Of a DNA stretch of 64,000 nucleotides, positions 1 to 64,000 are shown piece after piece. The translations under genes and the position numbers were made by a program. The DNA comes from Diacronema lutheri (lineage: Eukaryota; Haptophyta; Pavlovophyceae; Pavlovales; Pavlovaceae), in contig JAGTXO010000003.1 in the NCBI GenBank assembly GCA_019448385.1, positions 1,178,001 to 1,242,000 on the forward strand, written 5' to 3'. Every line of letters starts with the position of its first letter. The first letter of the stretch is position 1. The notes below the pieces were generated by a model, which saw only the letters and a list, made by a program, of their open reading frames with translations, had not been told where the DNA came from and ran no database searches.

Positions 1-3000
1 ACGCGGCGGAGGCGCACGGCCGGCTCGCCGCCGCGGCGCGCGAGGAGGCGCGGCTGCGCGCGACGCTGCTCGCGCGCAGCGGCCAGGGCGGTGTCGTCAA
101 CGACGGCGACGGCGACGGCGACGGTCGACCGCAGCGCTCGGCTCTCTCGCGCGCGGCGGCGGCCGAGGCGGTGGCCGAGCAGCTCCGCCTTGAGCTCGCG
201 CAGGCGCACGCGCAGCTCGCGAGGGCGCGAGCGGGCGAGGCGGACAGCGCGCTCGCCGGTGACGTGGGCCCCAGCGCGGCGCGCGCGGCGCCCGCCCGCG
301 CGGCAGACGTGGTTGCGCGCGCGCGCGCCCGACCGCGCGCGCCGAGCGCGCGCGCACAGCTCGAGGTGGCCAACCTTGCGCACGCGCTGCGGCGTGCGCG
401 CGCGCGCCGGCCGAACGCCGGCGACGCCGGTGGCAGTGGCAGCCGGTTGGCCACCAAAGGCCGCGCCGTCGCGCGCGCGCGCGCAGAGGCGGGTACGGAG
501 CTGGGCGAGGGCGAGGGCGAGGGCGAGGGTGCGCGAGCGGGCGCGGGCGCAGGCGCGGAAGCGGAGGGCGTCAAGGCGGGCGGCGGCACGCAGCCGGGCA
601 GCGCCGCTCCGTCCGCCGCCACGTCCGACTCAGAGGCCGAGGCCGAGGCTGAGCTGCGCGCGGGCGGACTTCTCGCGCGCGCAGGCGCCGACCGTGCCGG
701 CGACGTGCGCGCGCTGCTCGGCGCGCTGCGGCACGCGCAGCGCGCGCTCGCGCACGCGCAGCCCGCGGCGGGTGCGCCCGCACCGACGCCGCGTGCCGCG
801 TCGCGCGTCGCCGGCGACGCCGGCGCGGCCGATGCGGCGGCGGCCGACGCGGCCGCGCTGCGCGCGGACGTGGACCGGCTCCGGCGCGCGCTCCGGCACG
901 CGCAGCAGATGGGCGCAGACGAGGCGGCGTCGTTGCGCCAAATCCACCAGATCGAGCTCGCCGGGCTCAACCAGCGGTACGAGCTCGTCGCCGACGGCCA
1001 CCGCACGCTCGCCGCGCGCTGCGCGCAGCTCGCCGAGCAGCTGCACGCCGAGCGCGCGCGCGCGGACGAGCGCGCGCGCGGCGCGGGCGACGCGGAGCGC
1101 GACGACGCGCTCGCACGCGCCGAGGCCAACATCGACCGCGCGAGGCGCCAGCTTGACGCCCGGCCCGACGGCGTGCGGTGGGTCCTCGGCTCGGCCCAGC
1201 CGCCCCCGCCCAAGCGCAGCGCACCTCCGCGCGCCGACGACACACACGCCGCCGTTACCGCTCTGTCGGCGTCGAACGCGCAGCTGCGCGAGGCGGTTGC
1301 GCTTGCGGCGGAAGAGCGCTCGCGCGCGCGCGCCGATGCGGATGGCGCTCACACGAGAGAGGCCGCTGCGCGCGCCGACGCGGCTGCCGCCGCGTCGGCC
1401 GCGCGCGTGGCCGCCGAGCGCGCCGACGCGGCCGAGGCGGACGCGGCTGTCCTCCGGCTGCGCCTCGCTGACTTGGTCGGCGCGCCGGCCGCCGCGGCGG
1501 ACGGCGCTACCGCGTCTGCTGAGCTGCGCGCCGCGCTGGAGGACGCGGCGCGCGCGCGCGTCGACGCCGACGCTCGCGCGGCCGCGCACGAGGCCGAAGC
1601 GGTGGCATTGCGCGCGCGCCTCGACGCGGCAGAGGCGCGCGCCGCGCTTCCGCCTCCGCAGCCGGCAGACGCGCCGAGCGCTGAGCTGTCGCAGCTGCGC
1701 GCGCAGCTCGACGCCGCGCGCGCCGAGCTCGCGGCTGCGCGCGCCGCCGCGCTCGCGCCCGCGCGCGCACCATCGGTCGTACCGCAGAGCACGCCGGCCG
1801 CGCTCGCAGCCGCGGCGCTCGACGCGGTCGAGCGGCGCGCGCGCGAGGCGGAGGGCGCGCGCGTGCAGCTCACGCTCCGGTGCGAGGCGCTCGAGGCGGC
1901 GCTCGCCGAGGCGGACGCGGCGGTCGCGGTTGCGCATGCAGAGCAGGCGGCGGCCGCGCACGACGCGCGGGGGCATAACGAGCACGTGCGCGCGCTGCAG
2001 CACGAGCTGACGCACGCGCAGCGCGCGCTCGCGCGGCTGCACGCGGGCGCGCACGCCGACGCGCCCATGCGCGCGCCGCACGGCCACAGCGTGCGCGCGC
2101 CGCGCGCCGCGCGCGTGCCGCCCGCCGGCGACGATGGCGCCGAGCCGCCCGACGGTGCGCATCTGCCGCTCTGTGCCGAGTGCGCGCCGGCCGTCGGCGC
2201 GCGCGCCAATGCGAGCGCCGTGCCGCCGGCCGCGCCCGCGCCGCTCGCGCCGCCCGCTGCTCCGCATGCCGACGATCGCGCCGCGGCCGCGCTCGCCGAC
2301 GCGCGCGCTGAGCGGCTGGACGCCGAGCTGCGCGTGGCGCAGCTCGAGCTGAGCGCTGCGCGCGACAAGCTGGGCGCCGCGCGCGCCGAGGCGCAGTTTG
2401 CGCGCGCGGCGGTACGCGCGCACGAGGCGGAGAACGCGCGGCTCGCCGATGCCCTCGCCGCCGCGCACGTGACACGAGCCAACAGCGCGAACGGCGGCGG
2501 CGGTGGCGGCGACGGACGGTCCGCAGGCGGGCGCGCGCCGGACGATGCAGCCAGCCGCAACGTCGATGCGCTGCGCGCCGAGCGCGATGGGCTGCGCGCC
2601 GATCTGGCGGCCACACGCGCCGAGCTGACGGCCGCGCGCGCCGCGGTCGGCGCGGCCGAGGCAGCCGAGCAGCGCGCCAGCGCGGCGGCGGCCGACGCAC
2701 GCGCGGCGCACGCGGCGGTGGAGGCGCGCCTCGCCAAGGCCGCCAAGGAGGCGACACGACAGGCGGCGGCGCACGGCGCGAGCGTGCGTGACCTGCGTGA
2801 GAAGGCGGAGCGCGCGGCGAGCGAGGCCGACGCGGCGCAGCAGCGCGCTGCGGCCGCTGACGAGCGCGCGCGCGCGGCGGCGGCGGAGAGCGCGCGCCGC
2901 GGCAAGGCGCTCGCGGACGCGCGCGCGCGGCTCGACGACGCGGCCGCCGCGACCGAGCACGCTCGCAAAGAGGCTGAGCTGACGCTGCGCAAGGAGCATG

Positions 3001-4118
3001 CGGCCGCGCTGAAGGCGGCGCGCACAGACGGCGAACGCCGCCTCGAAGCCGCCGGCGCAAGGGCCGAGGCGCTCGAGCGCCAGCTCGGCGAGGCGCGCAC
3101 AGCGCTCGCTGCGCACGCAGCTGTCGAGCGGCGCAAGTGCGCGCGCTGCGCCTCCCGCGTGCGCACCTTGCCGCGCTTGACCACCGCGCGACCGACGCGC
3201 GTCCAGCTCAGATGCGGGCCACCTGCGCTTTGACACCCGCACGCCATTCCGTGCCCCGCTCGTTGCGCAGGAAGCGCGAGCCCAGCGCCGCCGCCGCCAA
3301 CCCCCAGTCCGCGGCCCTCACGGTGGTTACTGCTGAGCGCGACGCAGCTCTCGCAGAGCGGGCCGCGCTCGTATCAGCAATCCGCGGCGCGGTGGCGGAC
3401 GGTGACGGCGCGGCTGCCGATACGCGCGCGGCGGTGCTCGTCGACGGCGCCTTGGACAAGCGGCCCATCGACGTGCGCGCCCTGTCGGCTGCGCTCGATG
3501 ACGCCATGCGTGCGTCTGCATCGCACGCGCTCGCCAATGCGGTCAAACAGGAAAGGACGGCGGCCGCAGGTGCGCGCGGGACGAGAGGCCGAAATACCGC
3601 GTTGGCAGACCGCCTGCGGCTCTCGCATCGCGCGCGCTCACCCAAAACTTCCTCCTCCCTCTCCCCTTCCGTGTGCGGCAGCCGCGCTCGACGCGACGAT
3701 CAACGAGTTCCACGCGCACGTTGCCGCAATCCGCGATCAGCTCGCGCGAGAAGCCAGCGAGCACGAAGCGCAGCTACGCGAGCGCGACGCAAAGCTGAGC
3801 GCCTACGAGACGGCGCTTGGTGCGCTCGGCGCGCCCCTCGCGGCTGCCGCCGCCCCACCTGGCAAGCCATCCGGCGCGCGCGAGCCTGCTGTTGCCGGGC
3901 TGCAGCAAAGCGACCAGCCTGCCGTTCCACGCTCACCCCGGCGTGCGTCAGACGGAGGTGGCCGTGGTGCCGGGTCGTCTAACCGGGCAGGGACCGGTGG
4001 GCCGCATTCGTCTGTCCGTCGCACCCCTGCGGCCGCCATGCTGGACGAGCAGCTCGTCGCGCAGCTCACGCGCGTGGCAGGTGTGGTCGAGCGGCAGCGC
4101 GCAAGGGCAGTAGAGTGA
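1..4118 (+). CDS. Large coiled-coil protein, 5' end outside window
   Basis: The reading frame is open from the first base, so the gene is partial at its 5' end. I read three exons: 1-3136, 3271-3569 and 3682-4118. Both introns have GT-AG borders and restore the frame exactly. About 1,290 residues are visible. They are dominated by Ala, Arg, Glu, Leu and Asp in heptad-like patterns typical of a long coiled coil, broken by short Gly- or Pro-rich linkers near 480-620, 2040-2270 and 2500-2540. The last exon resumes a coiled-coil segment and ends in a short Ser/Gly-rich tail and a final helix. No catalytic domain or membrane segment is seen. A structural, centrosomal, flagellar or trafficking-tether role is possible, but nothing in the sequence picks one. 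The exon structure is well supported; the function is unknown. Confidence 0.72.
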
Positions 4119-5476
4119 TACACGTCCGAAATGAACTTGCCGTCAAGCTTATCATGCGCCAGCGGCAAAATTTGATTAGTCTGGTCACCTGCTAATCAAG
4201 CCGTACGAGCCGAAGTTCTCCCCCCCCCCCCCCCCCCCCCCCCAACCCCCCCATCCCCTCCTATCTACCTTTCCCCCGAATTAAGCCATTTCTGCGACGG
4301 CCAATTTGCGTGTCTCTGCCAGCGCATGAAGCAGTCAGCGCCGACGTGTTGATGCAGCGCAAGGTGTATGAGGCGGTTAGTGCTTCACAAACCTACGAGG
4401 CCGTCTAGAGCGCATGACAATGCTGCGCCTGTGATTGCGCTTCGCGCGATGACCCATGCGCCGACCGCGAACGCACGCTCATGGAGTGGTCCGCGAGGCC
4501 CTATATGCGGGCTGTTACGCAGTAAGAAAGAGCTTTGTCCGGGAAGGCAGAAAGCCGGGCTGGCACATCTGGCGGAATCAAGGAGCCGAGCCCCTGTTCT
4601 GCTCCTTTTTTGCGACCACCCCCCACCCTGCAACGCGCCGCCGTGGCCGGCGGACGCGGAAGGGAAGACGCCTCCAGCGCCAAGGTCGCCCTCGTGCACC
4701 TTGGGGGGACAATCAGTCCCCCAACGGCGCGACGCCTCCCCATGAGAAAACCGGCCACAAGACTTGGTTACGCGCGGTACAAGGGAGCGCCAGGTGTTCT
4801 GCAAACTTTCTGGAAAGAGGCAACAGTATGGGGACAAAGTAACACGTGTTACTTTGTCCGCTTGCGAGCGCGTTTGTCCATCATAGCACTTGTTCGCGAC
4901 TTTAGCGCAGCAATGTTGCAGCTCGGGCGCGGGCGAGGCCAAGCAATTATGAGCGCGCCCTCAGCCACGTCCACGACCATGATCGCGACCGGCATCACCC
5001 GACGGCTTCGTCTCGACTGCATTCGACTCCAACGACTCATCTTTGGAGCAAGTAGTCTGAGGTCTTTTGCCCGAATCGCGGCCGTAGGCATGCGCGCACA
5101 GTTCGAGAGGTCCGTCAAAACTCATGAACTGAGGCCGTCGGTTTGCTGTTGGCGGAAGGTTCCGTGCAAACACTGAGGGCCCTAGTTGACGCTTTGTGGG
5201 CAGCTTTATGCTCGGAGATGATCGCTCATGCATCAGAACGAAGAGTGGGAAGCCAGTCTTCCTTGGGCCTGGGGTCCCAGCCCGCGAATTGCATGACTTC
5301 GAACAAATGTGGTGAGATGATGCGTTACTTTGTTAAAAGCAGAAGTCCGCAACTGGCCAGCAGACCGCATGCGCATGATCTGGCTCCTCCGCGAAAGCCG
5401 GTTTGAGCAGAGACAATGCATAAAAGAGCTCGGCGGTATGGGGATTATTTGCCCGTTGATTCAGATATTTGTTGGG

Positions 5477-5480
<4 letters not shown>
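4119..5480. other. Gene-poor interval with poly-C tract
   Basis: Composition drops to a more balanced GC than the flanking genes. A 24-base C run lies at 4220-4243, soon after the end of the coiled-coil gene. Open frames on both strands between 4385 and 5176 have ordinary residue composition, but I recognise no family and see no splice support. A 28-bp perfect palindrome (listed separately) lies at 4832-4859. Confidence 0.5.
4832..4859. repeat. 28-bp perfect palindrome centred on CACGTG
   Basis: Both 14-base halves (4832-4845 and 4846-4859) are exact reverse complements with no spacer. The centre is the E-box/G-box hexamer CACGTG. A shorter related string, ttactttgtt, recurs near 5326. It could be a dimeric transcription-factor site or the junction of two inverted transposon ends; the sequence alone does not decide. 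Confidence 0.7.

Positions 5481-5509
<29 letters not shown>
5481..5509. repeat. Poly-G tract
   Basis: An uninterrupted run of about 29 G in an interval (5177-5880) where I recognise no gene. Confidence 0.85.
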
Positions 5510-5510
<1 letters not shown>

Positions 5511-5889
5511 TGGGGGGGATGGTTCAAATTTTTGAGGCAGCGAGCGTCACGATTGTAGTTAACATTGCCGCGCTCGCAAGTACTCTGCTTAGGCGACCAA
5601 GCACGCAGCAACGAGGGTCGCGGCGCTCAAGCGCGGAATGCCCTAGTACTCGAAACCGCTAGCGTATCCACCGCGAAAGCCCATGTTCCGTGGCGCAAGC
5701 CTATGCGCACAAAATTGACGCCGCCAGATGTACGTGGTTTATCGGCGGCTGATCGCAACGCTCTCTTTGACGGCGGCAGACGTGGAGAAACAAGATGGCA
5801 GACATTGAGGATGGAAATAGCGACGCTGTGGCGCAGGACAAGCACACAGCGAAGGACAGTGTTCGGCGTTTTACGCCGCAGGCGAAGAA

Positions 5890-6370
5890 AATTTTTGGCC
5901 CAACTGTTTGGAATTACGACCGTTTGACCAAACACTTGGCCAAACAGTTTGGTCAGCATGGCACACAAACAAACAGTCGGACTAACATTTCGGCCACTTG
6001 GCCAAAATATTGGCCCAATTGTGCACGTGCCCGGACTGTGCTGCACCTCGTCCGGAGACACCGCCGCACAAGCTGCGCTGAGGAGAGGCGAAGCGCTGTC
6101 GACGGCATCATGCCTTCCCGACTTCCCCAGACCCGTGCCTTCCAAACTTTTCCCGGGGGCTGCAGTCCGGCAGTTTGCCAAAAAGTTGGGCCAACCGAGG
6201 CTCACCCAAACAGTTTGGCCAACTGTTTGCCGGGAGGGTCTGTCGAACTCCGCCAAACTGTCGAACTCCGCCCAAACAGTTTGGCAAACGGGCTGTTTAG
6301 CAAATGTGTCGGCCAAACTGTTGGCCAAACTGTTTTCTGTTTGGCCAACACATTTGCCAAACGACACACA
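5890..6370. repeat. Cluster of CCAAACAGTTTGG-type palindromic repeats
   Basis: The motif ccaaacagtttgg and close variants (ggccaactgtttgg, ggccaaactgttggcc) occur about ten times in 480 bp, for example at 5940-5952, 6206-6218 and 6272-6284. The block ends in a strong hairpin: 6300-6318 pairs with 6339-6357 with one mismatch and a 20-nt loop. Base composition is far more AT-rich than the gene blocks. Open frames through it are by-products of the repeats. It looks like a dispersed non-autonomous repeat or element end; its family is unknown. Confidence 0.65.
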
Positions 6371-6379
6371 CTTGTCACT

Positions 6380-7335
6380 ATAGGTGACTCGTGTTGATGA
6401 AGCGGGAATGTTGCACATGAGGACGAGTGTCTACATCTCCTGCCGAGCAATTTAGGGATGTTGTTCTTGCCGAGCGCGGCGGCGAGCATCGGCACGCCAC
6501 GCGTCGAGCAGGGCGAAAGGTGGCGTTCGACGACAAAGTGAAAGTTGCGCGCGGCGCCAAGGAGAGCGTCGTGAATGATGACGGCGGAAAGGTCACACGT
6601 GGCAGGCTTGGCACGCTCGAGAATGTCGAGCACGCGCGGGAGTAAGCCCGTGGCGTGGCATTTGTACACGGCTATGCCGCCGCTGTACTTGTTGCGCAGG
6701 AAGCGCGGCCGGAAGAGGGTGGCGCGCACATCGAGGCCGGTGGCGTCGCGGCGATGTGTGTAAAGATAATGCGCACGCGAAGCAGGTTGACAACGTTTGG
6801 ATTTGCAGGTGTGGCTCGCTCAGATACAATCCGCCCTTCAAAACAGCACTCTCGTTGAGATAGCCCTGCAATATTTTTTCTCCATCTAGGCAGGGCCGTT
6901 GACCTATTTCCCACGCACGCGCGCGTTCTCGCGATGGACGCGCTCGCCGCTCGCCTCGCGACGAACACGGGCGATGCTGATGCGGTCGCGCAGTTCATAA
7001 GCAGCCTTCATGGCGAACCGTAACGCGGCCGCCGACGCGACGTGCATGGCGACAGCCAACGTTCGCGGCGGCACATGCCGGGAGCGACGACGCGCGGATG
7101 TACGAGGAGTGTCGGCGCCAGGGCCTGGCCTGGCTCCTGCTCTGCAGCTGTGCCGGCGGCGGACGATGGCCCCGCGGCCTCCTGCGCGCACGCGTGCGCG
7201 CGCGCGCCCATGCGCGTGCAGAGAAGCTCGCGAGATGAGAGCGTGCCACGGGGGTAACGGCTGAACGGCTAAGCTGCGCGCTGAGTCCATCTGGGCAGAA
7301 ATTCTGAGGCGGCCCCCGAGGCGAAAAGAATACCA
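6380..7335 (-). other. Possible decayed minus-strand gene, unrecognised
   Basis: Between about 7290 and 6400 the minus strand carries three overlapping open pieces in different frames whose residue composition looks more protein-like than the opposite strand. The longest stretch is around 6730-6430, with mixed hydrophobic and charged residues. I could not link the pieces with convincing splice sites and do not recognise a family. It may be a degraded gene or element fragment. Confidence 0.25.
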
Positions 7336-7365
7336 CCGTGCTATTCGTCAAAAGGCCCTTTCCCC

Positions 7366-7456
7366 CCCTCCCTCCTTTGCCCCCCCCCCCCCCCCCCCCC
7401 CCCCTCCCCCCCCCCCCCACTCCCCACCCCCCCCCCCCCACCCCCCCTTCCCCCAT
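7366..7456. repeat. C-rich low-complexity tract
   Basis: About 90 bases of almost pure C with scattered T or A. The following 7460-8350 shows no gene that I recognise. Confidence 0.85.
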
Positions 7457-8357
7457 GACGCCGATTTCTTTGTTTCAAGCAAAAGGGCGGATTCTATGCG
7501 GCCTAGCCACAGTCAAGCAAGTTGAAGGCCCGTGTGCGGCGAAAAGAGTGCAAAGCGCAAACAGATGGCGTCCGCGAGGCGAGCACGCGAGGAGCGTGAG
7601 CGGACGCGCGGCGTGGCACGGCACGTAAGCATGGTATCGGGTTCGCACGCGCCTGGACATTTATGGCGAGTTGCAAAAAGGCATTTGTGAGGAAGTTATC
7701 ATCAGCGATCGGGAGGGCGGGTCTGGTCTGTCTTCGAGGGTGAAAGCCATTTTGGCGGATTTGAGAGCTGAAGACGCGTCAGTGTTCACAATGGCCGTCG
7801 CAGTCAGCACTAGCTTGTCGCTGTGGGACGCGCGGAACATCGATTGAGCATCCGCTTCACGCTTGTCGGCCCGCTGCGACAGCGTTAGATTACAACGGCC
7901 TGTACGTAATGCGCCTGCCTGTCTTTACTCAAGGTCCTCCGCGCTGTCGAAGCTGACCTGGTATAGGACGGCGTTGTTGTCAGCGCGAAGGCGGGCGATG
8001 GTTGCTTGGAGGTTTGGGTCGAGGACTTTGGCGCTATCAACGTCCGGGATCATGATGTTCCGCACATCCACGTCTTGGCAGCTGCGTCCGTCATAGCGCC
8101 GTGATAACGAGTCAAATTGGCGCGCGTTGGCATCGTCGCCATCGAAAGGAGGGTCGACGTCGGCGTCGAGCGAGACGCTCGTTATGCGATGCTGCCGTCA
8201 AGAGCATGGCACCCGCCAAGAATCTATTCGTCGTTTTAAAGTCGCGCACAATGCAGCGGCGCTGTCACGTAGACCCGCCGGTATACATGGAAAGCTGCAA
8301 TCTGAGAGTCACGAGACGGCATGTCATCAAGCGTCGCGTCATTCAACAAGATGAACT

Positions 8358-9667
8358 GTGATTTGCACCAATGAGCAAAAGCAGATCGCGGCGGCGCAAG
8401 GCCGCCGGCCGAGCGCGGCGCCAAAGACGACGTCTATCACCTCACCTAAATATAAGATGCTCTCCAAGAGCTCCCAAAATAGCCTGGACTACCTTCTCGC
8501 GCATTGCCTCCCCGAGGAGACGGAGGACGTCGCGCGGCGATTCGACACGCTGCTCGCTAGCCTGGCTGGCGAGATCCTCGGCTCGGACATCGCCGACGCG
8601 CCCTGCGGCGTCGCGCGCCTGCGGCTCCCGCTGCGCCACAGCGGCCTCGGGATACGCTCGCGCGTCGATTTGCGCGATCCTGCGTTCACAGGTGCCGCGG
8701 CGAAGGCCATCCCCTCCCTTGCCGACCACGTCCCTGACGCGGCGACCAGCAGCGTGCGGCCGGGAGTCCTCAGCACGGCCAGGATCGCCGGCATCGTCGG
8801 GCAGGGCTCTTTTGACGACAAGGCGTACGAACTCTCTCCTTTTTCGACGCGGGCAGAAGGACGGGAGACGCAACGCTCCGCAGCTGGCAGGCGATGCAGC
8901 AGCGCGCAGCGCCGATCGGCTGCTCGGCGCCTGGCCATGGGGCTCTCACCGCGGACGCTTCCAATCTGGGTTACGGCATTCACAACCTCCAAAACGCCAC
9001 CACGACCCAGCCGGACTTCGCGAGTGCTTTGCGCGGTATATGGCCGCGCCGAGCCCCGCGTGCGCACCGTTTGTCGGCCAGCGCCTCCACGTCGTTCGTC
9101 GCGCGGGCGACGGCACGGTGGATCGGCACGGCGACAACCTCGTCACGGCGTCAGCGTGCGGCGACCACGAGGCCCGCTACCGACATGATCCGCTCGTCGA
9201 CCAGCTCACGACGGCCGTGCGCAACGCTGGCAGCATGCTACGCGCGGCAGGAGGACAGCTCGTTCTACCGCTCAGCCATCCCACAGGACACGCTCGACGC
9301 CATGGGGCCAAGTACCGTTCGGTGGCGCCCGTGCGTGGTGCGGTCGTGGGCGGCTTTAACGAGGGCAGTGCCGGCCTCTACAGCCTCATCGCTGACATCT
9401 CTGCGAGTGCACGCGCATTTGGGCCTGAGCGCGGCGGCCGCCGCGGCGGCCGCGCGGCGGGTGCTCATCTCGCACGTCGGCACGATGGCCGCGCGAGGCC
9501 ATGCGCAGCTCATCCTCGCGCGCCTGCGATTCATCGCTCCGCTCGCCGCGCAGCGCGCGTCCAGTCGCGCGCCCGCGCACAGTGTCTTCTCCATGCGCTC
9601 GCTTGAGGTGGCGCTCCTGGCGCAGGGGGCCGGCGGGCGCTGTTTTGGTGGTGCGGTGGCGGCGTAG
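8358..9667 (+). pseudogene. Retrotransposon reverse-transcriptase C-terminal remnant
   Basis: From about 8440 the plus strand encodes a segment like the region just after the reverse-transcriptase palm and thumb in non-LTR elements: a helix-rich stretch, then an alternating Leu-Pro segment leading to HSGLGIRS at about 8640-8665. That resembles the conserved GGLGLRS-like motif followed by Ala-rich helices. Around 9100-9290 a second conserved-looking piece resembles the C-terminal zinc-knuckle/His region of such polyproteins (ACGDHEARYRHD). These pieces lie in three frames, with breaks near 8850 and 9300, so the element is dead. The catalytic palm motifs are absent here; a similar palm fragment lies at 41.8-42.3 kb. 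The family is inferred by eye only. Confidence 0.5.
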
Positions 9668-10930
9668 GGGGGTTTCGGCTCTCGTGCGGCTTTCAGGCGG
9701 TGGCGCGACACGTGATACTATGCCGTCCTCACGATCTTAGACTGCACGTTCCAATATATTATAAAAGCACATTTCTTTTGAATAAGGCTTATTCCCCAAG
9801 ACAGATCGTCACGGCTGCACGACTGCTTCTATTTTCAATCGCCAAATACCCCCATCCCCCATAAGGAACAAGCACATACCGCATGTATGACTGTAACGAC
9901 GTGGATCCGGAAAATGAATGACACGTTCTTTGCAACACCGACATCTCTCACAGAACGGGCCAAGAGGAGCTGCTTCTCTTAGAATCCCCTGCGTTTTTCT
10001 TGGAATCACAATATCGCCTGTACGGCCGGCGCGCGTTAGCGATGGGTGAGAGCAATCGCTGAGTATCAGCGTGGCGTACAGCTCTCCTTCGTCGATGGCT
10101 GCGGCCACGCGCAAAAAATGTTGCAGTAGATCGGGTGGAACTTCGCATCAATCAAAAGGTCGTTTTGCATCGCCTCTTTGGTATGTCCATCCCTGCATTT
10201 GGTGCGCGCGTTGTTTGCGGCGATGTTGCAGCGAGCATGTGGCTCTTGTCTAGCGCCGCGTCCAGTTTCGCTTGGCTTGGCGATTGACATGAACTTGGGC
10301 ATCTTGACCGGGTCCGAGTTGAGCGGCAGCTCCTTATCCTTGCGGGTGCTCAGCAGCACTTTGGACGCCGCGATGATCAGGGCCGACCTCGAGACTGCGC
10401 GAGCGACCGTGTGTGCGGCGCTGCGCTGCGCCACGCTTACACCGACGATCTGCGCGTGTGGCTCACCAACTTCGGAGACTTGGCCAGAGTGATCGATACG
10501 AATGACATGTGCGTCACTGGAGGCGAGCGTGCCGCATGCCGCGGGCAACGCCACGATTCTCCGCACTCTGTTGGCCATTGCGTGGTTCACGTTCTTTTGT
10601 TTGGCGCACAATCACCACGCCGTTCGCCTAACACGTCGTCGTGGTCATCATGATCCACGTTCGTCGAGTGCGACACATCCGTCAAGCCCGGTGGCAATGA
10701 GCGCCCACGCCGCTTTCCCATCCTTGTATGCAGCGCTGCTTTCAAGGATTTGGCCAAGGCGACAGTTCATCGCGGCGTGGTCAATCAGCAGCCTTCATGT
10801 TTCGCAACGCGGCCGTCTACTCGCGCCGCGACAATCCACATCCGCCCGTGCAGCTCGGTTTCCTGACTTCGTCGACATCTGCACGTGGCTGACCGACATC
10901 TGCACAGCGCGCTAAATAGAATTTGGAGGG
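9668..10930. other. Gene-poor interval
   Basis: An AT-rich stretch (9745-9790) contains a tatattataaaag string that could be a promoter or a 3' end. Minus-strand open frames at 9809-10114 and 10066-10611 have balanced composition. The first carries several Cys residues (CERCRCC and a later CGMC), but I recognise no family. A G-rich tract lies at 10924-10956. Confidence 0.4.
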
Positions 10931-10956
10931 GGTGGGGGTGGGGGGGGGGGGGGGGA
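10924..10956. repeat. Poly-G tract
   Basis: A G-dominated run with two interrupting T or A bases. Confidence 0.8.
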
Positions 10957-11139
10957 AGGGACCACGTGCAGTTTCTGTTAGACGACAGCACGCTTTTGTG
11001 CGCCACAGTGGTCGGCATGTACGGCGAGCCGCCATTCCAGCAAGACGGCAAGCGAGAAGTCGGCGCACGCCATCCTCCTTTCGTCCCCCTCCTCGCCACG
11101 ATCTTCGGCATGCGCCGTCAGGTTGGCCAGGCGCTGTGG

Positions 11140-11970
11140 TGTAACTCTCGCCGCAAACCATGCACGCGCGCGCAAGGAGCAGCTGTGCGTGACTGCGCAT
11201 GACGCACGCGGCGAGCTCGTGGCGCATGACGCGCTCGAGCGACGGCCGGGCAGCCGCACTGGTCGATGTGCGTCTTCGCGCCATTTACGCGCCCTTGCCC
11301 ATGTGCAAGAGCGTCTTGAGGAGGCTTGCCAGCCCAGACGACCAGTGCGGCTGCCCGGCCACTCGCTGATCCACGCACACGGGAAAGGGGAACGCGTTGA
11401 GGCGCTGATGCACGAAATATAATTCTGCGAGGCGGTGGCGCGTCGCGGCCAGCCGCACTGGTCGTCTGGGCTGGTCGTCCCGTGTGCGTGGATCAGCGAG
11501 TGGCGGGTCCCGAGGGCAAGGCACGCTCGACGGCTGGGGTGACCAGAGCGTTGACATTTGCCGGCGGCCACCTTCGTGGCACCACCACCAATTGACGGCG
11601 AGGGCTGCACGCTGAGAGCAGGTCCGAGTGCGCGAGCGCTCCGAATGGCGGTTCTCGTGCGTCAAACAGGCAAAAGCTCCTCGTGTTTGACGGCGTGCTG
11701 CTGCTGCTGGAGATCTCGGATTGCGGCGGGAAGTGGAGCATTTGGATGGCGAGATCGGGGATCGAAGAGATTTCGATGCCGTCCGCGCTGCGTCGACGCG
11801 CGCGTTGACTTTCTTTTGGTTTGGATAGCGCGCATGGGCGCGCCCTCGCGCGGCGTCGCCCAGGCGGCGCTCGAGCGGCACATGCGCCTTCAGCTCGCAG
11901 CGTGCGTCGCGCGCAGGCACGTGCAGCTTTTGCTCGCGCGCGCGCGCAGAAGGCGCGCGGACAGGCGCCG
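11140..11970. repeat. Scrambled inverted-repeat segment
   Basis: The 23 bases at 11331-11353 recur as a perfect reverse complement at 11450-11472. The adjoining block 11354-11384 recurs inverted at about 11478-11505, so the two blocks have swapped order and are not simple arms of one hairpin. Part of block 1 also appears near 11249-11268. At protein level, the minus strand at about 11150-11240 and the plus strand at about 11860-11945 encode related peptides (LAACV then LLLARA), so an older, larger inverted duplication is likely. No intact gene is recognised. Confidence 0.55.
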
Positions 11971-12389
11971 CCGCAGCGCCCAGGCCGACCATGGCCTACA
12001 GGCAGGCCATTTGCGCGGCGGCGGCCTGGCCGACCACGGCGCGGCGGCGCCAGCGGCGGCGGACGGGCTCTGGCGCGGGATGGCTAGGCGACATCGTGTT
12101 GAACGCGCAACATGCGTCACCCCGCGAAAGCAGCACGGAGCAGCGGTGTCAACGGAGCGACCGTCGCGCCCAAAGGGCGCGACATACATGCCTTACCGCG
12201 GGCATGACTCTGGCAAGGCATGCGTCTGCATGGGCCCCAGCCCTTGTGGCCCGAGCCATCGTCAAAGCTGCGGCACGGAGGGTGCACGGGCGGGCACGAA
12301 AGGGGCGCGATTCCTCCTCGACCTGGCGTTAAAATATCGAGGGCGTCGTGACGACGTGGACCTGCCCAAACCGAAAACGCGCGAAAAGG

Positions 12390-13391
12390 ATGGCTTTGGA
12401 GGCCATCGACGACGGAGCTCATCAGGCCATCGAGTACACGCCAACATTCCTCGCGAACTTGCTGCAGCAGTGCGCGCGCGGCGAGCGGGAGTATTGCCAC
12501 GTGGCCGACACGTCTGCACGCCCGCCGCGTCGCTGCGTGTACCGCCTGCCGTGCGCTCGCGGTCGACCAGTCCGAATCGCCGTAGACGAGCTTCCAGTGT
12601 GTCGCGGCGGCGTGGGCTGGCGCGTGTCCGTGGGTGCCCTCGTCCTCGCGGACTGGGTGCTGCGCCACCCCAGCGTTTGTGAGGGTCAGGCCGTGCTCGA
12701 GCTCGGCAGCGGCCTCGGCGTGACGGGCCTCGCCGCGGCGCGCGCGGGCGCCGCTCGCGTGTGCCTCACGGACGCCGTCCCATCGCTTGTGAGCAACCTC
12801 GCGCGCACGATCGCGCTGAACTCCGCGGCCGATGCGGGCGGCGACGTATCGCAGCCGTGCCAGCTCGAGGCACGCTTGCTCGACCTGTGGGACGGGCCGC
12901 ACGGCGCGCGCAGATGCGCGACGCACATGAGCATTGAGGAGACGCTCCTGCAGCGCCAGTCTGCGAGCGACCATTTGCCGCCGCTGCCTGCAGCCGAGCG
13001 GTTCGACGTTGTCCTCGCGGCCGAGTGCATGTACGAGGAGTACCATGCGGCCATGCTGCCGCGCACGATCGCGCGCCGGCTTCGACGCGGCAGCGCGCGC
13101 GCGCGCTCGGTCGTGCTGCAGGCCGTGCGCGAGGCGCGGCCGTTGCACCCGGCGGGCATGCTCGGCACGATGGTCGCGAGCGCGCGCGCGGAGGGGCTGG
13201 CGCTCGTCATTACGGTGCCACGCGTGGGCGACAGCCCACCGCGACGCATTGCGTTCACGCCCGACGGGCCCGATCCCGACGAGGCGGCGTGGCCCAGGGG
13301 CGCACAGCTCGTGCTCCTCGAGTTGACGTGGCACATGCCGCCCGCTCACCCCGGCCAGCGCGCGGCTTGCGGAGCTAGGCAACTGGCCTGA
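12390..13391 (+). CDS. Class I SAM methyltransferase, METTL21/Methyltransf_16-like
   Basis: A single open frame; an in-frame ATG at 12348 is an alternative start. The core reads as a Rossmann methyltransferase. A segment resembling the family's W/G-rich pre-motif lies around 12610-12650. Motif I, LELGSGLGVTG, lies near 12700-12730 and binds S-adenosylmethionine. An acidic motif II (LTDA) lies near 12766-12777. Around 13000-13040 comes FDVVLAAECMYEE, where ECMY fits the D/E-x-x-Y signature of seven-beta-strand protein lysine methyltransferases. Such enzymes modify lysines on chaperones, elongation factors and other proteins; the substrate here is unknown. The C-terminus converges on the ApaH-like phosphatase, whose stop is only 15 bases away on the other strand. 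The family call is fairly secure; the subfamily is inferred. Confidence 0.75.
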   Translation: MALEAIDDGAHQAIEYTPTFLANLLQQCARGEREYCHVADTSARPPRRCVYRLPCARGRPVRIAVDELPVCRGGVGWRVSVGALVLADWVLRHPSVCEGQAVLELGSGLGVTGLAAARAGAARVCLTDAVPSLVSNLARTIALNSAADAGGDVSQPCQLEARLLDLWDGPHGARRCATHMSIEETLLQRQSASDHLPPLPAAERFDVVLAAECMYEEYHAAMLPRTIARRLRRGSARARSVVLQAVREARPLHPAGMLGTMVASARAEGLALVITVPRVGDSPPRRIAFTPDGPDPDEAAWPRGAQLVLLELTWHMPPAHPGQRAACGARQLA

Positions 13392-13406
13392 GAAGAAACG
13401 AGCTAT

Positions 13407-14541
13407 TTAATGAGGACCCTTGCCGCCGCCCGGCTGTTCGTACGTGCGCAGCGCAGGCGACGATATGAGCCGGTGCTGAGGTAGGATGAGCGCCGTAAGC
13501 ATCCCGCCATAACAGCAGCCCGTGTCCAGCCCGGTGGCGAAAGTTTCCCGCTGCAGCCCGCGCTTTGCGTCGTGCCCAAACACCACGTGCCCAAGCTCGC
13601 CCCCATACGTCGAGGCCCAAGGCTTGCTGCCGTCCACGTCGCGCTCGCACGCGACGAGCGGCGCGTCCGGTGCGGACGTCGCGGGCGCGACGTTGCGCAT
13701 CTTGAAAAGGTCCTGCAAGTGCTGCTCGGCGAGCGGGCGGCCAGGGACGACGCCCGCATGCACAACAAGCACGCCAAGGTCAGGCAGGGCCAGGGTGTAC
13801 GGCAGCTGCTCGAGAAATGCCACGTCGGCAGCCGTCAGGTCATGCACGTACTCGTAGGAAGGCGGCGGCGCTCGCGAGGCCCACTTGCCCGATCGGCGAA
13901 GTGCGCTCAACGCCGCGTCGTCGTGATTGCCTCGCACGCATAGCACGCCGCGCTCCCTGGCCCAGCCGACGACTTGTGCCGACATCGGGCCCTTGTTGAC
14001 AAGGTCGCCGACGAGGACTGTCGGGCGGGGGCGGAGGGAAAGGGCCGGGCAGTTTCGCGTGGTTTGAGCAGATCAGCCAAGCAGGTGTGCACGGGCGAAG
14101 GGAAGAGGAGCGCCGCCGGCGCGCTCGCGCACCCAACTCGTCCTCGCGCGCGTCGAACTCCGCCGCTTTGAGCAGCTCGAGGAGCTCGTGCAGGCAGCCT
14201 GCGGCGCGCGCGCGCCGCGCAGGCGCGGCGGTGCGCGCGGCGGCATGTGTCAGAAAACATCGATGTCGACGCGCACGTTGGCTTCGCGCAAGGGCCGGCG
14301 CCAGCGTCCGCACGTGGCGCCGGGCAGGATCGAGGCGACAGCGTCAGGCATCTGCACCGTGGATGTCGCCGACGATGAGCACGCGCTTTTTCGACGGTGG
14401 CAGGTGGTGCACGGCGTGTACCACCCTCGGCAGCGGCACGCCATTTGTGGATCGCACGGGGCTCAGGGCTCGTACGACCCACGGGACAAGCATGACGAAC
14501 AACGACAACGACGCCGTCGACATTGCTGAGATGGCCGCCAT
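13407..14541 (-). CDS. ApaH-like (ALPH) PPP-family phosphatase with N-terminal anchor
   Basis: I read three exons on the minus strand: 14541-14358, 14198-14133 and 14017-13407, with GT-AG introns and exact phase, giving 286 residues. Spliced together they give the full metallophosphatase motif set: GDIHG at the exon 1/2 join, GDLVNKGP at the start of exon 3, GNHDD, HAGVVPGRP, and a late GH plus DTGCCYGG. The GDLVNKGP variant, rather than the GDYVDRG of classical Ser/Thr phosphatases, fits eukaryotic ApaH-like phosphatases, some of which act on mRNA caps or dinucleoside polyphosphates (family knowledge). The N-terminus has a hydrophobic stretch, SLSLFVMLVPWVV, that could be a signal anchor. 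A 50-bp tandem repeat lies just upstream, so the start could extend into it. Confidence 0.8.
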
Positions 14542-14550
14542 CGCGGAGTG

Positions 14551-14732
14551 GACGGTACAGATCTGACTGGCGGTGACAGAATGGCACAGAGCAGCACGGC
14601 GGTGACAGAATGGCACAGAGCAGCACGTGGACGGTACAGGTCTGACTGGCGGTGACAGAATGGCACAGAGCAGCACGTGGACGGTACAGATCTGACTGGC
14701 GGTGACAGGATGGCACAGAGCAGCACGGCAGG
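14551..14732. repeat. 50-bp tandem repeat upstream of the phosphatase
   Basis: The string gacggtacag recurs at 14551, 14630 and 14680, giving a 50-bp unit. One unit carries an internal extra 29-bp duplication of its second half (ggtgacagaatggcacagag). The array sits immediately 5' of the phosphatase start codon, so it lies in its promoter or 5' UTR. Confidence 0.8.
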
Positions 14733-14745
14733 GCACGGCTCACGC

Positions 14746-14790
14746 CTCTCCCCCCCCCTCTCCCCCCCCCCCCCCCCCCCCCTACCCCCT
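14746..14790. repeat. Poly-C tract between convergent and divergent units
   Basis: A C-dominated run just beyond the stop codon of the DUF1295 gene. Confidence 0.8.
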
Positions 14791-15825
14791 CATGGCTGCG
14801 AATTGTACTCATCCTTGATCGCCCTCCTCGGCAGCGGCACAAGGATCGAGACGACCTGCTTGTAGCGCTGGTAATCCTCGTCGTGGCCCCACTTCTCGTC
14901 GGAGCGCGCCTCGAGCATCGGGATGCCCGTGATCTTGGTCAGCAGCAGCGTGACGAAGAGCGGGCTCAGGACGGCGACCCACTGCCCGCCCACGTAGATC
15001 GACGTGCCGACAATCCATTGGCCCGTCCACAGCACGATCTCGCCAAAGTAGTTTGGATCTGCGGGCGGGTGCGCCACGCGGGCTCGGGGACGCGGCGTGA
15101 GCACGACCGCGCGCGAGACGAGCGCGCGCGCGAGCTCGCGGCGCGCGGCGCGTACGCCTCGAGTATCGCCAGAGGCCCACGTCGACCCACTTGCCCGTGC
15201 GCAACTTGTTGAACGCCGTCTTCTGCTCGTCGGCCACGACCTCGATCCCGAAGCCCACCAGCCAAACCGCCCAGCCAAGAACGTCGACCCATACGACCGG
15301 CTTGTCGAGTGCGGTCGTGTTCATCACGAGCACGGAGAGGAGCGTGAGGAAGACCCACAGGCCCTGGATGGTCCACGCGGCGAGGTACGCGGCAAAGTAA
15401 GGCTTCACCTCGTCAAATCGGCCATCCTTGCCCGCGCGCTGGATCCGCTTGACGAGGAATGAGCCGAGCCGGAGCGCCCACACGACGACCATCGCCGAGC
15501 AGACGATCTGGCGGACGTTGGACCGGGCGTCCCGGTTCGAGTAGCCGAGCCGGTAGCCAAGGGTGGCGACGGTGATCGTGATGTATGTGATCGACCCGGT
15601 CAAGTCGTAGTACTTCTCGGTCTGGTAGATGAACGCCGGCACGAAGACGATCCACTGGATCACGATCGCCGCGCCGGCGGCGTACGTGATCACCGGACCG
15701 ACGTCCGCGCGCCCGCTGAGCTGGTTGCCCACGCCGGGGTACCCGGCTGCATACGCAATGCCAATGCTCACCGCCAGGCTGAGCAGCGACGACACGACCG
15801 CCTTCACCTGCGGCCAAGTCATCAT
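14790..15825 (-). CDS. DUF1295 / steroid 5-alpha-reductase-like membrane protein
   Basis: Two exons, 15825-15156 and 15058-14790, are separated by a 97-nt GT-AG intron. Splicing rebuilds the diagnostic GLWRYSRHPNYFGE motif across the junction and gives 312 residues. There are several hydrophobic helices: near the N-terminus, one with VIQWIVFVPAFIY, one with SAMVVVWALRLGSFLV, one around GLWVFLTLLSVLV, and a C-terminal pair. DUF1295 proteins belong to the wider steroid reductase/isoprenylcysteine methyltransferase fold and are predicted to reduce lipid substrates in the endoplasmic reticulum, but few have known substrates. The gene diverges from argininosuccinate lyase across about 190 bp. The family call is strong; the substrate is unknown. 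Confidence 0.88.
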
Positions 15826-16012
15826 CGCAGCCGCCCTCTGTCGAGCGCGGCGTTCACCTGCCCAAAACTGGCGGAAGTTTCGGGCGCCTTGGCGGGTTTG
15901 AAAATAGGTGGACGTGGAATGCGAAATTTCAAATTCGATCAGGAAAATCAGGCATTATTATATTATTTTAAAAAAAATCTGCGCCGGAACACTCGGCTCG
16001 TCTCGCACAGGT
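15826..16012. promoter_or_regulatory. Divergent intergenic region DUF1295 / ASL
   Basis: The 187 bp separate two start codons on opposite strands. An AT-rich island, ggcattattatattatttta, followed by an A run at about 15950-15978, is the most promoter-like part. Shared regulation is inferred from position only. Confidence 0.5.
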
Positions 16013-17038
16013 ATGCCCGCGAAACGCAAGGCGGCCGATTTGCCCACGGAGGAGAAGAAGATGTGGGGCGGGCGCTTCACTGGCAAGGTGGACCCCGTGA
16101 TGGAGGCTTTCAACTCGTCGATCGGTGAAGACAAGGTGCTGTGGAAAGTCGACCTTGAGGGCTCGCGCGGCTACAGGCACGCGCGCGTGCATGCGCCCGC
16201 GCGCGCGCCTGCGCGGGGGCGCGCGCGGCCGTCGGAGCGCCGCCGCGCCACGCGCCCACATGCTCCCCTAGCCTGGTGCGTGCTGCCGCCGCCGACGCGA
16301 ACGCCGCGCAGCCACGCGCTCGAGCGCGCAAAGGTGCTCACGAAGGAGGAGGGCAAGGCGATCCGTGCGGGCCTCGAACAGGTGGGCGCAGAGTGGGCGA
16401 CCGGCACGTTCGAGATCAAGGAGGCGGACGAGGACATCCACATGGCCAACGAGCGGCGGCTCACCGAGCTCGCTGGCGCGCCGGGCGGCAAGATCCACAC
16501 GGCGCGTTCGCGCAACGACCAGGTCGCGACGGACGTGCGGCTGTGGCTGCGCGCCGAGGGGCACGAGCAGCTCGCGCTCCTCGCCGGCCTGCTCACCGTG
16601 TGTTCGGAGCGCGCGCGCGCCGAGGTCGACGCGCTGATGCCCGGCTACACCCACCTGCAGCGCGCGCAGCCCATCCGCTGGGCGCACTGGGTGATGGCGC
16701 ACTGTTCCTCGTTCCGGCGCGATGCCGAGCGCCTCACCCAGGCGATTGCGCGCGCCAACGTGATGCCGCTCGGCTCGGGCGCGCTCGCGGGCAACCCTTT
16801 TGCGATCAACCGCGAGGCGCTCGCCAAGGACCTCGGCTTCTCCGCGCCCATGTCCAACTCGCTCGACGGCGTCACGGACCGCGACTTCATCCTCGAGTTC
16901 TCGTCGTGGGCGACGATGCTCATGGTGCACCTGAGCAAGTTTGCAGAGGACCTAATCGTCTTCGGCACGGCCGAGTTTGGCTTCATCTCGTACGCCGACG
17001 CCTACTCGACCGGCTCGTCGCTCATGCCGCAGAAGAAG

Positions 17039-17072
<34 letters not shown>

Positions 17073-17823
17073 GCGCGCGCGTGATCGGCAACCACACGAC
17101 GTTGCTCACGATGATGAAGGGCCTGCCGACCGCGTACAACAAGGACATGCAGGAGGACAAGCGCGCACTTTTCGACACGGCCGCCACGACCCGCGCCGCG
17201 CTGCAGATCGCCGCGGGCGTGCTCTCGACGCTCACCATCTCGCGCGAGCGGATGCGCGCCGCGCTCTCGCCGCCGCTGCTCGCCACCGACCTGTCCGACT
17301 ACCTCGTGCGCAAGGGCATGCCCTTCCGCGAGGCGCACCACGTCGTCGGCTCGGCCGTCAAGCTGGCCGAGGCGAGCCGCCAGCCCGCGCAGCGCGATCG
17401 GCGCGAGGCGGCGCATTGCAGCGGCGCCCGGCCGTGCCCGGTGCCCCCCCCCCCTCTGCCCTCCCCCCCCCCCCCCCCCCCCCCCCCCCTCATGAGCTGG
17501 CGGCAGGCAGTCCACTGCCTGGCCTGCGCGCGCGCTCCGCGCCACCCGCGTGCTGACGCCTCTTGCGTACGCCACGTCCGCGCGCTGGATCGCACGCACG
17601 CGCGCGCTTGCGCCGAGCGCAGGAAAAGCGTTGCGAGATCTCCGAGCTCGAGCTCGCCGACTATCGCAAGCTGAGCGCGCTCTTCGACAAGGACGTTGCC
17701 GAGGTCTGGGATTATGACTTGGCTGCAGAGCGGCGCGACGAGACGGGCGGCACGAGCAAGCGAGCGGTGCTTGAGCAGGTCAGCCGGATGGAGGCGTTCA
17801 TCAAGGCTGAAATGCCACTGTGA
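16013..17823 (+). CDS. ASL: Argininosuccinate lyase
   Basis: The enzyme cleaves argininosuccinate to arginine and fumarate, the last step of arginine synthesis. I read exons 16013-16176, 16312-17371 and 17623-17823, giving 474 residues, the usual family length. The N-terminus has MWGGRFTGKVDPVM. The middle holds the HTARSRNDQVATD and GYTHLQRAQPIRWAHW motifs. The fumarase/lyase superfamily signature, SSLMPQKKNPD, lies near 17018-17050. Exon 3 supplies the C-terminal ELELADYRKLS segment. Both introns fit only with GC-AG borders: the exon ends are GGCTACAG|GC and GCCGAG|GC, and the joins give GYSHALERAKVL and KLAEEKRCEIS, which match family expectation. Intron 1 is 135 nt and stays open; intron 2 carries a poly-C tract (about 17449-17490). 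The next gene lies on the opposite strand. Confidence 0.95.
17449..17490. repeat. Poly-C tract inside ASL intron 2
   Basis: A near-pure C run with a few T bases, within the 251-nt intron 17372-17622. Confidence 0.85.
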
Positions 17824-18288
17824 AGCGATGGGGGCCTGCGGGGGTTGGCTCAGTTGTTGCCGGACAAGAAAAAAGAGCTGCCTGGTCATTGGTCAATCCC
17901 GAGGCAGCAAATTCTTGATTCTTCCGAATCAATCCTATGCAGCCTCCCCCCCCCCCCCCCCCCCCCCCTCATATCCCCCGCGCGCCGCTCTGCGAGCTGG
18001 CCGACGTCGTCTCCGAGCTCGGGCTCTGCGCATCAACACAGCGCAGAGCGCATCCAGTGCCGTTGCTGCACCAGTAGCACCACCGCCGTCGGCGCTGCAA
18101 CGGGCGCTCAGAACGCTTTTGAAAAGGGCACTCTTGACAGGCGGCGAGCCGAGTTGTTCGCTTGTTCGCAGCGTACGTGCCAATGACAATCGAGCGCGTT
18201 GGCGCCGTGGCATACAATGCGAAATGCTGCCCGTTCCTCCCTCCCCCCTTCCCCTCCCCCCCAGGATGAGGATTCGCGCTCTCACAGC
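17824..18288. other. Convergent 3' intergenic region
   Basis: This lies between the ASL stop and the homeodomain gene stop. It holds a short A run near 17867 and a poly-C tract at about 17945-17969. I see no gene. Confidence 0.6.
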
Positions 18289-19266
18289 TTATGAGTAGGG
18301 CGACGAGTGGTCGAGCGCCGAGTTTGCGACTTCCCATGATGGCGACATGCCCACGCTCGCGTGAACCGGCAGTGGCGGCGCGCGCCCGGGAGTGAGCTGG
18401 CCAAAGTGCGGCGGCATCGCCGGCGCGTAGTACTGCGGGCGCGTAAAGAGGGCGCCTGTACAGCCCGATTGCATCCCCAGCCCTGACGGGCACACGCCTT
18501 GCGGGTACGCCGGATATGCGACGTGGATGGGAATCGACAGCGCGTGCGGCCACGCGGACGGCGGCTGAGGGCCAATCGCGACGCACCGCCCGCCAAAGGC
18601 AGGCACAGTTGGAAGCTCCAGCTGCGCGCATGCGCTCGGCGGCGGCGGGAGGTAGGCGCCGCCGTCGCGCGCGTAGGCGTAGAGCCGCGGGTCTCCCAGC
18701 CCCGCAGCCGCCGGGCCAATCAGCACGTGCTCTTCGCCAGTCGAGGGTTGCTCGGTGGCGAGCGCGTCGGAGCGCGCACACGCAGCGGACGATGGCGTGA
18801 CGCACGAGTGGAGGCGCTCGAGCTGGTCGGGCGGGACGATGAGGGTGGCCCGTGTGCGGTGCTGCCAATCGCTGAGGCTGCGCTGGCGCTGCTCGCGCTG
18901 GCGTCGATTTTGGAACCAGATCTGAACCTGCCGCTGCGTGACGTGCAGGTCGGCGGCCATCTTCTGGCGCGCGTCCATGCGCGGATACGGGTCCGACGCA
19001 AAAGCCTGCTCGAGCAGCGCGCGCGCGCGCGCCTGCACGCTCCAGCGGTAAGTTCTGTTGTCGTCCAGCCCGTCCGCATCGCGCGCCGTCTCGCGCGTCC
19101 CCTCCGCGTCATCCTCCGGCGTCGCCCATCGCGCCGGATCGCGATCGTCGGTAAATCTCATCGGGGTTTGACGCGACGGTGCCCCCACCCCACCCAGTTT
19201 AACCACCGCGTTTCGCGTTTGGAACATCATCGTTGACATAATAGAAGCGTCTACTTTCTTAAGCAT
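18289..19266 (-). CDS. Homeodomain protein
   Basis: A single open frame with ATG at 19266, giving 325 residues; upstream codons in this frame overlap the sirtuin-like gene, so I do not use them. After an acidic linker, a 60-residue homeodomain runs from about residue 70 to 130: a basic arm with RTYRWS, helix 1 with LLEQAFASDPYP, helix 2 with RQKMAADLHV, and helix 3 VQIWFQNRRQREQ. W48, F49, N51 and R53 are present and position 50 is Gln. The rest of the protein is Pro, Ala and Tyr-rich and probably disordered. It should be a nuclear DNA-binding regulator; targets are unknown. The start lies only 10 bases after the stop of the sirtuin-like gene on the same strand, so a shared transcript or very short promoter is implied. 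Confidence 0.85.
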   Translation of the reverse strand: MLKKVDASIMSTMMFQTRNAVVKLGGVGAPSRQTPMRFTDDRDPARWATPEDDAEGTRETARDADGLDDNRTYRWSVQARARALLEQAFASDPYPRMDARQKMAADLHVTQRQVQIWFQNRRQREQRQRSLSDWQHRTRATLIVPPDQLERLHSCVTPSSAACARSDALATEQPSTGEEHVLIGPAAAGLGDPRLYAYARDGGAYLPPPPSACAQLELPTVPAFGGRCVAIGPQPPSAWPHALSIPIHVAYPAYPQGVCPSGLGMQSGCTGALFTRPQYYAPAMPPHFGQLTPGRAPPLPVHASVGMSPSWEVANSALDHSSPYS

Positions 19267-19276
19267 CGCACAATCT

Positions 19277-21046
19277 TTAACCAAATAGCCCGAGGCGGAC
19301 GCCGATCGCGCGATCGAGCGTCTCGAGCGCGGGCAGGCAACGCGCGCGGATGGAGACCGTGTTGTGCGCGAGCGCGGGCCGGCCCTCGGCGCGCTCAAGA
19401 TTGATGCGCACGAGCGTCGTGCCGTACGCGGCGAGCGCCTTGAGCAGGCGCTCAGAATTTCGCCGCACGGTCGGCACGCGCAGGCCGCACCCGCCCTCGA
19501 GGATGACGAGGCGCTTTGACGGGTCGCGGCGCAGGCTCGCGCGCACTCGCGCCTCCCACGCCTCATATGCGTCGGGATCCGTCTCAACGCAGCTGCCGTC
19601 CTCGAACATGAGGATCGCCGGGCGAGCGAGCCGGCCGCAGTGAGCGCAGAGAGGGTGGTTGCGCGCGCGCACCTGCTCGTCGGCGCGCTCGGCCGGCCGC
19701 GGCGCGTCCGCGCCCGCGCCATACGGCGCGGCTGGCTCGCCAATGGCGCGCTCGGCGGTCGCGCTTACGGCCGGAGATGCGGCTGGCGCGAGCGTCGGCG
19801 CGCGCATCGACGCAAGGTCGACCGCAAAGCGGTGCGTCTCGGGCAACTGCCATGTGCCGTCGCCTTCGGCGGCCAGCGAGCGCGCGCACGGCGCGGAGCA
19901 TTGCCATGTGCGGATGTTGCCGTGGATCTCGTAGAGCGCGCGCCCGCCGCCGAGGCCGGCGCGCGTGAACGCCGTGTCCACGTTGGACGTGAACACAAAC
20001 ACGCGGCCACCCTGCCCGAGCTTGGGCGAGCCGGCGCCCGCGGATGGCGGCGCGGGTGTGGGCGGCGCGCCTCCACCCTGCGCCGCGCAGCTTTGCCGCC
20101 GCCGAGATGCGCTGCTCGGCGGAGCTGCGCGCCGCGCGGGCGCGCCGGACGACGGGCGCACGTCAGCGCGCGCGCCATCGACGCGCGCGCGCTGGCCGAT
20201 GACGGCGTCCCGCCAGCGCGCGAGGAGGGCATAGCCGGCATGCGGCGGCGTCTGCATGTAGGTGTTGAAACACGAGCCCCAGAAGCCGAAGAAGAGCTCC
20301 GGGTCCTTCGCGAGCCACAGCGGGTTGCACAGATCGGCGTACGAGAGCCGCGCGGCGCGGTATGCGGGGACGCTCGCGATGTCCTTGTAGACGGCAAGGC
20401 CCGAATCAGCGGAGAAGCCGGCGCCCGCGGCGATGAGCAAGAAATCGCACCGCACGAGCGCGTCGGCGGCCGCCGCGTATTCGCCGCCAATCCAGGCCGC
20501 ACTCGGCGCGCGTGCCGGGTGCGCCGGCGCGCTTGGCGGTCTCTTGCGCGCGGCGGGCGCCGAGCTGAGCGCCGCACGCGCAGTGGCGACGACCAACGGT
20601 GGCCGCGACGCGGCAGCCGGCCGCGCCGGCGCACCGGGTAGGGGTGGCTTGCCCTGCACCGCCGCGATCGTCCGCCGCCACCCGTCCCAGTCGAGCTGGT
20701 CGATCCGCCGGCCTCCCGCGGCCGCGCCCGACCAGCGGTGGCCGGTGGCCGGCCCGACGGCGACGCGCGGCTTGCCCACGCCAAGGGAGAGCCTCTCGAG
20801 CTGCGCGACGAGCGGCAGCTGGGGCCGCGCGTTAGGCGTCGCCGCGCGCGCGCCGGTCATGCGTCGGCTATTGGCGCGACCGTTGGAAACAAAAATGTTA
20901 CGGTCCTCTTGGTCCACCCGGTGTGTATGACGGCGGCGGCGGCCGGCGGGGGCCGGCGAGGGGTGGCTAGGCGTGTGTGGGTGTCCGCCCATGACGCGTC
21001 CTGCCACGTCCTTGCCGTCCCGGCCGTTCCCGCTGCCGGCGTGCAC
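19277..21046 (-). CDS. Sirtuin-like (SIR2 family) protein
   Basis: An open frame of up to 589 residues; ATG at 21046 is the longest start and 20860 a likely shorter one. SIR2-fold features appear in order: GAGFSADSGLAVYKD (NAD-binding loop, cf. GAGxSxxSGIPxFR), then after a Ser/Ala/Arg-rich insertion FTSNVDTAFTRAGL (cf. TQNID), then YEIHGNI with the catalytic-type His. Two Cys pairs, CSAPC and CAHC, could hold zinc, with a long insertion between them. A late EGGCGLRVPTVR fits the second NAD-binding segment. The FR and TQNID motifs are altered (VYKD, TSNVD), so it may be a divergent deacylase, an ADP-ribosyl/NADase type or partly inactive. The fold call is good; the activity is uncertain. Confidence 0.75.
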   Translation of the reverse strand: MHAGSGNGRDGKDVAGRVMGGHPHTPSHPSPAPAGRRRRHTHRVDQEDRNIFVSNGRANSRRMTGARAATPNARPQLPLVAQLERLSLGVGKPRVAVGPATGHRWSGAAAGGRRIDQLDWDGWRRTIAAVQGKPPLPGAPARPAAASRPPLVVATARAALSSAPAARKRPPSAPAHPARAPSAAWIGGEYAAAADALVRCDFLLIAAGAGFSADSGLAVYKDIASVPAYRAARLSYADLCNPLWLAKDPELFFGFWGSCFNTYMQTPPHAGYALLARWRDAVIGQRARVDGARADVRPSSGAPARRAAPPSSASRRRQSCAAQGGGAPPTPAPPSAGAGSPKLGQGGRVFVFTSNVDTAFTRAGLGGGRALYEIHGNIRTWQCSAPCARSLAAEGDGTWQLPETHRFAVDLASMRAPTLAPAASPAVSATAERAIGEPAAPYGAGADAPRPAERADEQVRARNHPLCAHCGRLARPAILMFEDGSCVETDPDAYEAWEARVRASLRRDPSKRLVILEGGCGLRVPTVRRNSERLLKALAAYGTTLVRINLERAEGRPALAHNTVSIRARCLPALETLDRAIGVRLGLFG

Positions 21047-21139
21047 AGGGTCGACGCCCTGATTTCGGCCTGATGTTGCGTGCGCCCTTTCGCTCGCTCC
21101 GTTTGTCCAGCCTCGGCCCCGTGCGCGCCCCTCCTGCTG

Positions 21140-21200
21140 ACCCGCCTGTAAGCGTCGTTAGCATGTTTAATATACTAACGACGCTTTCCGACGGGTCAAC
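21140..21200. repeat. Inverted repeat with TAACGACGCTT core
   Basis: The arms aagcgtcgttag and ctaacgacgctt (12 bp, exact) flank about 13 bases near 21150-21187. Similarity extends imperfectly outward to about 23 bp (gacccg at one end, cgggtc at the other). The same core appears at the other repeat boundaries described below. Confidence 0.75.
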
Positions 21201-21420
21201 AGATGGGGTCAGGAAGTGCGCAGCGAGGCGCCAGGCGGAGCAGGCCCAAAGGCCCACACGCGCCTAGCCACCGCGCGCCGCCGCCCGCGGGTGTGTTTAA
21301 TACTAACGACGCTTTCCGACGGGTCAACAGATGGGGTCAGGAAGTGCGCAGCGAGGCGCCAGGCGGAGCAGGCCCAAAGGCCCACACGCGCCTAGCCACC
21401 GCGCGCCGCCGCCCGCGCGC
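21174..21420. repeat. Direct duplication, about 128-bp period
   Basis: The sequence starting actaacgacgctttccg at 21174 repeats almost identically from 21302, with both copies running into the same GC-rich segment. They form the leading edge of the satellite region. Confidence 0.8.
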
Positions 21421-21689
21421 CGCCGCACCGGTGGCCGCCGTCAATCACACCACCGGCCGACGCGCACGCGCACGCCGAGGCCCGAAGATCGTCGGCGACG
21501 ACCGCCACCCCCGAGCCGCCGCCTGCCACGTCGCCAAGCCGCCCGCCGCCGCTGCAGAGCGCGACGCCCGCCGCCAGCGAGCCGCCGCCCTCCCCGCCGC
21601 GTCGCAGCCCCCTGCCGCCGCCGCGAAGCGCACCGCCACCCGCCGCCAGCGTGGCAAGCGCCGCGATGCTGGCCGCGTGGCCGCGCACG

Positions 21690-22580
21690 CGCGCCCCGCC
21701 ACCCCCAAACCCACCGACCGGGGCGAAAAGTACGTTGTTCGCGGTGCCGGCGCAGTCGATGGGCAGGGGCGGCGGGGCGCGCGGAACGCGGCCATCAGAG
21801 CGCGAGGGCGCAGCCGTCGCAAGCGAAGGTTTCGTCGTAGAGAAGGCCACGCCGCCGTCGCTCGTGCGGCCGTGCGCGCGCGCCCCGCCACCTCCAAACC
21901 CACCGACCGGGGCGAAAAGTACGTTGTTCGCGGTGCCGGCGCAGTCGATGGGCAGGGGCGGCGGGGCGCGCGGAACGCGGCCATCAGAGCGCGAGGGCGC
22001 AGCCGTCGCAAGCGAAGGTTTCGTCGTAGAGAAGGCCACGCCGCCGTCGCTCGTGCGGCCGTGCGCGCGCGCCCCGCCACCTCCAAACCCACCGACCGGG
22101 GCGAAAAGTACGTTGTTCGCGGTGCCGGCGCAGTCGATGGGCAGGGGCGGCGGGGCGCGCGGAACGCGGCCATCAGAGCGCGAGGGCGCAGCCGTCGCAA
22201 GCGAAGGTTTCGTCGTAGAGAAGGCCACGCCGCCGTCGCTCGTGCGGCCGTGCGCGCGCGCCCCGCCACCCCCAAACCCACCGACCGGGGCGAAAAGTAC
22301 GTTGTTCGCGGTGCCGGCGCAGTCGATGGGCAGGGGCGAGGGGCGGCGGGGCGCGCGGAGCGCGGCCAGCAGAGCGCGAGGGCGCAGCCGTCGCAAGCGA
22401 AGGTTTCGTCGTAGAGAAGGCCACGCCGCCGTCGCTCGTGCGGCCGTGCGCGCGCGCCCCGCCACCCCCAAACCCACCGACCGGGGCGAAAAGTACGTTG
22501 TTCGCGGTGCCGGCGCAGTCGATGGGCAGGGGCGGCGGGGCGCGCGGAGCGCGGCCAGCAGAGCGCGAGGGCGCAGCCTG
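21690..22580. repeat. Satellite array 1, 189-bp units
   Basis: The marker gggcgaaaag occurs at 21721, 21910, 22099, 22288 and 22484, giving three spacings of 189 bp and one of 196 bp caused by a 7-bp insertion. There are about 4.7 units with very few differences. Because 189 is 63 codons, several frames stay open through the array on both strands; I treat these as by-products. The unit is clearly related to the 192-bp unit of array 2 (shared core gtgccggcgcagtcgatggg). Confidence 0.92.
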
Positions 22581-22706
22581 GATGGCAAAGGCAGGCGTCG
22601 TCAAGGCAGCCGGCGTTTCGAAGCTGCCGGCCGGCACGGCCGCGCCGGCGCGCGCCGCGCCGACGGGGACCACGGTGCCTCGCAGCTGTTCAAAAGCCTT
22701 TATACG

Positions 22707-23069
22707 AACGGCGCTTACGTCAGGACAGCGGGGTCAGCACCAGCTGCGGGGGAATCGAGTAGCCACCAATGTCGTCGATCCCCGCGCGTCCCGGTCACCA
22801 GCGAGCGGGCAGCGAGGCCCTACGGGCCCAAAGGGCCCGCACGTGCCTAACCTCCGCGCGCTGCCGGTCGCGTGCCGCCGCCCGCGTGCAGGCGATACAC
22901 GCCGCCCAGGTCACCGCACGTGTCAGCGCCCGCTTCCGCCGCCCGGTCGGCCGCACGACGCGACGCCGCCCCTGCGCGCACCACCGGTGCCGCGAAGACC
23001 TCCCGGCCGCTGCCGGGCGCCACGCCACCGAGGGCGCCCAACCCCACCGGCGGAGCGCAGCACAACCCC
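22707..23069. repeat. Conserved leader segment of the 192-bp satellite
   Basis: About 360 bp ahead of array 2 is almost identical to 43490-43831 ahead of the second satellite copy, including the start cggggtcagcaccagctgcg. Its outer 37 bases (22707-22743) also occur inverted at 42290-42326. Array plus leader therefore behaves as one dispersed repeat. Confidence 0.85.
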
Positions 23070-24877
23070 GAGCACACCACGCCGCCGCCGCCCGTGTAGC
23101 CGCGCCCGCGCGCCCCGCCGCTCCCAAACCCATCGACGGCGGCGAAATGTGTGTGTTTCGTGGTGCCGGCGCAGTCGATGGGCAGGGGCGGCGAAGCGCG
23201 CGGAGCGCGGTCGCCAGAGCACGAGGACGCAGCCGTCGCGATAGAAGAAGAAGTCGTCGTCGAGCACACCACGCCGCCGCCGCCCGTGCAGCCGCGCCCG
23301 CGCGCCCCGCCGCTCTCAAACCCATCGACGGCGGCGAAATGTGTGTGTTTCGTGGTGCCGGCGCAGTCGATGGGCAGGGGCGGCGAAGCGCGCGGAGCGC
23401 GGTCGCCAGAGCACGAGGACGCAGCCGTCGCGATAGAAGAAGAAGTCGTCGTCGAGCACACCACACAGCCGCCGCCCGTGCAGCCGCGCCTGCGCGCCCC
23501 GCCGCTCCCAAACCCATCGACGGCGGCGAAATGTGTGTGTTTCGTGGTGCCGGCGCAGTCGATGGGCAGGGGCGGCGAAGCGCGCGGAGCGCGGTCGCCA
23601 GAGCACGAGGACGCAGCCGTCGCGATAGAAGAAGAACTCGTCGTCGAGCACACCACACAGCCGCCGCCCGTGCAGCCGCGCCTGCGCGCCCCGCCGCTCC
23701 CAAACCCATCGACGGCGGCGAAATGTGTGTGTTTCGTGGTGCCGGCGCAGTCGATGGGCAGGGGCGGCGAAGCGCGCGGAGCGCGGTCGCCAGAGCACGA
23801 GGACGCAGCCGTCGCGATAGAAGAAGAAGTCGTCGTCGAGCACACCACACAGCCGCCGCCCGTGTAGCCGCGCCCGCGCGCCCCGCCGCTCTCAAACCCA
23901 TCGACGGCGGCGAAATGTGTGTGTTTCGTGGTGCCGGCGCAGTCGATGGGCAGGGGCGGCGAAGCGCGCGGAGCGCGGTCGCCAGAGCACGAGGACGCAG
24001 CCGTCGCGATAGAAGAAAAAGTCGTCGTCGAGCACACCACACAGCCGCCGCCCGTGCAGCCGCGCCTGCGCGCCCCGCCGCTCCCAAACCCATCGACGGC
24101 GGCGAAATGAGTGTGTTTCGTGGTGCCGGCGCAGTCGATGGGCAGGGGCGGCGAAGCGCGCGGAGCGCGGTCGCCAGAGCACGAGGACGCAGCCGTCGCG
24201 ATAGAAGAAGAACTCGTCGTCGAGCACACCACACAGCCGCCGCCCGTGTAGCCGCGCCCGCGCGCCCCGCCGCTCTCAAACCCATCGACGGCGGCGAAAT
24301 GTGTGTGTTTCGTGGTGCCGGCGCAGTCGATGGGCAGGGGCGGCGAAGCGCGCGGAGCGCGGTCGCCAGAGCACGAGGACGCAGCCGTCGCGATAGAAGA
24401 AGAACTCGTCGTCGAGCACACCACGCCGCCGCCGCCCGTGCAGCCGCGCCCGCGCGCCCCGCCGCTCTCAAACCCATCGACGGCGGCGAAATGTGTGTGT
24501 TTCGTGGTGCCGGCGCAGTCGATGGGCAGGGGCGGCGAAGCGCGCGGAGCGCGGTCGCCAGAGCACGAGGACGCAGCCGTCGCGATAGAAGAAGAACTCG
24601 TCGTCGAGCACACCACGCCGCCGCCGCCCGTGCAGCCGCGCCCGCGCGCCCCGCCGCTCCCAAACCCATCGACGGCGGCGAAACGTGTGTGTTTCGTGGT
24701 CCCGGCGCAGTCGATGGGCAGGGGCGGCGAAGCGCGCGGAGCGCGGTCGCCAGAGCACGAGGACGCAGCCGTCGCGATAGAAGAAGAAGTCGTCGTCGAG
24801 CACACCACGTCGCCGCCGCCCGTGCAGCCGCGCCTGCGCGCCCCGCCGCTCCCAAACCCATCGACGGCGGCGAAATG
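23070..24877. repeat. Satellite array 2, 192-bp units
   Basis: The marker catcgacggc occurs at 23131, 23323, 23515, 23707, 23899, 24091, 24283, 24475, 24667 and 24859, a constant spacing of 192 bp, giving about 9.4 units. Units differ at a few sites (gaagtc or gaactc; cgcccg or cgcctg; ctctca or ctccca), and three carry gtgtag instead of gtgcag. That puts TAG in one plus frame and argues against coding in it, although three other frames remain open. I do not annotate a protein here. Confidence 0.93.
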
Positions 24878-24939
24878 TTTAATCAAGCTCCGCCCGCCCG
24901 GCGGCCAAAGCCAAGGGCGAGGAGGCGCTGCGAGCGCGT

Positions 24940-24940
<1 letters not shown>

Positions 24941-24989
<49 letters not shown>
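24941..24989. repeat. Poly-G tract, about 49 nt
   Basis: An uninterrupted G run just after satellite array 2. Confidence 0.9.
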
Positions 24990-24990
<1 letters not shown>

Positions 24991-25207
24991 GGCGAACGGA
25001 CGGCGGCGACTCGTCCTGTGAGCGCGGGCGCGCCGCGATTGCCGGATCTGCGAGCTCGAGTCTGGCGCTTGGCACGGTGCGAGAGTGGCATCGTCACTCA
25101 CCAGTCACCAGTCACTGTCTGCTTGATGAGAAGCGGAGAAGAGTGAGACGGGAACAGAGCGACGTCGGAGGCGCACAGCTTGTCCGTTGGGCACAGGCGC
25201 GCGGAGG

Positions 25208-26467
25208 ATGCTCTCATTGTTCAGCCTGATGCTGCGCGCCAGCCTGGGCGCGCGACCGCTGACGAGCGTCCTCGGCTCGTCCGTCGTCCGGCTCGGCGGC
25301 GTGCCGCGCCCGTTTGCGACCGTGCGGATGAGCGACGAGTTCAGCGGCGCGTCGTCCACGGGGCGCGGCGGGTATGGCGTCGCGCTGATGAACGGGCATC
25401 GGGACCCCGAGGCGGCGGAGCTTTCCGGCTCGCGCGCATACGCGTCCGAGGGCATGGACGAGGCCCCGTCGGCCAAGCAAGAGCAGTACGCGCGAGCAAT
25501 CGCCGAGAGGCTTGCGATCCCGCTCCCGGCCGACGCGCTCGTCAGCCGTCGGAGCTGCTCCGAGTTCATCGAGCAGCACGCGCCGGCTGGCACGGCGATG
25601 CCCACGCCGTCTGATAAGCAGATCATGTACGCTCAGCGCCTCGCCGCCGAAGCCAACGTCGACATTCCCGACGGGACGCTCGAGCGTGCCGACATGTGCG
25701 CGCGCTTCATCGAGGACATGCTTGCGCGCGCCGAGCCCGCGGCGTCGAGACCGCCGAGCGACAAGCAGCTGACGTTCGCGAACGACTTGGCCGTGCAGCA
25801 CGGCGTGACCGTGCCGCCGAACGCCCTCGCGGACAGCCGCGCGTGCAGCCAGTTTATCGATGAGCTCCGCCAGGGCGGCGGCGAAGCGGGCGCGTCCGGC
25901 GCGCCTCCGTACGCGGCGGCCGCACCGATGGCGATGGCGTCGCGGCCACCGACCGAGCGGCAGCTCACGTTCGCGCAGAGGCTCGCGTCGAACGCACAGA
26001 TCGAGCTGCCGCCCGACGCGCTCACCTCCTCCGCCGCCATCTCCGAGTTCATCGACTCGCAGCTCGCCAAGCCGAGCGACAAGATGATCCTCTACGCCGC
26101 TCAACTCGCCCGCGAGCGGCGCGTTGGGCTCGACAGCGCGGTGATCGCGGATAAGACAGCATGCAGCGCCTTCATCGACAGCCTGCTTGCGCAGCGGCTT
26201 GACGCGGGCGCTGAGACGCTCGGCGCACGCCCGTCCGTGCCGCCCGCGACGCCGTACGGCGCGGCGGGCGGTTACGGCGCGCCGGCGGCCTCGGCGCCCT
26301 TTGAAAACAAGGACGTGCACCCCTCCACGTGGGACATGCCAGGTGGTGGCCGCCCTGCGGCGCGTGCACACCCGCAGCCGCGCGTGCGTGCGTGCGCCTC
26401 GACCGCTGATGGTGCGCCCTTCCTCGCGTTTGCCGCGGGATATGTCGCGCAAGCAGGTCGCCGATGA
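25208..26467 (+). CDS. Five-repeat protein with mitochondrial-like leader
   Basis: 419 residues. The N-terminus (first about 40 residues) is rich in Leu, Ser and Arg with no acidic residue until SDEF, like a mitochondrial or plastid presequence. Then come five repeats of about 45-50 residues, each beginning with a P-S-x-K-Q-x-x-(Y/F)-A block, passing a short loop and ending in an A/C-S-x-F-I-D/E motif. They begin near residues 88, 135, 181, 241 and 284. I know similar short repeats at the ends of some organellar nucleic-acid proteins and bacterial topoisomerases, but cannot assign a function. A GT-AG intron at 26343-26456 (114 nt, in frame) would remove the low-complexity tail without changing the stop. 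A nucleic-acid-binding organellar role is a guess. Confidence 0.65.
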   Translation: MLSLFSLMLRASLGARPLTSVLGSSVVRLGGVPRPFATVRMSDEFSGASSTGRGGYGVALMNGHRDPEAAELSGSRAYASEGMDEAPSAKQEQYARAIAERLAIPLPADALVSRRSCSEFIEQHAPAGTAMPTPSDKQIMYAQRLAAEANVDIPDGTLERADMCARFIEDMLARAEPAASRPPSDKQLTFANDLAVQHGVTVPPNALADSRACSQFIDELRQGGGEAGASGAPPYAAAAPMAMASRPPTERQLTFAQRLASNAQIELPPDALTSSAAISEFIDSQLAKPSDKMILYAAQLARERRVGLDSAVIADKTACSAFIDSLLAQRLDAGAETLGARPSVPPATPYGAAGGYGAPAASAPFENKDVHPSTWDMPGGGRPAARAHPQPRVRACASTADGAPFLAFAAGYVAQAGRR

Positions 26468-26693
26468 ATGCGCCCGGCATTTGACACTCGATGCCGCGTG
26501 TGCGCATGGCCTCGCGGTGTGACGGGCCTGGATGAGGGCGCGCCGCACCGGCGCAGACGTGGAGCCTCCAGGCTCCAGGATCAGGTGACGGTCATGGAGT
26601 CAGCCTTGCCGCGCTGACAGACACTGTGCGCCCACGTTGGACGACCCGCGGTGGACGATTGTTTGTGCGGAGTTCCGCCCATGAGGCCTGCCT

Positions 26694-29600
26694 TCAGAGC
26701 GACCGGATGTCCTTGAAAACGCCCTCCCACACTGCCTCCTCGTCCGCCGCGCCGCGTGGCCAGCGGCTCACCAGGCCGCCCGCCGACGCACGTGCACGCG
26801 CCCCGCTCGCGTCGCCTGGCCACGCGCCGGCGGTGTCGGCGATGTCGGCTACGGGCTTCACTAGCGCGCGAGCGAGCGGCGCGTGCGCGAGCGCATCGTC
26901 GGGCAGTGCGGGCCTGCCCCCCACGCGCACTGTCGGCGCGCGCGCGGACGGACGCATGGCGCGGCCGCCGCCGGACGAGCCACGGGCGCGCGCGGCGACA
27001 TCGACCGCGTCGCGCGCGTGGACGCGATGCGCGCTGACGGGTGGCAGCGCGCGCGGCGCGGCGACGGCGAGCGCGTGGCCCACCGAGCCGGACTCGGCGC
27101 GAATGAGCTTGGACGCGGGCAGCGTGCGCAGCAGCGCGTGCGCGGCCGCCGGCTCGCGCTGCTGCAGAATGCCGAGGCTGCGCGACAGCTCTGCGCGCGA
27201 CGACTCGAGCTCAGCGTCGGCGGCGTCGCGCGCGAGGCCCTGCAGCCGGATCGATGCCTCCTGCACGGACTCGACCTGCACGCCAGCCTGCGCATGCAGC
27301 TTGATCTGCTGCAGCTGCAGGCCGAGCTGGTGCGCAAACGCCTGCGCGCCGGGCGCGCGTCGCGCCGGGCGCGCGCGTGAGCGCAGGGCGCGGCCGAGGC
27401 GGCGAACGTCGGCGGTGGTGCTGCACCAGGCCGCGCGCTGCGCGCGCCGCACGCGCCTCGAGGAATTCGCCGTCCTCCGCGCTGAAGGAGACGTTGCTGT
27501 CGCCGTCCGCGAAGGCGCGCGGCAAGTGCGGCGCATTGGGCGCGCGCGCGGGCTGGCGCCTGCCCGAGCACTGCAGCACGCCGACGACGTGGCGGAGCGA
27601 GTCGCGCACGGGCACGGCGAGCAGCGCGGACGCCTCCTTGCCGCCGAAGCGCGCCGAGAGCTGGTCGACCTGCGCGTGGAAGAGCGGGTGGATCTGCGCG
27701 TCCGCCGTCGAGACGGCGAGCCCCGTCGACGCGACGTGCCCGAGGATGCCGCACACCGGCGCATACGCGTCGACGAGCCGCCGCCGGCCACCCGGCGCGA
27801 GCGCGCGCCGATCCTCGGGGGCGGGCATGCGCGAGAAGAGCACGGGCGTGCCGAGCGCAAACGGGACCGACGCAACGTCGTGCGCGTCGACTTTGCGCAG
27901 CAGGTAGAGGTTGAGCTCGTGCGCGCCGAGCGGCGCGGCCATCGCGTGCGCCACCTCGAAGGCGCCGTCGTAGTTGGCGTACGTGCGCAACGTCGCGCGC
28001 GCCGCGGCGAGGAGCAGCGAGTGCCGGCCCGCGTGCGCGTGCGCGCGCTCGAGATCGGCAGCCGTCTGCCAGCGTGCGCGGTGCATGTCGACGCTCGCGC
28101 CAAGGTGCTGCGCGAGCTCGGCGAAGAGCTCGATCTCGGCCGCGCCGAAGGGGAGCGGCCGCTCGACGACGAGCGCGCCTACCATGGCCGCGGGCGCGCC
28201 GCCCGCGCCGGCCGTCGCTGAGCGGAGCACGACAGCGAATCGCGACGAGTGCGCCCCCGTGCGCGAGGCGGCAGAGGCGTCGAGCCGCGGCGTCGCGCAG
28301 CCGCACGCGCCGGCCGCCGCGCTGGCCGCCGCGCCGAGGCTCGCGTCGGCGCGTGCGAATAGCGCGCCACCCGCCGCGCCGTGCGCGAGCTCCTCGGCGA
28401 GCGGGCCGGCGCGCGCGCCGACGTCGCCGTCGGCGCCGGCCGCGCCCGCCGTCGGGTCGGCCACGTTCGCGACGACCGTGGCGCCGAGCTCGAGAGCGCG
28501 CGCGGCGAGCGTGATCGCGTCGTCCGCGCCCGCCTGCAGCAGCCACGCCACCTTGAAGCGCACCGTCTCCTCGCCCTCCGTGCCGTCGCCGCTGAGCTCG
28601 GAGCCGTGCAGCTGCGAGCGCTGCTCGTCGTGCGCGGGCCCAAGGGCGTGCGCGCCGTCACCGCCACCGCCGCCGATGAGCGCGGTCGTTTCGCGCGCGG
28701 CGTCGTCGCCGCCGTCGGCGCGGCCCGCGCCGCCCGTCGCCATCGTCGAGAACAGCTCGCGCCCGCCCGGGTCGCACAGGAATAGGTCGGCCGACTTTGC
28801 ATGAACGAGCGAGCGCGCGTGCTCGCGCACGCGCGCGCACAGCTCGAGCCAGCCGAGGTCGACGCGCATGCACGAGCGCGTGACGGCAAGCAGCTGCTCG
28901 CGCGTGCTGATCGCGCGCTCGCGCGCCGCGCGCTCGCCCACCGCCTCGTGGTGCAGCACGCAGCCGAGCAGGCACGTGCCTAGCTGCGGCGCGAGCGCTG
29001 AGGCGATCGCCTCGTCAGCCTACGCGCGCGCGGCGAAGGGCGAGTGCGGGCGGGCGCGCGCACGTGCGCGTGCGCACGCCACCGCGTCACGGGCACGCCG
29101 GGCGCAGCGCGGCGCGCGCGCACGACCGCACACGAGCGCGTTGCGCGGACATGCGTGAATGCGCCAATCTCGTCCGGCTTTGGGATGGGCTGAGCGGCAC
29201 CTTCGACGACGCGATTGGCGAGTGCAATGATGCCGAGCAGGGCGCCGCTCGCGGAGAGCAACGGCTGCAGCAGCAAAGAGCGCAGTCGCGCGGACGGCGG
29301 CGCGTCGATGGGCCCCGAGCGCAGCGCGAGCGCCGCGGCAATGTCGATGCGCGTGCGCACATCGAGGCGCGCATCCGCGTTCGCATCGCGGATTGACACG
29401 CGCTCCGCGCGCCGCGCGAGCACACCGAGCAACCCCCGGTCGGCGGCAAGCGTGCGCACGCCACCCGAGCCGTCGGGCGCGCGCGCAACGAAGACCTTGT
29501 CCGCGCTGCGCAGCACGAGAAGGACGGCGCCCTCGGCGCGCACCCATGGCGGCGAGTGATTCGGATCACCGACAAAAGCGCCGCCGCCGAGCGCGCCACC

Positions 29601-30388
29601 GCCGCCGCCGAGCGCGCCACCGCCGCCGCCGAGTGCGCCGCCGGCGGCCACGCGCGCTTCGGCGGCGCCGTCGCCGCCACCGACGGCGCCCGCCGCCACG
29701 GCGGCGCCCACGCCGCTCGCATCGCCCGCCTCGGCGGCTCGGTTGGCCGGCGCTCCGGCGCCGAGCGACAAGTGTCTGCGGACAACGTGCGCGAGCGCCT
29801 CCTCCGAGAGCACGCCACCGAGCGCGCGCGCGAGCGCGTTGCTCGCCGCATGCTCCACGGCAGCCGTGCGCGCGAGGCGGCGGAGCGAGCCAATCTCGTG
29901 CCGCGTCGAGAGCACGGCGAGCGCGTTGGCCGCCGAGCGCGCGAACGCGTCAGCGAGCGCGACATCTGATTCGCTGAAGCCGCCGCCCCCTTGCTTGTTC
30001 GCCCACTGCACGACGCCCGCCAAGACCTGTCCGCGGGCGCCCGTCCCGCCCGCCGTGCCCATCGCACCGCCCGCACGGCCAGCGCGCGCACGCGCGTGCG
30101 CGTCGCTGCCCGCGGCCACGGCAGCAGTCGCCGCCATAACGGACGGCTCGGCCGGCGCAGCGGCATCTGCGGCCGCTGCGGCCGCCGCCGCGCGGCGCGA
30201 TGCACGCCGCGCGTGGCGCGCGACCGCGCGCTCGGCGCGCGACGCGGCGCGTGCAGCGATCGCGCTGCGGACGCCCTCGTCGTCGCCGCCGGCAGCCGCG
30301 TCGGCGAGCGCGTCCGCTTCCGCCTCGGCGGCGTCGTCCGTCTCGACGGCGTCGTCGCGCTCCACCTCCTCCGCGCTCGTGAGCTCAA

Positions 30389-30425
<37 letters not shown>

Positions 30426-32432
30426 TCCTCCTCCGCTGCCGCCGCCGCCGCCGCCGCCGTCGCCGCCGCCGCCGCCGCCGCCGTCGCCGCCGCCGCGGCC
30501 GCGGTCCGCGCCATCGTCGACCAGCGCGCCGCGCACGAGGGCCGCATCGAAGAGGAGCGGCGCGCAGAGCATCGACCGAGCGCCTCCGCGTGCAGGCAAC
30601 GGTAGCTCGTCGAGGTAGTGGCCCAGCCCGGACTCGTCGCGCTCGCCCTCGCGCGCGCACAGCGCGAGGCCCGCCGCCATCGGCGCCTCGAGGCCGGAGA
30701 ATGCGCCCAGCGGTGGAGCGGGCGCACCCGGCGCGCATACGACCAGCCAGCCGCCTTCAGCTTCAAGGCCAGTGCGCGCACCCGTCTCGACGCGCTCGGG
30801 TGTGCCCGCTGTGGTCAGGTAGACGTTGCAGCTCTCCGCGGGCACGAGCGCGGCCGCCGCCGCCCTCAGCTCGCGCAGCGCGCGCGCCATCTGGCCGCCG
30901 TGCCGCAGCGCGCGCACCGCGCGCCGCGAGCGCACACGCTCGGCCGCAAGTGCGCGCGCGGCCGCGAGCGCGCTCGCGCCGTGCGATGCGACCATCTGGA
31001 GGAGCGCGATGTCGTCCGCACTCAGTCGCGCCTTGAGCTGCGGCGTGGCGGCGCCGGGCGGAGCGCCCGCGCCGCCGCGCGCGCCGGCAAACGACCGGTG
31101 TGCGCCGATGGGCGTCGTCGCGCTCGGCTCGGCGGCGAACGGGGCCGCGCCGCTCTCGCCCGCGGTCGGGGGCCCGACTGCGCGCGTGTCCGCGCCCGTT
31201 CCGCCGGAATTCGCCGCGTGCGCCTGCTGCTGCTGCTGTTGCATAGCGGCGCGCGCCGCACGCCGGCGTGTGCGCTCCGCGTCCACCTCGTCCGCCGGCG
31301 GCGCGAGGCCGAGCACGACCTGCAGCACAGCGAGCGGCCTCGTCGTCGCGCTCGCCGCGCCGGCCGCAGGCACCTCACCGGCACCGCCGCGATCGGCCGC
31401 GCGCGCGCGGCCGGCGTCAGCGGCGACACCGCCCGCGCGCATGGAGCCGTTTTGGCGCGACGCATCGGCCGGACCCGCCGCGTCGCCATCGTTGAGCGCG
31501 GGCTCTGCCGCGCACATTGGCACGCACGCGATACAAGACACGCCGCGCTCGCGCGCGCTGCTCATCGCGAGCCGGTATCCGCATGCCGCCGCGCGCTCCT
31601 CCGCGTCGCGCGTGTGCAGCGCATGCACGAAGAAGGCGGCCGCACCCGGGACGAAGGGCGGGCGCACGAGCAGCGCGGCCCCGTGGCCGGGCGCACCGAC
31701 CACGCCGTTCTCGCCGCCGTCGGGCGCGCGCAACGCGCCGGCATCGAGCGGTGCGAGCTCGCACAGCGTCAGGCTGCCGAGCCCGTCGTCTTCCTCCTCC
31801 GCCGCCACCTGCACCGTCCCCGTCAGCGCGCACTGCCCTGCGATCGGCAGCCGGTTCGCAGGCATCAGCAGCGCGGGCGAGAGCGCGAGCGCGAGCGCCT
31901 TGCCGTGCGCGCCCGAGCCGAGCGGGAGAACCTCGGCGGCGGAGGCGCCGCACACCTCAAGCGCGGCAAGCTGCACGTGCCGCACCACGTCCGCTGGCGT
32001 GCGCTGTAGCGAAATCTGCGCCACCACCTCGAGGAGCGCGTGCAGTCGTGACGCGATCGTCGCGGCCGAGCGGAGCGCCAAGCGCGCCTCGTCGCCCTGC
32101 GCGTGCGAGACGGCGCGCACGACGGCGCTGAGCGAATGGCGCGCAACGTGCGCAATGTCGAGGCCCTGCACGCCCAGGCTGAAGTCGGCGTTGTTCTGCC
32201 GCGCCGCAAGCGCCGTGTGCAGCTGCGCGGAAGCGCGCAGCAGCTGCAAGCGCGGGTGCGGCGGCCGCCGCGCGCGCGCGCCGCGCACACGGGCCTGGAG
32301 GAGAAGCGCGGCCGCGTTCGCCCTCCTGAGCCACTCTGGGTTGCGCTCCAGCGCCACGAGCGGCAGCGGCGGCCCGTCCTTGGGCCAACCGTCGCCGTGC
32401 GCGGCGGGGCCGCTCATTCGCTCCGCGCCCAC
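26694..32432 (-). CDS. Large multi-GAF-domain protein without visible effector domain
   Basis: Three exons, 32432-29151, 29019-27457 and 27341-26694, all join in phase 0 and give about 1,830 residues. Intron 1 is GT-AG (131 bp). Intron 2 fits only as GC-AG (115 bp): the join gives EFLEAFAHQLGLQLQQ, the expected end of a GAF domain. An IQ-like segment (LLLQARVRGARAR) lies near residue 45. I count about five GAF-like units; their ends show the typical pattern, for example VVQWANKQGGGGFSESD and IGAFTHADEAIASALAPQLG. A poly-Gly tract from a CCG repeat (30390-30500) interrupts the second unit. The C-terminus is a coiled coil and disordered tail. GAF domains bind cyclic nucleotides or other small ligands, but I see no phosphodiesterase, cyclase or kinase domain. 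Confidence 0.75.
30389..30500. repeat. GCC/GGC trinucleotide repeat within the GAF gene
   Basis: A CCG-dominated stretch encoding a long Gly tract on the minus strand; likely length-variable. Confidence 0.85.
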
Positions 32433-32520
32433 GGCGAGGTGGCGTACGTAACGTCACCTTGAAGGTTTTAAAAGTCTCCATTTTAAAAGTTCTCGCGAGG
32501 GCGAAACGCCCGCTTGATCA
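32433..32520. promoter_or_regulatory. Divergent promoter GAF gene / RING gene
   Basis: Only 88 bp separate two start codons on opposite strands. The segment holds two copies of ttttaaaag (about 32466 and 32482) and an acgtaacgtcac string resembling a CRE/bZIP-type site. The regulatory role is inferred from position. Confidence 0.5.
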
Positions 32521-33780
32521 ATGTCCTCCCCGCCTGAGACACACATCGGCGCGACAGGCTGGGACATGGAGAGCCTGCTGCGCTGCCTGGACGATGAGCA
32601 GGGTTGGTACGCGTCGCTCGCGACCCACCCGACGGCCGAGGCTGCGCGCGCTCGCCCGCGCGACGACGAGCAGGCCGAGCCGGGCGCGAGGCCGCTCGCG
32701 CTCACTCCGCTAACGTCGTCGCGCCAGCGCCGAAGGGCGCGGCGAACGTCGCCCTCGCCGCTGCGCGAGCTCGGTCTGGCGGACATAAACACCCTGGTGA
32801 CGCGCACGCCCACCGCGATCGCGGCGACGCCGGCGTCGGCCGCGGGCGCGCGCAAGGGTGCGGCATGCGCGCCGACGCCTTCGCCCGCAAAAGCGCTGCT
32901 GCTCGCCAAGCTGCACGTCGAGTTCTCGTGCAGCGTGTGCCACGACCTGTGCGTGCGCCCGCACACGACCGCTTGTGGCCACAGCTTTTGCGCGCTCTGC
33001 CTGCGCCGCAGCGTGTCCGCGTGCGGCGCGCACTGCCCGCTCTGTCGACAGCCGCTGCCGCGCGACGCGGGCGCCCTCGCGACCAACTCGGCCATGTGGA
33101 GCGCCATTGAGCTGCTCTTCCCGCGCGAGGTGCGTGAGCTCGAGAGCGAGCACGCGCGCCAGGAGCAGCTCGACATGGAGGCGCACCGCGCGGCCGAGCA
33201 GGGTGCGGAGAGCGCGCGCGCCGAGCGCCGCGGCGCGGCGCTCCGTGCTCGCGGCGCGCGCGTGCTGCTCGCGGCCGGGTCGGCGCCCCTCCTGCACGGC
33301 GCACGATTCGTCGAGCCCGGCAATGGCGCGTTCGCGCACGGCTACGCGGGCTCGGGAGCAGAGACGGAGCTGGACGAGGATGAGACGAGCGATGGCGGAT
33401 GGGACGCGCACGGCGATGGTCGCATGTTCAGCGGTGGCGACGAGAGCAGCGGCGACGATGCCGATGGCAGCGGCGGCTGGGCTGCGCCGCCGCCGCCCCT
33501 CCACGCCGCACGGCTTGCCGAGCTCGACGCCGCGCCGCACGGCCTGCCCAGCTTTGTAAGTGCGCACGCTGTGTGGCAGATGCAGCTCGCTCACCCGGAC
33601 GCGACACCTTCGCGCATCTTCGCGCGAGCGCCCAGGAGCAGCGGGGCTGCTGCCGCGGTGCCCGCTGGCGCGTTTGCGCTCGTGCGCGTCGGCGCGGTGT
33701 CCCCGTCCGCTTCCGGCGACGGTGCACGGCGTGTGGCCGCCGCAAGCGTCGAGGGCGAAGGCCGTGAGCAGCGCGCGTGA
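32521..33780 (+). CDS. RING-finger protein, probable E3 ubiquitin ligase
   Basis: 419 residues in one exon. A C3HC4-type RING lies around residues 138-180: CSVC, then CGHSFCALC, then CPLC, supplying the zinc ligands. It is followed by a helix, MWSAIELLFPREVREL, typical of the segment after RING domains in RNF8/TRIM-like ligases. A charged helix and a Gly/Asp/Ser-rich acidic region follow. RING proteins recruit E2 enzymes to transfer ubiquitin; the substrate is unknown. The gene shares its upstream region with the divergent multi-GAF gene. Confidence 0.82.
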   Translation: MSSPPETHIGATGWDMESLLRCLDDEQGWYASLATHPTAEAARARPRDDEQAEPGARPLALTPLTSSRQRRRARRTSPSPLRELGLADINTLVTRTPTAIAATPASAAGARKGAACAPTPSPAKALLLAKLHVEFSCSVCHDLCVRPHTTACGHSFCALCLRRSVSACGAHCPLCRQPLPRDAGALATNSAMWSAIELLFPREVRELESEHARQEQLDMEAHRAAEQGAESARAERRGAALRARGARVLLAAGSAPLLHGARFVEPGNGAFAHGYAGSGAETELDEDETSDGGWDAHGDGRMFSGGDESSGDDADGSGGWAAPPPPLHAARLAELDAAPHGLPSFVSAHAVWQMQLAHPDATPSRIFARAPRSSGAAAAVPAGAFALVRVGAVSPSASGDGARRVAAASVEGEGREQRA

Positions 33781-34212
33781 GTGTCAATTTGCTTGCAGTC
33801 GCTGATGAGTGTCCGAGGTCACCTGCCCCTGTCTTGAGCCGGCAGCGCATTTGCAGTGCTGGTGCTCAGCGCTCGACCGACGCATCTGCGCGCGGGCGAA
33901 AGATGGCGTGTGCGCCCCGCACGTGTACCGCAGCGCGCATCGCTCGGCAACAGCTCGAGCTGGGGCACGTGGGCATGGGAATGGCGCTGTGTTGAGCCAC
34001 CCTCTGTGGCGGCGATCTGCGGCGGCGATGCGCGATGCGCGCGCTCGCAGCCGCTGCGCTGCACACGCGCGACGCGGCTGCGAGCGCGCTGCGGGTCGAA
34101 CATGCGAGCAGCATGTGGTTGGCGGGCCTGCTCCGATTGCATGGACGAGTCGACCTGGCCGTGCGCCATGATGATCGGTGCCATCGGGCGGTTGCGCGTC
34201 GAGCTGGCACGC
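33781..34212. other. Intergenic, nothing recognised
   Basis: 432 bp between the RING gene stop and the TAF13 stop, which converge. No gene, repeat or clear motif is seen. Confidence 0.5.
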
Positions 34213-34587
34213 TCACACGCCGCCGGCCTCGTCGCCAGAATTGAGCGCGGGCTCGATGTCCTCGTCCTCGGGCGGCAATTCGGGATGGAGCGCGGCATCG
34301 TCGTCCGCGTACGACTCGAGGGCGTCGATGGCGTTCTCATTGACGCGCGACGTGCGCTTGGCCTCTTCGATCTCCTTCTTGAGAAGCAGGAGCTCCTTGG
34401 CCCGGCCCCACTGCTTCGGGTTGTTGCGAATCGCGCACAGCACGTCCTGCGCGCGCACCTTGCCCGGCTTGTGCGCAACGGCACTCGCGCGCTGCACGAC
34501 GCCAGCCACAAACTCCACCATCGCGTCCTCGAGCACGTCGAGCGTCGCTGCGTCGGGCGCCTCGTCACCTCCGAAGCCGTATACCAT
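34213..34587 (-). CDS. TAF13: Transcription initiation factor TFIID subunit 13
   Basis: From ATG 34587 the frame gives 124 residues. It opens with MVYGFGGDE and runs through the histone-fold helices: LDVLEDAMVEFV, VVQRAS, KVRAQDVLCAIRNNPKQWGRAKELL. These follow TAF13, which pairs with TAF11 in TFIID and contacts TBP. A long acidic tail follows the fold. Just upstream the minus strand reads gccgcag followed by TGAGCGCGATGG, a good splice acceptor, so an upstream exon with a few more N-terminal residues is likely; I did not find it with confidence. An inverted repeat (34609-34782) occupies the upstream region. Confidence 0.85.
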   Translation of the reverse strand: MVYGFGGDEAPDAATLDVLEDAMVEFVAGVVQRASAVAHKPGKVRAQDVLCAIRNNPKQWGRAKELLLLKKEIEEAKRTSRVNENAIDALESYADDDAALHPELPPEDEDIEPALNSGDEAGGV

Positions 34588-34608
34588 CGCGCTCACTGCG
34601 GCGCACGG

Positions 34609-34782
34609 CGCGCGGCGCACGACTGGTGTGAGCGACACGTGAGCCACAGAAGCGCTCCGACGCGCCACGGCGGCGCGTCGCGGCGCGCACGCTCGCCGGT
34701 GAAAACCCGCTTCCGCTCCATCGAGCCGCGTCGGAGCGCTTCCGTGACCCACGTGTGGTTCACACCAGTCGTGCGCCGCGCG
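34609..34782. repeat. Imperfect inverted repeat, 56-bp arms
   Basis: The arms 34609-34664 and 34727-34782 match at 51 of 56 positions as reverse complements, with a 62-bp spacer. Both contain a cacgtg or similar central string. The block lies directly upstream of the recognisable TAF13 coding region, so it may sit in its promoter or first intron. It could be a MITE-like insertion or a regulatory hairpin. Confidence 0.8.
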
Positions 34783-35782
34783 TAGCGCCGCGCGCCGCCC
34801 TCCCGTGTGGCCCGCTTCCCAAAAGTCAACGGCCCCCAAAGTCTTCCCAGCTGCGCGGGATTCTTTTGGCAACCCAACCCCCGGGGTGGTTGGCCGCAGC
34901 CGCCTCGGCGGCGGCATCCGGCGCGATGCGGTCGTCAGTGGTGATCCGCGAGCATTTCGGCGGCTTCGTGGTCCTCTCGTCCGCGCATCCCATTTCGGAG
35001 TGCGCACGCGCCGTCGACATCGACCCGACCGAGCGCGCGGCACACGCGCGATCGTCGCGCACGGCCGCAGCTGCGACCATCGACCTGGACGCGGCGCGGC
35101 AGGCGCCGGAGCTGGAGGCGGTGGCGCACGCGCGTGCCGCTGCCAAACTCCCGGCCTTTGTGCGGCTGCCCCGCGCTCGCGCGCCCGAATGAGCGGACTT
35201 GCCGAGCCCGACCGCGGAGCTGAGCGCGACCGCGGAGCTGAGCGCGACCGCGGAGCCGAGCCCGCGCGGTGGTGCGCGCGCTACGAGCCCGCCGCGCGGC
35301 GCACGCGACGCGGCGGGCGAGGGTTCGTCGCGCGGCGAGGGGGGCGCGGAACACGGCAGTCACGATGACGACGATGGGCTGACGAGCACTCCGAGCACGG
35401 ACGATCACGCGCCATGGACGGCGACGTTACTGCCCACAGCCGCAGCGGCGGCGGCAGCGCGCACCACGAGGCGCACCACAGCTCAACGCCGCTCAACGCG
35501 GTGACTCAGTCCAACGTGAGCAACCCGAAGCCGCGGCCCACGCGCATCCACGCCACGACGCGCAAGAACGGGTCACACCGCACGCGCTCGTGCGACCGAC
35601 GCGAGAAGGCGCAGAGTTTGGTCGGGCCTTTCCCGGCTTTGGTGTCTTCGAGGGTCGTGTGGTCGGCGTGTGCTCGCGATGCAGTCTTGCCAATCATCTC
35701 GACTCTGCTCGCGGTGCGCGGCGCAGGACGAGAGGGAGCTCAAGCAGTTGCTCACAGCCTCACGCGGAGGTTCCTGACGCCG
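34783..35782. other. Intergenic; small unrecognised frame and 18-bp repeats
   Basis: A plus-strand frame from ATG 34926 to 35192 (88 residues) opens with a hydrophobic segment but matches no family I know. The 18-bp unit accgcggagctgagcgcg repeats four times, starting at 35211, 35229, 35247 and 35265. The rest (35290-35782) shows no supported gene, though a last small exon of the neighbouring transporter gene could lie near 35770. Confidence 0.4.
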
Positions 35783-38152
35783 CTATGCGAGTGGACGGGA
35801 GGGCGGCAGGGCGCTTGGTTGGCTGCGGCGCGGCACGACGACGGCGCGTGCGCGGCGAGGCCTCGCCGTGTGACGCGAGCAGCCCGCGGCGCGGCGGTCG
35901 CTCTGGCGCGTTTGGGCGCGCGCCACTGACTCACAAGGCCCCTGGTCAACGACGGTCGGCGTGCCCTTGCCCTTGGCATCCATGGTCGACGTCTTCTTTT
36001 CAATGTCTCGCACGTTCTCCTTGACAAAGCTCTTGAGCGCGCCGTCCGCGTAGCCGAGCTGCTTGTCCTCGTCGATGCAGAAGCACATGAAGACCGTGTC
36101 GATGGTCATCTCGAAGATGCCCATGAAGATGGACGCGATCACATAGGACGCGATGAAGACGATGATGCACGGCAGCACGATCGAGTTTGTGCTCACCTGG
36201 AAGGACGGCACGAACATGAGCACACACGCGCACACGCCTGCGGAGGCGGCGGCGACGAAGAACTTGCCGAGGAAGAGGAAGAGGTCGCCAATCGTGTTGA
36301 GCAGCGCGATCCCGCCCAAATTACTCACTACGTATCCGAAGGCGTGCCGCGCCGACGTGCAGAAGGGCTCGCCCTCGACCGCGCACAGGATGTACGCGTT
36401 CTTCGAGATGAACTCGAGCAGCTTCTCGAAGCTGCGGAGGCAACAGTCGATGCAGCACCACACGCACTTGACCACGAAGCCGTAGTACCTGTTCTCAGGG
36501 TCGGCATACTGCTTCACAAAGTTCATCATGTACCGCACATACTTGACGATCGCCACCGTCAGCGAGCCGAAGACGACGGTGCCCAGGTGGTAGCGCAGCA
36601 CGCGGCGCGTCGCGGCGACAACGGGCGCGACACCGAGGTCGGCCACCTTGTCGCGCGCAAAATACCACTGCGCCACCGAGAAGGCGATCACCGACCACGT
36701 CACGTGGTTGAGCAGCACGCCGCCCCACACGCAGCCGAAGAAGTGGTACGCGAGCGCGCCGCGCAGGTTGTCGTCGTACTCGATCTGGGCGAAGCCCGAG
36801 CCGTCGAGTTTGAGCTCGCCCGCCGACAGGATGAAGAAAGCGCCGAAGATAAAGTAGACAAGGAGCGCGAACGTGAGCGCCGCCGGGATGAGCGGCGCGA
36901 ACAGCAGCGTCGGCATCGCGGCGAGCGCCTTGGACGCCTCAATGACGACGCCGCAGACGAGCCAGATGCGCTTCCAGAAGCAGCCGACGATCACCACGTA
37001 CACGCACAGCAGCGCCGCGGCGAACGCGAAGCCGCCGTACGTGACGTCGGCGTAGCGCTTGAAGGTCTCGTCGGAGGCGTACAGGTCGGACGCGCGCATC
37101 TCCCCAGACTTGGCGTAGAGTAGGGCGGTGAAGAGGCCGAGGCAGCCGGCGACGCCGAGCAGCGTCGCGACCACCATCGGCTTGATGAAGAGCCGCATCA
37201 GGTAGGCCCAGACGAAGCCGAGCACGACGGAGAAGGCGATGCAGCCGAGGATGATCGGCATCGCCGAGAGCGCGTCCTGCGCGATGCGCATCGCCGCGTT
37301 GCCTCCGCCGCCGAGGGCGGCGTCGGTGCGCTGCTGGATGGCGGTCATGTTGAATGCCTCGCCAAAGATCGCCGTCACGCGCTGCGCGTTCTCCTTGATG
37401 AAGGTGACGTTCGGCACGCAGAAGGCGGGCGAGTAGCGCACGGTCGGGTACGACGGGTAGCAGATCGTGCACTCGGGGGCGTCGTTGTCGGCGTCGTCGG
37501 GGCAGCCGTCGCCGCCCTTGACGAGGAAGAAGGAGCCGAGGTACGCCGCCTGCTCCTCTAGCCCCTTCGGGTTGCTCACAAAATCGCGCACCGCGTCCGC
37601 GAACGCCTTGACGCCCGCCTCGGTGAACGACGTGATCGACGGCACGCTCGGCAGCGAGAGGTCGGGCTTGTTCGTCTGCCCGTAGTACTTGCCCGTGCAG
37701 ACCCACTCGCTCGGCTTGTATCCAATCTCGCTCAGCCCCTCGTTCGGGCAGCCCGCCTGGCACACGCCGACGTAGCTCGACTGGAAGCGCGGCGGGCCAG
37801 CGCCGATCGCATAGAACAGGTCGCGGCTCGTCAAGTCCTTGCCGCCGAGCTTGATTTGACGCTCGACGGTGCCCTCGTCGTTGCTAATCTTCGCGTCAAG
37901 GCTGGCCAGCCCGCGCGCCGCCGCCGAGTTGTCCCGGTTGCACTGGTCAAACTTGTAGTCGAGGCCATAAATCAGCCGGTCGGGGTCGCCCGTCGAGAAC
38001 CCGACGGCGACGATCCAGATCATTCCGGCCCAGAAGACGAAGAAGAGGAGCAGGCAGAGCACATCCGTGCACCTGCGCGCCTTCCCCGGGTTAAGCGCAT
38101 CGAACGCGTTGTCGGCCTTCTTGGGCGTCGCCGCAACGTCCGTGCTAGGCAT
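35783..38152 (-). CDS. Choline transporter-like protein (CTL/SLC44 family)
   Basis: 789 residues in one open frame. A short cytosolic N-terminus is followed by a first helix (CLLLFFVFWAGMIWIV), then a large loop of about 230 residues rich in Cys and Asn that fits the extracellular loop of CTL proteins. About nine further helices follow. The conserved C-terminal part has IFEMTIDTVFMCFCIDEDKQ and then YADGALKSFV. Family members move choline or related amines across plasma, organelle or endomembranes. The last about 50 codons are Arg/Ala-rich and look untranslated. A consensus donor, ttGTGAGT near 35930, could splice to an acceptor near 35775 and stop the protein right after VVDQGP. The gene diverges from the adenylation-ankyrin gene across about 100 bp. 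Confidence 0.92.
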   Translation of the reverse strand: MPSTDVAATPKKADNAFDALNPGKARRCTDVLCLLLFFVFWAGMIWIVAVGFSTGDPDRLIYGLDYKFDQCNRDNSAAARGLASLDAKISNDEGTVERQIKLGGKDLTSRDLFYAIGAGPPRFQSSYVGVCQAGCPNEGLSEIGYKPSEWVCTGKYYGQTNKPDLSLPSVPSITSFTEAGVKAFADAVRDFVSNPKGLEEQAAYLGSFFLVKGGDGCPDDADNDAPECTICYPSYPTVRYSPAFCVPNVTFIKENAQRVTAIFGEAFNMTAIQQRTDAALGGGGNAAMRIAQDALSAMPIILGCIAFSVVLGFVWAYLMRLFIKPMVVATLLGVAGCLGLFTALLYAKSGEMRASDLYASDETFKRYADVTYGGFAFAAALLCVYVVIVGCFWKRIWLVCGVVIEASKALAAMPTLLFAPLIPAALTFALLVYFIFGAFFILSAGELKLDGSGFAQIEYDDNLRGALAYHFFGCVWGGVLLNHVTWSVIAFSVAQWYFARDKVADLGVAPVVAATRRVLRYHLGTVVFGSLTVAIVKYVRYMMNFVKQYADPENRYYGFVVKCVWCCIDCCLRSFEKLLEFISKNAYILCAVEGEPFCTSARHAFGYVVSNLGGIALLNTIGDLFLFLGKFFVAAASAGVCACVLMFVPSFQVSTNSIVLPCIIVFIASYVIASIFMGIFEMTIDTVFMCFCIDEDKQLGYADGALKSFVKENVRDIEKKTSTMDAKGKGTPTVVDQGPCESVARAQTRQSDRRAAGCSRHTARPRRARAVVVPRRSQPSALPPSRPLA

Positions 38153-38252
38153 TGTTGAGATGGGCGGCGCGCTGCCCCAACGCCCCAGGCCGAAACTTCT
38201 TGGCAGTTGCCGAAACGCCCACGATGGCGGCGGGAACGACGTCGATCGACGG
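38153..38252. promoter_or_regulatory. Divergent promoter choline transporter / adenylation-ankyrin gene
   Basis: 100 bp between opposite start codons (38152 and 38253). It contains two copies of cgccc(a/c)a-type strings and a ttcttggcag segment but no clear TATA box. Shared regulation is inferred from position. Confidence 0.45.
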
Positions 38253-41200
38253 ATGAGCACGCTGCTCGCGCGACTCCGCTCGGGCGCATCGGGCGCGGAC
38301 GCGGTCGCGCTGCGCGTGTTCCCGCCGGCTCCGGGCGCACCCATCGAGTGGACATACGCGCAGTTGTGGGCCCACGCGACCGACGTTGGCCGCCGGCTGA
38401 CGGGCGCGCACGCGCTCCAGCCCGGCCAGCGCGTCGCGCTCGCCGTGCGCGAGGGGGCGGAACTCGCGCTGCTCACGGTCGCGCTGCTCGCGCACCGGCT
38501 CGTACTTGTGCCAATCGATGTCGACGACCCGGTCGAGCGGCTGCGCGCCGTGATCGACGACACCGAGCCCGCGCTCGTCGTGTGCGCGTCCGAGCTCGCG
38601 CACCGGCGCGACGCGCTGCGCGCGGCGGGCGCGGCGCGCGTGGTCGACGCGCGAGAGCTGTGCGGTGGTAGAGGCGGCGGCGGCGTCAGTGGTAGCCGTG
38701 CCGGTGCGGACGCCGCCCTCCGGCCGCCGCCGCCCGACAGCGGCCTCGCCGCGCTCGACGCGCTCCTCGCTGCCGAAGCGGACGGCGGCGCGTTCCCGGC
38801 CATGGACGATGGCCGCGCGGTCAGTCACATCTTCTTCACGTCGGGCTCGACGGGCCGGCCGAAGGGTTGCGTCGTGCAGCGCGCCGCGCTCGCCGCCTAC
38901 TGCGCGGCGCATGCGCGCGCGCACGACGTGCGGCCCGGCGACGTCGTGCTCGTCGCGAGCGCGCACACGTTCGATCCGTGCCTCGGCGAGATGGCGTCGG
39001 CGCTTTGCGCGGGCGCGACGGTTGCGCTCGCACCGCGGCGCGAGCTTGCGGCCGCGCTCGGCGGCTGCCTCGCGCGCGCGCGCGCGACGCACGTCACGAC
39101 CACGCCGACCGCGTGGCGCGCTGTCGACCCGGCGCGACCGCCCGCGTCGCTGCGCGTCGTCGCGCTCGGCGGAGAGCCAATGCCGCTGCCGCTCGCGGCG
39201 TCGTGGAGCGGGCAGGTGGTGCTGCTCAACACGTACGGCACGACCGAGGCGTGCGTCTACCAGGCCGCGTGCCGCGTGCGCGAGCCCGCCGACGCGCGGC
39301 TGCTCGGCGAGCCGTTTGTGGGCACGCGGCTCTTCCTGGCCGCGGATGACGGCGCCGACTGGCGCGCGCGCGTACGCGAGGGCAGCGGCGACGAGGGCGA
39401 GATTTGGGTGGGCGGTGCACAGGTCGGGCTCGGGTATGCGGGCGGCGACGCGCGCGTCGCCGCTGAGTGCGCGCTCCGCTTCGTGCACGTCGACGAGCGC
39501 GACCGCGCCGAGGCGGGCGGCAACGTGCTGTATCGGACAGGCGACATTGCGGCCGCGACCGCGCGCGGGTGGGTGTTGCGCGGCCGACGCGACGGGCAGG
39601 TGAAGGTGCGCGGGCGCAGGCTCGAGCTCGACGAAATCGAGGCGGCGATCGAGGCCGCCGCCGCCGAGTTTGTCAGCGCCGTCGGCGCGTACGTGAACGC
39701 GCGCGGCGCGCTCGTCGTGTGGTGCGTCCTGCGCGGCGGGAGCGCGCGCGCCGAGTGCGGCGGCGATGCGGCCGAAACGGCCGTGGGCGGCGCGCGCGCG
39801 GAGCACGCGCCCGCCGCCGGCGCCGGCGCCGACGCCAACGATGCCCACGTCGCCGCCATCGCCGCCGACGCGGCGCTCGCGCGCACGCGCGGCGCATCGC
39901 TCGCACGCGCAGCTGCTCGCCTGCTGTGCGCGACGCGGCTCGCGGCCTGGGCCGTGCCGTCGACGTTCGCGCTGACGCGGCGTGCGCTGCCGTGCACCGC
40001 GTCCGGCAAGCTCGACCGGCGCGCGCTGCGCGCCTGGCCGCTGCCCACACTTGCGGACGAGCTTCTCGACGCCGTCGCGGCCGAGTGCGTGCGCGACGAG
40101 GGCGTGCGCGACGGCGACGACGCGGCGTGGGAGGCGGAGGGCTGGGAGGCGGAGGGCTGGGAGGCGGAGGGCGCGCTCGGCAGCGCGGCGCTGCCGTCGA
40201 CGAAGGCGGAGCGCGCGGTGGCGGCGGCATGGGCCGCCGTGCTCGCCATCCCCTACGGCGCACTCCGCTCGGGCTCTTCATTCGTCGAGCTCGGTGGCGA
40301 CTCGCTCGCCGCGCTCGACGCGTGCCGGAGGCTCGCCACGCTCGATGCGCGCGGCGCGGACGCGCGCGCGGGCGCGCGCGAGGACGGGTGGGGCCTCGAG
40401 CTGCGCGTTGGCCCCCTGGAGCTGCTGCGCACGCCGCGCTTGCGCCCGTTCGCGCGGCTGCTCGCGCGCTCGGAACGCGAGCTCGCGCGCGCGGGCCCCG
40501 GCCGAGTGGGCGCGGCGGGCGACGCGGACGACGATGCGCGCGCCGGCGACGGCTCGGACGCGCCCGATGGCGCGACGCATGCGCGCGCGCGCGCGCGCAC
40601 CGCGCTGAGCGGCGTCGGCTGCACCTCCGCGCGCGACGTAGCGGCGCGCGGCATGGAGGATGGGGGCGTGGAGGCGGACGCGGCGGAGGCGCTCGGCGCA
40701 GACGCGGGCGGCGAAACGCAGCGCTTGGACGACGCGGCCGCGATCGTGCGACTCGCCGCGAGCGCGGGTGAGGCCAGCTTGCTGCGCGCACTGCTGCCCA
40801 TGCTGATGAGCGCGCCAAGCACGCCGCCGGCCGCGGTAGGCGCGGCTGTGGCGGCCACCGACGGCGAGCGCGCGGTCGCGGCCGCGCTCCGCGCCGCGTG
40901 CGCCGCCGGGCGGGTCGAGTGCGCGCGCGCGTGCCTGCGCGCGTGCCCACGCGCCGCGCGCGTGCCGGGCCCGCGCGGCGAGCTCGCGCTGCACGCCGCC
41001 GTGCGCGCGCCCTCTGCCCACGTCGTCGCGCTCGTCCTCGGCGAGGCGGGCGCAATGATCGGCGTCCTCGACGACCACGCGCAGACGGCAGTGCACCACG
41101 CGGCGCGCGCGGGCGCGCCCGCGCGTGTGCTCGATGCGCTGCGCGCGGGCGGCGGCGGCTCGGACGATGCGCGCGCGCGGCGAGCCGACGGTGCCAAGCG

Positions 41201-41552
41201 GCCGGCCACGCGCGGCCGCGGCGGCCGGAGCGCCGGCCTGGACGGCGCGGCGGCGGAGGCCGCGTGGGTGGCGTGCGTCAACCGCCGCGACGCGTGGGGT
41301 CGGACCGCGCTGCACTGGGCGGCGCTCAACGGGCACGCGCACGCGGCCGAGTGGCTCCTCGCGGCGGGCGCCGATCGGGCTGCCGTCGATGCCGCCGGCG
41401 AGAGCGCGCTGCAGATGGCCGAGCGGCGCGCGCTGTGCTCGGCGGCGGAGCGCGCGGGCGCGGGACCGCCTGCACGCTGGTCGGCGGTGGCCAAGGCGCT
41501 TGGCGGTGCGGGCACGACGCGCGCCCTGCGCACGAGCAAGGCACCCACGTAG
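38253..41552 (+). CDS. Adenylation-carrier-ankyrin fusion protein (NRPS-like)
   Basis: 1,099 residues from ATG 38253 (an in-frame ATG lies at 38160). The order is an ANL-family adenylation domain (about residues 1-590), a carrier domain and ankyrin repeats. Adenylation core motifs are visible: FTSGSTGRPKG near 38830, NTYGTTEA near 39230, LYRTGDIA near 39530, GRRDGQVKVRGRR near 39585, and the catalytic-Lys motif TASGKLDRR near 40000. After a short 15-bp repeat (40128-40172) the carrier domain has FVELGGDSLAAL, whose Ser takes the phosphopantetheine arm. The C-terminal 250 residues hold at least three ankyrin repeats (ALHAAV, AVHHAARAG, TALHWAALNGHAHAAEWLL). There is no condensation, reductase or thioesterase domain, so it resembles stand-alone activating enzymes such as AASDH or Ebony but with ankyrins as the tail. 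The substrate is unknown. Confidence 0.88.
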   Translation: MSTLLARLRSGASGADAVALRVFPPAPGAPIEWTYAQLWAHATDVGRRLTGAHALQPGQRVALAVREGAELALLTVALLAHRLVLVPIDVDDPVERLRAVIDDTEPALVVCASELAHRRDALRAAGAARVVDARELCGGRGGGGVSGSRAGADAALRPPPPDSGLAALDALLAAEADGGAFPAMDDGRAVSHIFFTSGSTGRPKGCVVQRAALAAYCAAHARAHDVRPGDVVLVASAHTFDPCLGEMASALCAGATVALAPRRELAAALGGCLARARATHVTTTPTAWRAVDPARPPASLRVVALGGEPMPLPLAASWSGQVVLLNTYGTTEACVYQAACRVREPADARLLGEPFVGTRLFLAADDGADWRARVREGSGDEGEIWVGGAQVGLGYAGGDARVAAECALRFVHVDERDRAEAGGNVLYRTGDIAAATARGWVLRGRRDGQVKVRGRRLELDEIEAAIEAAAAEFVSAVGAYVNARGALVVWCVLRGGSARAECGGDAAETAVGGARAEHAPAAGAGADANDAHVAAIAADAALARTRGASLARAAARLLCATRLAAWAVPSTFALTRRALPCTASGKLDRRALRAWPLPTLADELLDAVAAECVRDEGVRDGDDAAWEAEGWEAEGWEAEGALGSAALPSTKAERAVAAAWAAVLAIPYGALRSGSSFVELGGDSLAALDACRRLATLDARGADARAGAREDGWGLELRVGPLELLRTPRLRPFARLLARSERELARAGPGRVGAAGDADDDARAGDGSDAPDGATHARARARTALSGVGCTSARDVAARGMEDGGVEADAAEALGADAGGETQRLDDAAAIVRLAASAGEASLLRALLPMLMSAPSTPPAAVGAAVAATDGERAVAAALRAACAAGRVECARACLRACPRAARVPGPRGELALHAAVRAPSAHVVALVLGEAGAMIGVLDDHAQTAVHHAARAGAPARVLDALRAGGGGSDDARARRADGAKRPATRGRGGRSAGLDGAAAEAAWVACVNRRDAWGRTALHWAALNGHAHAAEWLLAAGADRAAVDAAGESALQMAERRALCSAAERAGAGPPARWSAVAKALGGAGTTRALRTSKAPT

Positions 41553-41829
41553 CGCAGGCTTGACGCCAAAGCCGACAGGCCGCCTGACGCGGGCGACGAT
41601 CACGCGCGCGTCAAGCGCGCGCGGCGCGCCGTTGGCGTTTGGTCGGACGCCACCGGCGCTCGCACCGGCGCGGCCATCGACCTCCTCTGCGCAGCAGAGC
41701 GCGCCCGCCGCAGCCGCCGTCGCCGACGGACACGTGCACGCCGCCCGGCCACGACGCGGATGAGTCGACGGCCCGCGCGACGGCCGTGCTCTTCGCGGCC
41801 GCCGCGCCAATCGCGTCCGTAAGCAGGAC
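41553..41829. other. Short intergenic stretch, nothing recognised
   Basis: 277 bp of GC-rich sequence between the fusion gene and the reverse-transcriptase fragment. Confidence 0.5.
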
Positions 41830-42289
41830 TTACTTCTCGAGGAGCGCACGTTCTGCATCGTCGCGGTCGACGTCTCCAACGCCTCCAACTCGGTCGGTCG
41901 AGCGCATCTCCTGCGCTGCCTGACGGACGTGCGCCTTTCCGAGGACCTCCGTGCGCTCGCACGCCTCGCGCTCGCGACGCTCGCTCAGGGGGCGCTCATC
42001 TTCGCGGGCGACGGCAGCGGCGGGGCGCCCCTCTGTGAGCTCGGGTTTCGCAGTTCCGAGGGCGTACAGCAGGGTGCGCCTCCCGAGAGCTCCTTCTTCT
42101 TTGCTGCCGCCATCCGACCCCTTCTCGAGGAGTTCGACGCACGCCTTGCGCTCCACGGCAGGACGGTCCGCGCGGCGCAAGACGACTACTACCTGCTCGA
42201 GCGGCCGGTCGACGTCTTCGCCGCGCTTGCGGGCTTGAAGCGACGGCTGGAGGACCTTGGCCTTTACGCCAATGCCGGCAATGCGACGG
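41830..42289 (+). pseudogene. Reverse-transcriptase palm fragment (non-LTR type)
   Basis: About 150 residues in one frame carry degenerate reverse-transcriptase motifs in order: VAVDVSNASNSV (motif A, with the aspartate), SEGVQQGAPPESSFFF (motif B, cf. GVRQGDPLSPLLF) and AAQDDYYLL (motif C, cf. YADD). They are followed by a helix leading to LGLYAN. The start and end of the protein are missing: the frame stops where an inverted copy of the satellite leader begins at 42290. Altered motif residues and truncation mark it as a dead fragment. It covers the half of the protein that the remnant at 8.4-9.7 kb lacks. Confidence 0.7.
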
Positions 42290-42327
42290 CTGGTGCTGAC
42301 CCCGCTGTCCTGACGTAAGCGCCGTTA
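42290..42327. repeat. Inverted copy of the satellite leader end
   Basis: 42290-42326 is the exact reverse complement of 22707-22743, ending in taagcgccgtta. The equivalent forward motif taacggcgctta lies at 43477-43488, so the sulfotransferase gene sits between inverted copies of this boundary. Confidence 0.85.
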
Positions 42328-42400
42328 AGAATTTTAAGAGCGCTCGTCTCGATTGACTCGTCAAATTGTACCTCGGAGGGATGACCCCAAAAATTTGTCG

Positions 42401-43489
42401 ATGCTGATGAGCACGTACTCCTCGGCGGTGACCGTCGCGCTCCTCGCCGCGGTCGGCGTTGAGCGCGCGCATATGTTGCTGTCAAATGATCGCGCGGCGC
42501 CTGGACGGAACGGCAGCGTGGCGAGCGGCAACCACCCCTGGGCAAGGCATACGCCCGCGACGCTCTGTTTGCACGGCCATGTCGCACCAACCATCCTATT
42601 ACTGGGCGCGCAGAAGTGCGGCAGCACGTCGCTCTGGTCCGATCTGATCAAGCACAATGACGGGATGGTGCATGCGCGCCCTTTGCTGGCCTCCGAGCCG
42701 CGGTACTATGCCAAGGAGCAGCACTTCTTCGACTTACACTTTCACAAGGGGATGGCCTTCTACGTCTCACGCTACCCGACGTGCAAGCGCGGCGCGCCCG
42801 CGTGCTACGGCATCGACGCATCGCCTACATACCTGCGGATCCCGGGCACAGCCGCGCGCGTGCATGCGGCGTACGTCGGCCACAGGCGCGCGCTGCGCAT
42901 GATCGTGATCTTGCGCAACCCGACCGACCGCGTGCTCTCGTGGTATGGACATATAGGCATGAAGTACCTGCACGTCAACGTGTCGCTCAACGAGTTCGCG
43001 CACCTAAGCGTGCGCGAGATGCGCGCCTGCGCGGCTACCCATGGGCTGACAGCCGAGTCCGACGAGCTGTGGGCTTCCCCGTGCCGCGAGCTCCACCCAC
43101 CGCTGTACGACGCGCTCACGGGCGGCTTGTACGCGCCTCAGATTGCAGAATGGCTGCGCTGGTTCCCCGCGAGCCAGATCGCGCTCGTCACGTTCGGCGG
43201 GTACATGAACCGCACAGGCAAGGTGCTGCACGACCTGACGGCCTTCATTGGCCAACGGCGGCGCTCGGGCGCGCTGGCGATCACGGCGGCGCGCATCAAT
43301 ATAAGGTCGACGAAGCGGGTCAGCTTCAACGCTACGGCGCACGCTGCGCTCACCGAGTTTTACCGGCCGCACGTGGATGCGCTCATCGCGCTGCTGCACC
43401 GCCCGGTGGCCGAGCATATGTTCTCGACCCCGTTCAGCCCCGTAAGCGCGCTGACCGCGCACGGGCTAATAAATACTAACGGCGCTTAA
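42401..43489 (+). CDS. Sulfotransferase, type II membrane protein
   Basis: 362 residues from ATG 42401 (an in-frame upstream ATG lies at 42353). A hydrophobic N-terminal segment (TYSSAVTVALLAAVGV) suggests a Golgi signal anchor. The PAPS-binding motifs are clear: LLGAQKCGSTSLWSDL (5'-phosphosulfate loop) near 42600, and RNPTDRVLSWYGH (3'-phosphate motif) near 42915. Family members transfer sulfate from PAPS to carbohydrate or other acceptors; the layout fits the heparan-sulfate/carbohydrate type. The final codons (INTNGA and stop) lie inside the repeat motif taacggcgctta, so the natural C-terminus may have been replaced when the repeat arrived. Confidence 0.88.
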   Translation: MLMSTYSSAVTVALLAAVGVERAHMLLSNDRAAPGRNGSVASGNHPWARHTPATLCLHGHVAPTILLLGAQKCGSTSLWSDLIKHNDGMVHARPLLASEPRYYAKEQHFFDLHFHKGMAFYVSRYPTCKRGAPACYGIDASPTYLRIPGTAARVHAAYVGHRRALRMIVILRNPTDRVLSWYGHIGMKYLHVNVSLNEFAHLSVREMRACAATHGLTAESDELWASPCRELHPPLYDALTGGLYAPQIAEWLRWFPASQIALVTFGGYMNRTGKVLHDLTAFIGQRRRSGALAITAARINIRSTKRVSFNATAHAALTEFYRPHVDALIALLHRPVAEHMFSTPFSPVSALTAHGLINTNGA

Positions 43490-44226
43490 CCGGGGTCAGC
43501 ACCAGCTGCGGGGGAATCGAGTAGCCACCAATGTCGTCGATACCCGCGCATCCCGGTCACCAGCGAGCGGACAGCGAGGCCCGACGGGCCCAAAGGGCCC
43601 GCACGTGCCTAACCGCCGCGCGCTGCCGGTCGCGTGCCGCCGCCCGCGTGCAGGCGATACACGCCGCCCAGGTCACCGCACGTGTCAGCGCCCGCTTCCG
43701 CCGCCCGGTCGGCCGCACGACGCGACGCCGCCCCTGCGCGCACCACCGGTGCCGCGAAGACCTCCCGGCCGCTGCCGGGCGCCACGCCACCGAGGGCGCC
43801 CAACCCCACCGGCGGAGCGCAGCACAACCCCGAGCACACCACGCCGCCGCCGCCTGTGCAGCCGCGCCCGCGCGCCCCGCCGCTCCCAAACCCATCGACG
43901 GCGGCGAAATGTGTGTGTTTCGTGGTGCCGGCGCAGTCGATGGGCAGGGGCGGCGAAGCGCGCGGAGCGCGGTCGCCAGAGCACGAGGACGCAGCCGTCG
44001 CGATAGAAGAAGAAGTCGTCGTCGAGCGCACCACGCCGCCGCCGCCCGTGCAGCCGCGCCCGCGCGCCCCGCCGCGCCCAAACCCATCGACGGCGGCGAA
44101 ATGTGTGTGTTTCGTGGTGCCGGCGCAGTCGATGGGCAGGGGCGGCGAAGCGCGCGGAGCGCGGTCGCCAGAGCACGAGGACGCAGCCGTCGCGATAGAA
44201 GAAGAAGTCGTCGTCGAGCACACCAC
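43477..44226. repeat. Second copy of the 192-bp satellite with leader
   Basis: The leader (43490-43831) and about 2.06 units (marker at 43893 and 44085, spacing 192) match the copy at 22.7-24.9 kb. The last unit is cut off after cgagcacaccac, exactly where the left Fanzor element begins. Confidence 0.92.
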
Positions 44227-44881
44227 CCATATATAGGGCGCCTGCACGCCCCATACATGATCGCAATCCTGGCCCCTGCGGTCGGTGTGCGCACGCACGC
44301 TCCCCACAGAGCCAGGGGCGCGCCCGCTGGGGCCGCCGCATCCAGAAAGCAACGCTCCCCCGGCCAGCACGGCCGGGGGCCCACAGCTGGGCTCGCCCAA
44401 ACTGGGCTCGCCCAAACTGCAGCAGACGATGTGACCTCGTTTGCGTGACGCCGGCGGCCTGTGCCATCGGCGCAAACTCCGAGCAGAGGGGACCGCACAC
44501 CTCGTAGCGGCCTGTGCGCGAACGCAGCCGCGCGCGCCTGTGCGCGCGCGATCCGCGGACGCGGTAACCCAAGTGCCCGACCGCCCCGTGCACATGCACG
44601 GGGCGGATCGGCCCGACGGCCTGCTGCTGGGGGCAAGCAACTTGCCTCCGACAGCAGCGCCGCCGTACGGAGCGTGCAGGTCTGTGCGCCTTGCGGCGTG
44701 GTGGTGGTGCTTGCGCGAGCGCGCGTCGGCAACCGCGGTGCGTGGCGAGCGGAGGAGCTCGCCACGCGCGCGGCCGCGCGCGTCAGCTCGGGCGCGAGCG
44801 AGCGGCGAGGGGGCTGCGCCGCCGGACACGAGCGCGCGGTGCGCGCGCGCGCGCGCTCGTGTCCGGCGGCAGCCCCGTCGC
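44227..44881 (-). ncRNA. Candidate guide-RNA region of the left Fanzor element
   Basis: This is the conserved non-coding segment from the Fanzor stop codon to the outer element boundary, matching 62391-63045 in the other copy. It begins with a long perfect GC hairpin (about 44818-44870) and ends in a short hairpin at the boundary. In TnpB and Fanzor systems the guide RNA is encoded in this position, with the guide taken from the sequence just outside the element (established knowledge). That a transcript exists here is inference. Confidence 0.45.
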
Positions 44882-47800
44882 TCACGGCCCGCGCAGCTCG
44901 AGCGCCTTCTTGTAGATGTTGCGCGCGGCGTTGAAGTCGCGGTCAAAAATGGTTCGGCACCACGCGCAGCGCACGAGCGTCTTGACGACGCGGTTGGTCA
45001 TCGGGCTCGACGGGTCGTGCTTGCGCACGCGGACCTGCCGGCGCGTCTTGGTGAAGAAGTCGCAGCAGCTCTTGCCGTCGCACTTGCTGCAGTCCTGCGA
45101 CGTGTAGCTCTCGTCGATGAAGCCGATCGTGTAGCCGCGCGCGCGGAAGGCGTCGACGATGCCCATCGTCTGCGACGGCATCTTGCCGCGCTCGTGCCAC
45201 TTGCCAAACTTGGGGTAGTGCAGCTGCAGACTCCAGTCGCCGACCGCGATCACGACCTCGCCCGGCCCGCCGTACGTCGCCGCGAACGCGTCGACCATCC
45301 TGCTGTGCGCGCGCTGGTGGTTGGAGTAGGCGTGCATGCGGCGCGTGCGGAACCACTCGTGCCCGTACGCGCCTCGCAGCAGCTCGCGCGCCTCGCGGCG
45401 CTCGTCCTCGTTGAGCAGCGGCGCGCCGTGGCCGTCGCGGCCCGCGAGCGCCTCCTCGAGCTGCGCGATCGAGCGGCGCTGCGGGTCGCCGCGCACGACC
45501 GTCATCTTCTTGCGCCGCAGCATCCGCTCCGTCGCGCGGCGCTCGCCGGCGAGCCGCCGGTGCCGCGCCGCCGACCAGCTGAGCGTGCGCGGACGCGGAC
45601 GCGTCGCGCCGAACAGCGCGCACGCCCACGCGAAGAAGAGCTTGTTCTTGCCAGGGTCGAACACGACGATCTGCTCGGGCGTGTAGCGGCGCAGCGTCTC
45701 GCGGTCGAGGTAGTCGGTGCGCCCGAGCCCATCCGGAGGGCGCGTCGCACGTGCGCAGGATGGACGCGGCCTTGCCGTCCGTCTGGATCGACGAGACGTG
45801 GCCACCCGCGCGATTGGCGCGCCGGAGCGCGCGCGACTCGGTCATCTTGAACACCACGATGAAGATGCGCGTGCGGTTGCTGCCTGCGGTGATCGGCAGC
45901 CCCGCGTGGCAGCCTCTGCCGACCTTCCGCTCAAAGTCCTCGGTGCAGCGCAGCCACTCCTGGAGGAACGTGGCGTCGATGCGGAGGAAGTGGCCGACGA
46001 TGAGGCTCTTCTTGCCCGGAAGGCGCTTCAGGCCGATCGGCTTGTCGCCGTTGACCTGCCGCGCGGCGTCGAGCACGCGGAGCATCGCCTTGTACCCGTC
46101 GCCCACGTTGTTGCTCTCGCCCGGCGGGCGGTTGAGGTACCAACCCATGTTGTGGTCGCCATCGTAGTCGGCGTCAAAGAGCTCCCAAGCGGGCAGCACT
46201 TCGCGCAGCAGGTCGTCGTCGTCGCGCAGCGCCGCGGGCAGCGACGCGTCGTCGATCTGGCCGCGCCAGATGAGCCGCGTGCAGCGGCGGCGCGCGTGCC
46301 GCATCGTCTGTGCGGGCAGCGCGCCGTTGCCGGCCGGCGGCGCGGCGAGCCCAGCCGCAGCAACCTGCTCGGCGCGCGTGGCCCTCGCGAGGTGCACCTT
46401 GACGAGCGCCTCGAGCGCGCCGTACAGGCCCGACGTGCGCACGTGGTTCACGTAGTTGGTCGTGAGCTGCGCGGCGAGGAAGCCAAGCGGCGGTTTCATG
46501 TACGCGACCTCGATCGCCCTGCGCGCCGACAAAGTCCGCGAGGTCAGCGCCGAGCTGCCCGTGCTGCGGATGCGCGCCTCCCGCGTTTGCCCTCCGCGTC
46601 ACGGCCCAGATGACCGCCCTCCAGTAGGACTCCGTCCACACGGCAGGCAGCTCCTCGCCGGAGCGCAGCGCGCGCTCGGCAAAGTCGACGCCGACCTCGA
46701 TCGCGAGCGCGGCGATGCGGTCAAGTTTGACCGCAAAGTCTCCGTAGGTATTCGTCGCGCACGATGGTCTTCAACTGCAGCTTGATGGACTGGGCGCGGT
46801 CCGCGTCGTCGAGCGCGTCCGTCCGCTGCGTGGCGCGCACGTGCCGCCGCCGCTTCCGCGGTGGCCCGCCATCGCCACGCCCGCCACCGCCGCCGCTGGT
46901 GCCGCCACCGCCGCCGCTGGCGCTGCGTCCGCCGCGTCCGCAGCGTCCACCACGCCCGCCGCGCCCGCCGCGCCCGCCGCGCCCGCCGCCGCGCCCGCCG
47001 CCGCGCCCGCCACCGTCGTCACCGCCGTCGCCGCCGTCGGAGACAGAGTCCGAGCCCGCGTAGACGGATCCGCCCGAGGAGGAGGCATCAGAGGAGGCGT
47101 CAGCGCAGCTGGCCGCACCGTTGGCTGCACGGCTCGCGCGCTCATCGCCGCCCGTGGCAGCGCAGCCGCGCGCGCAGCGCGCACCGCACGCGCGGCGCAA
47201 CGGCACGCGCGGCGCACGCGCGCCCGCCGTTGCGTGTGCGTCGGCAGCAGCGGCGGGCGGCAGCGGCGAGCGGACGGCGCGAGCTGCGCCGGCGCGCGCC
47301 TCCGCCTCGCCGCCGTCGGCGCACGCTCGTGGCGCGCCCGGCTCGCACTCGCCAAACACTTCGGCCTCGGCGTGCGGCGCGGGCTCGGCGGCAGGCGGCG
47401 CGGCGGCCGGCAGCGGCGCGGCGGGCGCGGGCAGCGCGGCGGCGGCGCTGCGCGCAGCGTCGGAAGCGCGCGCAGCCGCCGCCGCCGCGAGCTGCACGGC
47501 AGTGCGCATGCGTGGCTGGCCCATCTCGTCGCAGTTCTTGGCGTACAACTTGTCCTGCTCGGCGACGTGGGCCATCACCATGTCGGTCCTGTGCGCGCCG
47601 ACGTAATGCTCCAGCCGCTCGATCCCGCCTTGGTAGAGGTAACGCCGAAAGTCGCACCGCGGCTCGGAGAGGAGGAGCGGCGGCCGAACGCGCGGCGGTT
47701 GCTCGCGCGGTGGCACGCGCGAACGCGAATTGCAGCGCGACCCGCGTCCGCCGGCGGCGTGTGGAGGCTCGCACGCGCCGTACTGCGCGCACGGCTCGGG

Positions 47801-48079
47801 CGCGGGCGCGGACGCCTCGTCGCTCGCTCGCGCGCAAGCGTCCGCGCCGCGCGCAGGCTCGTGGCGGCGGCGGCGGCCGCCGAGCATCGCGCGGGTGGCG
47901 GTGTGCAGCCGCTTCGTCGCCCACGCCTGCGCCAACGCGCTGGCAGCCGCGATCGCGCCGTCGCGTGAAACGCCTCCAGCGAGCGCCCACTCGCACGCGG
48001 CGCGCGCGCTCAGCTTGGCAAGCAAGGCGAGCCCGGCGGCGATTGGCGGGAGCGCGACGGCCGCGCAGCGGCCGGCCAT
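44882..48079 (-). pseudogene. Fanzor nuclease, left copy, frame-broken
   Basis: The C-terminal 307 codons (45805-44882) are identical to those of the right copy, with RuvC-I, the relocated Glu, the zinc ribbon and RuvC-III. Upstream, compared with the right copy, there is an 8-nt deletion near 46752 that produces a stop after DEYLRRLCGQT, a 23-nt deletion near 46520, and loss of about 0.75 kb near 48200 that removes the N-terminal region. It also shares the frame break before RuvC-I (about 45727-45749). It cannot make the full protein as read. The RGG-rich region is still visible near 46860-47060. Confidence 0.75.
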
Positions 48080-49452
48080 GCACGCGGTTGGGCACGCCAG
48101 CCATGTGCAGCACAGCGCGAGCGCAGCAGCGCGCGCGCCGCGCGCCGCTCACGCGCGCAGCGGCGCGCGCCGCGCGCGCCGCGCGCCGCGCGCGCTCGTG
48201 CAGACCCGGACGGCACAGCTGCCCGAGTCGGTCGTGGACGGGGCAATGTCTGTGCCCAGACGCAGGCCGAACTCGTGGGCACCGGTGTATGTGCTTTGTG
48301 ATGCGCTCATTGGTGTGCCTGCCGGTGAAGAGCGAGACGCCCAGCTTGATGAGCTTCATCTCACCCGTCCGAGGGTCGACCCTCGGACGATGCCCTTTCC
48401 GATGTTCGCCGTGGCAAAGGCATAGATAGAGCTGGACGTGCATGGCCTGGATGGTCGCCGTGCTGAGCTGGCAATGCTTCGGGCTGAGGCCGCACGCGAC
48501 GCTGTGCAAGCTCGGGCCTTCGGCAGAACTACATGGGACGTGGCCGGATTGGCCAGCGCCATCCCGACCCCACCACCGTCCTCCCTGCTCGTCGGTGTGT
48601 AGACGTCGAGGAAGCGGCACGCCCTCGAGTGTGCCGCGGTGTCGCAGCGCGTACGCCTGCACTTCATGCCCCACGTCGTCTTGGCCTCCGGCGCCGGCGG
48701 CCGCCATCCTCGTGGCCTTTCCCGCCCAGAAACCTCAGTTCCTGAACGCACGGCGCGGATTGACGGCGAGAAAGACGAGGAACGCGCACCTCAACGCCGA
48801 GGGTCGCACGCGGATCCACATGGTGCGCGCGCACATCGGCAAGCTCATGCTCTCGTCAAATTACGGCAGGCAGCTGGACGGCATCAAGATTGATGAGAAG
48901 TCGGCACGGTTGCCGCCGGCTGACGTGGCAACGTGCTGGAACGCGAACTTTGACCCGCTCGCGCGCCTGTGCTCGACCCTCTTTGCGCCCCGGTGCGTCA
49001 AAGGCATGGCAGCGTCGCTGGCACGCCAGCATCCTGCCACTCGCACGGCGAGCGGGTTGGGGTAGGTTCTCGCCAGGCGCGACGGACAAGAGCAGCTTTC
49101 GCGATGCCGTAGCTGCGCGGACGACGCGGGGCGCGGGCGTCGTCCGCTGAATCGCATCGCAGGGCTCGGCGTTGACGCCTTCGGCATCACGCGAGGGCTT
49201 GCTATCGGCTGACTCGCCACGCGAGGGCTTGTTATCGCCGAGCGCGATGGCGAGCCCTCGCGCGCGCCCCGCCGGCGCGGCGGCCCACGATGTGCGCGGT
49301 CGCATCGCGTGTGCTGCAACTTATGCGTCGAGTGCGTCGATGTGCGCCTCCACGGCCGCCGATTCCCATTTGAGCGCCCGGCACCGACCCACGCGCCGGC
49401 CGCTTACGTCGTTGCAGCAGGCGAGCGCGCGGCCTTCATGAATCCCGCGGGC
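48080..49452 (-). repeat. Conserved upstream block of the left Fanzor arm
   Basis: Matches 57037-58290 in inverted orientation. It contains a frame (about 48707-48250) whose translation closely follows the right copy, with substitutions such as V/A and H/R; see the entry at 57630. The inner end of homology is at 49452. Confidence 0.7.
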
Positions 49453-50489
49453 GAGGACAGCGAAGCCGCGAGCGGCCCTGGCCGGCCGGCCGGGACCCCG
49501 GCGGGCCCTGCGCCGCCTCGGACGCGCGCGACTGGGGTTTTTATTCCTGCGTCCCCTTCCCCACCTGCAGATGAGCTCTCCAAGGACCTCGCACGGGCGC
49601 ACGAGCACGCTTACAACCTCACTCTCAACGGAGCGCTCTAGAAACGGATCACGCAGATGCAGCACGAGATCTGCTGGCTCCACGCCGGAATATCGTCGCT
49701 CGTTGCGAGTTCGCCCGAGGTTTACGTGAACGACAGCGAGGCCACCGACTACAAGGACCACGGCGTGTGCGTCGAGATCGATGTCTTCAACCGCGACGAG
49801 GTCGAGGGCGCGCCCGTGCCCGCGATTGCGCCCACGAAGGCAGAGCCGGGCATTGAGTCAAAGTGCACCGTGCCCGCACAGGCAGAGCCGGGCAGCGAGT
49901 CCGAGAACGCCGCGCCCGCGCCCGCGCCGGCAAAGCCGCGCACCGAGCCCAAGTGCGCCAAAGTGCCGCCGAACTCGCCCAAGCTCTCGTCGGTCGACAG
50001 CCAGGCCATCGAGTACAGGACCTACTACGGCGGGGGGAGGGGGAACTCACCGTGCTCGCCGCCTGCAAGCGCCTCGAGTTCACGCACGCGTTCGAGTCTG
50101 TGCAGGCCGAGGTCGCCAAGTCCAAGCGCGCCAAGGTTCCGGCCACCGGCGCATCCAGCCGCTGGCTGCGCAACACGATTGTGCGCAACACCCGCAGCTC
50201 GGCCAAGGGCAAGTGGCGCGCCGGCGCAGCGCACTGTATGCCGCGGCGAGCTCAGTCGCGAGCACTGTCCCAGGCCGCGCCCTCCACGGGGTGCACGCGC
50301 ACTCGGCGCGGTCCGGTCAGTCAGAGCACCTCAGCTTGCGCGATGCCAGTTGCGAATTCTACTGGGCGTCAATCACTCGAGCCCTTCCCGTCGCCCGCAT
50401 TCCGGGGTCGGACCCTCCGTCGGCCCGGCTCGGGCCCTCCGTCCGCGGCGCTCGCTCAATCCCGAGTTCTGCTCAAAACGACCGGTCCA
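49453..50489 (+). pseudogene. Unrecognised gene fragment with in-frame TAG
   Basis: One frame runs from about 49441 to 50036 and encodes a Pro/Ala-rich start, a helix (ELSKDLARAHEHAYNL), then TAG at 49639-49641, then a clearly continuing helix (KRITQMQHEICWLHAGI) and an acidic Pro/Glu/Ala repeat region with the recurrent element K-A-E-P-G. Further frames up to 50480 look like later exons or shifts. I do not recognise the family. It lies inside the spacer between the Fanzor arms. Confidence 0.4.
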
Positions 50490-50596
<107 letters not shown>

Positions 50597-50676
50597 CGGG
50601 GTCCCAGTCCTGGACTCGTCCTGGACCACTCAAGCGCTCATTGGCTGGCATTGATTGCTTGATTGTACGACCCGGA

Positions 50677-50700
50677 CCGTGCCCTATATATAGGGCACGG
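50677..50700. repeat. 24-bp perfect palindrome containing CCTATATATAGG
   Basis: Each half is 12 bases with no spacer. The core resembles the outer boundary string of the Fanzor arms (CCATATATAGGGC), and a further partial copy (gtgccctatatcg) follows at 50703-50716. It may be two element ends joined head to head. Confidence 0.75.
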
Positions 50701-50866
50701 ACCGTGCCCTATATCGAAAGGGCGACAAAGAGAAGGCGCTCGACAAGCTCACGGCATGGGCATCCGCAGCAACGCTGTGCGCCGCCAGCTCTCGCAAGCG
50801 CGCCGTCGACATCGGCGCCCCGACCAAGCAGAAGCGCGCGCGCTAACGGCCGTCGCGCGCGCGCGT

Positions 50867-50867
<1 letters not shown>

Positions 50868-50909
<42 letters not shown>
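50868..50909. repeat. Poly-G tract
   Basis: A G run of about 41-42 bases in the spacer. Confidence 0.9.
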
Positions 50910-51291
50910 CGGGTCGGCCAGCATCAGTCGATCAGCGCACCACAGTGACGGCATCAGACGTCGGGACCGCGAGCTTCGCCCCCGCGCACCGTGCACCTCA
51001 GCCGTTTGAAAGGCGACCAAGACGAAAGCGTCCTGACCTCGGACAGTGCGCACCACTTTGTGTGTGCACCCTCGGGGCGGCGGACGGCCTGGTCGCCGAG
51101 CCGCTCGCAGGCCTGCACGGCTGCACCCTTTTTTTTCCCAACCGGAGGGAACATGAAAGAGAGGGACGGCACGCGAGGTGTGAAGGAGCGTGGGAGGTGC
51201 GCAGCCACGGCCCTTCCCTTGCACGGGTTTTTGCGTGGCCGCTCAGGTAGCGCGGGAGCTTCCGTTTCCGCGTCGGTGCCGCCACGGCCCT

Positions 51292-51294
<3 letters not shown>

Positions 51295-51335
<41 letters not shown>

Positions 51336-51372
51336 TTCTCCCCTTTTAAAAAAAGGGGGGAGAAAAAGGGGT
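51295..51372. repeat. Poly-C tract followed by A/T-rich hairpin
   Basis: About 41 C bases (51295-51335) are followed by ttctccccttttaaaa and then its approximate complement aaaggggggagaa, so the strand can fold back on itself. Confidence 0.8.
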
Positions 51373-51591
51373 GCGCCCGCAAAGCCGGGCAGGGCGCCGT
51401 CGGGGCTGGCGGCGTAGTCGGCGCCGTGTGCCACGACCAGGACCGCGCCAGCCCCGACGCCCAGGGCGAGCCAGACAAATGGCGTGGCGCGGAGGGCCCG
51501 CGCCCCTGTGCGATTACGACAGGGGCGCCGCCCCGTTTCCCTGGCCTGCCGGAGGTGCGGCCGCGAGGCCGTCGCGCGAATTCGCCGCGAA

Positions 51592-52621
51592 CTACCGGGG
51601 GCGCTTGGGCGCCGTCGACAGACGCGTCGGCACGAAGCCCGGCGGGAAAACGAACGCCGAGCCGCGCGCGTGCTCGTCGTCCGGCGCGGTCGGCGTAGGG
51701 CACGCGCTCGCGCTGCGCGAAAAGTACCGGGAAGCATTTGTCGTCGACGGGGCGGCCCAGCAAGTCTGCGGTCGTGGCCATGTCGAACAAGGCGCGCCCG
51801 AAGCTGACCGTGCCGCTTGCGCGCGGGCGCAGCGAGACAGGCCCGCCGCGCGCCGCCGGACCGGCGGCGGGGGGCGGCGCGAAAGGCGGCGGCGGACGGC
51901 CACCGGGCGGTGCCTGGTGAGAGAGCGCGGTAGTGGCCGCGCTCGTCGGCGGCCGAGAGCCTGCCGCACCGGAAGGAGCTGCGGCGCTGGCGGCGGAGAA
52001 GGGGCCGAGCGTGAGTGCCAGGCCGGTCTCCTGGATGGCGCGGGCGAGCGCAATTGCCGGGTTGAGCTCCACGAGGCGCCGAGTCGCGCCAGGGCCAACA
52101 GGAGAGAAGGCGCCCTCGTCGGTGCACTCGGTCGTCGCAGCGGACGAGAGAGCTGAGCGGACGGCGACGGCGGCGATAGGGTCGTCGAGGGCAGCAAGAG
52201 TGCCGACCGTGAGCTGCGCGGCGAAAGCCTCCGGCAAGCCGGGCGGCAAGGGCGAGCCGTTGACGGACACGACACGCTGCGCGACAGCAGCGGCGTCGAG
52301 GGCGAAGGGCGCGGTGTCGCGAACCAGCGAGAACCCGGCGACCGCCACCCCGAGGAGCGCGGGGGCGGGGCCGGGGTAGCGCTCGCAGAGCCACGAGGAA
52401 GCGCTCATCCGCGCGTCATGCGTCAGCTCGAGGCCGAGAGCGTGCAGGAGCGAGGCGTGAGGCCCCGGGTCGAGGGTAGAAACGCGCAAGAGGCACGTGT
52501 CGAGGGAGCAGGCGGAAAGCGAGGCGGAGCCGGCGACGAGGGCGAGGGCCGCGCCGGCGGCGCTGTCCACCGGGACGAGGTAGACGTCAGCATCGCGCGA
52601 GGGCAGGAGCGCGGTTGCCAT
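51592..52621 (-). CDS. Unrecognised protein in the spacer
   Basis: From ATG 52621 the frame encodes a well-balanced protein with hydrophobic strands (VYLVPVD, LLHALGLEL, LLGVAVAGFSLV) followed by a Pro/Ala/Gly linker and a conserved-looking end (FGRALFDMATTADLLG, then FPVLFAQRERVPY). Around 51680 the natural continuation moves to another frame, ending DEHARGSAF then a Pro-rich tail with stop at 51592. A single-base shift or an unresolved splice is therefore likely. A further frame near 51430-51480 encodes one membrane-spanning-like helix. I do not recognise the family. It diverges from the gene starting at 52792. Confidence 0.4.
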
Positions 52622-52791
52622 TCGCGGTGAAGTGGACGAGAAGGAGGGGTTCGGCGGGGGGGCCGGGGTGGCGCTCGCAGAGCCTTTGGACTCCCTTCCT
52701 TGCCGGAAGCTTCGTAACAAGCTGCGTTATAAAACCTGGTAGCCCGCGTGAGCGCGCGGTGTGTGCTCCGGCGAGAGAGCGCCGGCGCGGC

Positions 52792-53066
52792 ATGACCGGC
52801 AGCGTGTACGGCATTTCGCCGAACCTTGACGTCGCCAAGCTTGCCTTGGAGGGCATCATCTGCGCAAAGGCACGCACGCGCGCCGCTGCGCCGCTCTCGA
52901 TCGCCCTCACGACGCGTCACACGCGCCCGGCGCGCGCGCGCTCCCGCTGCCTTCGTGCGCTCTTGTTGCCCTTGATTCCTGCCTCGCAAGCCCTGACTCG
53001 CACGCGCCACACCCTCTTACGCCAAGCCGTAATCTCACGCGCGCGCACGCCGACCACGTGTGCGCG

Positions 53067-53100
<34 letters not shown>

Positions 53101-55687
53101 GCGCGCGCGCGCGCGCGCCCATTCGCCGACGCGCGCGCGCGCGCTCGTTTGCGCAGGTCCAGCCGAAGCGCGCGAATCCCGCTCGCTGCGCCGTCTCTGC
53201 TTCCTTCATACGTCCAGCTTCTTCGTGCGCCTACGCCTGCGCGCACCTCGGCGGCGAGGAGAAGGTCCACGTGCACTTCCACCTCACGCCGTGCGGCAAA
53301 TTCGCGACAACCGAGCGCGCGGGCTGGCCCGAGCGCATCATCGCGCCCATGGAGAAGCGCTTCTTCTACGAGGAGCACCAGCGTCGGAAGCGCTTCCAGC
53401 AGAAAGACGAGACCGCGCGGGACGAGATCGCCTACCCCTTCGGCCCCGACGTGCAGATGGACTTGCCGGTCGTCGGCTTCGGCGGCGGCGGCGCCGCCAC
53501 CTCCGCCGCCGACGCGCCGATACCTGCGCCGCCGAGGCGAGTCGTCGAGCAGTCGAGTCTCACCGACGCGCAGCGCGTGCTCCCCGTGCAGAAGAGGGTC
53601 GCTGCGTTGCAGCGGCGGCAAGCGCACTTCGGCGGAAGGGTAGGCGGTCAAGTGGCGTCGCAGCCCGCGCAGCTGCCGGAGCAGCACTCGCAGTCGACCG
53701 GAGACGGGAGCGCCGCATGTACTGCCGAGCACCACGCCGCCACGCGCGCGCCGCTTCCGCGCGTGACGCTCGCGCAGCCGGCTGCGCAGTCAGCCTCGCA
53801 CGCGGCGAGCGGCTGCGGCTCGGCAATGCCGGCGCTCTCCCCGCCTGCGCTCGAATTGCCGCCACCCGCGCGCGCCGCAGCAACCGTGCCGGCGGGCTGC
53901 GCGCCGGCAGCGGACGCGGGTGGGACGTTCGCGGGCGTGCCGCCTGCCGCCTCTGCGGGCATGCCGCCCGCGCCGGCGAGCGCGCAGCCGGCGCTCGCTC
54001 CACCGAGGCGGCTCGCCGCCTGGCCGCTGACGGCACCGCCCACCGCCGTCCCTCGCGCTGCCGACTCGACGCGCGAGCTTGACGCCAAGCGTCTGCTCTT
54101 CTCGCACGACGGAGAGCGGCAGCTGGCGAGCCTGGTGCTCGATACGCTCCGCCTCAAAGTCGGCGGCAAATTGCCATTCGTCGAGCTTCGCGGCTCCGCT
54201 GGCGTGCGGCGCGGAGAGCTTGTCCTCGAGCAGCGCGGCGGCAATCTGATTGGAGAGGCTGTGCGTGCCATGCTGGCGCAGACTATGCCCGAGTGCCCAT
54301 TCTACACGCCGCCGGCGCCCGCCGTCACGGCGCTGCTGCGCAACCCGCCGGGCGGGTGGACAGCAGAGACGCGAGCTGAGGCGCGCGATGCGTTCGCCAT
54401 GCCGCCGCACATGAGGTGCGTCATTGTCGCGCCGCACGTCTTTTCCGTGCCGAATGCGCCGCGGACCCGCGCTTCCGCGTCGATGGCGACCCGCAGCTGA
54501 TCATCTGCCCGTGCCCCAAGTGCATGAGCAACGAGTCGATCTGCCGCACGCCGATGACGGCCGCCCGCTTTGTCTACGACTTTGGCAGCACGTTATGCGT
54601 GTTCAGCGAGGTGATCCACTGCAAGGCGTGCGGCGCGCAGGCAGCGCCGAGCTCGCTCCTCGACAAGCCCGACAACATGCCTCTTGCCGTCCGCCATAAG
54701 TACGCCGAGATCATGCCCATGCCCGTCGGCGCCGTCACGATGCGGCTCGCACAACACTTTTTCATCTCGACATGTGCAATGTCGAAGCTTGCAGAGCAGC
54801 TGTCGGCGTCGATCCTCCTCAGCCGGCCTCTTGCGGAGGGCGAGTACCTGCGCTTCGTCGAGCAAGAGCAGCATGCCGAGCGCTCACGGCGCGCGCAGCA
54901 TCGGCAGACGACGCTCCACGACTTTCTGCCGGGCTCGGTGCCGCTCGTAGTCGGGGCCGACCGCAGCGAGTGGCCTCCGTTCATGCGCGTCGATGCGCCC
55001 AACTCGCCCATCACACCGGACAACATCCGCACAGTTGTTATGCGCGCCGGAGGGAGAGCTTCTTGCCGCGCTCCTCCGGCTAAGCGCGCGCTTCGAGCGC
55101 ATGGGCACGCTGGCGGGCGTCACGGTGTGGTACCCAGACTTGTGCTGCCTTAGGTGCACGCAGGCGCGGCTGAGCCAGCACGTCCTGGTCGACCTCTTCG
55201 ACAACGTCACGCGGCGCCCTTTTCTCCACCCCTTCCACGCTTGCAAGCGCACCGGTGACACGCTCCACGTCGCCAACCAAGAGTACGCGACCGCCTTCAA
55301 GCGGGACTATTCGAGGCGCACATGCCGGACGTCGATGCCGTCGCGCAGCACTTGGCTCTGCAGGAGCGCAGCGACGTGGCAACGGCGAAGGCGTCTGTGC
55401 TGTCCAACCTTTGCAAGTACAGAAGGAATGGTGCGGTCCGGATGCCGACTGAGGCTGCGGCGCAGCTGGACGCGCTCGAGCTCAAGTGGACGATCTTCAC
55501 GGAGGAGCAGCCCACTTTGTCGCCTGTGCGCCCCTCCAAGGGAAAGGGGTCTGGCCGTGTTCTCGACACCTTCGAGTCGCTCGCCTCTTTGAGGTCATGC
55601 GTCTCGCGCGGCTGCTTGCACGACCCGTTCCCGCCGCCTGCGGTCATGGCAATGGACGGCCTCGCGTACGCCTTCAATGAGCTTTAA
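52792..55687 (+). pseudogene. Cys-rich transposon-associated-like protein, frame-broken
   Basis: A first exon (52792-52870, MTGSVYGISPNLDVAKLALEG...) ends at AAG|GCACGC, another possible GC donor. The following intron would hold a poly-C tract (53069-53098) and end at the acceptor before 53157. The next frame to about 54440 includes KVHVHFHLTPCGKF, a disordered Pro/Ala region and a folded segment (LASLVLDTLRLKVGG). The frame then shifts: 54440-55050 holds two Cys pairs, CPCPKC and CKAC, separated by about 40 residues. Later pieces in two more frames hold CLRC and a final helical part. The spacing of the Cys pairs resembles zinc-binding domains of large transposon-associated eukaryotic proteins (DUF6729-like), but this is only a resemblance. 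Breaks lie near 54445, 55050 and 55320. Confidence 0.4.
53069..53098. repeat. Poly-C tract
   Basis: A C run of about 30 bases, followed by an alternating GC stretch (53099-53150); probably intronic. Confidence 0.85.
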
Positions 55688-56990
55688 GTGGCGTCTTTTG
55701 CCGATCCTGCGGGTGGCATTGGCGCGGACCACGCCCACTACGAGCCGATGGGCTGGAAGTACGAGCCGGACAATCGTGCGGCGCGGCGCGAGTTTGACGA
55801 GCTCGTGGAGGCGCGGGCGCACATGAGGCTTGCGGCGTTGCAGGCATCGCCGCTCTCATCCGAATCGCCGCAGCCGCCCTCGCAGCAGCAGAGCCCGTTC
55901 TCGCAGCAGTCGCCGCCGCCCTCGCAGCAGCCGCGCGCCGGCAAGCAGAGCCTGCACGCAAAAGCCGCGCAGGGCCACCTCTTCCAATCCAGTACCAACG
56001 CTGTCGAGCCGCGATATCCGTCGCGAGCGGAGCGCGCGCTTGCGGTGGAATGCCTGGCGACCGCAATCTACACCTGTGGATCGACGAACGAGGGCGCCGT
56101 GTTCAAGGCGGCGCAGGCGCACTACACATCCGCGTTGTTGCAGCGTTACTTACAGCCCGCTGGCGCTGGCGTGCCGCCGGAAATCAGCATCCCGTCGGCC
56201 GGTGCCTTCCGCAGCATCTCGCGCGCGGCCTCGGAGCAGCATGCTGCTGCGTCCATCGACGCGGCCGTGACGGGCAGGTCATCACGCGAAGCGGCGCGGG
56301 CAGGTGCGGGCACACGCCGCTGCGAGCACTCCTGCCACACGCTGCTCACCAGCGCGCCCCCTCGCCTTGTGCTCCCGCGTTTGCCGTGTGCAGAATCAGA
56401 GGAGGGCGCGCCGGCCGCGGCCGGGCCCGCGTCGCTACTCGCGCTCGAGTTTCAGCGCCAGCACCTGACGCCTGTCCTCGCGCGCTCTGTGCGTCCTCCC
56501 ACAGCAGGTACGCTCGAACGCCGTCGCTTCTCCAGTTCACGCGCGCCTTTTGCGCCTCGAGCGCGAGGGGGCCTTGCCCTGACCGCGCCGCCCCAATCCC
56601 CTCCCGTCGCGAAACGAGTGCAGGCTGCGCACACGCATGTGCCTTTGCGCAGCCGCCCTACTACGCTTCCGCGCCCCGGCTCTTTCCAGGAGCCATGCAC
56701 GGCGTCTCCGCGCTGCCTACCGCTGCGGTGCCAGCTGCAGCAGCCCGCGCTCCCACCGTCAGCGCACGAACCGACGAGATGCTGCAGCGTGCGAAAGAGG
56801 GCGGAGCTGTGCATGTGCGGGGGCTCAATAAGGCAAACACGCGCAAGCTCGCGATCACGCTGTGCGTGCTCCAAAACAACAGGTCGCTCGACCAGATCAA
56901 GGACGGTGTTGTCGCGGCGCTTGGCAGCGCGCGGCCGAGCGATGAGGAGCTCGGTGCGTCTCGACCGGAGAAGCGCGCGCGCAAGGAAGA
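55688..56990 (+). other. Unrecognised fragmentary coding sequence in the spacer
   Basis: A frame from 55688 encodes an acidic-aromatic start (HYEPMGWKYEPDN), a helix, a Gln/Ser/Pro-rich linker, and a folded helix-rich segment to about 56270. A separate frame at about 56696-56985 encodes a short protein with a helix (VHVRGLNKANTRKLAITLCVLQNN) and a basic end. They could be exons of the preceding gene or independent fragments. No family is recognised. Confidence 0.3.
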
Positions 56991-57034
56991 GGGGGGGGGG
57001 GGGGGGGGGGGGGCGGGGGGGGGGGGGGGGGGGG
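56991..57034. repeat. Poly-G tract at the inner end of the right Fanzor arm
   Basis: About 43 G with one C, directly next to the inner homology boundary at about 57037. Confidence 0.9.
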
Positions 57035-57036
57035 TG

Positions 57037-58290
57037 GCCCGCGGAATTCGTAAAGGCCGGGCGCTCGCCTGCTATGACGACGTAAGCGGCCGGCGCGTGG
57101 TCGGTGCCGGGCGCTCAAATGGGAATTGGCGGCCGTGGAGGCGCACATCGACGCACTCGACGCGGAAGTTTCAGCACACGCGATGCGACCGCGACCGCGC
57201 GCATCGTGGGCCGCCGCGCCGGCGGGGCGCGCGCGAGGGCTCGCCATCGCGCTCGGCGATAGCAAGCCTTCGCGTGGCGAGTCAGCCGATAGCAAGCCCT
57301 CGCGTGATGCCGAAGGCGTCAACGCCGAGCCCTGCGATGCGGTTCAGCGGACGACGCCCGGCTACGGCGTCGCGAAAGCTGCTCTTGTCCGTCGCGCCTG
57401 GCGAGGACCTACCCCAACCCGCTCGCCGTGCGAGTGGCAGGATGGTGGCGTGCCAGCGACGCTGCCACGCCTGTGACGCACCGGGGCGCAAAGAGGGTCG
57501 AGCACACGCGCGCGAGCGGGTCAAAGTTCGCGTTCCAGCACGTTGCCACGTCAGCCGGCGGCAACCGTGCCGACTTCTCATGCCGTCCAGCTGCCTGCCG
57601 TAATTTGATGAGAGCATGAGCTTGCCGATGTGCGCGCGCACCATGTGGATCCGCTTGCGACCCTCGGCGTTGAGGTGCGCGTTCCTCGTCTGCTTTCTCG
57701 CCGTCAATCTGCGCCTGCGTTCAGGAGCTGTTGTTTCTGGGCGGGAAAGGCCACGAGGATGGCGGCCGCCGGCGCCGGAGGCCAAGACGACGCGGGGCGT
57801 GAAGTGCGGGCGTACGCGCTGCGACACCGTGGCACGCTTGAGGGCGTGCCGCCTCCTCAACGTCTACACACCGACGAGCAGGGAGGACGGTGGTGGGGTC
57901 GGGATGGCGCTGGCCGATCCGGCCACGTCCCGTGTAGTCCCGCCGAGGTCCCGAGCTTGCACAGCGCCGCGTGCGGCCTCAGCCCGAAGCATTGCCAGCT
58001 CGGCACGGCGACCATCCAGGCCATGCACGTCCAGCTCTATCTATGCCTTTGCCACGGCGAACATCGGAAACGGCATCGTCCGTGGGTCGACCCTCGGACG
58101 GGTGAGATGAAGCTCATCAAGCTGGGCGTCTCGCTCTTCACCGGCGGGCACACCAATGGGCGCATCACAAAGCACATACACCGGTGCCCACGAGTTCGGC
58201 CTGCGTCTGGGCCCGGACATGCCCCGTCCAAACTCCTGGGCCCAGACGCAATGTTTGGCCTGCGTCTGGGCCCGGACATTGCCCCGTCCG
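57037..58290 (+). repeat. Conserved upstream block of the right Fanzor arm
   Basis: Matches 48150-49452 inverted. A frame from about 57762 to 58220 is preserved in both copies with mostly single-residue differences. It includes AYALRHRGTLEGVP, HTDEQGGRWWGRDGAG, and a His/Cys-containing part (LCLCHGEHRK, then RITKHIHRC). It may be a separate small protein or an upstream exon of the Fanzor gene; I do not recognise a family. A 22-bp direct repeat (cgatagcaagcc...) lies at about 57256-57305. Confidence 0.5.
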
Positions 58291-58597
58291 GCTAACGTAC
58301 GACTCGGGCGCGGCCGCATACTCGTACGAGTGTGCGTCCACGCCCGAGTCGGTTGGCAGCACTGAGACCATGCCCGGGCGCTCGGCGCGCGTGCGCGGTC
58401 GACCGCATCGTGAGTATCGCCGCGCGGACGCGCTTTCGGCAAGCGGGGCGGCGGCACGCTCCGCTGTTCCGACTCGACGCACACTCGAACCGGCCTCGTA
58501 CATCCGCCGGACGCACACTCAAACCGTCCGGACTTGCGGCGCGCTGTGTGTTCGACCCGCCGCCGCCGCCATCCACCCAGTTCGGCGGCGCTCGACC

Positions 58598-61500
58598 ATG
58601 ACGGCGCGGCTCGTGCCCGTCACGCTCGCCATCGCCGCCTGCTTTGGCGCGGCGCGCGGCACAGGGCTGCTCGACACCGCGCCGCTCGCCCTCTCCGCGT
58701 CTTCGTCTTCGGCCTCGCCTCTCGCCGACGCCGTCTCAGCCGTCGCGCTGCGGCCCGCCGACATGCTCGCCGGCGGCACCGTCGTTCCGAGCCTGCGCAA
58801 CGTCGGCGGCATCGTGGCGCGATCCGCATCCTCCGCTCTGCTCGCCGACGCCAAGTACGGCCGCCCGTACGCGCCGCCCGACGGCGGCGCGCGCCGCACG
58901 GCGCAGGCGTCGCGGCCGCCGCCGTCGCCGTTCGCGTCGATCGTGCACGAGCGCCGACGCAGCCGGCGGGAGCGCCGGCAGGAGGCGCTCGCAGCGCGGC
59001 GGCGGGCGAGGCGGCTCTGCCACCGCCGGCTCTGCACGAGCGCGCGCGTGCCGCTGCGCGCGCGAGCGGCGCGCGGCGCGCGCGCCGCTGCGCTCGCGCT
59101 GTGCTGCGCAGGGCTGGCGTGCTCAACCGCGTGCATGGCCGGCCGCTGCGCGGCCGTCGCGCTCCCGCCAATCGCCGCCGGGCTCGCCGTGCTTGCCAAG
59201 CTGAGCGCGCGCGCCGCGTGCGAGTGGGCGCTCGCTGGAGGCGTTTCACGCGACGGCGCGATCGCGGCTGCCAGCGCGTTGGCGCAGGTGTGGGCGACGA
59301 CGCGGCTGCACACCGCCGCCCTCGCGATGCTCGGCGGCGGCCGCCGCCGCCACGAGCCTGCGCGCGGCGCGGACGCTTGCGCGCGAGCGAGCGACGAGGC
59401 GTCCGCGCCCGCGCCCGAGCCGTGCGCGCAGTACGGCGCGTGCGAGCCTCCACACGCCGCCGGCGGACGCGGGTCGCGCTGCGATTCGCGCTCGCGCGTG
59501 CCGCCGCGCGAGCAACCGCCGCGCGTTTGGCCGCCGTTCCTCCTCTCCGAGCCGCGGTGCGACTTTCGGCGCTACCTTTACCAAGGCGGGATCGAGCGGC
59601 TGGAGCATTACGTCGGCGCGCACAGGACCGACATGGTGATGGCCCACGTCGCCGAGCAGGACAAGTTGTACGCCAAGAACTGCGACGAGATGGGCCAGCC
59701 ACGCATGCGCACTGCCGTGCAGCTCGCGGCGGCGGCGGCTGCGCGCGCTTCTGACGCTGCGCGCAGCGCCGCCGCCGCGCTGCCCGCGCCCGCCGCGCCG
59801 CTGCCGGCCGCCGCGCCGCCTGCCGCCGAGCCCGCGCCGCACGCCGAGGCCGAGGCCGAAGTGTGTGGCGAGTGCGAGCCGGGCGCGCCACGAGCGTGCG
59901 CCGACGGCGGCGAGGCGGAGGCGCGCGCTGGCGCAGCTCGCGCCGACCGCTCGCCGCTGCCGCCCGCCGCTGCTGCCGACGCACACGCAACGGCGGGCGC
60001 GCGTGCGCCGCGCGTGCCGTTGCGCCGCGCGTGCGGTGCGCGCTGCGCGCACGGCTGCGCTGCCACGGGCGGCGATGAGCGCGCGAGCCGTGCAGCCACC
60101 GGTGCGACCAGCTGCGCTGACGCCTCCTCTGACGCCTCCTCCTCGGGCGAATCCCTCTACGCGGGCTCGGACTCTGACTCCGACAGCGGCGACGGCGGTG
60201 GCGGGCGCGGCGGCGGGCGCGGCGGCGGGCGCGGCGGCGGGCGCGGCGGGCGTGGCGGGCGTGGCGGGCGCGGCGGCGGGCGCGGCGGGCGTGGCGGGCG
60301 TGGCGGACGCGGCGGACGCGGCGCCGGTGGCGGCGGTGGCGGCGCCGGCGGCGGCGGTGGCGGGCGTGGTGGCGGGCCACCGCGAAAGCGGCGGCGGCAC
60401 GTGCGCGCCACGCAGCGGACGAACGCGCTCGACGACGCGGACCGCGCCCAGTCCATCAAGCTGCAGCTGAAGACCATCGTGCGCGACGAATACCTACAGC
60501 GCCTGCAGGACTTTGCGGTCAAATTTGACCGCATCGCCGCGCTCGCGATCGAGGTCGGCGTCGACTTTGCCGAGCGCGCGCTGCGCTCCGGCGAGGAGCT
60601 GCCTGCCGTGTGGACGGAGTCCTACTGGAGGGCGGTCATCTGGGCCGTGACGCGGAGGGCAAACGCGGGAGGCGCGCATCCGCAGCACGGCCAGCTCGGC
60701 GCTGACCTCGCGGACTTTGCCGGCGCGCACCACGCCGTGCTCGCGGCGGGCGGGCCGATCGAGGTCGCGTACATGAAACCGCCGCTTGGCTTCCTCGCCG
60801 CGCAGCTCACGACCAACTACGTGAACCACGTGCGCACGTCGGGCCTGTACGGCGCGCTCGAGGCGCTCGTCAAGGTGCACCTCGCGAGGGCCACGCGCGC
60901 CGAGCAGGTTGCTGCGGCTGGGCTCGCCGCGCCGCCGGCCGGCAACGGCGCGCTGCCCGCACAGACGATGCGGCACGCGCGCCGCCGCTGCACGCGGCTC
61001 ATCTGGCGCGGCCAGATCGACGACGCGTCGCTGCCCGCGGCGCTGCGCGACGACGACGACCTGCTGCGCGAAGTGCTGCCCGCTTGGGAGCTCTTTGACG
61101 CCGACTACGATGGCGACCACAACATGGGTTGGTACCTCAACCGCCCGCCGGGCGAGAGCAACAACGTGGGCGACGGGTACAAGGCGATGCTCCGCGTGCT
61201 CGACGCCGCGCGGCAGGTCAACGGCGACAAGCCGATCGGCCTGAAGCGCCTTCCGGGCAAGAAGAGCCTCATCGTCGGCCACTTCCTCCGCATCGACGCC
61301 ACGTTCCTCCAGGAGTGGCTGCGCTGCACCGAGGACTTTGAGCGGAAGGTCGGCAGAGGCTGCCACGCGGGGCTGCCGATCACCGCAGGCAGCAACCGCA
61401 CGCGCATCTTCATCGTGGTGTTCAAGATGACCGAGTCGCGCGCGCTCCGGCGCGCCAATCGCGCGGGTGGCCACGTCTCGTCGATCCAGACGGACGGCAA

Positions 61501-62390
61501 GGCCGCGTCCATCCTGCGCACGTGCGACGCGCCCTCCGGATGGGCTCGGGCGCACCGACTACCTCGACCGCGAGACGCTGCGCCGCTACACGCCCGAGCA
61601 GATCGTCGTGTTCGACCCTGGCAAGAACAAGCTCTTCTTCGCGTGGGCGTGCGCGCTGTTCGGCGCGACGCGTCCGCGTCCGCGCACGCTCAGCTGGTCG
61701 GCGGCGCGGCACCGGCGGCTCGCCGGCGAGCGCCGCGCGACGGAGCGGATGCTGCGGCGCAAGAAGATGACGGTCGTGCGCGGCGACCCGCAGCGCCGCT
61801 CGATCGCGCAGCTCGAGGAGGCGCTCGCGGGCCGCGACGGCCACGGCGCGCCGCTGCTCAACGAGGACGAGCGCCGCGAGGCGCGCGAGCTGCTGCGAGG
61901 CGCGTACGGGCACGAGTGGTTCCGCACGCGCCGCATGCACGCCTACTCCAACCACCAGCGCGCGCACAGCAGGATGGTCGACGCGTTCGCGGCGACGTAC
62001 GGCGGGCCGGGCGAGGTCGTGATCGCGGTCGGCGACTGGAGTCTGCAGCTGCACTACCCCAAGTTTGGCAAGTGGCACGAGCGCGGCAAGATGCCGTCGC
62101 AGACGATGGGCATCGTCGACGCCTTCCGCGCGCGCGGCTACACGATCGGCTTCATCGACGAGAGCTACACGTCGCAGGACTGCAGCAAGTGCGACGGCAA
62201 GAGCTGCTGCGACTTCTTCACCAAGACGCGCCGGCAGGTCCGCGTGCGCAAGCACGACCCGTCGAGCCCGATGACCAACCGCGTCGTCAAGACGCTCGTG
62301 CGCTGCGCGTGGTGCCGAACCATTTTTGACCGCGACTTCAACGCCGCGCGCAACATCTACAAGAAGGCGCTCGAGCTGCGCGGGCCGTGA
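58598..62390 (+). CDS. Fanzor RNA-guided nuclease (eukaryotic TnpB homologue), right copy
   Basis: The frame from ATG 58598 (start uncertain; ATG 59137 is the alternative shared with the left copy) runs unbroken to about 61545 and then continues one frame over to the stop at 62388-62390. In order it has a long Ala/Arg-rich N-terminus, an Arg-Gly-Gly-rich tract (60190-60380), a basic PPRKRRRH cluster like a nuclear localisation signal, and a helical Fanzor core with LGFLAAQLTTNYVNHV and HVSSIQTDG. RuvC-I is VVFDPGKN (Asp at 61614). The usual RuvC-II position reads VGDW without Glu, whereas FIDESYTSQDCSKC carries a Glu at 62160, as in Fanzors. The zinc ribbon is CSKC and CAWC. RuvC-III is DRDFNAARNIY (Asp at 62334). 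Activity depends on how the frame break near 61525-61545 is resolved. Confidence 0.8.
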
Positions 62391-63045
62391 GCGACGGGGC
62401 TGCCGCCGGACACGAGCGCGCGCGCGCGCGCACCGCGCGCTCGTGTCCGGCGGCGCAGCCCCCTCGCCGCTCGCTCGCGCCCGAGCTGACGCGCGCGGCC
62501 GCGCGCGTGGCGAGCTCCTCCGCTCGCCACGCACCGCGGTTGCCGACGCGCGCTCGCGCAAGCACCACCACCACGCCGCAAGGCGCACAGACCTGCACGC
62601 TCCGTACGGCGGCGCTGCTGTCGGAGGCAAGTTGCTTGCCCCCAGCAGCAGGCCGTCGGGCCGATCCGCCCCGTGCATGTGCACGGGGCGGTCGGGCACT
62701 TGGGTTACCGCGTCCGCGGATCGCGCGCGCACAGGCGCGCGCGGCTGCGTTCGCGCACAGGCCGCTACGAGGTGTGCGGTCCCCTCTGCTCGGAGTTTGC
62801 GCCGATGGCACAGGCCGCCGGCGTCACGCAAACGAGGTCACATCGTCTGCCGCAGTTTGGGCGAGCCCAGTTTGGGCGAGCCCAGCTGTGGGCCCCCGGC
62901 CGCGCTGGCCGGGGGCGCGTTGCTTTCTGGATGCGGCGGCCCCAGAGAGCGCGCCCCTGCCCCTGCGGTCGGTGCGCGTGCGCGCGCCGACCGTAGGGGC
63001 CAGGGTTGCGATCATGTATGGGGCGCACAGGCGCCCTATATATGG
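62391..63045 (+). ncRNA. Candidate guide-RNA region of the right Fanzor element
   Basis: Starts 11 bases after the stop with a perfect 21-bp stem (62402-62422 with 62434-62454, 11-nt loop) and ends with a 6-bp hairpin (63021-63026 with 63031-63036) just before the boundary at 63045. The segment is conserved in the left copy although it does not code. The position fits the omega/fRNA of TnpB and Fanzor systems. No promoter or transcript evidence is available. Confidence 0.5.
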
Positions 63046-63055
63046 CACGATGGTG

Positions 63056-64000
63056 CTACTGGAACAGCTTGATGAGACCGTCCCAGCCGCAGGTCGCCAT
63101 CGTGCTGGGCAGGATGGGGTGGAAGATGGCGCCGATGCACACGCCATCGTGCGCCTTGACCTTGCGGAAGACCTTGGTCGACTTCCAATCCCAAAAGAAG
63201 ACGCGCCCGTCCGAGTCGCCCGAGAGCACGAACTGGCCGTCGGGCGTCACATCGATTTGGCACGCGTACCCGGCGTTCATGTGCCCGCGGAAGAGCTTCT
63301 TATTGTGCTGCCTGAAGCGGTTCTGCACGCCATACACCACGATCTGGTTGTCGAGGGACTGGCCGAGCAGCCATTTCTCTGCGCACGGCAGCGCGGTGGC
63401 GGCGTGGCGGCGCGCGCATCTCAGCGGCCGGGCGCTCGCTCGAGCGCGGCCGCGCGCGCGCGCGCGCGGCCGGGCGCTCGCGCGACACCGTTCGGATGGA
63501 GCGCGACGAAGGGTATTGAATGCATGTGCGGCTCCGAGATGTGCTTGATCGGCACGGGGATGCCGTACTCCCACACGAGCATCTTCTTGTCGTCCGCCGT
63601 CGTCACGAAGCGCCGGTTCTGGTCGCAAAAGGTGACGGTGTTGACGGCGCCGAGGTGCTGGTTGTAAAACTGCACGGGCGTGCCCGACTCGATGTCCCAC
63701 TGCACCGCCTGCTTGTCCGCCTGCCCGGCGATGAAGATGTTCTGCTTGTCGGCGTCGGGGTGGAACTTGACGCAGTAGGGCAACTTCTTCGTCGTGTACG
63801 CGCCGAGGCACTGGCCCGTCTCGGTGTCCCACAGCTTGATGTACCGGTCGTACGAGCACGTGAGGAAGCGCGTGCCGTCGTTGTTGAAGCAGATGTCGCG
63901 CACCGCCGCCGAGTGGCCAAGGAAGGTGCGGAGGCACTTTCGCGAGCCGTTCACGTCCCACAGCTTCACTTTTGCGTCCATCCCGGCGGAGAGGAGGAGG
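63056..64000 (-). CDS. CDC40: Pre-mRNA-processing factor 17, C-terminal WD40 part
   Basis: Partial: the 5' end lies beyond the window. Two exons are visible, 64000-63489 and 63378-63056, with a 110-nt GT-AG intron. The translation follows PRP17/CDC40 closely: [85 protein letters not shown], then [29 protein letters not shown] and the terminal [14 protein letters not shown]17 acts in the second catalytic step of splicing. The stop codon lies only 10 bp from the right Fanzor boundary, so its 3' UTR and polyadenylation site must come from the element. Confidence 0.95.

Follow-up and report, generated by a model that had tools for sequence, protein, structure and literature searches.

The Diacronema lutheri window analyzed here (64,000 nucleotides of contig JAGTXO010000003.1) holds two copies of a mobile element, each with a gene for a Fanzor RNA-guided nuclease, which adjoin each other in opposite orientation. 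Comparing the window with itself recovered inverted arms at 44227-46528 and 60744-63045 that match at 99% over 2,302 nt, followed inward by more matching blocks (70-99%) that reach 49452 and 57037, which confirms the reverse-complement arms described in a first-pass annotation of this DNA. The inner boundary that the annotation had assigned to both arms is not an element boundary: 49452/57037 is the point where the left copy ceases to match the right copy, next to a poly-G tract, and single copies on other contigs continue through it. The outer end is indeed common to both arms, although the outermost G/C of the 16-mer given for it belongs to the flank; this 16-mer occurs five times in the genome, and the 14-mer CATATATAGGGCGC exactly 18 times. 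The right end of the element reads ...GGCGCCCTATATATG, the flanks of most copies differ directly beyond TATATATG, and both outer ends of the pair are intact right ends.

The Fanzor frame that had been noted in each arm is represented by a zinc-ribbon domain in both, with PF07282 matches above the curated cut-off of 26.3 bits, but it is broken in both by a common indel near 61,538 (right-arm coordinate) that shifts the frame. Downstream of this break, the C-terminal part of the right gene (61584..62390, forward strand) carries a RuvC motif and the zinc ribbon (PF07282, 1.2e-10, 41.9 bits); the 1,319-amino-acid open reading frame of this arm excludes the Fanzor C terminus, which is found in another frame. 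The C-terminal open part of the left gene (44882..45840, reverse strand) is a 319-amino-acid frame with a PF07282 match and the same break. The Fanzor motif as defined in the accessible part of PMC3627910, D-x(125-275)-[TS][TS]-x-x-C4-RD, was found in 14 of 15 copies, both window arms included. A Fanzor stretch of 499 amino acids in the C75 copy matches SpuFz1 of Spizellomyces punctatus (8gkh; PMC10432273) weakly over 186-451 (E 0.17, 13.9 bits); since four unrelated chains rank ahead of SpuFz1, this match does not constitute proof on its own. The indel is missing from the 12 other copies that fit the test pattern and, by alignment, from the C78 copy. Neither window Fanzor looks functional. 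A coding test by substitution phase between the right arm and the C85 copy gave no clear bias.

To place the 7.6-kb spacer between the arms, we searched the same genome. Single copies are present elsewhere; they extend from the Fanzor gene across most of the spacer and align with it at 94-98%, with order and orientation preserved. Those colinear with the right element are C69, C71, C25, C9, and C85. Most of the spacer is thus the 5′ portion of the right element and, as far as these alignments tell, not cargo. Given this colinearity of single copies with most of the spacer, we reject one of the two options raised by the first-pass annotation, namely that the two outward-facing right ends and everything between them form one mobile 18.8-kb unit that carries gene-like cargo. 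Such a unit would explain why the pair is bounded by two intact right ends, but the left and right elements differ in age and structure and the pair was not encountered a second time, so that we consider it highly improbable. One other inverted right-end pair (C22) is a larger palindrome and not a moved unit, since its outer flanks are also identical, with 3,256 bp the same on both sides. The other option, separate insertion of two copies that point in opposite directions, has support. Several further identities were considered for parts of the spacer. The stretch at 49.57-50.68 kb resembled a subtelomeric repeat, with many matches about 30 kb from contig starts, but it belongs to the left end of the family and has a sharp boundary; contigs seem to break inside left-end repeats of this type. 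A LINE-like retrotransposon was rejected, as the Pfam matches include no reverse transcriptase and a Helraiser-like helicase is present instead. PDB matches of the spacer frames lay mostly over the poly-G stretch and were set aside, and one further search yielded two weak ribosomal-protein matches in all.

The left element (approximately 44228..50690, reverse strand) is the shorter copy, with its right end at 44228 and its left terminus, the sequence of which was identified by inspection, at about 50690. It is without most of the family's middle: its 3′ part aligns to the right arm, and the left modules found in C78, C95, and C9 correspond to its 5′ part (49625-50487) with 86-92% identity. At least 40 long matches in the genome to its left end all start inside its first 4 bases. 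The right element (50715..63044, forward strand) is the longer one, to which the single copies are colinear; its alignments with C33, C75, and C25 start at 50715 or 50722. Where its 5′ end lies is uncertain, and the element may be truncated there. Between the two lies a junction (50685..50714, unstranded) where left-end-like sequences face each other, GTGCCC TATATATA GGGCAC, together with a short inverted remnant; an 81-nt stretch here folds with a z of -6.49. The right element is predicted to finish on its right side in a terminal hairpin (63013..63044, forward strand) with a 14-bp stem at the terminus and a 4-nt loop, and the surrounding 100-nt stretch has a z of -6.92. The left element, too, has a predicted terminal hairpin at its right end (44228..44259, reverse strand), where the 100-nt stretch as a whole is unremarkable (z of -0.65). 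Covariation in the 3′ hairpin is weak. The 3′ non-coding segment is well conserved, at 95-99% between the right element (62391..63044, forward strand) and 15 other full- or near-full-length copies and at 97% between the left element (44228..44881, reverse strand) and the right arm; by analogy, the segment at 62391..63044 may be the place of a guide RNA. For the target site, we reconstructed one empty site, that of C71, a copy inserted into a gene for tubulin-tyrosine ligase. It reads TATATATG, present once, while TATATA flanks the insertion on both sides; the rejoined ligase sequence with TATATATG was searched against the PDB. A clear flanking duplication was found in 1 of 14 copies tested, namely 11 bp at the C9 copy, which is without the left terminus.

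Taken together, the family looks Helitron2-like. The traits pointing this way are a hairpin 3′ end, constant 3′ ends combined with variable 5′ starts (several of which reflect other 5′ modules), the TATATATG target in one copy, and a helicase in one related copy. This PIF1-type helicase, encoded by C78 in a broken frame (PF05970, 1.2e-21 and 1.6e-15), has Helraiser (7lcc) as its best solved relative, at 3.9e-17 versus 4.8e-4 for PIF1; the likeness is limited to helicase segments, and in contrast to Helraiser no Rep domain was found in C78. Pfam found no helicase in the frames of the window copies. A Rep (HUH) domain was absent from the Pfam matches in the frames of C78, of 50,691-58,000, and of 7 kb from a larger relative, all incomplete copies, as well as from phmmer matches against the PDB, and the genome's one Helitron_like_N match lies on another contig. 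Because no Rep domain was found, the family is at most a candidate member of Helitron2. Folding of the C78 and C71 left ends is close to average (z of -1.09 and -1.78), and the inverted motifs at the element ends, TATATAGGGCGC and GCGCCCTATATA, are not asymmetric, TATATAGGGCGC being found at both ends. These inverted ends, the TATATA on either side of the C71 copy, whose empty site has a single TATATATG, and the failure to find a Rep domain would also fit a transposon of the cut-and-paste type that has short inverted termini (GGGCGC...GCGCCC), duplicates TATATA at its target, and carries the helicase as a passenger. We regard this as unlikely, however, given that the helicase is Helraiser-like, that 5′ starts vary while 3′ ends are constant, that C9 has a flanking duplication yet no left terminus, and that no DDE transposase domain is among the Pfam matches.

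The closest described relatives are CRe-1, CRe-2, and CRe-3 from Chlamydomonas reinhardtii, which are Fanzor1-bearing, non-autonomous Helitron2 elements. According to the accessible part of their description (PMC3627910), they share with the window family a Fanzor on the 3′ side, constant 3′ ends with a hairpin, frequent 5′ truncation and internal deletion, and duplications at truncated copies (7-19 bp there, 11 bp at one copy here). They differ in that their target is TTTT rather than the TATATATG seen here in one copy, in being much shorter than the window family, and in having asymmetric inverted repeats, which were not seen here, where Rep was likewise not found. Adjoining elements in opposite orientation also have precedents: two head-to-head Helitrons in maize (PMC2267711), which are dissimilar elements, and FoHeli (PMC5148889), where opposite-orientation self-insertion is a model and the observed case is a tandem. 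The available portions of these two papers mention no Fanzor. Together, these reports overturn the first-pass remark that no equivalent had been described.

The two arms contain a tract (60756..62850, forward strand; partner at about 44422-46516 on the left) with 0 substitutions in 2,095 aligned bases, compared with 132 in 2,981 outside it (4.4%). Because the arms are identical over 2,095 bases yet 4.4% apart outside, gene conversion between them is suggested; alternatively, short-read polishing may have homogenised them. Both arms share 17 substitutions that occur in 0 of 13 other copies, 5 of the 17 within 5 bases of the indel. Inverted arms are also a common misassembly, and the C22 pair, identical over 3,256 bp on each side, might be one. 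That the window foldback itself arose from misassembly or chimeric reads is nevertheless very unlikely, as its outer flanks differ, its arms diverge outside the tract, its 5′ parts are different, and the D. lutheri genome paper gives a PacBio subread N50 of 23.458 kb.

We therefore favor, with a probability of about 0.72, the reading that the foldback consists of two separate copies of one Fanzor-bearing, Helitron2-like family, placed left end to left end. The arms, the spacer-containing single copies, the left copy's left terminus, the substitution-free tract, and the common indel are observed directly. The locus adds one more instance to a kind of element that is already known; it is not a novel composite. 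As for its history, the family would insert at or beside TATATATG; the first insertion, the left element, would have left a reverse-strand TATATATG at its own left end, at which a second copy, the right element, could have entered in the opposite orientation. Later, the arms would have exchanged about 2.1 kb by gene conversion, probably from right to left, which would therefore have given both Fanzor genes the same break. By extension from work on TnpB and Fanzors, intact copies may produce a guide RNA composed of the 3′ end and the initial right-flank bases, and their nuclease may cut element-free sites, so that copying of the element would be favored.

At least 148 Fanzor-type zinc-ribbon matches were found in the genome, most of them from a second, larger family. 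It is tempting to speculate, although we think it rather improbable, that site-specific rolling-circle elements bearing Fanzors populate this genome on a large scale. The second family would perhaps number at least 100 copies, many with about 20-30 kb from left end to Fanzor, and share its left end with the window family; in both, copying would be driven by Fanzor cleavage at uninserted or sibling sites, and the 2.1-kb tract, which spans the 3′ half of the nuclease gene, would mark one RNA-guided cut that was mended with the opposite arm as template. In its main text, the genome paper contains neither "helitron" nor "fanzor" (0 occurrences each), and for Fanzors in haptophytes a search covering mostly non-subscription papers matched only a CRISPR review (title and abstract). 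If our reading is true, a haptophyte joins the hosts of Fanzor-bearing Helitron-like elements, and the foldback is accounted for by target preference and a second insertion. The proposed role of Fanzor in transposon copying would then be testable in a culturable alga that offers many similar copies with varied right flanks, some long open nuclease frames, and at least one reconstructable empty site.

The two arms of the inverted pair, 44227-46528 and 60744-63045, agree at 99% over 2,302 nt, with more blocks inward to 49452/57037, confirming that the inverted repeat described by the first-pass annotation is real. That annotation had also regarded the 7.6-kb spacer between the arms as gene-like cargo, a view contradicted by the search of the genome (43,492,796 bases in 103 contigs), in which the window corresponds to C4:1178001-1242000. 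Among the matches listed (first 40 candidates of each search), the stretch 53,300-58,400 is covered over all 5,101 bases by a copy on contig C69 (98%), over the first 4,729 bases on C71 (97%), and over the first 4,293 bases on C25 (97%), and parts of more copies match it as well (C9, C71, C69, and C85; 94-98%). Among these listed matches, those on C69 and C25 extend back to 51,721 and 51,770, respectively, and those on C33, C75, and C25 start at 50,715 or 50,722. Since single copies elsewhere run through the spacer sequence, most of it belongs to the 5' portion of the right-hand element (about 50715..63044, plus strand). One part of this 5' region, 51366-52730, has matches of 88-92% at no fewer than eight other places and is crossed by an open minus-strand frame; it may represent a captured gene or a different repeat. 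Additional units of ~294 bp are present at 59050-59377 in the copies on C85, C25, C69, C9, and C1.

At the 3' end, the conserved noncoding segment proposed for both arms was borne out: as a 655-bp query it found at least 79 matching pieces, and in at least 15 copies beyond the two arms it is complete or almost so, at 95-99%. Genome-wide, the 16-mer CCATATATAGGGCGCC was found 5 times (reversed control, 0), and CATATATAGGGCGC occurs 18 times exactly and gives 61 matches with one mismatch (control, 2). Right ends fall exactly at TATATATG in 16 of the 26 read, both window arms included. In most copies the flanks diverge straight after TATATATG, so the last outer base of the 16-mer is flank; the claimed common outer end holds as a shared right end, without that base. 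Outside the pair, a tandem repeat (43831-44226; period 192, 2.1 copies, 98% matches) abuts the left element, with a sulfotransferase-like ORF farther left (42401-43489; 8.3e-9), and on the other side the right element is closely followed by the 3' end of a minus-strand WD40-repeat gene (63047-63999; 5.4e-24). Another inverted right-end pair, C22:111489 and C22:125175, has loci identical over 3,256 bp including the outer flanks and is either a large palindrome of recent origin or a product of misassembly.

The terminal 32 nt of both arms fold into a 14-bp stem closed by a 4-nt loop. Folding of the 100-nt right-end stretch gave z scores of -6.92 for the right arm versus -0.65 for the left, and left ends gave -1.09 (C78) and -1.78 (C71). 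In an alignment of 13 distinct rows, standard pairs fill 95.6% of pair cells; because shuffles equal this in 38/500 cases and a slide of +2 slightly exceeds the hairpin register in covariation score, covariation lends the hairpin no support.

In its own reading direction, the left copy (about 44228..50690, minus strand) starts with a module matching C78, C95, and C9 at 86-92%. The left end of the C78 copy begins with TATATAGGGCGC, and a 1,351-bp query from it returned at least 41 rows, at least 40 of them long; among the matches listed, all 40 long ones begin within the query's first 4 bases, at 95-99% identity (the query itself aside). At about 50,690 the left copy's left terminus and another left-end-like sequence face each other (GTGCCC TATATATA GGGCAC). 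Where the right element starts is uncertain; it may be truncated at 50,715.

Between 60,756 and 62,850 the arms show no substitution in 2,095 aligned bases, versus 132 in 2,981 (4.4%) outside this tract from 57,151 on, the preceding bin being left out as it extends past the homologous part. Seventeen substitutions common to both arms are missing from all 13 other copies compared, and 5 of these lie no more than 5 bases from a shared indel near 61,538. This pattern fits two separate insertions that would have been followed by gene conversion between the arms, probably from right to left; over 62,841-62,991 there is 1 difference between the right arm and its nearest other copy, against 14 for the left arm. 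Alternatively, polishing may have homogenised the arms.

On C71, a copy (about C71:936,870-953,808, both ends read) lies inside a tubulin-tyrosine ligase gene. Joining the host flanks through one TATATATG gives FDADYRVYMHREGVCRTSS, which aligns here without gaps to tubulin-tyrosine ligase 8asn_F (3.5e-25; the only join searched against the PDB), so the target probably held TATATATG. Two residues are lost when the flanks are joined without TATATA, and two other joins break the frame. Fourteen copies, some with an uncertain true 5' junction, were tested for flanking duplications: 11 bp in the C9 copy, which lacks the left terminus (as good in 0/500 shuffles), 6 bp on C14 (9/500), 7 bp on C37 (13/500), and at most 5 bp or none in the remainder.

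The Fanzor frame attributed to each arm stands in part. The zinc ribbon PF07282 matches both arms (1.2e-10 in the right), and the published Fanzor motif is present in 14 of 15 copies. SpuFz1 matched the Fanzor stretch of the C75 copy weakly (E 0.17, behind four unrelated chains), and the window's own stretch had no match in the PDB. Against an intact frame stands the shared indel. Each arm has 319 open codons (111 to 1,779 in the 20 other rows listed for the family). The indel is absent from 12 other copies that fit the test pattern, which 16 of 30 loci did not, and by alignment from C78 too.

The C78 copy encodes a PIF1-type helicase, split over two frames, whose best solved relative is Helraiser (3.9e-17, versus 4.8e-4 for PIF1). 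Rep was not found by Pfam on frames of most of the C78 copy, on both strands of 50,691-58,000, or in 7 kb of a larger relative, nor by phmmer on parts of these. In the genome the Helitron_like_N profile (Rep region) had a single match, C63:35738-36019 (8.3e-23), which may mark a separate Helitron family.

Genome-wide, PF07282 gave at least 148 rows (best 150 of 306 candidates), at least 22 on window-family copies, both arms included; at least 115 other zinc-ribbon rows score nearly alike (about 31 bits), a likeness by score alone, in frames of up to about 1,015 aa. PIF1 gave at least 150 rows (best 150 of 414 candidates). Among the matches listed, a PIF1 match lies 3.2-6.6 kb downstream of 28 of 40 left ends and a zinc-ribbon match 20.4-30.2 kb downstream of 20; of 145 PIF1 matches, 69 have a zinc-ribbon match no more than 35 kb away, which in 47 cases lies near 25 kb. 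These distances suggest that left ends, PIF1, and zinc-ribbon matches form one family, which would be a second, much larger Fanzor-bearing one (e.g., C9:1904994-1930403). Its one partly read copy also carries a chromodomain (2.8e-12) and a ubiquitin-hydrolase stretch (5.3e-6).

The pair had been thought to have no described equivalent. According to published reports, however, Fanzor1 occurs in Chlamydomonas Helitron2 elements, which are subject to 5' truncation and show duplications of 7-19 bp, their 3' ends being abundant (Bao and Jurka 2013, PMC3627910), head-to-head Helitrons occur in maize (PMC2267711), and opposite self-insertion has been modeled in Fusarium (PMC5148889). On these accounts, the window family would belong to a known kind of element. 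Compared with Chlamydomonas Helitron2 as described there, it likewise has a Fanzor, whereas the Rep domain was not found in the searched frames. A passage in Saito et al. 2023 (PMC10432273) suggests that Fanzor cleavage may aid the spread of such elements. For the family studied here, a one-ended, rolling-circle, Fanzor-carrying mode of working is better supported than formal Helitron2 membership.
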